From a virus, in the IMG/VR virus record IMGVR_UViG_3300031963_011500, positions 1 to 33,917 of that record: 33,917 bases of DNA; one strand, written 5' to 3'. This document shows, piece after piece, positions 1-33,917 of the stretch (within the stretch, counting starts at the first letter, position 1; each line of letters starts with the position of its first letter). A model generated the notes under the pieces. That model saw only the letters and a list, made by a program, of their open reading frames with translations, was not told where the DNA came from and did no database searches. Both the position numbers and the translations under genes were made by a program.

Positions 1-80
1 AATTTTCCAATTGCTTCTACACCTAATTTTTCTTGGAGTTTTTTTACGTCAGCTCCTTCTGACCCAACTTTTAGTACCAT
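1..80 (-). CDS. Peptidoglycan-binding domain protein, N-terminal fragment
   Basis: The gene begins at an ATG (complement of 78-80) and runs off the left edge, so only about 26 codons are visible. They read MVLKVGSEGADVKKLQEKLG and onward, the classic start of a PG_binding_1 repeat (LKxGSxGxDVxxLQxxLG), which binds cell-wall peptidoglycan and is common in phage endolysins and cell-wall hydrolases. The catalytic part, if there is one, lies outside the window. A TATTTATA element sits 15 nt upstream of the start. The gene is divergent from the YkuD-like gene at 189, so this looks like a divergent pair of cell-wall genes, probably for lysis. The domain call is solid for such a short piece; the overall function is not known. 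Confidence 0.7.
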   Translation of the reverse strand, partial: MVLKVGSEGADVKKLQEKLGVEAIGK

Positions 81-95
81 AATTTTTGATTTTCC

Positions 96-103
96 TATAA
101 ATA
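96..103 (-). promoter_or_regulatory. TATTTATA promoter-like element
   Basis: On the minus strand this reads TATTTATA and ends 15 nt before the ATG of the peptidoglycan-binding gene. The same element recurs before other transcription-unit starts in the window (10434, 12211, 19305, 25444, 28405 and, on the minus strand, 11797). It is AT-rich and could arise by chance; the support is its repeated position just before first genes. It recalls the T4 late -10 box (TATAAATA) read on the opposite strand. Confidence 0.4.
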
Positions 104-166
104 GTAAATTCTCAGACAAAGTAAAGATTTTATTATAAAAAAAACCTCAGTTCGTGAATTTTGAGA

Positions 167-174
167 TACTTATT
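167..174 (+). promoter_or_regulatory. TACTTATT promoter-like element
   Basis: TACTTATT is a near match to the TATTTATA/T element and lies 15 nt (measured from its seventh base) before the ATG at 189, the same distance as at 96-103 and 10434-10441. It is the likely promoter for the YkuD-like gene and possibly for the exported-protein cluster after it. Confidence 0.35.
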
Positions 175-188
175 AGAAAAAGGGAATT

Positions 189-788
189 ATGGGATACACA
201 AGAGAACAGGTCGAGGCTGCCGTCAAAGCCAAAGGTTATGTTTACTTTGAAGACACAAACAACAAAGGGTTCGATGTAAACATTGTAGGTATAAGAAATG
301 CTGCTACCGGTCAAAAGGTAACAAATGCGTTTGATGACTTATTAACAATAAGTTATAAAGATGAAACAGGTGCGTGGAAATATCACGAATGGCCAGCAAC
401 CACAGATCCTGGAAAAAAAGGTGTAATGGAATATCACAACGCCGCAGGAGTTGCTAGACTTGTTGAAGGACAATACAGAGGTTCACACGGAATCGGTCTT
501 CATCAAGGAAAGTACGAAGCATTAAAACAAGCAAAAAATGTTAAAGTTTATCGTGACCCAAATCGTGATTTAACTTATGACGAAACAAAAATTGCTGAGG
601 GTGTATTTGGTATTAACATTCACAAAGCTGGCGCTGATTCAACTTATGTAGAAAATTGGAGTGAAGGATGTCAAGTTTTCAAAAGATCCGCAGACTTTGA
701 AGCGTTTATGAAAATCTGTAGAAAGGCTAGAGATACTCACGGAAACTCTTTTACTTACACATTGATTGAATCAACAGACATAAAATAA
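189..788 (+). CDS. YkuD-like (L,D-transpeptidase-fold) cell-wall enzyme
   Basis: The 199-residue protein has no signal peptide. Near its C-terminus it shows the signature of the L,D-transpeptidase/YkuD catalytic site: a His in NIHKAG (H145), then SEGCQVF with the candidate nucleophile C161 after S158 and G160. Phage proteins with this SxGCQ pattern are usually cell-wall active, either cutting or exchanging peptidoglycan cross-links. An earlier GSHGIGLHQG stretch (98-107) may add to the active site. It lies next to a divergent peptidoglycan-binding gene and upstream of small membrane proteins, which fits a lysis region. A lysis enzyme without a signal peptide would need a holin-type partner. 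The motif supports the fold; whether it is a hydrolase or a transpeptidase cannot be told from sequence alone. Confidence 0.6.
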   Translation: MGYTREQVEAAVKAKGYVYFEDTNNKGFDVNIVGIRNAATGQKVTNAFDDLLTISYKDETGAWKYHEWPATTDPGKKGVMEYHNAAGVARLVEGQYRGSHGIGLHQGKYEALKQAKNVKVYRDPNRDLTYDETKIAEGVFGINIHKAGADSTYVENWSEGCQVFKRSADFEAFMKICRKARDTHGNSFTYTLIESTDIK

Positions 789-813
789 AAACTAAAACTT
801 AAGAACCACGTAA

Positions 814-2721
814 ATGAAACAATTCAAAAGTCTGTTATTCGGACTTTTATTCTTTTTACCATTCATTGGTAAAGCTCAAGTACCCGCAGCACCATCAAAC
901 GGATTGTGGGGTATCATTGCAGCCCAATATCAAGTTGGGACAACAGCACAAGGCACAACAAACGCAAAGATTACATTACAAAACACAACCCTTACAAAAT
1001 TTGCAGGGGTACAGTTTAGAGTATTCTACGATAATGTAGCGTTTACAAATGCAACCGTATCTCTTATCGGATCATCAACAAACTTAGACCTTCAGTTTAT
1101 CACCAACACAACAAATGGATACATTACCATTACTTTGGTTTATACAGGTCCAAGTGCGACTTACACGATTCCAAATGGTGAGAGATTTCTAATTACCTTT
1201 ACTCACGCACCAGCGGCAACATTTAATAACTTGGCGTCTATCTCCAACTTAACTTGGACGGGACCTCAGTCTTTTACACCATATGCCGCTAAACAAGATG
1301 GTATGGACACAACATTAAGTGTCCATAACTATGGTGGTGTGTTTACTCCTGTGAACTTTGCTTATCATGGAACGTTCACAAACGTTACAGGTTCTCCTGC
1401 CAAATATCTGAATTTAGCATTACAGAGAAGACCATTTGGTGGAAACACTTGGACACAACATTCTACTTATGTTACTGATATCAACGGGGACTTCAACATC
1501 TCAGTTCCATTAGATACTACATATTGGGATGTGAGACTTGCAATTCAAGGAGACACAATGGGTGTTGGTAATATTATTTCGTCAACAGATGCTCAGCTAA
1601 TCAATCAGTGGGTTTTAGGTAACGGAACTATGACTGGATTTGATTACTACACGGCAGATGTGAATGGTTCTAATAGTACAACTATATCTGATGTATGGGG
1701 TGTGTTTGGTAGAATCTCAGGAAGATTTAACGTATGGCCTAACAACACAAAAGATGTTAAATTCTTTACTGCATCTGAATATACAACTATTAACGGATCG
1801 GCAACTAACTACACATCAACAATCGCAGGGGTAACAAACTTTACATTTGATATCTTACCGGGTCAACCTGACTCTGTGGTTTATTATGTGATGGTTCCTG
1901 GTGACGCTAACGGTACAGGTTACAACATGGCTCGTGTTACTCCAATTGAAGTATTGGTTGGACCCATACCAGGTTTAGAGTCACAAATCTATAATGTAAT
2001 TGATACTAAAGTTGAGTATGATTTCCCAACATCAACAATTGAAGTAAATGTTCCTCACATTTCTGTTGAAGCTGGAAACTTGGTTGAATTACCTGTTAAA
2101 GTTTTCACAAACGGAGAAGAGTTATCATCACTTCAGTTTGGATTGAAATATGATACTGACCTATTAGAATTTAAAGGTGTGTATTCTTCATCAAATGCTA
2201 TGGAATGGATTACATATGTAAATCCAAACGATGGTCAAGTTGATTGGGGTGGATTTGATCCTACAAATAATGAACAACCATTAGTAGATGGTGATGAGGT
2301 TGTGACTTTACAATTTATCGCAAAACAACCACAGAACCTATGGGAAGAAAGTCCTCTTTACACTTCTTTGAAATTCGCAGGGACAACTCAGTCTGAAGAT
2401 TTAACAATCACACCGACAAATGGAATACTTCAAGTACTAAAGAGTAATATGGGTGTGGTGATTGGAAATACAATCTCTGTAGTTCCTAATCCTGTAGTTG
2501 ATGAAGTTACCATTTCATTTGAAGTTAAAGAAACAACAAACGCAAACCTATCAATTTCGGATGTTGTTGGAAGAAAGTTAATTACAATCTTGGATGGTCA
2601 ATTACCAAACGGAGAGTATAACTATGTTGAGAACTTAGGTAGTTTAGAAAGAGGACTTTACTTAGTTACATTAACTATGGAAAACGGAGAAACTAAAGTT
2701 TCAAAAATTGTAAAACAATAA
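814..2721 (+). CDS. Secreted cohesin/dockerin-like protein with T9SS sorting domain
   Basis: The 635-residue protein starts with a signal peptide (hydrophobic LLFGLLFFLPFIG, cleavage after KAQ near residue 22). A first cohesin-like beta domain spans about 30-165 (AKITLQNTTLTKFAGVQFRV). A dockerin-like pair of repeats follows at about 255-305 (STDAQLINQWVLG, then ADVNGSNSTTISD and GRISGRF). A second cohesin-like domain covers about 410-545 (GLKYDTDLLEFKGV). Residues 556-635 are a type A Por/T9SS sorting domain: PNP start, GRKL, LERGLYLVTL and a basic end. T9SS carries such proteins across the outer membrane of Bacteroidota and is a host machine, so the phage protein should be displayed on or released from the infected cell. 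The role is unknown: surface remodelling, adhesion or superinfection exclusion are possible. Confidence 0.8.
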   Translation: MKQFKSLLFGLLFFLPFIGKAQVPAAPSNGLWGIIAAQYQVGTTAQGTTNAKITLQNTTLTKFAGVQFRVFYDNVAFTNATVSLIGSSTNLDLQFITNTTNGYITITLVYTGPSATYTIPNGERFLITFTHAPAATFNNLASISNLTWTGPQSFTPYAAKQDGMDTTLSVHNYGGVFTPVNFAYHGTFTNVTGSPAKYLNLALQRRPFGGNTWTQHSTYVTDINGDFNISVPLDTTYWDVRLAIQGDTMGVGNIISSTDAQLINQWVLGNGTMTGFDYYTADVNGSNSTTISDVWGVFGRISGRFNVWPNNTKDVKFFTASEYTTINGSATNYTSTIAGVTNFTFDILPGQPDSVVYYVMVPGDANGTGYNMARVTPIEVLVGPIPGLESQIYNVIDTKVEYDFPTSTIEVNVPHISVEAGNLVELPVKVFTNGEELSSLQFGLKYDTDLLEFKGVYSSSNAMEWITYVNPNDGQVDWGGFDPTNNEQPLVDGDEVVTLQFIAKQPQNLWEESPLYTSLKFAGTTQSEDLTITPTNGILQVLKSNMGVVIGNTISVVPNPVVDEVTISFEVKETTNANLSISDVVGRKLITILDGQLPNGEYNYVENLGSLERGLYLVTLTMENGETKVSKIVKQ

Positions 2722-2743
2722 ACTCAAAATAAACAAAAACAAA

Positions 2744-3076
2744 ATGTCAGAAGAAACACAAGACACAAACGACGGAACGTGGTCAGGATTAAAAAAGACC
2801 ATCGTTGGTACATTATCAACAGTAATTGCTGGTGGTGGAACATGGTTAGGTGTTATGTTATATGGTGGAGGTGAGGAAGAACCAAAAGAGGAAACAAAAA
2901 CAGAACAGTCTGGAGGTCAAGCACCAATCACTATTAACGTACAACAAAATCAAGAGAATAAACAAAAAACTGAGAACAATAATGGTGGTGGTGTAATTCG
3001 TGAAAGAATTATCGAAAAACCTGCGGCTCAACAACCAACCCAACCTCAACCTAAAAAAGAGGAAGAGTCTTGGTAA
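2744..3076 (+). CDS. Small single-span membrane protein with acidic/Gln-rich tail
   Basis: A 110-residue protein with a short acidic N-terminus, one hydrophobic, Gly-rich segment at about 19-42 (TIVGTLSTVIAGGGTWLGVM), then a long polar tail rich in Glu, Lys, Gln and Pro, including RERIIEKPAAQQP. There is no signal cleavage site, so it is probably anchored in the inner membrane with the tail on one side. The layout, one span and a Pro/Gln/Lys-rich tail beside another small membrane gene, would suit a spanin- or holin-accessory-like role, but I recognise no family. The start is preceded by an A-rich stretch (ACAAAAACAAA) typical of Bacteroidota initiation. Confidence 0.6.
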   Translation: MSEETQDTNDGTWSGLKKTIVGTLSTVIAGGGTWLGVMLYGGGEEEPKEETKTEQSGGQAPITINVQQNQENKQKTENNNGGGVIRERIIEKPAAQQPTQPQPKKEEESW

Positions 3077-3099
3077 TAAACAATAAATAAAAAAATAAA

Positions 3100-3381
3100 A
3101 TGGCACAAAAGAAAACAAAAAAATCATTCTTAGTAAGAATGTTTATGGATCAAAACGACATCAACGAAAAATCAATCGTAGGTTTCGGATCATTTTTAAT
3201 GATGGTAATTTGTTTAGGTGTAGATATCTACACAGGATTTCACGGACAAGAAATGCCAATCAACAAATTTATCTACGATGGTTTTTTATGGATCACTTTA
3301 GGTTCATTTGGAATTGCTTCAGTTGACAAATATTTGTCAGGTAAAAATCAGAACAACGAAGAAGAAGAAGTAGAAGGGTAA
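3100..3381 (+). CDS. Holin-like two-span membrane protein
   Basis: A 93-residue protein with a basic N-terminus (MAQKKTKKSF), two hydrophobic segments at about 27-46 (IVGFGSFLMMVICLGVDIYT) and 58-76 (FIYDGFLWITLGSFGIASV), and an acidic tail (NNEEEEVEG). Size, charge pattern and two spans are typical of phage holins, which form holes in the inner membrane at lysis time. It lies close to the YkuD-like and peptidoglycan-binding genes. Its stop overlaps the start of the CsgG-like gene by one base, so the two are co-translated. Holin function is inferred from topology, not from a recognised family. Confidence 0.55.
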   Translation: MAQKKTKKSFLVRMFMDQNDINEKSIVGFGSFLMMVICLGVDIYTGFHGQEMPINKFIYDGFLWITLGSFGIASVDKYLSGKNQNNEEEEVEG

Positions 3382-4121
3382 TGAAAAGAATACTTTACAT
3401 ATTACCACTTTTATTGATTGGATGTAAAACATTACAAGCCCAGCCCCCTCAAACAGGAGGGGGTATTGGCTCTGTTAAGACAGAACAATATGTTGCTGAT
3501 TTTGAAAAGAAACAATCAATAGACTCGGTTGCTGATTACGACGGATCAATCCAAGTTCCAATCCAATTACTAAAGATTGGTATTAATGAAGAACTTTACG
3601 AATTATATCCTGAGTTAAAAGATAAAAGAGTAGGTCTTGGTGTAACAAATATTGTAATTGAATATTTGGAATACACTAACAGATTTATTTTCACCGAAGA
3701 AAAGGAAGAGATCAAACAAAGAATGATTGCACAAGATAAAGCATCAGACAAGGGAGTATCTTCAAATAAAATCGAAGTGAAAGGTAATGTTGTATTGGCT
3801 AAGTACTTTGTTTATATTGAGGTATATGATTTCTCAGTATCAGAAGACGAAGTTGTAAAAGTTAATGGACAACAAACCGTAAATCAAACTACAAGATTAG
3901 GTCTTCAGATCAAATTTGTAGATGCTGAAACAAGTCAAGTGATTGTAGGATCAGGACTTGGAGAAGCAGTAACAATTAAAACAACATCAATCTTGGGTGA
4001 TATCTCAGATGATGTTAAATTCAACCAATCAACTGTAGGTATATCTACAAAAAAAGCTTTAGAGACAGCTTCATCAAGAGTTGTAACTAGACTTATATCA
4101 AAAGGTGTATTTCCAAAGTGA
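3381..4121 (+). CDS. CsgG-like outer-membrane lipoprotein
   Basis: The 246-residue protein begins with a lipoprotein signal (MKRILYILPLLLIGC, lipobox LIGC with C15 as the lipid-modified residue). The body matches the CsgG family layout: RVGLGVTNIVIEYLEYTNRF (position of the start and end of the enzyme-like lobe), a region EEIKQRMIAQDKASDKG, then GNVVLAKYFVYIEVYDFSV and a C-terminal helix ALETASSRVVTRLISKG. CsgG forms the outer-membrane channel that exports curli subunits in enterobacteria (277 residues in E. coli). Here it sits between a holin-like gene and an outer-membrane barrel, in a cluster of exported proteins, so it may form a phage-encoded export pore or an envelope-modifying complex. 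No curlin-repeat subunit gene was seen. The next gene starts with GTG inside its stop (GTGA). Confidence 0.7.
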   Translation: MKRILYILPLLLIGCKTLQAQPPQTGGGIGSVKTEQYVADFEKKQSIDSVADYDGSIQVPIQLLKIGINEELYELYPELKDKRVGLGVTNIVIEYLEYTNRFIFTEEKEEIKQRMIAQDKASDKGVSSNKIEVKGNVVLAKYFVYIEVYDFSVSEDEVVKVNGQQTVNQTTRLGLQIKFVDAETSQVIVGSGLGEAVTIKTTSILGDISDDVKFNQSTVGISTKKALETASSRVVTRLISKGVFPK

Positions 4122-5788
4122 GAATAAACATTTGTATATCTTTGTTGTTCGTCTTGTTTAGTTTCTTCAATCTAAACGCACAGACCTACAACTATTCTTA
4201 CACCGATCCTTGTACTGGAAATGTAAAAAATATCATAGTCCCCATCAATGGCTCAGTCACGGTGGGGTATTATGGTTTTGTCGAGAACTTCACTCAACAA
4301 CAATTTGTCGATGGAACTTTTGAAACTTGGGTCAACCAAGTTTTTTCACAATATGACGGATCTCCTTGTTCAGAAATAATTGGACTTGGTGGTCAAATAA
4401 ACATGGCTCAAGATGTCGCATTAAACACGATAGGTATTATCAACTCATTATCATCTTTAATGGACATATCAAACGGAGCCACAGATTTTCTTAGCGGTAG
4501 TTTAACCGCAGCATCTAATTCTTCTAACACTAACGGAAACAAAGGTAACAAGAAGAATGGGAATAGTTCCCAAAATGGAAGTGGAAATAATAATACAACA
4601 ACAAATACTAATAACACCACGACCAATAACAATCAAATACAAAATAATGGAACAAGTAACACTAATGAAGGAAGTACAACCACTTCTGGAACAAATGAAA
4701 CAAGTTCAAACAACGGAGGAAATGGAACCACTAATCAAAATGGTGGAACTCAAAATCCAACATCAGCAGGAGGAACTACAACTGAGGGTGGATCAAATGA
4801 GAATGGAAATTCACAGGCTATCGAGCCTATAAACAATCAAAACACTAATACAAATGAAAACAATAGCAATACTTCTGTCGGTGGCAATACTGGGGAGTCT
4901 AGTGGGAATGGGACTAGTGGGAATGGTGAAGGAAATAATCAAACAAACCAAGAAGTAACAAATAATGGTTCTTCAACTAACCCTAACGGTAATGGTTTTA
5001 ATAACGGTGGGAACTCTGGTATGGGGAATAATAGTGGAAACCCACCCAATGGGGAGGAAACTACAACCCAAACAGAGGAACAAGGAGGACAAACAAACAT
5101 TACCCAAGGGGCAACCAAAACAGTAAATCAGAATAGGGAAGGTGGAAAACCCACAGTCATTGCATCAAGCGACTTTGTGGGTTTTAACTTTCAAAACTCT
5201 GAAGTTAGAACAGGATTAAAATTAACAGGGGGATATCATAACATGCGTTGGGACGGTGAAACTGCTCGTGGTGGTTTAGTTGATTATGTATCGGCACAGA
5301 GAGGACCAAACATGACAGGATATCACGCATGGATCAACAAAAGGAGTGTGGGACTTTTATCAGGAACTTTATCTTTAGGATTTGAAGGTAGGGGATCTGT
5401 TTATGGTACTTTGGCGGGAGGACAAATGTTCATGTTCCCAAAGGTGCCGAGTCTTAAAGCGGTTTATATGGGAACAATATCATACGGACAGGTCTATAAA
5501 ACACCATTTATCGGATCAGCACTTATTGCTGGTGGAATGTACGACTTAAAGTTTGGTAAAAGAATAGATATAAAGTTAATGACTTTATTTGTCTATTCAC
5601 CATATGTAAGTTACTATAACGATTTAGTATTGAAATCACCTTATGTTATTCTACCAAGTTTAGGAACTAACATAAGTATAACGAAAAGATTTAAATTCAA
5701 TATAAATGCAGGAGGGGCGTGGGCAATCAAGGTAAACACTTTAAATTATACAATAACATGTGGAACAAGATTATTAGTTGGACAATAG
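4118..5788 (+). CDS. Outer-membrane barrel-like protein with long Asn/Thr/Gly-rich linker
   Basis: A 556-residue exported protein with a GTG start overlapping the CsgG-like stop. It has a signal peptide (LLFVLFSFFNLNAQ, cut near residue 22), a small N-terminal domain to about 130 with two Cys (C32, C84), then about 200 residues (132-340) almost purely of Asn, Gly, Thr, Ser, Gln and Glu. The last 210 residues have alternating aromatic and Gly-rich strands (KLTGGYHNMRW, GTLSLGFEGRGSVYGTLAGG, IDIKLMTLFVYSPYVSYYND) and end in a strand-like CGTRLLVGQ, as in outer-membrane beta-barrels. Its tight coupling to the CsgG-like gene suggests a shared complex. No precise family is recognised; the linker probably projects one domain away from the barrel. 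Confidence 0.65.
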   Translation: MRINICISLLFVLFSFFNLNAQTYNYSYTDPCTGNVKNIIVPINGSVTVGYYGFVENFTQQQFVDGTFETWVNQVFSQYDGSPCSEIIGLGGQINMAQDVALNTIGIINSLSSLMDISNGATDFLSGSLTAASNSSNTNGNKGNKKNGNSSQNGSGNNNTTTNTNNTTTNNNQIQNNGTSNTNEGSTTTSGTNETSSNNGGNGTTNQNGGTQNPTSAGGTTTEGGSNENGNSQAIEPINNQNTNTNENNSNTSVGGNTGESSGNGTSGNGEGNNQTNQEVTNNGSSTNPNGNGFNNGGNSGMGNNSGNPPNGEETTTQTEEQGGQTNITQGATKTVNQNREGGKPTVIASSDFVGFNFQNSEVRTGLKLTGGYHNMRWDGETARGGLVDYVSAQRGPNMTGYHAWINKRSVGLLSGTLSLGFEGRGSVYGTLAGGQMFMFPKVPSLKAVYMGTISYGQVYKTPFIGSALIAGGMYDLKFGKRIDIKLMTLFVYSPYVSYYNDLVLKSPYVILPSLGTNISITKRFKFNINAGGAWAIKVNTLNYTITCGTRLLVGQ

Positions 5789-6930
5789 TCCTTTTTACTT
5801 TCTTTTCTTTAGATGCTCAACCATTTACATATTCGGGTTATGTTTATGGTGCAAATAATCAAGGTATATCAAATGTAGCGGTAAACCTTTATGGTAGAAG
5901 GGTTGACCCTTATGAAGTAACATTTCCCACTTACAGTACTGCTGCTGCTTACAATGCAGGAACCGTGATTCCTTCATCAGACGATGTAACTCATGGACCA
6001 TTCAACATTGGATTTACTTTTACCTTTTTTGGTAATAACTATACCCAATTTTACGTAGGTTCAAATGGGTGGATTGGATTTAGTGCGAATCAAACAACAG
6101 GTTATACCGCAGCATACATACCAAATGCAGGATCACCAAGGAATGTTATCATGGCAGATTGGGAAGATTTATTTCCAGGATCTGCAAACATTTACTATAC
6201 TACAATAGGGACAGCACCGAATAGAAAATTAGTGGTGTCCTTTAATTCAGTTCCACATTATGGATGTAGATCAAACCTACACACCTTTCAGTTTGTTCTT
6301 ACTGAAACTTCTAACACAATCGACATAAATTACCTATCAAAACCATTGTGTACTGGTAATAACTCAACAGCAGGTCTTGTGAATATTGATAATACAAATG
6401 TGGTTCCTGTAGGAGGAAGAAACGCATCTGCTTGGTCTACCTCAAATTCGAGTGTAAGATTCACACCATCACCAGCAGAAACAGTTTTCACGCTAAAAGG
6501 AACTTATCTTACAAACGCATCAGGTTACTATAACATAGTTCCAAATTTAGACGCTCAATCCTTTGTATTCGAAGTAAGGTTGGAAACAATACCAATTACA
6601 TCATATACGATTACAGATGCTAGAGCTCCTCTTATGATTTTATTAAATAACACAACAATGAACTCAAAGTTGTGGTATCAAATGGACATTAACGGAGATA
6701 CTAAAATTACTGTTTCAGATTCGTATAATATTTATGGAAGAATTTCAGGAAGATTTACATCTTGGTTCTCACCTAACTATAGAATATTCACACCGGCTCA
6801 ATGGTCGGCGATAAATGTAGGAACCACAGATCTCAGAGTTTTATATCCTGGAGTTCAGTCCATGACTATAACACCTGTGAATGGGGGATCAACTAACTTT
6901 CATGTTATAAGAACAGGAATAACAAATTAA
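5758..6930 (+). CDS. Secreted protein with carboxypeptidase-regulatory-like and dockerin-like domains
   Basis: The ATG at 5758 is chosen over an upstream GTG at 5719 because it gives a clean signal peptide (MWNKIISWTIVLFTFFSLDA, cut before Q/P). The 390-residue protein overlaps the end of the barrel gene by 31 bases. Residues 22-45 (YSGYVYGANNQGISNVAVNL) resemble a carboxypeptidase-regulatory-like beta domain. The middle (GFTFTFFGNNYTQFYVGSNG, then MADWEDLFPG) is a beta-rich region seen in many Bacteroidota surface proteins. Residues about 309-333 are dockerin-like (MDINGDTKITVSDSYNIYGR followed by ISGRF), with a calcium-loop pattern DxNxDxxxxxxD. The same GRISGRF follows a similar loop in the protein at 814. 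No T9SS domain ends the protein, so it may be held by partners or left in the periplasm. Confidence 0.65.
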   Translation: MWNKIISWTIVLFTFFSLDAQPFTYSGYVYGANNQGISNVAVNLYGRRVDPYEVTFPTYSTAAAYNAGTVIPSSDDVTHGPFNIGFTFTFFGNNYTQFYVGSNGWIGFSANQTTGYTAAYIPNAGSPRNVIMADWEDLFPGSANIYYTTIGTAPNRKLVVSFNSVPHYGCRSNLHTFQFVLTETSNTIDINYLSKPLCTGNNSTAGLVNIDNTNVVPVGGRNASAWSTSNSSVRFTPSPAETVFTLKGTYLTNASGYYNIVPNLDAQSFVFEVRLETIPITSYTITDARAPLMILLNNTTMNSKLWYQMDINGDTKITVSDSYNIYGRISGRFTSWFSPNYRIFTPAQWSAINVGTTDLRVLYPGVQSMTITPVNGGSTNFHVIRTGITN

Positions 6931-6934
6931 AATT

Positions 6935-7387
6935 ATGAAAAATATAATCTTACTACTCAGTATGTTACTACTTGGTAACCTCGCAATGGCTCAACAATGT
7001 GTTTATGTTGATTCAGTTTACAACACAGCTAAATTAAAAGAAATGGGAAACCGAGACATTCGTTTTGGTATTAGACAAATTGTTGAAGACGAACTGTCTG
7101 AAAAGTTTTGTTTATCTGAAGATGGAAAGGATATTGATGTTGAGGTGTATTACTTTGGATTACCGAAAACGACAATTAGAATTGTTGGTGTTGAGAAAAC
7201 AGAATCAGTTACACAGGTTGGTGTAAGATTATATTACGATGGTAAATGTTATGAAGGTATTGGGGAATCTGAAACTGAGATTAAAGCAATCATGATTGAA
7301 GTAAAAGAGGGTATGTTACCTTTTGAAAAGATGACAGTATCATCAGCACTAAAAAAGGCTATTCACGAAGCCGTTATCAAAATATGA
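6935..7387 (+). CDS. Small periplasmic protein of the CsgG-like cluster
   Basis: A 150-residue protein with a signal peptide (MKNIILLLSMLLLGNLAMAQ, cut after residue 20). The mature part has three Cys and mixed alpha/beta character: IRFGIRQIVEDELSEKF, then strands DIDVEVYYFGL, TTIRIVGVE and TQVGVRLYYDGK, and a C-terminal helix SSALKKAIHEAVIKI. The strand-rich middle with a C-terminal helix resembles the general plan of CsgG-like domains, but I cannot assign a family. Its place between two exported proteins and four bases after the preceding stop suggests it works with the CsgG-like lipoprotein and barrel, perhaps as a periplasmic adaptor. The gene after it starts inside its stop (ATGA). Confidence 0.55.
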   Translation: MKNIILLLSMLLLGNLAMAQQCVYVDSVYNTAKLKEMGNRDIRFGIRQIVEDELSEKFCLSEDGKDIDVEVYYFGLPKTTIRIVGVEKTESVTQVGVRLYYDGKCYEGIGESETEIKAIMIEVKEGMLPFEKMTVSSALKKAIHEAVIKI

Positions 7388-7836
7388 AAATATGGCAACT
7401 TTTGATATTGTTAATGTTTTGGTCATCATCTTTCTCGCAAATCCGTATTGCAGATGTTGGAGATGGTTGGAAAAATAAAGTAGAACAAGCTTTAGACACC
7501 ATAAAGAAATATGATGTTCAGAAGTATTATCTAATTATGGAGAACTGCTCTAATGTTGCGTATTGGAACGGAGGATTCTCAACGACAGAAGGAGATAGTA
7601 CAATCACCATCCCAACAAGAGAAATGAAAGACGGAAATATCTATAACATTTCTGCGATACTTGTTCATGAATCCCTACATTTATTCTTTAAAAGAACAAA
7701 CTTCAACCTAAAACCTAATCTTGAAGAAGTTGTATGTTATCAACACGAGTTGGAGTTTTTAGAAAAAATACCTTGTGTTGATTATTGGTTAATAGAAAAT
7801 GCTAAAAACAAAATCAAATTTTATTCAAAACCATAG
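7384..7836 (+). CDS. Secreted zinc metallopeptidase-like protein (HESLH)
   Basis: The 150-residue protein has a signal peptide (MKIWQLLILLMFWSSSFS, cut near residue 18-19). Residues 91-101 read AILVHESLHLF, a good HExxH zinc-binding helix with H95, E96 and H99; E114 or E115 in NLEEVVCYQHE, 15-16 residues later, could be the third ligand, as in gluzincin-type proteases. Two Cys in the mature part (C55 and C118) and a third (C131) may form a disulfide. The length is short for a full peptidase, so it could be a compact protease or a degenerate one. It closes the exported-protein cluster and overlaps the preceding gene by four bases, so it is probably co-expressed. A possible substrate is another envelope protein of the cluster or of the host. 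Confidence 0.6.
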   Translation: MKIWQLLILLMFWSSSFSQIRIADVGDGWKNKVEQALDTIKKYDVQKYYLIMENCSNVAYWNGGFSTTEGDSTITIPTREMKDGNIYNISAILVHESLHLFFKRTNFNLKPNLEEVVCYQHELEFLEKIPCVDYWLIENAKNKIKFYSKP

Positions 7837-7859
7837 TTGATTTAACAACACAAATCATT

Positions 7860-7867
7860 TATTTTTC
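7860..7867 (+). promoter_or_regulatory. Weak TAnnTTTG-type promoter, TATTTTTC
   Basis: TATTTTTC differs from the Bacteroidota -7 element TAnnTTTG only at the last base and lies exactly 4 nt before the ATG at 7872, the spacing found at four perfect matches elsewhere in the window. It would start transcription at or next to the start codon. Confidence 0.35.
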
Positions 7868-7871
7868 GGGT

Positions 7872-8165
7872 ATGAAAAAAACTAAAACAGACCCAAACAA
7901 AATTATTAGAGTAAAACCAAGAATGATCAAAGAAGGTCCTGATGTTGCTCCATTATTTACAATCATACTTGGATTTTTACTTGGTATCGTTTTTATGTCT
8001 TTAGTGTCCTGTGAAGAACAAAAATCACAAAAAGAAATTCCAACAGAAATTACAAATGTAACTGAATACACTTACCAAGAGTGTGAATACATCAAGGTAG
8101 GAATTGGCACTCGTGCTTGGGGAACACATAAAGGAAATTGTAAAAACCCAATCCACAAAAAATGA
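7872..8165 (+). CDS. Small membrane-anchored protein, unknown function
   Basis: A 97-residue protein with a basic N-terminus, one hydrophobic segment at about 29-46 (LFTIILGFLLGIVFMSLV) followed directly by SC, which resembles an internal lipobox. The rest is polar and ends in a compact Cys-containing motif (YQECEYIKVG, then THKGNCKNPIHKK) that I recall from other phage and Bacteroidota small proteins but cannot name. It is probably an inner-membrane or lipoprotein anchor presenting this small domain. It starts a run of small genes that overlap by one to four bases, and follows a 35-base gap with a TAnnTTTG-like promoter. Confidence 0.55.
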   Translation: MKKTKTDPNKIIRVKPRMIKEGPDVAPLFTIILGFLLGIVFMSLVSCEEQKSQKEIPTEITNVTEYTYQECEYIKVGIGTRAWGTHKGNCKNPIHKK

Positions 8166-8485
8166 CAGATCAAGAAATACTTAAGTTCGGAGAGATTCAA
8201 TATCTTAAAGGAAGATTGGATGAATTATACAAAGCAATTCCAACAATAACTAATATGGAACGAAGACGAAAACTTGACCAACGTATTGAAAAATACATTA
8301 CTAAGTTGAAGAAAGTTGATGAGGTTGCTTATAAACTATACGAGGTCCAATTAAATGCAACTCACAGGGTTAAAGTCAAAGGAAAATTAGAAACAGAAAA
8401 TTTACTAAAAGAAATTTTGGCAACTGAAAGTATAACAGATGAATATCTAATTAAAAAAATTAAAGACAAAATTGAAACTTTATAA
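8162..8485 (+). CDS. Coiled-coil protein, unknown function
   Basis: A 107-residue, highly charged and mostly helical protein (KGRLDELYKAIP, MERRRKLDQRIEKYITKLKK). There is no signal peptide, membrane span or recognised motif. It overlaps its neighbours by four bases and one base (ATGA and TAATG junctions), so it belongs to the same operon as 7872 and the DUF2452 gene. It could mediate protein-protein contact; nothing more can be said. Confidence 0.5.
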   Translation: MTDQEILKFGEIQYLKGRLDELYKAIPTITNMERRRKLDQRIEKYITKLKKVDEVAYKLYEVQLNATHRVKVKGKLETENLLKEILATESITDEYLIKKIKDKIETL

Positions 8486-8865
8486 TGTCAAACAAACCTG
8501 ATAATGTTTCCGACAACCCTGGTTTACTTCCTTATGGTAGTAATGTAGGAGCACCTGCAATTAAAGTTTTAAATATAGAACATTGGAAAGAACCAAGAGT
8601 TTTGAATGTTAACAAACAATTTGAAGATAGGTTTGAACAATTAAAAAAAGAATATCAAAAACTTATTGACGAATATAAATGGAATGACTTGGTCTATAAA
8701 TCAAAATTTAGTTTTGAACCAGTTATTGGAAAAATTTATCACCTATATTATGCTAATGATGGAAAAATATTTCTATCTTTGATATCTCCAAACGAGTGGA
8801 AGAGAGAACATATAGGTAGTTTTAAATATAATCACGATAACAAATGGGAAAAAATAGAAGATTAA
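8485..8865 (+). CDS. DUF2452 family protein
   Basis: The 126-residue protein matches DUF2452 along nearly its whole length: NPGLLPYGSNVGAPAIKV near the N-terminus, NIEHWKEPRV and a VNKQFEDRFEQLKKEY helix, then EYKWNDLVYKSKFSFEPVIG with IYHLYY and FLSLISPNEW near the C-terminus. The family occurs in bacteria, some phages and animals, and its biochemical function is not known to me. The protein is soluble with no signal peptide. It sits in a small-gene operon upstream of the metallophosphoesterase. Confidence 0.75.
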   Translation: MSNKPDNVSDNPGLLPYGSNVGAPAIKVLNIEHWKEPRVLNVNKQFEDRFEQLKKEYQKLIDEYKWNDLVYKSKFSFEPVIGKIYHLYYANDGKIFLSLISPNEWKREHIGSFKYNHDNKWEKIED

Positions 8866-8867
8866 AA

Positions 8868-9074
8868 ATGGCTTACGAAGATGACTTTCAGTATATTACA
8901 AAAATTGTAAGTTCTTGTGAAACTTACGAACAACTTTTAACTTCAAAAAAATTATTTGAAAACTTCAAACAAAAGTGGGATAAGCAAATTCCAAAAATGG
9001 AAATGATAAACTATATGTATCGATTTGAATCGACATATGATATGAAAAGAACAAAAATATGTTTAAAAGATTAG
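8868..9074 (+). CDS. Small helical protein, unknown function
   Basis: The ATG at 8868 is preferred to an in-frame start at 8844 that would lie inside the preceding gene; it gives a 68-residue protein two bases after the previous stop. It is charged and helical (YITKIVSSCETYEQLLTSKK, FKQKWDKQI) with a basic C-terminal end. The small size and pattern recall short phage regulators or adaptors, but no family is recognised. Its 3' end overlaps the next tiny gene by 16 bases. Confidence 0.5.
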   Translation: MAYEDDFQYITKIVSSCETYEQLLTSKKLFENFKQKWDKQIPKMEMINYMYRFESTYDMKRTKICLKD

Positions 9075-9208
9075 AATTTTTCGTAAGTACTTTCAGAGGA
9101 CTTGGATTGGGAATAACATTTAGTTTCTATGATAATTGTTTTATATGTGTTGGAACATTTTTATGTTTTAATATCTATTTTGAATTGAATTTGGGAAAAA
9201 TTTATTAA
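9059..9208 (+). CDS. 49-residue hydrophobic mini-protein
   Basis: A short reading frame (MFKRLEFFVSTFRGLGLGIT, then aromatic and hydrophobic residues to FELNLGKIY) starts inside the end of the preceding gene and ends 9 bases before the metallophosphoesterase. It has a basic, amphipathic start, one hydrophobic stretch (FICVGTFLCFNIYF) and three Cys. Small phage proteins of this type, with a Phe/Gly-rich start and an aromatic hydrophobic core, are common in large phages. It fills what would otherwise be an unexplained gap of 143 bases. Confidence 0.45.
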   Translation: MFKRLEFFVSTFRGLGLGITFSFYDNCFICVGTFLCFNIYFELNLGKIY

Positions 9209-9213
9209 ATTTG
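9185..9213 (+). promoter_or_regulatory. Bacteroidota-type promoter (TTG, 18 nt, TAAATTTG)
   Basis: TTG at 9185-9187 (-33 element) and TAAATTTG at 9206-9213 (-7 element TAnnTTTG) are 18 nt apart, as in Bacteroidota primary sigma promoters. The -7 box ends 4 nt before the ATG at 9218, so transcription should begin at about the start codon and give a leaderless mRNA. The -7 box overlaps the stop codon of the mini-protein at 9059-9208. Confidence 0.65.
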
Positions 9214-9217
9214 TAAT

Positions 9218-9925
9218 ATGATACTTACAATAATTTCTGACACTCACAACAAACACAAACACGTTACAGGTGATTTGAAGGGTGGTGATTTATTATTACA
9301 TGCCGGTGACCTTTCTTCTATGGGTTACGAACACGAGATCCGTGAGTTTGCTAAGTGGTATAATGGTTTAAACAACTACCACCATAAAGTGTTTATTTCT
9401 GGTAACCACGATTGGGGATTTCAAAACAATGTTGAGAAAGTCAAAAGTATCTTATCTGAATATGACACTATCAATTACCTACAAGATGATTGGATTACAG
9501 TTGGAGATGGTGACCCACATGATAATAACACACAAACTGTTAAAATTTGGGGTAGTCCATGGCAACCTGAGTTCTATAATTGGGCGTTTAACTTACCACG
9601 AAATGGTGAAGAGTTGAAGGCGGTATGGGATATGATTCCTGAAGATATTGATATCTTGATTACTCACGGTCCAGCTTGGGGATTCTTGGATGATGTAGAA
9701 GGTCGTCGAAATGATCACTTGGGTTGTGAGTTACTTGCAGAACGAATCAAACAAATAAAACCAAAGATCCATATCTGCGGACACATCCATACTGGTTACG
9801 GACATTACTATGATGGACATACACACTACTTCAATGCTGCAGTATTGAATGAACGATACTTATACGCTCATTTACCTTGGCACATTGATTGGAACCCAAT
9901 AACAAATGAAATACAATTTTTATAA
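9218..9925 (+). CDS. Calcineurin-like metallophosphoesterase
   Basis: The 235-residue protein carries every motif of the two-metal metallophosphoesterase fold: SDTH (D8, H10), HAGDLSS (D31), SGNHDWG (N63, H64), LITHGPAWG and a C-terminal CGHIHTGYGH. The arrangement resembles the MPPED2/UPF0046 branch, whose members hydrolyse phosphodiesters or phosphomonoesters; the substrate cannot be read from sequence. It is cytoplasmic. It heads a transcription unit with its own strong promoter, and the RmlC-type gene starts just inside its stop codon (TAATGG). In a phage it might degrade a host nucleotide signal, RNA ends or a nucleotide sugar; these are guesses. Confidence 0.85.
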   Translation: MILTIISDTHNKHKHVTGDLKGGDLLLHAGDLSSMGYEHEIREFAKWYNGLNNYHHKVFISGNHDWGFQNNVEKVKSILSEYDTINYLQDDWITVGDGDPHDNNTQTVKIWGSPWQPEFYNWAFNLPRNGEELKAVWDMIPEDIDILITHGPAWGFLDDVEGRRNDHLGCELLAERIKQIKPKIHICGHIHTGYGHYYDGHTHYFNAAVLNERYLYAHLPWHIDWNPITNEIQFL

Positions 9926-10422
9926 TGGAGAAAGCACACTTTATTGAAAACAGAGTCTTTAGAGATAAAAGAGGGACATTCAGCCCATTAGATCTTGCCA
10001 AGTTAGATAAGAATTGGTTACAGAGTAATATTAGTGTAAACCCCCGTAAATACACACTTCGGGGGTTACACTTTCAAAAGAATGAATACGCTCAAGCCAA
10101 ACTAATTAAAGTTATATCTGGTAGGATATTAGACTTTGTTGTTGATCTTAGAATGGTATCAGAAGATTATAATAAAATTTTCTTTTTTGATATGAAAGAG
10201 GGTGATGAGGTATATGTGCCAAGATATTTTGCTCACGGATTCATAACAACCGAAGAAAACTCGGTAGTTCAATATTTGGTTGATAATGAATACAGTCCTG
10301 AGAATGAAGGAGTTAAAGTTTGGACTGACTATCCTGAGATAGTTAAAGAAGTACAAAAATACAATGAGTGGTTCCTTGAGGAATTTGTAGTCATACACGA
10401 TAAAGATTTGGTTGAAAAATAA
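9925..10422 (+). CDS. rfbC: dTDP-4-dehydrorhamnose 3,5-epimerase-like protein
   Basis: The 165-residue cupin matches RmlC: TLRGLHFQ with the catalytic base H49, AQAKLIKVISGRILDFVVDLR, VPRYFAHGF and VQYLVDNEYSPENEG with the expected active-site Tyr region. RmlC epimerises dTDP-4-keto-6-deoxyglucose on the route to dTDP-L-rhamnose. It is a little shorter than the usual 180 or so residues. No rmlA, rmlB or rmlD is in the window, so it would have to use host intermediates or make a different keto-deoxysugar. The rhamnosyltransferase-like genes at 14721-16270 are plausible consumers. The start overlaps the preceding stop by one base. A strong hairpin lies in the coding sequence at 10034-10071. Confidence 0.8.
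   Translation: MEKAHFIENRVFRDKRGTFSPLDLAKLDKNWLQSNISVNPRKYTLRGLHFQKNEYAQAKLIKVISGRILDFVVDLRMVSEDYNKIFFFDMKEGDEVYVPRYFAHGFITTEENSVVQYLVDNEYSPENEGVKVWTDYPEIVKEVQKYNEWFLEEFVVIHDKDLVEK
10034..10071 (+). other. Strong GC-rich hairpin inside the rfbC-like gene
   Basis: GTGTAAACCCCCG (10034-10046) pairs with CGGGGGTTACAC (10060-10071): 12 base pairs with one bulged A and a 13-base loop. It stands out in this AT-rich DNA. It encodes the conserved NPRKYTLRGLHF region and has no T-tract after it, so it is not a normal terminator. Confidence 0.5.
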
Positions 10423-10433
10423 AAACTTGATGA

Positions 10434-10441
10434 TATTTATA
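10434..10441 (+). promoter_or_regulatory. TATTTATA promoter-like element
   Basis: TATTTATA lies in the 33-base gap between the rfbC-like gene and the Dps-like gene. Its first seven bases end 15 nt before the ATG at 10456, the same spacing as the elements at 96-103 and 167-174. Confidence 0.4.
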
Positions 10442-10455
10442 ATAAAAAATATATT

Positions 10456-10953
10456 ATGGATAAGTTTGATTTAAGTGAAAAATTGAAAGAAGAACTAAAG
10501 AAAAGAAATCTTTGGGAACAAGAAGAAGACGAAGATGACGATCAAAATGAAGATAAAGATCAAGATGATGAAACTTCTTCAAATCACAATGAAGATTTCT
10601 GTGATATGGTTTGCCAATTACTTCACTCACAAACTCAAGTACATATATTCCATTTAGGTACTAAATCATATTCTGAACACAAAGCATTACAAGGTTATTA
10701 TGAAGGAATTGATGCTCTTGTTGATGGTGTTATAGAATCTTATCAAGGTAAATACGGCCTTTTGACTAATTACAAGTCATTCAAGAACCAATCCTATAAA
10801 AACAAAAACCAAGTATTAAAATACTTTACAAGTTTGTTAAATATGATTGAAGAAAAAAGAGACTGTTGTGACGATTCTTTTATACAGAATCAAATTGATA
10901 CTATACAGGAGTTGGCTTATTCGACTATGTATAAGTTGAAATTCTTACAGTAA
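10456..10953 (+). CDS. Dps/ferritin-like protein with acidic N-terminal extension
   Basis: The 165-residue protein has a very acidic segment at 21-47 (EQEEDEDDDQNEDKDQDDET) followed by a helical body. The segment from 57 on (HSQTQVHIFHLGTKSYSEHK, then a helix with LVDGVIE) aligns with the ferroxidase helices of Dps: H66, H75, D90 and E94 fall at the positions of the Dps iron ligands. Dps binds iron and protects DNA. Related ferritin-like phage proteins of unknown function exist (I think of DUF5856). The acidic tail is unlike the basic DNA-binding tail of Dps, so direct DNA binding seems unlikely. It converges on and overlaps the next, minus-strand gene by nine bases. Confidence 0.6.
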   Translation: MDKFDLSEKLKEELKKRNLWEQEEDEDDDQNEDKDQDDETSSNHNEDFCDMVCQLLHSQTQVHIFHLGTKSYSEHKALQGYYEGIDALVDGVIESYQGKYGLLTNYKSFKNQSYKNKNQVLKYFTSLLNMIEEKRDCCDDSFIQNQIDTIQELAYSTMYKLKFLQ

Positions 10954-11778
10954 TAATTTACCACCAAAGAAAACAAAGTTATTATCATTTAGATCATCTA
11001 TTTCATTACCTACATTCCAATCGTATTTGATATCTTCCATGCTGTAAGTTTCTCTAAAGTTCCTTTCTCTTAAGGAAGGTTGTTTGAGTACTAATGAATT
11101 ATAATAACGCCCCTCAAATGGATGATCGTCATCCATGTTACCAAGTTTATTTGTAGTATATACTTTATCGTAAAATTCATCATAACCCATCACATCTGTT
11201 TCTACATTTCCACGACCATCGCATTTATAACAATCGAATTCTCCGTCGCCACCACATTCACCACAAATATCATTTCCACTACCATCACATTCACTACAAG
11301 TATCATTACCACTTCCACCACATTTACCACAAGCATCACCTTCATCATCCCCACCTGTACCATCACAAGTAGAACAATCTTTCGTACCATCACCATCACA
11401 TGACCCACAGGATACATAACCTTCACCGTCACAATAATCACAAGCTTCTTTACCACTTCCATCACATTCCGAACAGTCCTCCTCTAAATAACCCATTTCT
11501 TCATATGCAAAGAACTGGTAACCTTTAAGATTTTCTAAAACATATTTTACTGATTTTGTGGCATCACCTGTTATGTGATAGTAATAGATTGAAAAAAATA
11601 AGTACATTTCTTCAGATCCATTTAACTTGGAAAGATATAAACTTAAAAAATCGTCTTCATGGATTTCATATTTAATATCAGCAACAGTGTTAAAAACATC
11701 AGGATGGGAAGAATCCTCCAAAGATCTATGAATTTGTTTTGTGAATTTTACGAGTAAAGGAATTTTATTTGGATCCAT
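10945..11778 (-). CDS. Protein with eight CxxCxGxG zinc knuckles, no J domain
   Basis: The 277-residue protein has a helical N-terminal domain (about 1-95), then eight CxxCxGxG knuckles beginning at C102, C113, C124, C135, C150, C161, C172 and C183. The period is exactly 11 residues within two blocks of four, with a four-residue insertion between the blocks. DnaJ has one block of four knuckles binding two zinc ions, so this protein should bind up to four. No J domain or HPD motif is present. The C-terminal region (about 195-277) is acidic and unrecognised. It may be a chaperone-like or scaffold protein for virion assembly. It is transcribed against its neighbours from a TATTTATT element. Confidence 0.65.
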   Translation of the reverse strand: MDPNKIPLLVKFTKQIHRSLEDSSHPDVFNTVADIKYEIHEDDFLSLYLSKLNGSEEMYLFFSIYYYHITGDATKSVKYVLENLKGYQFFAYEEMGYLEEDCSECDGSGKEACDYCDGEGYVSCGSCDGDGTKDCSTCDGTGGDDEGDACGKCGGSGNDTCSECDGSGNDICGECGGDGEFDCYKCDGRGNVETDVMGYDEFYDKVYTTNKLGNMDDDHPFEGRYYNSLVLKQPSLRERNFRETYSMEDIKYDWNVGNEIDDLNDNNFVFFGGKLLL

Positions 11779-11796
11779 TATGAATTTCTTTTTTCA

Positions 11797-11804
11797 AATA
11801 AATA
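11797..11804 (-). promoter_or_regulatory. TATTTATT promoter-like element
   Basis: On the minus strand this reads TATTTATT, about 19 nt before the ATG at 11778. It is the likely promoter for the zinc-knuckle protein. The 75-base gap to the plus-strand gene at 11854 shows no other clear signal. Confidence 0.35.
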
Positions 11805-11853
11805 GTTTATTTTTAATAATGATACAATAAAAAAATATCAATTAAACAATAGT

Positions 11854-12207
11854 ATGGCACATCCAATATTACATGCAAAGAGTTCAGCCAAAAAGTTTGG
11901 TGGAAAGTGGGAAGATTACATTCATATTCATAACTGGTTAGATGAGACCAAAGGATGGTATGGACATTCTTTACACAGAGCGTTTAGACACCACTCAGAA
12001 GGTATATTTGAACTTCAAGAAAAGTTCGGACCTGAGTTTAAAAATAGTGATGATAAAACTGTTTATACTAGATATGTTGGAGAACAACATGTTAAAGAAG
12101 ATTGTGATGGTTATATTCCTTCAGCATCAGAATGGATAAAAATATTGATGTCTGGTGAAAGACCGACATGGGCAACTCGAACAAAAAAGTTAGAGTTTGA
12201 AGATTAA
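11854..12207 (+). CDS. DUF6915-like protein
   Basis: The 117-residue protein begins MAHPILHAKSSAKKFGGKWE and continues with HIHNWLDETKGWYGHSLHRA, RHHSEGIFELQEKFG, NSDDKTVYTRYVGEQHVKED and IPSASEWIKIL. I know this pattern (HAKSSAKK, HNWxDETK, RHHxEGIF, GEQHVxED) as a small conserved family of phage and bacterial origin, DUF6915 as I recall. It is rich in His (a possible metal site), soluble and without a signal peptide. No function is known to me. It is separated by 23 bases from the next gene, which has its own promoter element. Confidence 0.65.
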   Translation: MAHPILHAKSSAKKFGGKWEDYIHIHNWLDETKGWYGHSLHRAFRHHSEGIFELQEKFGPEFKNSDDKTVYTRYVGEQHVKEDCDGYIPSASEWIKILMSGERPTWATRTKKLEFED

Positions 12208-12210
12208 AAG

Positions 12211-12218
12211 TATTTATT
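12211..12218 (+). promoter_or_regulatory. TATTTATT promoter-like element
   Basis: TATTTATT lies in the 23-base gap before the ATG at 12231. It probably drives the long co-directional run from 12231 to 18906, in which all gaps are six bases or less. Confidence 0.4.
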
Positions 12219-12230
12219 AGAAAATATCAT

Positions 12231-12962
12231 ATGGAACTTACAGAAAAACAAATACAAGATTTAAAAAAGTATTCAAAGTTACTAAACTCATTAAACATGG
12301 AGGATGGTGTAACTTGGTATTACCAATGCTACGACGGTGAATTTGAAAGTTTGTATGGTCCTATACATGGAGGTAAAAATGTTAGTGATGAATTATCGTT
12401 TTTACCTGGATCAATTGAAGAATTCTTTGAAACCATTAGAAATAATTTTGATACAGGAAATTTTTATAACGACTATTATGATAATGAAAACGGTACTTTA
12501 ACTTTTACAATTTTTGCTGAAAGAAATGAAATAGATGTCATGTATGATTATTATGAGATTAGCACCGAAGATAGTAAGATTGAGAAAAATTTTTCAGACT
12601 TTTCAGATATGAGACCAGGGTGGAGAGGAGATGATAGAGAAGTAAAAAAACTATCAGATCCTACAATCGTTGAAGAATTGAAATCTGTTTATGGTGATTC
12701 TTGTACATGTAGTTATGACGGTAGCGGAGATAGTGGATGGGTCCAAGATATGGTAGATTCTTCAAAGGGATCAAAAGGTTTAAATCAACAATTAGAATAT
12801 ATTTGTTACGACTTATTAGAATTATATTACGGAGGTTGGGAAATAAATGAAGGATCAAATGGATCTATCAATTTCAATTTCAAAGACCAAACTGTTGAAT
12901 TAAATCACAACCAAAATGTAGAAGAAAACGTTGATGAACATTATATGACTTGGAAATTTTAA
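12231..12962 (+). CDS. Acidic protein with tag-like N-terminus, unknown function
   Basis: A 243-residue acidic protein beginning MELTEKQIQDLKKYSKLLN. The start resembles the ITEDQ and ISEKQ starts of the genes at 19316 and 14409, and LTE fits the [LI]-x-E processing motif, so it may be a variant virion-targeting tag. The rest is acidic and Gly/Asp-rich (CTCSYDGSGDSGWVQDM, CYDLLELYYGGWEINEGSNG), with strand-like ends (GSINFNFKDQTVELNHNQ). No family is recognised. It is probably soluble. It opens the operon that leads through two tagged genes to the glycosyltransferases. Confidence 0.5.
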   Translation: MELTEKQIQDLKKYSKLLNSLNMEDGVTWYYQCYDGEFESLYGPIHGGKNVSDELSFLPGSIEEFFETIRNNFDTGNFYNDYYDNENGTLTFTIFAERNEIDVMYDYYEISTEDSKIEKNFSDFSDMRPGWRGDDREVKKLSDPTIVEELKSVYGDSCTCSYDGSGDSGWVQDMVDSSKGSKGLNQQLEYICYDLLELYYGGWEINEGSNGSINFNFKDQTVELNHNQNVEENVDEHYMTWKF

Positions 12963-12964
12963 TT

Positions 12965-13813
12965 ATGAATAAACTAATTAGAGAAGATATTGAAAGGATA
13001 AAAAGTTTGATGCTTGAGTCAGAAGGTAAAACAGAATACAACTTTTGTGATAGGTTTTCAGGTAACAAACAAAAAATGTATGTGTGTAGTAAAATCGGAT
13101 CATTAAAAGGATTTCTTTCTCGAAGTAACGGTCTTGATTTGAAAACGGTTATAGAAAAACAAATTTCAGATTTAGAGACTGAAATACCAAAAGATTTACA
13201 AAAAAAATTTATTGATGGTGCTATTTTTTTAGAATCCCTTGGAAAAATAACTGAGGATAAAAAAAATGATTTTATAGAAAATAACGTAATAAATAACAAA
13301 TTGGTTTATTTGAATGGAGAATGGCAACCAATAAATAAGTTGAACACAAATTATTATGATTTGGCAGAACTTCTAACTGAACTGATCTACAAAAATAAAA
13401 ACAACACTACATTCCAAGCTATTATCAAAGACCCTAAAACAACTTTGATGAGAATGAAATCAGAATTAGAAAAAATGATCGAAGATTATTTTGATGATCC
13501 TATGATGTTGCTTGATTACACCAAAAACATCCAACGAACAACCCAACAGGGTGAAAGTGCCGAAAGGAGAGTTAAAGAACATTTACAAGATAACGACTTC
13601 AAAGTTGAATATGAAGGTGGTAACGGTGATTTGATTGATATGGTATTTGGAACTGATCTAATTATGTCTCATCCTAAGTTTGGAGTAAAAACGATTCAAG
13701 TTAAGGCAAATGAAAAGGCTTATGATCAAGATTACAAATATGTTGATTGGATAATAATTGCAGACCCTTTCACTATTTATGATAATAAAACAAAAGAAAC
13801 AATTCAATTATGA
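12965..13813 (+). CDS. Tagged PD-(D/E)XK nuclease-like protein
   Basis: The ATG at 12965 is preferred to an in-frame TTG at 12950, which lies inside the preceding gene. The 282-residue protein starts MNKLIREDIERIKSLMLESE, resembling the tag of the proteins near 25-33 kb and ending in MLE-S, close to the prohead-protease motif. The middle is helical and unrecognised. From about 196 a PD-(D/E)XK-like core appears: GESAERRVKEHL (E197, E200), NGDLIDMVFGTDLIM (D222, D225, D231) and TIQVKAN (Q245, K247), i.e. an acidic ligand followed by the [DEQ]-x-K motif on a strand. Such nucleases cut DNA with Mg2+. If the tag is real, a nuclease would be packaged in the head and injected, perhaps to attack host DNA. 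Fold confidence is moderate. Confidence 0.6.
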   Translation: MNKLIREDIERIKSLMLESEGKTEYNFCDRFSGNKQKMYVCSKIGSLKGFLSRSNGLDLKTVIEKQISDLETEIPKDLQKKFIDGAIFLESLGKITEDKKNDFIENNVINNKLVYLNGEWQPINKLNTNYYDLAELLTELIYKNKNNTTFQAIIKDPKTTLMRMKSELEKMIEDYFDDPMMLLDYTKNIQRTTQQGESAERRVKEHLQDNDFKVEYEGGNGDLIDMVFGTDLIMSHPKFGVKTIQVKANEKAYDQDYKYVDWIIIADPFTIYDNKTKETIQL

Positions 13814-14406
13814 TGACATCAGGTCAAACATGGGTTACAAGAAGATTATCAGATATTATTGATTTTGTTGAGGAAGCTGCAGGTGATATTAGTATTGACG
13901 ACTATCCAAATTTTGAAATATGGATGATGGATGTCTTTGATAGTGCGTTAAATAGACTTAGTGATGAAAGTTATAGAGATGAAAATAAATTTTTAGATAT
14001 CTATAGTTCTGTTTTATCGTCATTGGAAGACATCTTTAAAGAACAATTACACGATTTTTATTTATCAGAAAAAGATAATGATGTAATAAACGAAAGTTCA
14101 GAAATACCAATTAGATTACTTAGACGATCTGTAGATTTAGAAAAGATTGGTGATATAGTAGAATACCAAACAGAAATAAATAATCCTTGTGATTTTGAGG
14201 ATGAAGAAGACTATTCCGACTTTTGTATTTTACAGGGAATTCATTTTTATTACTGTGATGAAGGATATTGTGATGAAGACGAAGATACTGAAGATTATGA
14301 AGGGCCATCACCAGCAATGGTAGAAGTAAGAAATGAGGTTGAACAATATATATATGATAAATACTATGACTATTTAGTTGGTCTTTATAATGACGCAGAT
14401 TGTTAA
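13810..14406 (+). CDS. Acidic protein with a possible INE-S cleavage site
   Basis: A 198-residue acidic protein (start ATG at 13810 within the preceding stop; a second ATG follows directly). The first 90 residues are helical (SDIIDFVEEAAGDIS, SVLSSLEDIFKEQL). Near residues 93-108 comes NDVINESSEIPIRLLRR: INE-S fits the [LI]-x-E cleavage motif and is followed by a basic segment that I recall next to such sites in other phage proteins. The C-terminal half is Tyr/Asp/Glu-rich (FYYCDEGYCDEDEDTEDYEG) with four Cys clustered. Unknown function; it may be a virion or scaffold protein cut during maturation. Confidence 0.45.
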   Translation: MMTSGQTWVTRRLSDIIDFVEEAAGDISIDDYPNFEIWMMDVFDSALNRLSDESYRDENKFLDIYSSVLSSLEDIFKEQLHDFYLSEKDNDVINESSEIPIRLLRRSVDLEKIGDIVEYQTEINNPCDFEDEEDYSDFCILQGIHFYYCDEGYCDEDEDTEDYEGPSPAMVEVRNEVEQYIYDKYYDYLVGLYNDADC

Positions 14407-14408
14407 TA

Positions 14409-14717
14409 ATGAAAATACTAATATCAGAAAAGCAGGCAGATAGAATATTCAACGACAAAATTGAATGTGAAAAGTGTGAACACTCTTGGAAGAAAGAGAA
14501 TGATGACCCTCATCCATTTTTATGTCACGATTGTGGTTGGGATCAAAAGAAAGAAAAGTATGACAAAGAAAATCTATTTAAGTTTTGGAAAAATAAACTA
14601 TCCAAAGAACCAATCGACGAAAAATGGTCTCAAAAGTATAAAAAGTCAATAAATTGTAATAATCCAAAAGGTTTTAGTCAAAGAGCACATTGTCAGGGTA
14701 GAAAAAAAAGAAATTGA
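14409..14717 (+). CDS. Small zinc-ribbon protein with GFSQRAHCQGRKK tail
   Basis: The ATG at 14409 gives 102 residues. The start MKILISEKQ resembles other tag-like starts in the window (ISE fits the [LI]-x-E motif). A zinc ribbon follows: CEKC at about 21-24 and CHDC at about 41-44, separated by HSWKKENDDPHPFL. The C-terminus is basic and ends CNNPKGFSQRAHCQGRKKRN, a motif I recall as recurring at the ends of large-phage proteins, with two Cys that could bind metal. Binding of nucleic acid or DNA-associated proteins is plausible. It is the last small gene before the glycosyltransferases, three bases upstream of the first. Confidence 0.55.
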   Translation: MKILISEKQADRIFNDKIECEKCEHSWKKENDDPHPFLCHDCGWDQKKEKYDKENLFKFWKNKLSKEPIDEKWSQKYKKSINCNNPKGFSQRAHCQGRKKRN

Positions 14718-14720
14718 TTT

Positions 14721-15599
14721 ATGAAGATTGCTGTTTGTGTTCATTTGTATCATACCGATATGTGGGATGAAATTGAAAATTATTTGAATAATTTAGATTT
14801 ACCATATAAATTATATGTTAATTTACCTTATGAAACTGACGGAAACAACTTTTTAGATTTTCAGTGGGAGACTTATGTAAATTATTACCAAGACTTGAAA
14901 AATGCGGGGAAAAATAATAATGAAAAGGCTTACAAACATTTTATTAAACATGGACTAAACGAGGGAAGATTTTATAGAAAAGATCATTTGGATGTTTATG
15001 AAAAAATAATCAAATTTAAGAATGAAACTAAAGTTTTTCTATCTCCTAACAGAGGTGTTGATATTGGTGGGTTTTTATATACGTATAAAAAAATCGATAA
15101 TGATACTGATTTAATACTCAAAATACATACTAAAAAAGGTTTAGGTTCTGAAAAAGTTCCTTCACTAGATTTAATGAGAAGAGGTGGTGGATTTGCAATA
15201 AGTCATGGTAGGAATTGGTTTCATGGATTAATGGGTGGGGTTTTATCTAATAGTGTTCAGGTAAATAATATAATTAATAACTTTACTCAAGACAATACCA
15301 CAGGTATGGTGGGGTTCAGAAAGTATAAAAATTTTACAGTTAATTATGATGAAACCTTAAAAATATTATCCAAGCTTAATGTAAAAAAAATACCCGAAAA
15401 TTCTGATTTTATTGGGGGAACTATTTTTTGGGTTAGAAATGAAATTCTAAAAAAATACTTATCGAATAACATCATCAATGAAATAATTGAATTGATGCCA
15501 TATGGATATGTCAGAGAACCATCAATAAATCATGCAATGGAAAGAGTTTTTGGTATATTGGTTTATTTTGAAAATAAAAATATTAAAATTATTAAATGA
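14721..15599 (+). CDS. RgpF-like (rhamnan synthesis F) glycosyltransferase
   Basis: The 292-residue protein matches the RgpF family (PF05045): CVHLYHTDMWDEIENYL, SPNRGVDIGGFLYTYKK, LILKIHTKKG, GMVGFRKY and NSDFIGGTIFWVRNEIL. RgpF-type enzymes build rhamnose-containing surface polysaccharides. An insertion at about 60-86 (YVNYYQDLKNAGKNNNEKAY, then HFIKHGLNEGRFYRK) is the YxxxYxDLxxAG...HFxxxGxxEGR motif common in such proteins. The protein is cytoplasmic. It is the first of five overlapping glycosyltransferase genes; the next starts inside its stop (ATGA). Linked with the rfbC-like gene at 9925, it suggests decoration with rhamnose or a related deoxysugar, of host surface glycan or virion proteins. 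Confidence 0.8.
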   Translation: MKIAVCVHLYHTDMWDEIENYLNNLDLPYKLYVNLPYETDGNNFLDFQWETYVNYYQDLKNAGKNNNEKAYKHFIKHGLNEGRFYRKDHLDVYEKIIKFKNETKVFLSPNRGVDIGGFLYTYKKIDNDTDLILKIHTKKGLGSEKVPSLDLMRRGGGFAISHGRNWFHGLMGGVLSNSVQVNNIINNFTQDNTTGMVGFRKYKNFTVNYDETLKILSKLNVKKIPENSDFIGGTIFWVRNEILKKYLSNNIINEIIELMPYGYVREPSINHAMERVFGILVYFENKNIKIIK

Positions 15600-16270
15600 A
15601 ACATGTTATAGTAACAAGATGTAAATTTGGAAAAGATGAGGAATTCCAAAAATATTTTGAGGTTATGAAAAAAACTTACATACCATCAATAAATTCACAA
15701 ACAGATAAAAATTTTTCAATCGCATTAATTGTCAATCCAAGACATTATGATTTGATTAGGAATGAAATCAATAAAGAAATTGAAATAGTTAAATTTTTTG
15801 ATCAAAATGATGAGTACAAAGATTTAGAAGTTAGACAAAAAATAGATTTAATACCTTTTTCAGACACCAAGAAAGATTATAGAGACTTTGTAATAAAAAA
15901 TAATATCACAATTCAAACTAGACACGATTGTGATGATGTTATGGCTCCAAACTATATTGAATATATACATAACCTTTATAATCAAAATAAAAACAATTAC
16001 GACGATTTTATTTTGAATTTTCACCCAACAAAATTAGTTGTTGAAACAGGTAAAGAATATACTCATGGTAGAGATTACAGTAAGGTATGTTCGATGTTTA
16101 GTACTTTAATACAAAAGAACGTCAAACACGGAATTATGGATTGTGTACATGATCACTTGAAAGGATTCACAAGAAATATTATATATATTCCAAGAGGATA
16201 TGTTAAATTAGGAATTCACGGTAATAATACTTTATCTAAATTAACCCCAAATGACAAACCATTGAATTAA
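15596..16270 (+). CDS. Putative rhamnosyltransferase-like protein
   Basis: A 224-residue protein resembling the putative rhamnosyltransferase family (PF11316): an HVIVTRCKFG start, the IPSINSQTDKNFSIALIVNP segment, and TIQTRHDCDDVMAPNYIEYI, where DCDD takes the place of the nucleotide-sugar-binding acidic motif (TRLDxDD). The family is a GT-A fold, cytoplasmic enzyme group linked to surface polysaccharide. It is co-translated with the RgpF-like gene (four-base overlap) and is two bases before the next one, so all act in one pathway. Assignment to rhamnose specifically is by family name and the neighbouring RgpF and RmlC homologues. Confidence 0.7.
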   Translation: MKHVIVTRCKFGKDEEFQKYFEVMKKTYIPSINSQTDKNFSIALIVNPRHYDLIRNEINKEIEIVKFFDQNDEYKDLEVRQKIDLIPFSDTKKDYRDFVIKNNITIQTRHDCDDVMAPNYIEYIHNLYNQNKNNYDDFILNFHPTKLVVETGKEYTHGRDYSKVCSMFSTLIQKNVKHGIMDCVHDHLKGFTRNIIYIPRGYVKLGIHGNNTLSKLTPNDKPLN

Positions 16271-16271
16271 T

Positions 16272-16892
16272 ATGAGATTTACCTATGCATATATAACATA
16301 CAAAAAGGATGTTTATGACCAATATTTAGGACCTTGTTTGGATAAAATTAAAGACAGGGTTGATATTATAACTAAATCTAATATTAAATCATCAAAATTT
16401 CATAATGAAGTTATTAACGAATCCCCAAATAGGTATATTATATTTTCCCACGAAGATGTAACATTCTCTGATGATATTATAACCCAAATTGAAAAAACAA
16501 TAGATCAAACTCCAAATTTTGGTGTGTTATGTGTCGTCGGAAAAAATGGTGATAATAAAAATGTTGGGGCTTTAGCTTCTAATAGATATGATCTAAAATT
16601 TTGTGATCCTTGTTTTTTTGTTATTGATAAAGAAAATCCATTAAGATTTGATGAAGTCACATTTGATGAATTTCATTTTGGTGTTGAGGACTATTGTATT
16701 GGAAGTCAGGAAAAACATGACAGAGGAACATATAGTATATTAATTAATTGGGGTAAAGAAAACTCACCATTATCCTTCAAACACCACAGCTATACCTGTA
16801 GGACAGTTAAATATCAGTGGGGTAATTATGCGGAATACAAAAAAAGATTAAAACAAAAATGGGGCCATTTGACAAATATTAAAAATTTTTAA
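16272..16892 (+). CDS. GT-A-fold glycosyltransferase-like protein
   Basis: A 206-residue protein with an N-terminal strand-helix (MRFTYAYITYKKDVYDQYLG), NRYIIFSHEDVTFSDDIITQ, where HEDV looks like the metal/nucleotide motif of small GT-A enzymes (PF13712-like), and a conserved GVEDYCIGSQEKHDRGTY that resembles the acceptor-side ED motif. C-terminal KHHSYTCRTVKYQWGNY is typical of the end of such enzymes. It lies third in the glycosyltransferase operon, two bases either side of its neighbours. The sugar it transfers cannot be predicted. An INES sequence near residue 49 is probably chance, because it lies inside the enzyme fold. Confidence 0.6.
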   Translation: MRFTYAYITYKKDVYDQYLGPCLDKIKDRVDIITKSNIKSSKFHNEVINESPNRYIIFSHEDVTFSDDIITQIEKTIDQTPNFGVLCVVGKNGDNKNVGALASNRYDLKFCDPCFFVIDKENPLRFDEVTFDEFHFGVEDYCIGSQEKHDRGTYSILINWGKENSPLSFKHHSYTCRTVKYQWGNYAEYKKRLKQKWGHLTNIKNF

Positions 16893-16894
16893 TA

Positions 16895-17950
16895 ATGATA
16901 AGTATCATAATCACGGCACACAATAATGATTTTTTTTTATACGAAACATTAGATTCTATAAATAAAAGTAATGTAAACTTTGATTATGAAATTTTATTAG
17001 GTGTGGATAACTGTCAAATTACGATGGACTCGATTAAAGATAACATCAATAAAATATCTGAAAATGTTAAGGTCTTTTATTTTCCTAAGGTTGGAACATA
17101 TGTTATTAGGAATAGTTTGGCAAAAATTTCTAAATTTGATGATCTCTTGTTTGTTGATTCAGATGATATATTAACAGATGATACTTTGGGATTTGTCTAT
17201 GAAAATTTAAAAAAGTATGATCTAGCCAAATATAAATTTGCAATGTTTGGTGGTAATTTTGATATCAATAAAGTTAAAACATATAAAAAATACGAAACAA
17301 GTCCAGCGGGATCATTTGGTATTAAAAAAAATACTTTTTTAGAAATGGGGGGATTTGAACCTTGGTCTTGTGCTGCTGACGGTGAATTTCAATGGAGAGT
17401 TGAAATGACTAAAAAAAAGGTAATAACAAAAAACAACGTTGGACTGTATTATAGAAGACACAATTCAAACCTTACCGTTGATAGTAAAACTGGTATGAAA
17501 TCACCTATAAGATTATATTATCATTCGCTAAAAAAAGAAAAAATTAAAAATAATAAATACGGTAACATAGAAAATATTAGTGTTTCTGAATATTTGGAAA
17601 TAAATAAAACTAACATTAAAAATTATAAAATTATTTTTGAACATTTGAAGTTACCAAACCCATATAATTTTCAAGAAATTTTTGAAAGGGAAAAACTGAA
17701 AAAAAGTCAAGCTTTAAATGGAGTCTTGAATTCCAGTACTGAAGTAGAACCTCCAAAAAATGAATACAAAGATTTATCCGTTAAAAGTACTATCGAACAA
17801 AAAAGATCTCAAATAGATTATGATAGAGTTAATTACGTTTTTCAAAACAACAATAACAAACTTACTTCAATGAGAGTTAACAAACCCACAATACCACAAC
17901 AAGTTAGAAACAATACAAGTTTTCTAAATAAATTGAACAAAAAAAGATAA
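16895..17950 (+). CDS. Family 2 glycosyltransferase with C-terminal tail
   Basis: The 351-residue protein is a GT2 enzyme: SIIITAHNNDFFLYETLDSI start, IRNSLAKI, LLFVDSDDILTDDTL with the DxD-type DSDD, and GGFEPWSCAADGEFQWRV as the acceptor-side motif. Beyond about 250 it has a low-complexity Asn/Lys-rich tail with STIEQKRSQIDYDRVNYVFQ and a basic end (NTSFLNKLNKKR). The tail has a counterpart in the next gene. GT2 enzymes transfer sugars from nucleotide donors to glycans or proteins. The gene's last base is the first base of the next gene's start. Confidence 0.8.
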   Translation: MISIIITAHNNDFFLYETLDSINKSNVNFDYEILLGVDNCQITMDSIKDNINKISENVKVFYFPKVGTYVIRNSLAKISKFDDLLFVDSDDILTDDTLGFVYENLKKYDLAKYKFAMFGGNFDINKVKTYKKYETSPAGSFGIKKNTFLEMGGFEPWSCAADGEFQWRVEMTKKKVITKNNVGLYYRRHNSNLTVDSKTGMKSPIRLYYHSLKKEKIKNNKYGNIENISVSEYLEINKTNIKNYKIIFEHLKLPNPYNFQEIFEREKLKKSQALNGVLNSSTEVEPPKNEYKDLSVKSTIEQKRSQIDYDRVNYVFQNNNNKLTSMRVNKPTIPQQVRNNTSFLNKLNKKR

Positions 17951-18906
17951 TGTCACTTTCTGTCATAGTTCCAACGTTTGATAATATTGAATTCTTAGAT
18001 GAGTTGTTTGATTCATTTGAAAAAAATAAAGTAAATTTTCCTCACGAATATTTAATTGGAATTGATAATTGTGAAAATACAAAACAATATATCGAAGAAA
18101 GAAAGTTTCCCGAAAATGTATTTTTTTTCTACTTTGTAGAAAATGTTGGGCCCTATAAAATAAAAAATACTTTAGCAGAAGTTGCAAAATACGACAATTT
18201 ATTCTTTTTTGACTCAGACGACTACATGACCGAGAGTTGTTTATCAGAGATAAATAAGTTAATAGGTAAGTATGAATGTATAAAACCAAAATTTATAAAC
18301 TTTAAGGATACTAAAGATGGAAGAGTTTATATTGATGGTAATGGTCTACATGGTGAAGGTGTGTTTGCAATTCACAAAAGTGTTTTTTTAGCCATGAATG
18401 GTTTTGAAGGATGGAGATGTGCTGCAGACTCTGATTTTATGGGGAGATTATACAAGTTAAGAAGAAAAATTAATCTAACAAATTTAATTTTATTTCACAG
18501 AAGAATACACGGAAACAGCCTTACCATGTCCAAAGAAACAGGATATGCTTCTGAAATAAGGGGAAAATACTTCTCAATATCCAAAAATAAAACAGATCAT
18601 GGTCCACTACCAAAATTAGAAAAGGCTGATTACCAAATGTTGGATAATGAAACTAAATTATGGTCAGAACCAATATCAACAATAGAACAAAGAAAAATTG
18701 ATTTACAAAAAGAACTCAAAGAAAAAAAACACAAACTACTTGAATCAATTTTTAGTGATGCACCAAAAGAAGTCCCGCAGAGAGAAATTAAAGTTGTCAA
18801 TTATAATAAAGTAAATCAAATAACAAATCGACAAACCCAATCAAATTTGGGTACTGCATTAAAAAAAGCAAAATTAGAAAATATTAAAAGAAATTCGAGG
18901 CGTTAG
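17950..18906 (+). CDS. Family 2 glycosyltransferase, paralogue of the preceding gene
   Basis: A 318-residue GT2 enzyme closely similar to its neighbour: SVIVPTFDNIEFLDELFDSF, LIGIDNCENTKQ, VGPYKIKNTLAEVAKYDNLF, FFDSDDYMTE, MNGFEGWRCAADSDF and LFHRRIHGNSLTMSKETGYA. The tail STIEQRKIDLQKELKEKKHK, then NYNKVNQITNRQ, mirrors the tail of 16895. The two arose by tandem duplication and then diverged, so they may use related acceptors. It ends the operon; just after the stop is a weak stem-loop (AAATTC/GAATTT) with an eight-T run. Confidence 0.8.
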   Translation: MSLSVIVPTFDNIEFLDELFDSFEKNKVNFPHEYLIGIDNCENTKQYIEERKFPENVFFFYFVENVGPYKIKNTLAEVAKYDNLFFFDSDDYMTESCLSEINKLIGKYECIKPKFINFKDTKDGRVYIDGNGLHGEGVFAIHKSVFLAMNGFEGWRCAADSDFMGRLYKLRRKINLTNLILFHRRIHGNSLTMSKETGYASEIRGKYFSISKNKTDHGPLPKLEKADYQMLDNETKLWSEPISTIEQRKIDLQKELKEKKHKLLESIFSDAPKEVPQREIKVVNYNKVNQITNRQTQSNLGTALKKAKLENIKRNSRR

Positions 18907-18916
18907 AATTTTTTTT
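18891..18916 (+). terminator. Weak terminator-like stem with T-run
   Basis: AAATTC (18891-18896) can pair with GAATTT (18906-18911) over a nine-base loop, and the second arm runs into eight T bases (18909-18916). The stem is AT-rich and overlaps the stop codon of the glycosyltransferase gene, so it would be weak. It is the only terminator candidate at the end of the 12231-18906 operon. Confidence 0.3.
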
Positions 18917-18919
18917 CAC

Positions 18920-18927
18920 TATATTTG
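18920..18927 (+). promoter_or_regulatory. TAnnTTTG promoter (TATATTTG), 4 nt from start
   Basis: TATATTTG is a perfect Bacteroidota -7 element and ends 4 nt before the ATG at 18932, so the mRNA should be leaderless. No clear TTG is seen at the -33 position. Confidence 0.55.
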
Positions 18928-18931
18928 TTTT

Positions 18932-19294
18932 ATGGAACACAGATATAAATCAGGAAACGTAATCAAGGACGATCACATCAAAAGAGTTAAAAAACTTTTA
19001 AAGAATAAAGGAGTGTCTTTTGAATTTAATATTTGGAGAGATAAAGTTGAATTCCAAATCACTAATATCAGAAAATACAATAACGGATGGTCTTTTAGCG
19101 ATAAAAACAACTATTGTTATGAGGTGGATATCAAAATGGTCAGTGAAGCCCCTTTTTCTCGTCACTATGTAAACTCAAATATAAGACGATTAAACTCTCG
19201 AGTTAGAGCTTGGTCTAACGAACAAGTATTATTGGAAGAGTTACAATTCTTCGGGATGAACAACATTTGTATTTCAAAGATTCAATATGTTTAG
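18932..19294 (+). CDS. Small basic protein, unknown function
   Basis: A 120-residue, soluble, basic protein with alternating strands and helices (KDDHIKRVKKLLKNKG, FEFNIWRDKVEFQITNI, NYCYEVDIKM, LNSRVRAWSNEQVLLEELQF). There is no motif I recognise. It has its own leaderless-type promoter and stands alone between the glycosyltransferase operon and the lysozyme unit, which suggests separate, perhaps early, expression. It could be a host-takeover protein, but that is a guess from position and promoter only. Confidence 0.5.
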   Translation: MEHRYKSGNVIKDDHIKRVKKLLKNKGVSFEFNIWRDKVEFQITNIRKYNNGWSFSDKNNYCYEVDIKMVSEAPFSRHYVNSNIRRLNSRVRAWSNEQVLLEELQFFGMNNICISKIQYV

Positions 19295-19304
19295 AGTTCT
19301 TTTA

Positions 19305-19312
19305 TATTTATT
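19305..19312 (+). promoter_or_regulatory. TATTTATT promoter-like element
   Basis: TATTTATT lies in the 21-base gap before the lysozyme gene and nearly touches its ATG at 19316. If it is a -10 box the mRNA would be leaderless or start inside the gene; alternatively it may act differently. Confidence 0.35.
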
Positions 19313-19315
19313 AAT

Positions 19316-20227
19316 ATGAAAGTATCAATAACAGAAGATCAACTAAAAGTAGTACAATCAAAATTACTTTATGAACAAATCCTTGATGATCTTGTTTTCA
19401 AACTATCTTTAATTACAGAAGATGGTAAGACTAAACCTGATATGGAATGGGATTTTGAACCTATCAAAAAAGAAATTGATTTGTCTAAGTTATGGGTTAA
19501 AACTAAGGAAGACGCCATAAAATATATTGAAAAGGTTAAAGATAAAATTGAAAATCTTCCTTCTGACTTAAAAAAAAGAATTGTAAAATATATTGCTTAT
19601 TCCTTATTAGGTTTGTTGAGTTTGAAACAAATTGAAAAGTACTTGGATCCTCCATTACAAAGTGCGGTAGAAACTGAAAAAGAATTCATCAAAAAAGTAA
19701 TACCACCAAGAATAAGAAAGTCATCGGAAGGTTTAATAGATCACTTAAAATACGAAGAAGGATCCATTAGACATAAAGGACAACCAAATTTAGTGGCATA
19801 TGATCTTGGTGATGGTGCTTATACCATTGGTTATGGACACGCCATATTTCCTGATGAACAAGAAGGATTTGATTTTTTACCAAGATACTCAAAAATAATT
19901 CCAGGTAGAACAAAAATTACAAAAGAAGATGCCGAAAAATTATTGAAAGATGACATGAGAGAAGCGGAAAGTATCGTTAATCGAATTTTGGATCAGTGGG
20001 AAGAAAAAGGAATCAAACCACCAATCACACAAGGAATGTACGATGCGATGGTTTCAATGTCATTCAATATGGGAAGAGGTATAAGAACTTCTGATTTTAT
20101 ACAAGCTGTTAAACGAGGTGATTTTGATTTAGCAAGAAAACTAATTTTAACAACAAGTGAAAATTTATTTGACGAGTTTCCTGGATTAAAATCAAGAAGA
20201 AAAAAAGAATCAGAAATGTTTAAATGA
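19316..20227 (+). CDS. Tagged T4-type lysozyme (GH24), probably virion-associated
   Basis: The 303-residue protein has a C-terminal GH24 domain from about 137: LKYEEG with catalytic E148, then AYDLGDGAYTIGYGH with D163 and T170, matching the Glu, Asp, Thr triad of T4 lysozyme (E11, D20, T26). TQGMYDAMVSMSFNMG and GLKSRRKKESEMF are also typical. The first 130 residues are extra: the start MKVSITEDQLKVVQ and later KLSLITEDGKTK carry two [LI]-x-E-D sites (after E7 and E35), then a helical linker with a hydrophobic stretch (VKYIAYSLLGLLSL). It cleaves peptidoglycan. The tag-like start suggests a virion enzyme released by prohead protease for use at entry, rather than a simple endolysin. Confidence 0.8.
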   Translation: MKVSITEDQLKVVQSKLLYEQILDDLVFKLSLITEDGKTKPDMEWDFEPIKKEIDLSKLWVKTKEDAIKYIEKVKDKIENLPSDLKKRIVKYIAYSLLGLLSLKQIEKYLDPPLQSAVETEKEFIKKVIPPRIRKSSEGLIDHLKYEEGSIRHKGQPNLVAYDLGDGAYTIGYGHAIFPDEQEGFDFLPRYSKIIPGRTKITKEDAEKLLKDDMREAESIVNRILDQWEEKGIKPPITQGMYDAMVSMSFNMGRGIRTSDFIQAVKRGDFDLARKLILTTSENLFDEFPGLKSRRKKESEMFK

Positions 20228-20889
20228 TGGACAGGTTAAAACTATTAAAATTATTCAAAAGATTTGCGGGGGATGAAATTGATCTTCACGGGTTAAAATG
20301 TATTCCTGTTCGAGTTGGGGAAGAAATAATATCAAAAAGACATAATAAACCTTATTATCCGATTGAATTTAAAATAGAAAATCCAAATGATGTTCCTTAT
20401 TTCCATTCAATAGTGGATGAGGAACTTTTAGATATTGTAATGGAGTTTGAAGAGTATGTTGGTCTTAAATTAACTACTGAAATATTATGGGATGAACAGC
20501 CAAAATTTTATCTTAACGACAAAACAAGGGATCAAATTCAAAAAGTTTTCGACTCTGTAAGAGAAATTAAATTCACCACAGGAACCCCATTTGTTGGGTA
20601 TAGAAGATATGTAATCAATATAGAATCTGTTGGTTTAAAAAGTAAAAATTTTGATCATGATGCATATTATATTGATAATACCGTTGTTCCATTATCAGCA
20701 ACAAAAAATGGTGAAAATATCGATGTTAATGAAGCTATAAATGAATATATTGATGAATTCTTACCACAGGTAGAAACATACTACGAAACAGAAGAATATT
20801 ATAAAGGTGTTGATCAAGTAATCAATCAATACCCACTTCTTAATGCTGATTATGTTGCAACTTATTACGACACTAAGTTTATCCGATAA
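20224..20889 (+). CDS. Acidic protein, unknown function
   Basis: A 221-residue protein (ATG at 20224 within the lysozyme stop; a second ATG follows). It has a short helical, basic start (MMDRLKLLKLFKRFAGDEID) and then an acidic alpha/beta body: YYPIEFKIENPNDVPYFHSI, FTTGTPFVGYRRYVINIESV, and a Tyr/Glu-rich end (VETYYETEEYYKGVDQVINQ). No family is recognised. It is co-translated with the lysozyme and so is probably a virion or lysis-associated protein. Its last 11 bases overlap the minus-strand uvrC-like gene. Confidence 0.5.
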   Translation: MMDRLKLLKLFKRFAGDEIDLHGLKCIPVRVGEEIISKRHNKPYYPIEFKIENPNDVPYFHSIVDEELLDIVMEFEEYVGLKLTTEILWDEQPKFYLNDKTRDQIQKVFDSVREIKFTTGTPFVGYRRYVINIESVGLKSKNFDHDAYYIDNTVVPLSATKNGENIDVNEAINEYIDEFLPQVETYYETEEYYKGVDQVINQYPLLNADYVATYYDTKFIR

Positions 20890-22153
20890 TAGACTTACTT
20901 CGTTTCTTACGGTGAAAAGTGATAACAAATCGGTGAACCTCATTTTGAATCTCAGCCAACAAAAACCCAAACTCACTTCTTGGAATATCAAAACTTGACC
21001 CATCAGTCTTGTGGATTGTAGATGATCTGTGTTTGTCGTCTTTTGAAATGGAGATCAAATCAATTAGATTCAACAAACCAAGTTCCTCAAATACTTTCTT
21101 GGCAACACCCAACTGACCTTTACCACCATCAATAATGACAAGTGAAGGTAACTCTTGTTTTTCATTTAAAAGTCGTTTGAATCTACGATTTAATACCTCA
21201 TCGAAAGAAGCATAGTCATCAGGTCCCTCAACAGTTTTGATGTTGAACTTACGATAGTTTGACTTATCAGTTTTACCATTCTTGTAACGAACAAGAGCGG
21301 ACACCTGACAATCACCAGCAGTATGAGAGTTGTCAAAGGCTTCGATAAGAGTTGGGACATTCAATAAACCAAATTGTTCTTTGAATGATCTTGCAAAATC
21401 ACTATACTTTCGAACACGAAATGACTCAAGTTTTTTCTCCAATAAATCAACGACATCCATTTTGTTTTTGAATGTTTGAGCAAGCTCGAACTCCATCTGA
21501 TCAGAGTGATACTTCATATACTTCTTCAAACGATTTCGAACTTTGTCAAACTGAAAAGAAAATACATCTTTCATCTCATTTACAATCTTCAAGTAAGAAA
21601 ACTTTAGAATAGAAGAAACGCAAGGAGCATTACAACGACCAAGATGAAACTCTAAACAAGTCTTGAACTTTTCGTTTTGGATATTCTCTTCAGTCAAGTT
21701 GTAAGAACAAGATCTAAGATTGAAAATGTCATGAACCATCTCATAGATCTCATAACAAGAATTAGAACTTGTAGACTCCAAAAGAACTTCACCAGTAAAG
21801 TTAGAAGGATTGCAAACTAAAAGTCTTGGGAACTCATCTTGACTCAAAGTAATAAACCAACGACGAGAACGATCATCTTTTGCTTTGATGTTGTATTTTG
21901 GTTTGTGTGATTTGATAAGTTCATCCTCCAATAACAAAGCCTGACTCTCATCATTTGTAGTCATGAACTCAACATCAGTGATTTCATTTACCAAAGACAA
22001 AGTCTTCTGATCTTTGTGGTTTTTTTGAAAGTAAGACTTCACTCGTTTAGGGAGAAACTTTGATTTTCCAACATAGATGATCTGACCCTTCTTGTTTTTG
22101 AAAAGGTAACAGCCGCTTGATTGTGGTATGTTTGAAAGTTTCTCTGTAATCAC
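20879..22153 (-). CDS. uvrC: Short UvrC-like excision nuclease lacking the HhH domain
   Basis: The GTG start at 22153 is chosen because a TAnnTTTG promoter lies exactly 4 nt upstream; an in-frame TTG at 22168 would overlap that promoter. The 424-residue protein has a GIY-YIG domain (SGCYLFKNKKGQIIYVGKSK), four Cys in the iron-sulfur pattern (RSCSYNL, KTCLEFHLGRCNAPC), a UVR-like helical region (QMEFELAQTFKNKMDVVDLL) and the RNase H-like nuclease (EAFDNSHTAGD, LVIIDGGKGQLG, HRFVITFHRKK) with the expected Asp, Asp and His. It ends at HRKKRSKSIIG, where cellular UvrC (about 600 residues) goes on into tandem helix-hairpin-helix motifs. In excision repair UvrC cuts both sides of a lesion with UvrAB; neither UvrA nor UvrB is in the window. 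Confidence 0.88.
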   Translation of the reverse strand: MITEKLSNIPQSSGCYLFKNKKGQIIYVGKSKFLPKRVKSYFQKNHKDQKTLSLVNEITDVEFMTTNDESQALLLEDELIKSHKPKYNIKAKDDRSRRWFITLSQDEFPRLLVCNPSNFTGEVLLESTSSNSCYEIYEMVHDIFNLRSCSYNLTEENIQNEKFKTCLEFHLGRCNAPCVSSILKFSYLKIVNEMKDVFSFQFDKVRNRLKKYMKYHSDQMEFELAQTFKNKMDVVDLLEKKLESFRVRKYSDFARSFKEQFGLLNVPTLIEAFDNSHTAGDCQVSALVRYKNGKTDKSNYRKFNIKTVEGPDDYASFDEVLNRRFKRLLNEKQELPSLVIIDGGKGQLGVAKKVFEELGLLNLIDLISISKDDKHRSSTIHKTDGSSFDIPRSEFGFLLAEIQNEVHRFVITFHRKKRSKSIIG

Positions 22154-22157
22154 AATA

Positions 22158-22165
22158 CAAATATA
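22158..22165 (-). promoter_or_regulatory. TAnnTTTG promoter (TATATTTG) of the uvrC-like gene
   Basis: The minus strand reads TATATTTG, then TATT, then the GTG start at 22153: a perfect -7 element with the same 4-nt spacing as at 9206 and 18920. The predicted mRNA is leaderless. A TTA stands near the -33 position in place of TTG. Confidence 0.6.
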
Positions 22166-22200
22166 CAAAATTTTTTATATTAACTACATGTTAAGATGAT

Positions 22201-22208
22201 TAACTTTG
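22201..22208 (+). promoter_or_regulatory. Candidate TAnnTTTG promoter (TAACTTTG)
   Basis: TAACTTTG matches the -7 consensus but lies 78 nt before the ATG at 22287, so it would give an mRNA with a normal leader of about 70 nt, unlike the 4-nt cases. The 22169-22286 gap is AT-rich and holds no other clear signal apart from the uvrC promoter at its left edge and an A-rich stretch just before the ATG. Confidence 0.3.
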
Positions 22209-22286
22209 GGCTAAGAATAAATAAAATTGGTGATTTAAGTTATAAGACTAACTATCTATTGGTAAATAAAATTAAACAAAAAAACT

Positions 22287-23852
22287 ATGAAACAAATTTA
22301 CCTAGCAATACTGTCTGTTATGATGACGGTAATGACTTATTCACAAAGTCAATTTTGGACGGAAACTGATTATAAAGGGGCTTTTCCTGTAACGGATAAC
22401 TCACCTGCGACTGATTGGACTTATGGGTGGTCTAATTGGGATCCACAAAATACTCAATACCCTACAACACAAATCGTAATAAATTCTGACGTAACAACAA
22501 ATACGACTTGGTCAGGGGTTATTAAATTACAAAATAAAGTTTACGTTAGAAACGGAGCGACTCTTACAATTCTACCAGGAACTATTATTAGAGGTGATTA
22601 CAATACACAAGGGACTTTGATTATTACTAGAGGTTCTAGACTTGTTGCTGACGGAGAACAATTTAATCCAATCGTATTCACATCAAACAATCCAATAGCA
22701 CAAAGAAACGAAGGTGATTGGGGAGGTGTTGTAATTTTGGGTAATGCTAAAAACAACCAACCAGGTGGTGTTGCAAACATTGAAGGATTACCGCCAAGTT
22801 CAAATACTCAATACGGTGGAACAAACGATAACGACAATTCAGGTATTATTAGATATGTTAGAATTGAATTTGCTGGCATTCCACTTGAACCTAACAAAGA
22901 AATTAACGGATTAACTTTTGGTTCTGTGGGTAATCAAACTTTAGTTGATTATGTTCAGGTAAGTAATTGTGGTGATGACTCTTTTGAATGGTTTGGAGGA
23001 TCAGTAAATTGCAAACACTTAATATCATATTCAACAGTAGATGATGACTTTGATACAGACTTTGGATACAGAGGTAAAGTTCAATTTGGTTTGGCGATTA
23101 GAAATGAAAATTTATCAGACGCAGCTGGCGACTCAAATTGTTTCGAATCGGATAATGACGCACAGGGTAGTGTGGCTCAACCATTGACGGCACCTATTTT
23201 TTCTAACTTCACTATTATTGGTGCTAAGAGCAATGGGACGGTTTCCCTTCCAATAGGTGAGAAATTTGAAAAGGCTTTCAGATTAAGAAGAAATACTGCA
23301 ACTTCTGTTTTCAATACTATTGTTACTGGTTGGGAGAAAGGAGTATCACTTGAAGGGATTGCCGTAGAAGATAATTTGGCGGGAGACACGATGCATTTCC
23401 ACAGTAACATTCTTTCTAATTTTAATACAGGAACTGTGTGTTATACAACAACACCTAATTTCTTTTCTACATATTTTTCACAACAATCGAACGATTCAGT
23501 ATCAACACATTTAAATATTAATTGGGTAACACCTTTTGTTCCACTTGGTTTAACACCTGACTATCGTTTAATTGAAGGTTCATCCGCAGCGGTAGGGGCA
23601 AGTTTCCCAACTGAAATATTTGGTGATTTATCGTCAGTTAAAGAAAACTCAAATGACTTTAGAATCTATCCTAACCCAGCAAGTGAGGTGGTTTACGTTA
23701 GTAAGAAATCATATATTGAATTGATTGACCAAAACGGTAAAGTAATTGATTCTGTTAATGATAATGAAATTGATTTACGTAACTTGGAGAATGGTGTTTA
23801 CTACATTCGAGTAAACAAAGTTAAAACTAAAAAATTAATTATTAGAAAATGA
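22287..23852 (+). CDS. Secreted beta-helix-like protein with T9SS sorting domain
   Basis: The 521-residue protein starts with a signal peptide (MKQIYLAILSVMMTVMTYSQ, cut after residue 18-20). The body from about 60 to 400 resembles a family common in Bacteroidota surface proteins, with repeated beta-helix-type rungs: NKVYVRNGATLTILPGT, GTLIITRGSRLVADG, PIVFTSNN, GDWGGVVILGNAKNN and IRYVRIEFAG. Residues 458-521 are a type A T9SS sorting domain (FRIYPNPASE, DLRNLENGVYYIRV, and KLIIRK at the end). The protein should be exported and displayed through the host T9SS. It may be a phage-encoded change to the host surface, or a gene taken from the host; its family is much more typical of cells than of phages. 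The next mini-gene starts inside its stop. Confidence 0.85.
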   Translation: MKQIYLAILSVMMTVMTYSQSQFWTETDYKGAFPVTDNSPATDWTYGWSNWDPQNTQYPTTQIVINSDVTTNTTWSGVIKLQNKVYVRNGATLTILPGTIIRGDYNTQGTLIITRGSRLVADGEQFNPIVFTSNNPIAQRNEGDWGGVVILGNAKNNQPGGVANIEGLPPSSNTQYGGTNDNDNSGIIRYVRIEFAGIPLEPNKEINGLTFGSVGNQTLVDYVQVSNCGDDSFEWFGGSVNCKHLISYSTVDDDFDTDFGYRGKVQFGLAIRNENLSDAAGDSNCFESDNDAQGSVAQPLTAPIFSNFTIIGAKSNGTVSLPIGEKFEKAFRLRRNTATSVFNTIVTGWEKGVSLEGIAVEDNLAGDTMHFHSNILSNFNTGTVCYTTTPNFFSTYFSQQSNDSVSTHLNINWVTPFVPLGLTPDYRLIEGSSAAVGASFPTEIFGDLSSVKENSNDFRIYPNPASEVVYVSKKSYIELIDQNGKVIDSVNDNEIDLRNLENGVYYIRVNKVKTKKLIIRK

Positions 23853-23938
23853 TTTATCTTTGGTTTATTGTATTATCATTTATTACTCATACAATCGTAA
23901 AAGATAGGAGAGAATATCAAGAATGGTCAAAAAAATAA
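23849..23938 (+). CDS. 29-residue membrane mini-protein
   Basis: A short frame (MIYLWFIVLSFITHTIVKDR, ending EYQEWSKK) starts with an ATGA overlap on the T9SS protein stop and ends four bases before a terminator. It has one hydrophobic segment and a charged tail. The overlapping start and the place just before the terminator suggest it is real, but it is too short for firm proof. Confidence 0.4.
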   Translation: MIYLWFIVLSFITHTIVKDRREYQEWSKK

Positions 23939-23942
23939 AACT

Positions 23943-23974
23943 AACCCCACTCACAAGGTGGGGTTTATTATTTT
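23943..23974 (+). terminator. Rho-independent terminator (CCCCAC stem)
   Basis: AACCCCAC (23943-23950) pairs with GTGGGGTT (23958-23965) over the seven-base loop TCACAAG, followed by TTATTATTTT-type T-rich sequence. It ends the transcription unit of the T9SS protein. It is nearly identical in stem and loop length to the terminator at 25404. Confidence 0.85.
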
Positions 23975-23986
23975 AAAAAAATTGAT

Positions 23987-23994
23987 TAATTTTT
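23987..23994 (+). promoter_or_regulatory. Weak TAnnTTTG-type promoter, TAATTTTT
   Basis: TAATTTTT differs from TAnnTTTG only at the last base and ends 4 nt before the ATG at 23999, the same spacing as the perfect matches. It follows the terminator, where a new promoter is needed for the GT2 gene. Confidence 0.35.
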
Positions 23995-23998
23995 TTAA

Positions 23999-24721
23999 AT
24001 GGAACTCAAAGAATATCTTACAATAGTAATTCCTTGTAAAAACGAGAAGAGAATTATTGAAAAAACGTTAGATCTTTTAAATTATCAATCAGACATTTCA
24101 AATGTAAAAGTTGTTGTTTGTGATTCGTCTAATGATGGAATTACAAAACCATATCTTTTAGATAGATTAGAATATGAATCGGGGAGAGACAGATTTGATC
24201 TTCATACAATGGATGGTGGACTTCCAGCAAGAGCAAGAAACAACGGATTTAAATTGGTAACAACACCTTATGTTTTATTTATGGATGCCGATGTTTTCTT
24301 ATTGGACCCTAAGATAATCAAACGAGCGTTTCTTCGAATACATAAAAATAACCTTGATTTAGTAACCGCTAAGTTCAGAAGTGATAACGGTAAATACAAC
24401 TATATTTACCGTTTGTTCGATTTCCTACAGTTAGTGTCAAAATGGTCCACACCTTTTTGTTTAGGTGGATTCATGATGGTCAGATCAGAAACATTTAAAA
24501 ATTTAGGAGGATTTGATGAAGAGATAAAAGTTGCAGAAGACTACCACTTCTCAAAACAAATAAAACCAAAGAAATTTGGTAGAATAAATAATGTAGTGTT
24601 TACTCCACCAAGAAGATTTGAGAACAAAGGATTGATCTACATGACCAAGTTATTTTTAGGATCATTCTTTAACCATAAGAACAAAAACTACTTTACTAAG
24701 GATCAGAATTATTGGAAATAA
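23999..24721 (+). CDS. Family 2 glycosyltransferase
   Basis: The 240-residue protein has the GT2 hallmarks: LTIVIPCKNEKRIIEKTLDL start, VVVCDSSNDGI, GLPARARNNGFKLV, FMDADVFLLDPKII with the DAD metal motif, and GGFDEEIKVAEDYHFSKQIK with the acceptor-side ED. It is compact, with no transmembrane segment and a short basic C-terminus. It is unlinked to the five-gene operon at 14721 and has its own weak promoter after a terminator. Acceptor and sugar are unknown. The 101 bases after it, up to the YceI gene, hold no clear feature beyond a doubtful 25-codon frame. Confidence 0.85.
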   Translation: MELKEYLTIVIPCKNEKRIIEKTLDLLNYQSDISNVKVVVCDSSNDGITKPYLLDRLEYESGRDRFDLHTMDGGLPARARNNGFKLVTTPYVLFMDADVFLLDPKIIKRAFLRIHKNNLDLVTAKFRSDNGKYNYIYRLFDFLQLVSKWSTPFCLGGFMMVRSETFKNLGGFDEEIKVAEDYHFSKQIKPKKFGRINNVVFTPPRRFENKGLIYMTKLFLGSFFNHKNKNYFTKDQNYWK

Positions 24722-24822
24722 GATTTATGTTTTTCTTAACATACATCAATCCGTTTTCAATTTACATGTCCAAACAAAAGAATTATCATTTGAAAAGAAA
24801 ATAAACCAATAACAATATAAAA

Positions 24823-25374
24823 ATGAAACAACTTGTAATTGACCCAGCTCATTCTGACTTGGGATTTAAAATCAGACACTTGATGGTGTCAAACGTAAAA
24901 GGAACATTAACAAATTATTCAGGTGGTATGTCTTACACAACTGAAGATATGAGTGACGCTCAAATTCGTTTTGAGGCTGAAGTAAATTCGATCTCAACAG
25001 GAAATAGAGATAGAGATGCACACCTTAACGGAGAAGATTTCTTCAACACAGAGAGATTCCCTAAAATGTATTTTGAATCAACTTACTTGAATCTTACTGA
25101 CGGTAAAATGAGAGGTGAAATGACTATTAAGGATACAACTAAAACTATTGATTTAACTGTTGACTATAATGGTAAATCAGTTGATCCTTGGGGTAATACA
25201 AAACACGGATTCGAGATCTCAGGAACTATCAACCGTTCAGATTTTGACCTTACTTGGAATGCGGCACTTGAAACAGGTGGTGTATTGTTGAGTGATGAGG
25301 TTAAACTGAATTTGGATGTTCAGATGATGGAATTGGTTGGTGAAATGGAACCACAAACTGAAACGGCAGAATAA
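24823..25374 (+). CDS. YceI-family lipocalin-like protein without signal peptide
   Basis: The 183-residue protein matches YceI along its length: LVIDPAHSDLGFKIRHLMVS, NVKGTLTNYSGG, ISTGNRDRDAHLNGEDFFN, FPKMYFESTY, MRGEMTIKDTTKTIDLTVDY, GFEISGTINRSDFDLTWNAA and SDEVKLNLDVQM. The fold is a beta-barrel that binds long isoprenoid or fatty chains; bacterial members are often periplasmic. This copy has no signal peptide, so it would act in the cytoplasm. It ends with an acidic tail (EMEPQTETAE) and is followed by a good terminator. The closest relatives are probably cellular Bacteroidota genes, so it is likely a host-derived accessory gene. Its role in infection is unknown. Confidence 0.88.
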   Translation: MKQLVIDPAHSDLGFKIRHLMVSNVKGTLTNYSGGMSYTTEDMSDAQIRFEAEVNSISTGNRDRDAHLNGEDFFNTERFPKMYFESTYLNLTDGKMRGEMTIKDTTKTIDLTVDYNGKSVDPWGNTKHGFEISGTINRSDFDLTWNAALETGGVLLSDEVKLNLDVQMMELVGEMEPQTETAE

Positions 25375-25403
25375 AATAATTCTTATACAACGTTAAATAA
25401 TAG

Positions 25404-25436
25404 AATCCCCACTCCAAAGGTGGGGATTTTTCTATT
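25404..25436 (+). terminator. Rho-independent terminator (CCCCAC stem)
   Basis: AATCCCCAC (25404-25412) pairs with GTGGGGATT (25420-25428): nine base pairs, a seven-base loop TCCAAAG, then TTTCTATT. It ends the YceI unit and shares its core stem and loop length with the terminator at 23943. Confidence 0.9.
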
Positions 25437-25443
25437 ACTAAAG

Positions 25444-25451
25444 TATTTATA
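25444..25451 (+). promoter_or_regulatory. TATTTATA promoter-like element
   Basis: TATTTATA sits directly after the terminator and ends 4 nt before the ATG at 25456. It is the likely promoter for the tagged Ntn hydrolase and DHH genes. Confidence 0.4.
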
Positions 25452-25455
25452 TGTA

Positions 25456-26409
25456 ATGAAAAATCTTGTTAGATCAATCCTTAATGAAGTTTACCAAAAA
25501 CAAAACAAACCTGACTTAATTAAGGAATGTACAATTGCTGCTGTAAGATTGGATGACACAGTAGTTTTAGCAAAAAACAGAGATAGAGGTTACAAGGCTA
25601 GAGTTGAGATTATTCATGAGATTGTGAACGATGTTGAAATGGTTTATTGGAGAGATATTGATACTGATTGGAGTGAGGGAATGAATGAATTTGGTATTGG
25701 TATTGTAAATTCTAGTTTAATGGTTGCCCAAGATGAGAAAGAAGGTAAAGGAGTTGAAAAAGAAAGAAAGATTGACGATAAAAGTAAGGATAAAACCGAA
25801 AAGAAAAGATTTGCTGCCGATGGAGGTAAAATAAGAAAGGCTTTAACCTATAAAAGTTTACCTAAAGTAATTAAATCTATTATTTCTTACAGAGGTGAAG
25901 ATAAAAAAGATGTGGGTCTCAAAGGAGAAACAATAGTATCAAATAATGAAAACATTTATATAGTTGAAATGACCGCTAAACATTCTCCGATAATTAAAAA
26001 ATTAAAATCTGATTCTAAAATTGTTGTGAGAACAAATCATGGAATTTATCAGAAGAGTGCTGGTTACACTCGTGGGAGGAAAAGAAAATCTTCCGTAACT
26101 AGAATGGAATTGGCGAAAAAACATTTGGAGGGTGCTAAAAAAGACATAGATGTTATTGACGCGATGAAGAAGAAATACAAAAAAGATCCATTTTTGAATC
26201 CATACAGAACAAAGAACATGTATCATATGCAAACAACAGGTCAAATAATGATGAACCTTGACAAAAAACTTGTTGTTGTTAGAATGGATAATGAGATGGG
26301 AGAGTTTGTTGGTATTAAAACAAAGTTACCAAAAGATTATAAAGCAAAAATTAAAATAAGAGTGGAGGGTGAAAAAACCCATGATAAAGGAAAAAAATTA
26401 CCAACGTAG
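25456..26409 (+). CDS. Tagged Ntn-hydrolase (linear amide C-N hydrolase-like)
   Basis: The ATG at 25456 is preferred to an upstream in-frame start at 25420, which lies within the terminator. The 317-residue protein starts with the tag MKNLVRSILNE and then DLIKECTIAAVRLDDTVVLA. The pattern C25-T, N41-R42-D43 (KNRDRG), EFGIGIVNSSL, NIYIVEMT and RTNHG is that of cysteine Ntn hydrolases (choloylglycine hydrolase, acyltransferase C45 group), which need C25 as the first residue of the mature chain and cut amide bonds. I22-K23-E24 before C25 fits the prohead protease motif [LI]-x-E, so maturation could expose the nucleophile. A charged insertion (about 95-120) is lysine-rich. The next gene's GTG start uses the last base of its stop. 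Confidence 0.75.
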   Translation: MKNLVRSILNEVYQKQNKPDLIKECTIAAVRLDDTVVLAKNRDRGYKARVEIIHEIVNDVEMVYWRDIDTDWSEGMNEFGIGIVNSSLMVAQDEKEGKGVEKERKIDDKSKDKTEKKRFAADGGKIRKALTYKSLPKVIKSIISYRGEDKKDVGLKGETIVSNNENIYIVEMTAKHSPIIKKLKSDSKIVVRTNHGIYQKSAGYTRGRKRKSSVTRMELAKKHLEGAKKDIDVIDAMKKKYKKDPFLNPYRTKNMYHMQTTGQIMMNLDKKLVVVRMDNEMGEFVGIKTKLPKDYKAKIKIRVEGEKTHDKGKKLPT

Positions 26410-28094
26410 TGAAAAATTTAATTAAAAAAATATTGAACGAAGAAACAAAATCACTTTTAACTGAAGGTGGTATTCGTGATATTAAGAAACTTGCTAAAAG
26501 ATATAAAATGGCTAAAATCTACTTCCACCTTGATTTAGATGGTGTTACAACTGCTTTAGCTATGAAACATTATTTAGAAAGAAATGGTATAAAAGTGGTT
26601 GATGCTGAACCAATTCAATATGGAGCAAAAGAATTTGCCGTTAAAAAACCTGACGGTGAAGGTGAGATTATGCCAGTTCTTGTAGATTTTGCACACGGTA
26701 AACCAATGTTTGTTATTCACACTGACCACCACGATACTCAAGCTGGTGTTGAAGGTGATACATCAACAAGTTTCAAGTCTGCAAGATCTAACGTTGAAAC
26801 TATATCACAAAGTATATCCCCATCTGAAATATTTCCACCTGAAGATGTTGAAACTATTTCAATTGTCGACTCAGCTGATTTTGCAAAACACGACATCAAA
26901 CCAAGAGACGTTATCAATTATCTATTTCAAATAGATAGAACCAAAGGGTTCAAAGAAAACAAAAGAAAAATGGGATTTGTTGCAAATAAATTATTATTAG
27001 CATTCAAAAACAAACCTAATTTCTTAAGTGATATTGTATTAAATGCACAACCATCCTTACTTAGTATCTTGATGAACATTAAAGATCAGATACAAAAGAA
27101 AGGTTATGCAACTTTAGATAAGTTAGAACAAAATAAAGAAGCATACATTGAATCAAGAAAGAAAGAAGGTGCTGTTGAATACTCTGATGGAGTAATTAGT
27201 CAATATGGTTTTGGTTCTACGATGAAACCTGGATCTTATGATCGTTACACACCATTTGAAAATTATCCTGAAGCTGATTTTTTAGTGACGGGAATGCATT
27301 TAGGTATGGTCCAAGCATCTTGTAACCCTTACAAAAAAGACAGAGCCCTTAAAGGTGTTAATTTAGGTGAAGTTAAGGATGAGGTTTTAGATAAAATGTC
27401 ATCAGAGTTAGAAAGTATAAAAGTAACTTTTGGTGATCTTAAAAGAGTTGGTGAACAAGAGGCTGAGTTTGGTTCTGTTGGATTCACATTAAAAGATTTC
27501 ATGGCAATTTATGGTAATGCTCCTTCATATAAAGTTGATGGTGGTAAGAGTACTTTAGATATTATTGGAAACATTTCTCAAAACTTATATAGAAAACTGA
27601 GTGATAAACAAAGAGACATGTTAGATAAAATAACTGTTAATGGTTTAGATGTAATTAAAGCAAACTCAGGTGGTCACAAATGTATTACCAATATTTCAGG
27701 AATAAGTTTCTTATTGAGAGATAGAAAAATGAGAACTAATACTGATGTTGAATCTATTCCTGCTGAACTACAACCGATTGCGACTTACGAGGGAGGTAAT
27801 GAGTTTGTTAAAGACATTAAAGGTAAGTTATTAAGATTTGGTAGTATCTCTGACAAACAAAAAGACGCCGCTATTAGACAAATTAATAAAGAAGGTTCTT
27901 GGTCAACAGGTGAAGTTGAAAGACCTAAAAAAACATTTGTTGATTTAGTTAAAGAAATACAAACAGAGTTCGTATCAATCTTAAAAAATAAGATAAAAGC
28001 ATCAGGAAATGATAGATCGGAACCTGATTTAGAAATAGAACTTGAAGAACAAGTTAGACGAATTACAAAAAAACAATTATCGTCAAGAATCTAA
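26409..28094 (+). CDS. Tagged DHH-family phosphoesterase
   Basis: The 561-residue protein uses a GTG start that overlaps the previous stop by one base. It starts with the tag MKNLIKKILNEETKSLLTEG, with two possible [LI]-x-E cuts (after E11 and E19). The catalytic part has FHLDLDGVTTALAMKHYL (D42, D44), LVDFAHGKP (D93), IHTDHHDTQ (D106, H107, H108) and SIVDSADF (D154), the DHH motifs of RecJ, NrnA and related enzymes. NSGGHKCITNISGI is the GGHxxA-type DHHA1 motif. The family cuts small oligonucleotides, cyclic dinucleotides or single-stranded DNA. A packaged DHH enzyme could destroy host signalling nucleotides or DNA on entry; the substrate is not readable here. Convergent with the next gene. 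Confidence 0.82.
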   Translation: MKNLIKKILNEETKSLLTEGGIRDIKKLAKRYKMAKIYFHLDLDGVTTALAMKHYLERNGIKVVDAEPIQYGAKEFAVKKPDGEGEIMPVLVDFAHGKPMFVIHTDHHDTQAGVEGDTSTSFKSARSNVETISQSISPSEIFPPEDVETISIVDSADFAKHDIKPRDVINYLFQIDRTKGFKENKRKMGFVANKLLLAFKNKPNFLSDIVLNAQPSLLSILMNIKDQIQKKGYATLDKLEQNKEAYIESRKKEGAVEYSDGVISQYGFGSTMKPGSYDRYTPFENYPEADFLVTGMHLGMVQASCNPYKKDRALKGVNLGEVKDEVLDKMSSELESIKVTFGDLKRVGEQEAEFGSVGFTLKDFMAIYGNAPSYKVDGGKSTLDIIGNISQNLYRKLSDKQRDMLDKITVNGLDVIKANSGGHKCITNISGISFLLRDRKMRTNTDVESIPAELQPIATYEGGNEFVKDIKGKLLRFGSISDKQKDAAIRQINKEGSWSTGEVERPKKTFVDLVKEIQTEFVSILKNKIKASGNDRSEPDLEIELEEQVRRITKKQLSSRI

Positions 28095-28096
28095 TT

Positions 28097-28378
28097 CTAA
28101 CCCATACTTTTTAAAACCATCTCCAAAGTGTAGATGGAATCTTTATCTTGTTTGGTCTTAACTTGTTTCGACTTCAAATACTCTAAACTTTGTAATACCT
28201 CTTCTTTTTTTGATTTAGGGTTTGAAACGGGATTATTAACCTGAGATTTTTTAACCACAGGAAATGATTTTTTTTGAGGAACTGATTCATTATCCAAAAA
28301 TTCTCTAACTATCTCTAAAGACTTGTCAGGGTTCCAAGTGAACATATTTACCAAGATGTAAGCGAATATCTTTTTCAT
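28097..28378 (-). CDS. Small protein with hydrophobic N-terminus, unknown function
   Basis: A 93-residue protein beginning MKKIFAYILVNMFTWNPDKS, with a short hydrophobic start, then a polar, lysine-rich middle (PVVKKSQVNNPVSNPKSKKE) and a helical C-terminus (EVLQSLEYLKSKQVKTKQDK). It is untagged and is transcribed against the tagged block from its own leaderless-type promoter. It may be an early regulator or small membrane-associated protein. No family is recognised. Confidence 0.5.
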   Translation of the reverse strand: MKKIFAYILVNMFTWNPDKSLEIVREFLDNESVPQKKSFPVVKKSQVNNPVSNPKSKKEEVLQSLEYLKSKQVKTKQDKDSIYTLEMVLKSMG

Positions 28379-28382
28379 ACTA

Positions 28383-28390
28383 CAAAGATA
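28383..28390 (-). promoter_or_regulatory. TAnnTTTG promoter (TATCTTTG)
   Basis: The minus strand reads TATCTTTG, then TAGT, then ATG at 28378: a perfect -7 element with 4-nt spacing. It lies in a 39-base divergent gap together with the plus-strand TATTTATA at 28405, so the two promoters face opposite ways and may compete. Confidence 0.6.
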
Positions 28391-28404
28391 ATGAAAATAA
28401 TCGA

Positions 28405-28412
28405 TATTTATA
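28405..28412 (+). promoter_or_regulatory. TATTTATA promoter-like element
   Basis: TATTTATA ends about 6 nt before the ATG at 28418 and is likely to drive the tagged operon from 28418 to the window's end. Read on the other strand it is TATAAATA, the T4 late-promoter sequence, placed upstream of the minus-strand gene. Confidence 0.4.
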
Positions 28413-28417
28413 AAAGG

Positions 28418-29935
28418 ATGAAAGATTTAATAAGAAACATATTGAGGGAAAAAACTTCAACAAAATCTAATACATCAATCTATGAAGGGGAATTAGATGA
28501 AAGAGGTAGACCAAGAATATATTCTGATGAAGACGTGTTAGAACGTGCTTGTCAATATAAAAACGCAAGAGACTTTTCAAAAAATGATGAGAAATACTAT
28601 GCTGCGGCACTAAGACGTAGAATGATGTTAAAAATACGTGGTGCTTGCGGTTACAAACCACTTGGTAATTTGTATAGTAGAATGTTATACATGTATATTT
28701 GGGAAAAAAACATCAATGCGGTTTATTTTGGTTTAACATGTGATGAAGACAGAAGATACAATGAACATACAAAAGAAGAAAAAGAAATATTAGATGAAAT
28801 GGATGTTGCTCCTAATTGTAAAATTGGAAATAAATCTGGAGTTCAAAACTTCATTAAACAACACGGTAATTTTGATAGGTACTTCAATATTTCAAACGGT
28901 TATATTGATGCTGAAACAGCAGCTTATGGTGAAATGTGTTTAATAGACCACTTCAAGACTGACCCCGAATGGGCCGATAAAATTATTGTAGTCAATAGAA
29001 CTAAAGGAGGTGAATTGGGTGGTAGATGTTTTGCAAGTGCTAGAAGAATGGCACAAGATGTTAAAAAAATATTAGAAAAACAATATAATACACCTGAAGA
29101 ATTAGAAAAAGGGGACCCTAAAATGTTCGCTTATTGGGCTAAAAATTCAAACACTCAGAGAACATTGAATCAAGGTTTGAATAAAAGATTTTTCCCTGAC
29201 GCTCCATATTCAAAAGACGAAATATTATCTGTTGCGATTAATTATTATGACGAAAATAAATTCAAAGAAGAAAACGAAAAAGCTTACAAAAGTGCAAGAA
29301 GAAATAAAATGTTAGATATCCTTTTCCCACCTGGATTTGTTTATGTGAATTCGGATAATGGTAAAACTTATAATAACTTGAAAGAAGTTAGCGATGGTTT
29401 GAAAGTTGATTTTTTTGATTTATTCAATGACATGAAACGAGGTCAAGGAGAATTGGATTATGGAATCACTTTAAAACCAAAGAATGAAATTAATGAAAAT
29501 GTATTAAGAAAAATTATAAAAGAAGAGACTGAAGATACTGAAAAAAAAGGTATTGATCTTGCTATCAAAATTTTGAAGAAAAGTTATCCATATATTGTAG
29601 GGTGGGAGTATAATTATGATTTGGAAACACCATCGTCATTTTACATATACCTTAATATTATTTGTGATATTGAAAAGGTAAAAGAATTTTATAATAGCGA
29701 ATTAAAACCATATTATCAGAAAAGAATTGAGGAATTAAAAGAAGATCTGTTTCCCTTTCCGACATCTATATTAAAGATTAATGAAGAACTTGACGACCAA
29801 ACAAAATTCGAAGATTATAAAAATATGAGACAAGAGTTGAGTGAGATATATGAAATGCTTCCTGAACATTTAGTAATAAAAGATAGATTTGGTGAACCTA
29901 AAGAATTAGATCCTGATAAGTTTAAATTTGTATGA
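28418..29935 (+). CDS. Tagged GIY-YIG nuclease fused to a second tagged module
   Basis: The ATG at 28418 is preferred to an in-frame ATG at 28391, because it starts exactly at the tag MKDLIRNILRE. The 505-residue protein has a basic region RGRPRIYSDEDVLERA and, from about 92, a GIY-YIG nuclease: YIWEKNINAVYFGLTCDEDR with R113, then H117, AYGEMCLIDHF with E172 and NRTKGGELGG. Such domains cut DNA. At 357-370 comes EINENVLRKIIKEE, an internal copy of the tag with cleavage motifs (INE, IKE), followed by a 135-residue module (IDLAIKILKKSYPYIVGWEY) resembling modules in the polyprotein at 31327. So two tagged virion proteins appear fused. Its stop overlaps the next gene by four bases. Confidence 0.75.
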   Translation: MKDLIRNILREKTSTKSNTSIYEGELDERGRPRIYSDEDVLERACQYKNARDFSKNDEKYYAAALRRRMMLKIRGACGYKPLGNLYSRMLYMYIWEKNINAVYFGLTCDEDRRYNEHTKEEKEILDEMDVAPNCKIGNKSGVQNFIKQHGNFDRYFNISNGYIDAETAAYGEMCLIDHFKTDPEWADKIIVVNRTKGGELGGRCFASARRMAQDVKKILEKQYNTPEELEKGDPKMFAYWAKNSNTQRTLNQGLNKRFFPDAPYSKDEILSVAINYYDENKFKEENEKAYKSARRNKMLDILFPPGFVYVNSDNGKTYNNLKEVSDGLKVDFFDLFNDMKRGQGELDYGITLKPKNEINENVLRKIIKEETEDTEKKGIDLAIKILKKSYPYIVGWEYNYDLETPSSFYIYLNIICDIEKVKEFYNSELKPYYQKRIEELKEDLFPFPTSILKINEELDDQTKFEDYKNMRQELSEIYEMLPEHLVIKDRFGEPKELDPDKFKFV

Positions 29936-30255
29936 AAGAGTTGATTAAACATATAATAAAAGAGGAAACTGAAGAAACTGATCAAAAGGTTATGAACTTC
30001 TTACTTCGAAGGTATGAAATTAATGAAATAAATATTGATGACAGAATTAAGTTTAAAGGGTTATACTTTACTGTTGGAGATGAACATTACGGAGTTTCAA
30101 TGTGGGATAGTAAAAAAAGACAGATTAGAAAAATTTTAGATATGTTAGAAGAAAATAATGTTATTGAACCTATAGACAATTTTGCTAACGAGAACGATCC
30201 ATACAGACAAAAAGTAGTTAGAACAATTAAAAAGTTTTTATCGGAAGTAATGTAA
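29932..30255 (+). CDS. Small tagged protein, unknown function
   Basis: A 107-residue protein beginning MKELIKHIIKEETEETDQKV, a clear copy of the N-terminal tag with IKE at its end. The rest is alpha/beta (KFKGLYFTVGDEHYGVSMWD) with a basic helix (SKKRQIRKILDMLEENNVIE) and a lysine-rich end. No family is recognised. It overlaps both neighbours (ATGA and TAATG), so it is part of the tagged operon and is probably a virion cargo protein. Confidence 0.6.
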   Translation: MKELIKHIIKEETEETDQKVMNFLLRRYEINEINIDDRIKFKGLYFTVGDEHYGVSMWDSKKRQIRKILDMLEENNVIEPIDNFANENDPYRQKVVRTIKKFLSEVM

Positions 30256-30689
30256 TGAAAGAATTAATTAAAAACATATTGAAAGAAAACGAAGAAAACA
30301 ATCTTGAACAAAGATTTAGAAATTCAATGCAAAAACTCCAATACATTTTTGAGAGTAGTATTTCTTCCGAAATTGATTCCGTAGAGATAAGTGAAATTGA
30401 ATTTGACCCAAAATATAATCAAATTCAAGCAAAACTTACCGTTAAATCATTATTCGAAGACAACGATTTTGGATCAATTGGTAGACATGCGGATAGTATA
30501 GAAAATGAAATCTATAAAATTAACAGACAATATACATTTACTGAAAACGGTGGTTTGATTAGAAGAGGACCTGATAATGATTGGATATTAGGATGTATGC
30601 CGATTGCTATGAGATGGCAGGCTGGTGGTGAGGAATCATTTGTTTTAACATTAGAGTTTTGGGTAAGTCAAGATGAATATGATGCGTGA
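30255..30689 (+). CDS. Small tagged protein, unknown function
   Basis: A 144-residue protein beginning MKELIKNILKENEENNLEQR, the tag with LKE at its end. The body starts with a helix (FRNSMQKLQYIFESSISSEI) followed by strands (DSVEISEIEFDPKYNQIQAK) in the same order as the repeated module of the polyprotein at 31327, then a C-terminal strand region (WILGCMPIAMRWQAGGEESF). It is co-translated with both neighbours. Function unknown; probably packaged. Confidence 0.6.
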   Translation: MKELIKNILKENEENNLEQRFRNSMQKLQYIFESSISSEIDSVEISEIEFDPKYNQIQAKLTVKSLFEDNDFGSIGRHADSIENEIYKINRQYTFTENGGLIRRGPDNDWILGCMPIAMRWQAGGEESFVLTLEFWVSQDEYDA

Positions 30690-31330
30690 TGAGAAATTTA
30701 ATTAAATTGATATTAGAAGATGAGGTTAGTAGAAAATACGCTAAACCTACACCAAAAGTAGAACAACTTGTTTATAAATGGTTGAATAAATATTTTGATG
30801 GTGTACAAATGTATCATAAAAAACATTATGAATCAACACATAGTTTTGAATTTTGTAAAAACGGAAAACAAATATTGGATGTTACTTTATATTTTCATAC
30901 TGATTACAGTGGAGATGAGGATAGAAGAAAAACTGAAGAAAGAAGTCTTGATAGAGGTATAATGGGAGTTCCAAAAAATGTATTTGATGATTTAACCACA
31001 GATCTTCCTATGAGAGTATCTTATTTAAAATACCTTTTTGAGGAATGGTTTGACGATACTTATTTAGGTGAAATCCAAAAAAAGATGGGTAGAAATGACA
31101 TATATATTGATGAATTTGATGTATATAATAGTGACGGTGATATTTGTTTTCCACCAATAACAAAACCTGATGATGTTACTGAGGAGGAAATGATAGAATA
31201 TATTCTTAAAGCCGGAAGATATAAAATGAAGGATATATTGTGGTGGGAAGAAAGATTGCCGGGATGGATTGAACAAACTTATTTAGAACAACTTAATGGT
31301 GCTGAATACAGAAGATTAAAAGGGCAATGA
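30689..31330 (+). CDS. Tagged protein, unknown function
   Basis: The ATG at 30689 (TGATG junction) is chosen over a GTG at 30686. The 213-residue protein starts MRNLIKLILEDEVSRKYAKP, a copy of the tag in which the motif is ILED. A helix (VEQLVYKWLNKYFDGVQMYH) and strands (SFEFCKNGKQILDVTLYFHT) follow in the order of the repeated module. The C-terminal half has acidic strands and helices (FDVYNSDGDICFPPITKPDD, WWEERLPGWIEQTYLEQLNG). No known family. The stop overlaps the polyprotein start by four bases. Confidence 0.6.
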   Translation: MRNLIKLILEDEVSRKYAKPTPKVEQLVYKWLNKYFDGVQMYHKKHYESTHSFEFCKNGKQILDVTLYFHTDYSGDEDRRKTEERSLDRGIMGVPKNVFDDLTTDLPMRVSYLKYLFEEWFDDTYLGEIQKKMGRNDIYIDEFDVYNSDGDICFPPITKPDDVTEEEMIEYILKAGRYKMKDILWWEERLPGWIEQTYLEQLNGAEYRRLKGQ

Positions 31331-33917
31331 GAGAACTGATTAAACATATCTTAAAAGAAAGTAGACTCCAACAAGAGTTGAAACAAGTTATCGAAGATAA
31401 TGGTATTTTTGATGCTATTGATATGGTTGGAGGAATAAAAAACTTTAAAAAAGTATTCAAGAATGATCCTGAAGCTTCTCAAATATTGGATGGATTAACA
31501 GGAGTTGTTGATTTTGAATATCACGATGCGTTTAAAGATCCTCGATTTTTTGTATTCCCAATTGAATATGAAATAATAGGTATTGAAAAAAACACATGGG
31601 GTACGCATTCTTGGCCTTTATTAAATCTTATTTATGATGAAAGTAAATTAACTTCAGCGGAAAAAAAGAAACTGATAACCATCCTTGCCACAATTCAAAA
31701 TGACAATACTGTAGGAAAGATAGAAACCAATTTACCTGAAATTAAAAGTTCTGGTTATTTTGATGTTAGACAAATAAATGGTAAAAATACCGATATACAT
31801 GATGTAGAATTCCCTTTTTCAAAAGAAGATGTGAAAAAAATACACAACAAACTTTATGGTGAATCTGAAAGTTTAAATGAAAGTGATAATCATGAAACTG
31901 ACAAAAATCTAAGAGCAATAAATGTATTGTTATCTTTAGTTAATTGGGATGGACTTTGTGATATATGGGCAGAATACAATCCTGATGATAAGGAATATGA
32001 AATACGGTCTAAGACTACTGTAAGACATTTTTATAGTGATGAAATACTTAAAGAATTAGAGTCTTTAGAGGACTCAATAAAATCTATGGGAATCAAAGTG
32101 TATATCTTTGCACCTTGGTATGTGGATAGTTGTGAAGATGAGGTTAAGTTCATGAACGAGAGTTCAAACAGAAGTGAAAAAGACACAAAAAAACTTTTCA
32201 GAATAACAAAAATGATAATGGAAGACCTAATACTTCCTGAATATAATCATCTTATTTGTTCTTATGAAATAACATTAAACGAAGTTTTCAATATACCTGA
32301 AGTTACAGTTTTATTTATTGGTGGTTACGGAACAAAACTTTGGCCCATGACACAAGGTATAAGACAAATGTATTTAAATGTTTTAGAGGACATTTCAAAA
32401 GAAATTGCAAACTATACAGGAGTAGTAATTGGTGTTCGTGGAGAACAAACACCAAAGTGTGATGATGAAGAAAATATTTATTTAAAAGAAAGTGAATCAA
32501 AAAATAAAGAATATAGTCCAGCAGGAAAAGAAGTAACACCAAAAGAAAAAGTTTATCATCAATCAAATCCTATTTTTAGAAATAAAATTGAAGAACAAGG
32601 TTTAAAAGTTCGTGCTGGTGAATGTTACAAAATATATGTAGGATATGGGGAAAAATGTATTCCTGCAATATTTGCAACCAACTCATCAAACAAAAGAGCT
32701 TGGTTTGATTCAACATATGACGACGATGTTTGGGAGATTGATACAACAAAAATACCAAATGTTAAATGGTTTAAAGATAGACATTTTGATTCAAGGTCAA
32801 AACATATTGTAACATTTGAAAATATACCAAGAGACGCAATCAAATTGATTTATGAAGGTTCAGGTAAAGACTCAGGACTGATGGAATCAGAAAGTAAATC
32901 AGAAGACAAAAAACTAAACTTAGTGAAAGAAATGATTTATAGTCTTTTTGATGAGGTTGAATTTATTGAAGTTGATACAAATTATCAAGGAAAACCACTT
33001 ATCAAAGTCTATCATGATGTAGAAGATACCGCAGCAAACTACGATAATTGGTTTACTCATAGAATAATAGATGAAATTAAAGAAATGACAGGAGATGGTG
33101 TTGTTTTAGCACCATGGTGGGCTTTAGGTTGGGATTGGAAATATAAGAATCCAGACATTTTTATTGGTGTTGAAAAAATAGACTATGACGATGAAGGTAA
33201 TGTTATAAACGAGTCAGAAGAAAAACAACCAAAGTATTTGAATATAATCAAAGATCTTGTAGAACCATTCAAAGACGAGGTGGGTGTATGTGATATAAAT
33301 GTTTCATATGACGATGATGATGATATGTATAGTGTTTATATTGTTATGAGTACGGAAGAAATGAATGATAAGTTTTCTTATGTTCCCATGATACAAAGCC
33401 ACATTTCAAAATTGAGAATAAATGTTAGAACTACCATTAAAGATTATTTACCAATAGATAATTTGTATGTTGGGTCATATGGTAAACCAAATTGTAATTG
33501 GAACCCTCTAAATGAATCATCAATTAAAGAAAAATCTTTAGTAAAACTAATAGAAAAAGACGGACTATACAACTTTATTGAAATGTCAGGATTAGACTTC
33601 AATCAAGTTAGATCGTTAATAAAACAAATAGACAACCCCAAAGAAATATTAAAACAATATATTCGAGAATTTGTTTTAGAACATGATGGGACGAGTAATG
33701 GGGATTATGGATCTCTTTTCGCATTAAGATTACCATTGAGTAATACCAAATATGTTAATGACATAATGGTTCAAGATAGAGACCAAATTGCCGTTGAAAT
33801 ATGGGGATATGAAGAAGATGAATACGGACATACAGAACAAACCGAACAGTACCTAACATCAATTAACACCCTAACTACTGAAGAGTTACTATCAATCCTT
33901 TCTTGGATGATGGAAAC
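31327..33917 (+). CDS. Tagged polyprotein with repeated LxE-S cleavage sites (5' part)
   Basis: The gene starts at ATG 31327 inside the preceding stop and stays open to the right edge: 863 codons without a stop. It begins with the tag MRELIKHILKES. The [LI]-x-E-S motif recurs after LKE11, LNE185, LKE388, LME520, INE629 and LNE730, with a weaker MNE-S at 278. Each is followed by a charged, flexible stretch and then a new helix, so the protein looks like a string of 100-200-residue modules. Modules after 185, 520 and 629 share a helix plus strand pattern (KLNLVKEMIYSLFDEVEFIE, YLNIIKDLVEPFKDEVGVCD). The first and last modules also match each other (VIEDNGIFDAIDMVGG, LIEKDGLYNFIEMSGL). No enzyme domain is recognised. 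It is probably cut into several internal virion proteins by the prohead protease. Confidence 0.75.
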   Translation, partial: MRELIKHILKESRLQQELKQVIEDNGIFDAIDMVGGIKNFKKVFKNDPEASQILDGLTGVVDFEYHDAFKDPRFFVFPIEYEIIGIEKNTWGTHSWPLLNLIYDESKLTSAEKKKLITILATIQNDNTVGKIETNLPEIKSSGYFDVRQINGKNTDIHDVEFPFSKEDVKKIHNKLYGESESLNESDNHETDKNLRAINVLLSLVNWDGLCDIWAEYNPDDKEYEIRSKTTVRHFYSDEILKELESLEDSIKSMGIKVYIFAPWYVDSCEDEVKFMNESSNRSEKDTKKLFRITKMIMEDLILPEYNHLICSYEITLNEVFNIPEVTVLFIGGYGTKLWPMTQGIRQMYLNVLEDISKEIANYTGVVIGVRGEQTPKCDDEENIYLKESESKNKEYSPAGKEVTPKEKVYHQSNPIFRNKIEEQGLKVRAGECYKIYVGYGEKCIPAIFATNSSNKRAWFDSTYDDDVWEIDTTKIPNVKWFKDRHFDSRSKHIVTFENIPRDAIKLIYEGSGKDSGLMESESKSEDKKLNLVKEMIYSLFDEVEFIEVDTNYQGKPLIKVYHDVEDTAANYDNWFTHRIIDEIKEMTGDGVVLAPWWALGWDWKYKNPDIFIGVEKIDYDDEGNVINESEEKQPKYLNIIKDLVEPFKDEVGVCDINVSYDDDDDMYSVYIVMSTEEMNDKFSYVPMIQSHISKLRINVRTTIKDYLPIDNLYVGSYGKPNCNWNPLNESSIKEKSLVKLIEKDGLYNFIEMSGLDFNQVRSLIKQIDNPKEILKQYIREFVLEHDGTSNGDYGSLFALRLPLSNTKYVNDIMVQDRDQIAVEIWGYEEDEYGHTEQTEQYLTSINTLTTEELLSILSWMME

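Follow-up and report, generated by a model that had tools for sequence, protein, structure and literature searches.

Why should seven genes in one part of a viral genome begin with nearly the same 11 residues and then continue into unlike proteins? The window, by which we mean the whole stretch of DNA analysed (33,917 nt, IMGVR_UViG_3300031963_011500), had already received a sequence-only reading, which claimed that seven genes share this start, here called the tag, and that their bodies are unrelated. Both claims held. All seven tags were confirmed at their positions, namely 25456 (MKNLVRSILNE), 26409 (MKNLIKKILNE, with a GTG start), 28418 (MKDLIRNILRE), 29932 (MKELIKHIIKE), 30255 (MKELIKNILKE), 30689 (MRNLIKLILED) and 31327 (MRELIKHILKE), and all six frames of the window, searched with up to one mismatch allowed, contained exactly those seven and no others. 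The seven bodies behind the tags showed no pairwise BLASTP similarity at E 0.1; the idea of a single repeated domain behind the small bodies was examined and abandoned. Regarding the folds that had been proposed, the Ntn hydrolase and the DHH phosphoesterase were supported by family matches and by the DHH motif, and the GIY-YIG nuclease is weakly based, as the label of the 28391 ORF rests on a weak Pfam match (E 0.06).

An in-frame start lies upstream of the tag in three of the genes (25420, 28391 and 30686), the 30689 tag ends in E-D, and the last tagged gene, 31327, continues past the window end. Among the codon pairs at tag positions 2-11 (n=210), 72 had the same codon, 49 were synonymous and 89 non-synonymous. 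Therefore, the shared letters are held at the protein level and are not the result of a recent DNA duplication. The features of the window are the following, where a slash marks a predicted cut or tag end:

12965..13813, plus strand: gene with another tag type, MNKLIREDIERIKSLMLE/SEG; its relative in G002 has MNKLIKEEILRINELMNTKILNE/SEY.
14086..14094, plus strand: internal site DVINE/SSEIP in the ORF 13810-14406, from an alignment with an L053 gene.
14409..14717, plus strand: possible ITExQ-type tag MKILISEKQAD, a weak case.
19316..20227, plus strand: Phage_lysozyme gene (domain E 9.1e-18) with an ITExQ-type tag, MKVSITEDQLKVVQSKLLYE/Q, and a second site, LITE/DGK.
25456..26409, plus strand: Ntn-hydrolase (C45/AAT-like) gene; propeptide residues 1-24 (25456-25527), MKNLVRSILNE...DLIKE.
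26409..28094, plus strand: DHH-family phosphoesterase/RecJ-like gene; GTG start, tag at 26409-26441.
28391..29935, plus strand: fused gene with a GIY-YIG-like N-terminal part (weak) and a C-terminal domain; tag at 28418-28450.
29489..29524, plus strand: internal tag INENVLRKIIKE/ETED at the fusion junction; the domain is standalone in L005, L007 and L107.
29932..30255, plus strand: tagged gene from the tag search, MKELIKHIIKE/ET, function unassigned.
30255..30689, plus strand: tagged gene from the tag search, MKELIKNILKE/NE, function unassigned.
30689..31330, plus strand: tagged gene from the tag search, MRNLIKLILED, function unassigned.
31327..33917, plus strand: predicted cargo polyprotein whose reading frame is still open where the window ends; tag at 31327-31359.

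The tag set is thus larger than seven, as the 12965 and 19316 genes of the same window bear other tag types. Furthermore, the motif is also found inside proteins, in the 28391, 31327 and 13810 ORFs. The C-terminal domain of the 28391 ORF is a separate tagged gene in relatives, where the standalone form starts with MKELIRHILKE or MRNLIKQILKE, and the body of the 29932 gene occurs in L003, L005, L007 and L010 as the C-terminal domain of the GIY-YIG-like ORF. The DVINE/SSEIP site aligns with the body start of the separate tagged gene in L053. In the 31327 polyprotein, internal [LIM]xE/S sites end at 31881, 32160, 32490, 32886, 33213 and 33516, and the pieces between them have 93-174 aa; counting the tag's own end there are 7 [LIM]xES, where 1.09 would be expected (1/5000 shuffles). 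In G001 and G002, tagged genes of their own correspond to the first part of this polyprotein and to the stretch from residue 521 onward, and tblastn gave no match to the polyprotein in named phages. The 30689 gene carries MKDLIRHILKE/E or MKELIRYILKE/E in some relatives. Therefore, the earlier claim of a single, N-terminal tag held only in part: at least four tag types exist and, since the motif also occurs at internal junctions, it appears to mark cutting as well as the N-terminus.

A search for the same tag on other genes had been suggested, and in the relatives tags are found on dozens of them. In two held-out long relatives, contigs that were not used to define the tags, 37/317 and 41/352 genes were tagged when several tag types were counted, versus shuffle means of 4.6 and 5.5. 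In G001, on which the tag caller was built and whose 25-165 kb core was picked after the gene list was known, the count was 67/324 versus 4.8 in shuffles. The same caller gave 0/47 in a crAss001 piece, 0/64 in a T4 piece and 3/185 in immuto (148 of 160 kb). A distinct tag set was seen in a 642-kb relative, 111 of whose 892 genes were tagged versus around 15 expected, as scored by a second caller built on that same genome; with the controls, this second caller gave 0/47 for the crAss001 piece, 2/64 for the T4 piece and 4/139 for two immuto pieces. The first caller, once frozen, missed the 19316 lysozyme gene. A plain count of [LIVM]xE in the first 80 residues of genes of at least 90 aa only rises mildly at around residues 9-24, therefore it is the tag shape and not the bare site that carries the signal.

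A comparison of tag conservation with that of the bodies had also been suggested, and it showed that homologous bodies exchange tag types while the [LIV]xE before the body is kept. A script proposed 14 groups with such exchange, 9 of which were judged genuine by eye and 5 were class mis-calls; differing tag types were seen on bodies sharing up to 87% identity. Of the 44 junctions between fused tagged genes, 38 keep [LIV]-x-E (by chance, a mean of 13.8 and a maximum of 24 in 1000), and 6 have no site.

The DHH gene shows this constancy as well. Its final cut is predicted after E19 (26465), at LLTE/GGIRD, and all 36 distinct DHH propeptides, obtained from 78/80 loci (L012 and L040 gave no usable ORF), end in [LIV]xE before the same body, although their lengths are 7, 8, 16 or 19 residues. 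E19 is invariant in the 33-row alignment, and so is HTDHHD, the DHH fold and motif being present in the 26409 ORF, whose best matches include RecJ, PggH, DhhP and NrnA. Among 11 distinct homologues of the lysozyme, residue 20 is E in 9 and N or Q in 2; P3 is hydrophobic in 7 of those 9, and a second [LI]xE is present in 11/11.

In the Ntn gene the predicted cut, E24/C25, would expose the presumptive nucleophile, Cys25. The 25456 ORF matches AAT and C45_proenzyme, partly below the curated cut-off, and the aligned range begins at residue 25 of the model and, in NAAA and acid ceramidase, at their nucleophile Cys. The ORF therefore qualifies as an Ntn fold whose mature chain would begin with a Cys nucleophile, the cut itself being inferred; its structural model is of low confidence (pLDDT 61.6). 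E24 and C25 are invariant in the 19-row alignment, and [LI]xE/C is found in all 18 distinct homologous sequences (from 27 loci), [LI]xE before the Cys being the sole constant of these propeptides. Two isolates, the Chryseobacterium phages MA9V-1 and MA9V-2, whose Ntn proteins are 41-43% identical, have FLNE/C and FINE/C. The fold and the position of the nucleophile are common to the C45 Ntn hydrolases NAAA, acid ceramidase and isopenicillin N acyltransferase. Such enzymes expose their Cys by autoproteolysis, as is also implied by the name of NF040521. Nevertheless, in the phage proteins the residue before the Cys is always E, with [LI] at P3, and this invariant [LI]xE/C points to activation by the phage protease instead of self-cleavage, an inference from sequence alone.

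Which protease could recognize these sites? The sequence-only reading had pointed to T4-like capsid targeting with an [LI]-x-E end and a gp21-type protease. The window, which is a fragment, contains neither a protease nor a capsid gene; however, two close relatives, G019 and G021, match Peptidase_S77 at 1.4e-23; their Ntn gene shares 85% identity with that of the window. Peptidase_S77 was above cut-off in 2/7, 9/12, 8/10 and 3/4 records, and in MA9V-1 and MA9V-2 it lies above cut-off alongside the Ntn homologue. The matches in LR745206 and LR756502 were below the curated cut-off. There was no S77 match in G018 (153 kb, the nearest long relative, with the Ntn gene 96% identical), G020 (274 kb), G003-G005, G009, G015 or G016, all of which are possibly fragments. 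The positions of H85 and S140, which we take to be the catalytic residues of T4 gp21, are kept in 18/18 proteases of relatives, selected by BLAST similarity and not by motif.

The relatives have T4-type portal, protease and capsid genes, and in G001 and G002 the capsid gene has tagged genes as neighbours. The propeptide of the major capsid protein ends in LINE/A in 80/80 close homologues, which were the best of at least 600 relatives, are 73-86% identical and thus are not independent; cleavage of the capsid protein at this site is inferred. Such sites are abundant in the scaffold-like gene of G002 (12 vs 4.6) and not clearly so in that of G001 (9 vs 5.3, 157/2000 shuffles). Immuto has a gp21-like protease (6.9e-36), yet its tags are at chance level only, therefore the presence of such a protease does not by itself predict tags; the literature searched contained no virion proteomics of immuto.

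We consider it likely that these data reflect, in giant lake phages, a greatly enlarged version of the T4 capsid-targeting and prohead-protease system, in which packaging, cutting and injection are inferred. The amphipathic N-terminal tag, in several interchangeable types, would bring the tagged protein into the scaffold core during prohead formation, and a gp21-like protease of family S77, which would also trim the capsid protein at LINE/A, would cut after [LIV]-x-E. The cut would free the body, which would stay in the head, travel with the DNA and be delivered with it to the next bacterium. In fused units, a single N-terminal tag may serve several domains, which internal [LIM]xE/S sites would separate; in the Ntn hydrolase, the cut just before the catalytic Cys would let the same protease activate the enzyme only inside the particle. 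The tag set, the tag exchange, the constant [LIV]xE end, the internal sites and the protease and capsid site of the relatives are shown. The entry into the head, the cut (also that of the capsid protein), the injection and the Ntn activation remain inferences, so the earlier T4-like interpretation is supported without virion presence being established.

As in the present case, the T4 internal proteins (IPI-III, Alt), with a CTS cut by gp21, combine a short N-terminal propeptide ending in [LI]xE with unlike bodies; they are highly diverse and only the CTS is conserved (PMC3012670). T4 has a handful of cargo genes, whereas here interchangeable tag types are found on around 10 to 20 percent of the genes, with fused cargo and a site at an enzyme nucleophile. 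The propeptides of T4 head proteins read MKTYQEFIAE/A and MAKINELLRE/S, with what we take to be the cut positions; the latter, from gp24, resembles MLRKYGQFINE of LR756502, the strings being too short to decide homology. The tag is often followed by E, N, S or Q, in contrast to A or S after the T4 sites and A in the capsid protein, and therefore the first [LIV]xE might not be the bond that is cut.

SPN3US and phiKZ have many head proteins, some with propeptides cut at AxE by the prohead protease, and gp53 and gp54 have an identical 15-residue start (PMC5694885, PMC10052503). However, most of those propeptides exceed 100 residues, the site is AxE and not [LIV]xE, 42 head proteins are uncleaved, and the sections of those papers bearing on cleavage mention no short tag on dozens of genes. 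In phage P1, the first 30 residues of DarB are enough to direct a reporter into the capsid (PMC9024508), but in the sections bearing on it this is a packaging signal on one protein. The open-licence literature searched gave only the T4, SPN3US and P1 cases, and no title or abstract with such a tag set. For MA9V-1, SDS-PAGE of purified virions showed at least 15 bands, and ORF151 is named 'Prohead core protein serine protease' (PMC10537231); the sections of the MA9V-2 paper bearing on it report no mass spectrometry (PMC13414440).

Other explanations were weighed. The [LIV]xE sites could be cut by another protease, or by that of the phage acting outside the head, in the course of cytoplasmic processing of zymogens and polyproteins that never enter the virion. 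In its favour, all the cut-site evidence suits any protease of the same specificity, and most tagged bodies lack a Pfam match. Nevertheless, the capsid propeptide ends at the same site, a gp21-like protease is present in most long relatives, tagged genes lie next to the capsid gene, and the tagged enzymes acting on peptidoglycan suit delivery at entry, so we regard this explanation as unlikely. Still less likely is that the tags are uncleaved amphipathic helices that dock proteins on the membrane, the nucleoid or a phage structure. The short and RLTES tag types do look amphipathic and basic, but DHH propeptides of down to seven residues still keep [LIV]xE, the Ntn propeptides retain only [LI]xE before the Cys, and the motif persists at internal junctions. 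Finally, the peptide might have no function, the shared 5' gene end being spread by recombination or kept for translation initiation. Most of the seven tagged genes overlap their neighbour by a few bases at start or stop, and recombination at shared ends could account for the tag exchange. However, the letters survive synonymous codon changes, unlike tag types occur on bodies with up to 87% identity, and the motif recurs within fused proteins without a start codon, which makes this very unlikely.

The enlarged T4-like system, if the tag is what it seems, would mark around 10 to 20 percent of the genes of a huge phage at once as virion-carried proteins. For the majority of huge-phage genes, no role is known. 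Such cargo would be handed to the host at the onset of infection, when defences act first. The [LIV]xE at the body boundary is a simple computational rule for listing cargo and predicting cut proteins and positions, the tags would be a natural set for loading proteins into phage heads, and a new way of activating an Ntn enzyme is proposed. A bolder reading, which we hold to be slightly less likely than not, is that the T4-like prohead of giant phages is a chamber of delivery and activation for tens to around a hundred cargo genes with modular targeting propeptides, that many cargo units are polyproteins split by the prohead protease, and that at least one zymogen, the Ntn hydrolase, is unmasked solely by that protease inside the particle before ejection.

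Regarding the bodies, searches of Pfam, PHROGs and NCBIfam left most of them without an assigned function. The tagged enzymes include several that act on peptidoglycan, and some tagged bodies match cytosolic enzymes (Pterin_4a), which counts against the capsid-targeting reading. The Pfam set comprised 119 of the 138 in-piece tagged proteins, leaving out 5 shorter than 90 aa and 14 chance-like by eye, one of which (in L283) is a true tag omitted by oversight; 7 further tagged proteins crossed piece ends. The untagged set comprised 88/245 in-piece G001 proteins, long ones minus the six longest, and the choice of long proteins accounts for part of its higher Pfam rate.

Phages that encode bS21 have predicted freshwater Bacteroidetes hosts (PMC9723584), and no tag system is described in the sections of that paper bearing on it. 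The relatives resemble them: a bS21 gene was found in 7/10 at E 0.001 (5 above cut-off), and in 6 of those 7, the exception being G023, it lies near the S77 gene. Its association with the head module is seen in relatives only, the window having no head module. In G001 and G002 the bS21 gene and the capsid genes lie on opposite strands.

The sequence-only reading had claimed that seven genes begin with near-identical starts and continue into unrelated bodies, and this held, with the coordinates it gave. The seven common starts lie between 25456 and 33917, and a six-frame search found no others in the window, which is the complete 33,917-base virus record. The tag letters are held across synonymous codon changes among the seven, and the bodies showed no relatedness to each other by BLASTP. 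Four of these genes are discussed below:
25456-26409, Ntn hydrolase gene
26409-28094, DHH gene
28391-29935, GIY-YIG-like gene
31327-33917, last gene

Strong evidence from independent lines points to a cut after [LIV]xE, a cut inferred from sequence alone. Homologues of the window's DHH protein (RecJ/PggH/NrnA-like) occur in two uncultured phages, 635 and 642 kb in size, and on hundreds of IMG/VR stretches; the 80 best of these stretches were retained. Among the 78 loci that could be read there were 36 distinct propeptides (7, 8, 16 or 19 residues long), and [LIV]xE ended all 36, with the same body after each.

The sharpest case of a constant tag end is the Ntn gene, whose propeptides are of three types and differing lengths. 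E24 and C25, the latter the presumptive nucleophile, are present in all 19 aligned rows, always as [LI]xE↓C (the arrow marks the predicted cut), and homologues in two cultured Chryseobacterium phages (41-43% identity) have FLNE↓C and FINE↓C. By profile the protein is of the C45/AAT type, its members lying partly above and partly below the curated cut-offs. In an AlphaFold model of moderate quality at best (pLDDT 61.6), residue 25 is paired, at the start of the aligned range, with residue 126 of human NAAA (Z 12.6, rmsd 3.4, 166 residues), 143 of human acid ceramidase (Z 12.7, rmsd 3.6, 173 residues) and 103 of isopenicillin N acyltransferase (Z 10.8, rmsd 3.8, 177 residues). According to structure-entry titles, C126A (NAAA) and Cys143Ala (acid ceramidase) are uncut precursors; the corresponding cysteine of isopenicillin N acyltransferase is Cys103. 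Foldseek, too, put this acyltransferase at the top, with a TM-score of just 0.35.

Many bodies that one phage encodes as standalone tagged genes recur in another phage as domains within a longer protein. At 38 of 44 non-redundant fusion junctions, [LIVMF]xE lay between residues -8 and +6 relative to the predicted boundary, as against a mean of 13.8 and a maximum of 24 at random places (1000 trials). The C-terminal domain of the GIY-YIG-like gene starts INENVLRKIIKE↓ETED and is standalone in locus L005, with the tag MKELIRHILKE. The last gene is split by [LIM]xE↓S sites, seven with the tag end counted (1.09 expected), into pieces 93 to 174 residues long, and two relatives (G001 and G002) have its first part and the stretch from residue 521 onwards as tagged genes of their own.

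G001, a 292-kb relative picked up via the DHH gene, has N-terminal words recurring on dozens of genes. There are four main types, namely the short MKxLIRxILKE, MKRIVRLTESDLARIVRRVINE, MKIIITESQYxxLLE and IxxLHxxxxLLxE, and a fifth, MNLQENIRRI...LxE, is near to the short one. A script written on G001 itself marked 67 of its 324 genes, compared with 4.8 in N-terminal shuffles; frozen and run on two contigs outside its making, it marked 37 of 317 genes in G019 (null 4.6, maximum 11) and 41 of 352 in G007 (null 5.5, maximum 14). Controls gave 0/47 for a crAss001 piece, 0/64 for a T4 piece and 3/185 for Flavobacterium phage immuto. Tagged genes were scarcer in the 25-165 kb core of G001 (10/136 vs 57/188 outside), whose limits were set post hoc. 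Different tag types on homologous bodies occurred in 14 groups by script, 9 of them genuine and 5 class mis-calls by eye; for instance MKNINDIIRKVLIE and MKIQLTESDLVILIKKIISE stand on bodies of 87% identity, and MKNLNYIIRKVLLE and MNREIKITESQLTSLIRKVVNE on bodies of 75% identity. Therefore, the tag types are interchangeable in use. As a separate observation, five G007 loci (L274, L279, L282, L283 and L285) encode mutually similar proteins, roughly 150 residues long and bearing MKIIITENQYKLIKE-type tags, dispersed over this single genome.

That the prohead protease makes the cut, inside the head, is inferred and likely, on good but indirect evidence. A T4-type portal and gp23 are present in G001, G002 and the uncultured phages LR745206 and LR756502, and all four match Peptidase_S77 (S77), above cut-off only in G001 and G002. 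In two further sets of records, 9 of 12 and 8 of 10 were above cut-off, among them G019 and G021, which have an Ntn gene with 85% identity to that of the window. S77 was not found in the window, G018 (153 kb), G020 (274 kb) or several shorter contigs. His85 and Ser140 of T4 gp21 are conserved in 18/18 of the relatives' proteases. All 80 homologues of the major capsid protein, every one near the query, have a propeptide ending in LINE↓A, and in both G001 and G002 tagged genes sit beside the capsid gene. The tags mostly have E, N, S or Q at P1', unlike the capsid site, so the bond actually cut may in many cases follow another [LIV]xE farther downstream, of the kind that the DHH and Ntn proteins have. 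Of the capsid-targeting reading proposed earlier, the cut is strongly supported and the head location indirectly, while injection of the tagged proteins into the host rests on analogy alone. The tags resemble the T4 capsid targeting sequence (CTS) in their inferred working and, with common descent undecided, we do not class them as CTS homologues. The relatives carry bS21 in 7 of 10 tested, near the S77 gene in 6 of those 7, which groups them among or close to the bS21-bearing freshwater Bacteroidetes phages (PMC9723584). The portal gene of G002 (39737-42505, 922 aa) has an insertion after ESMEY starting CLAGDTKIATPNG, intein-like by eye.

LR756502, the 642-kb phage, has the DHH propeptide MLRKYGQFINE, which resembles the T4 CTS in look, and a tag set of its own (MKHLKKYNE↓S, MKYLKIFE↓S). 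With a caller built post hoc from words seen in this genome, 111 of 892 genes were tagged (about 15 expected; halves 63/444 and 48/448). Next to its capsid gene, a frame of 699 residues carries a weak S77 match and then runs on as a long tail of YSEYIAE repeats. This frame (225272-227371) and locus L122 of LR745206 both show a gp21-like match and then, in frame, a long tail of repeats of about 14 residues, YSEYIAENLDKNI, each resembling a CTS end. Possibly protease and scaffold are here on one chain, and the cargo tags imitate the scaffold repeat. Chryseobacterium phages MA9V-1 and MA9V-2 have Peptidase_S77 matches within very long open frames (1349 and 1213 residues), which might be the same fusion.

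Regarding the cargo, 19 Pfam families were matched among 119 tagged proteins, each by a single protein, including lysozyme, LysM, M23 and VanY-type peptidases, PAP2 and the Ntn enzyme, and also pterin dehydratase and acetyltransferase. The untagged genes matched replication, sugar and structural families, in a sample biased to longer proteins. Since T4 has at least one internal protein that acts as an inhibitor of a host restriction system (PMC9391042), anti-defence or envelope roles are a natural guess by analogy, and no more than that.

Two large window proteins (814-2721 and 22287-23852) have C-termini that by eye resemble type IX secretion sorting domains (VVPNPVVDE..., IYPNPASEV...); if this is true, phage-coded proteins would leave through the host T9SS. 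A gene at 20879-22168 (minus strand) is UvrC-like by eye. In G001, gene 203 has a similar start, and an untagged gene gave a match to the UvrC RNase H domain.
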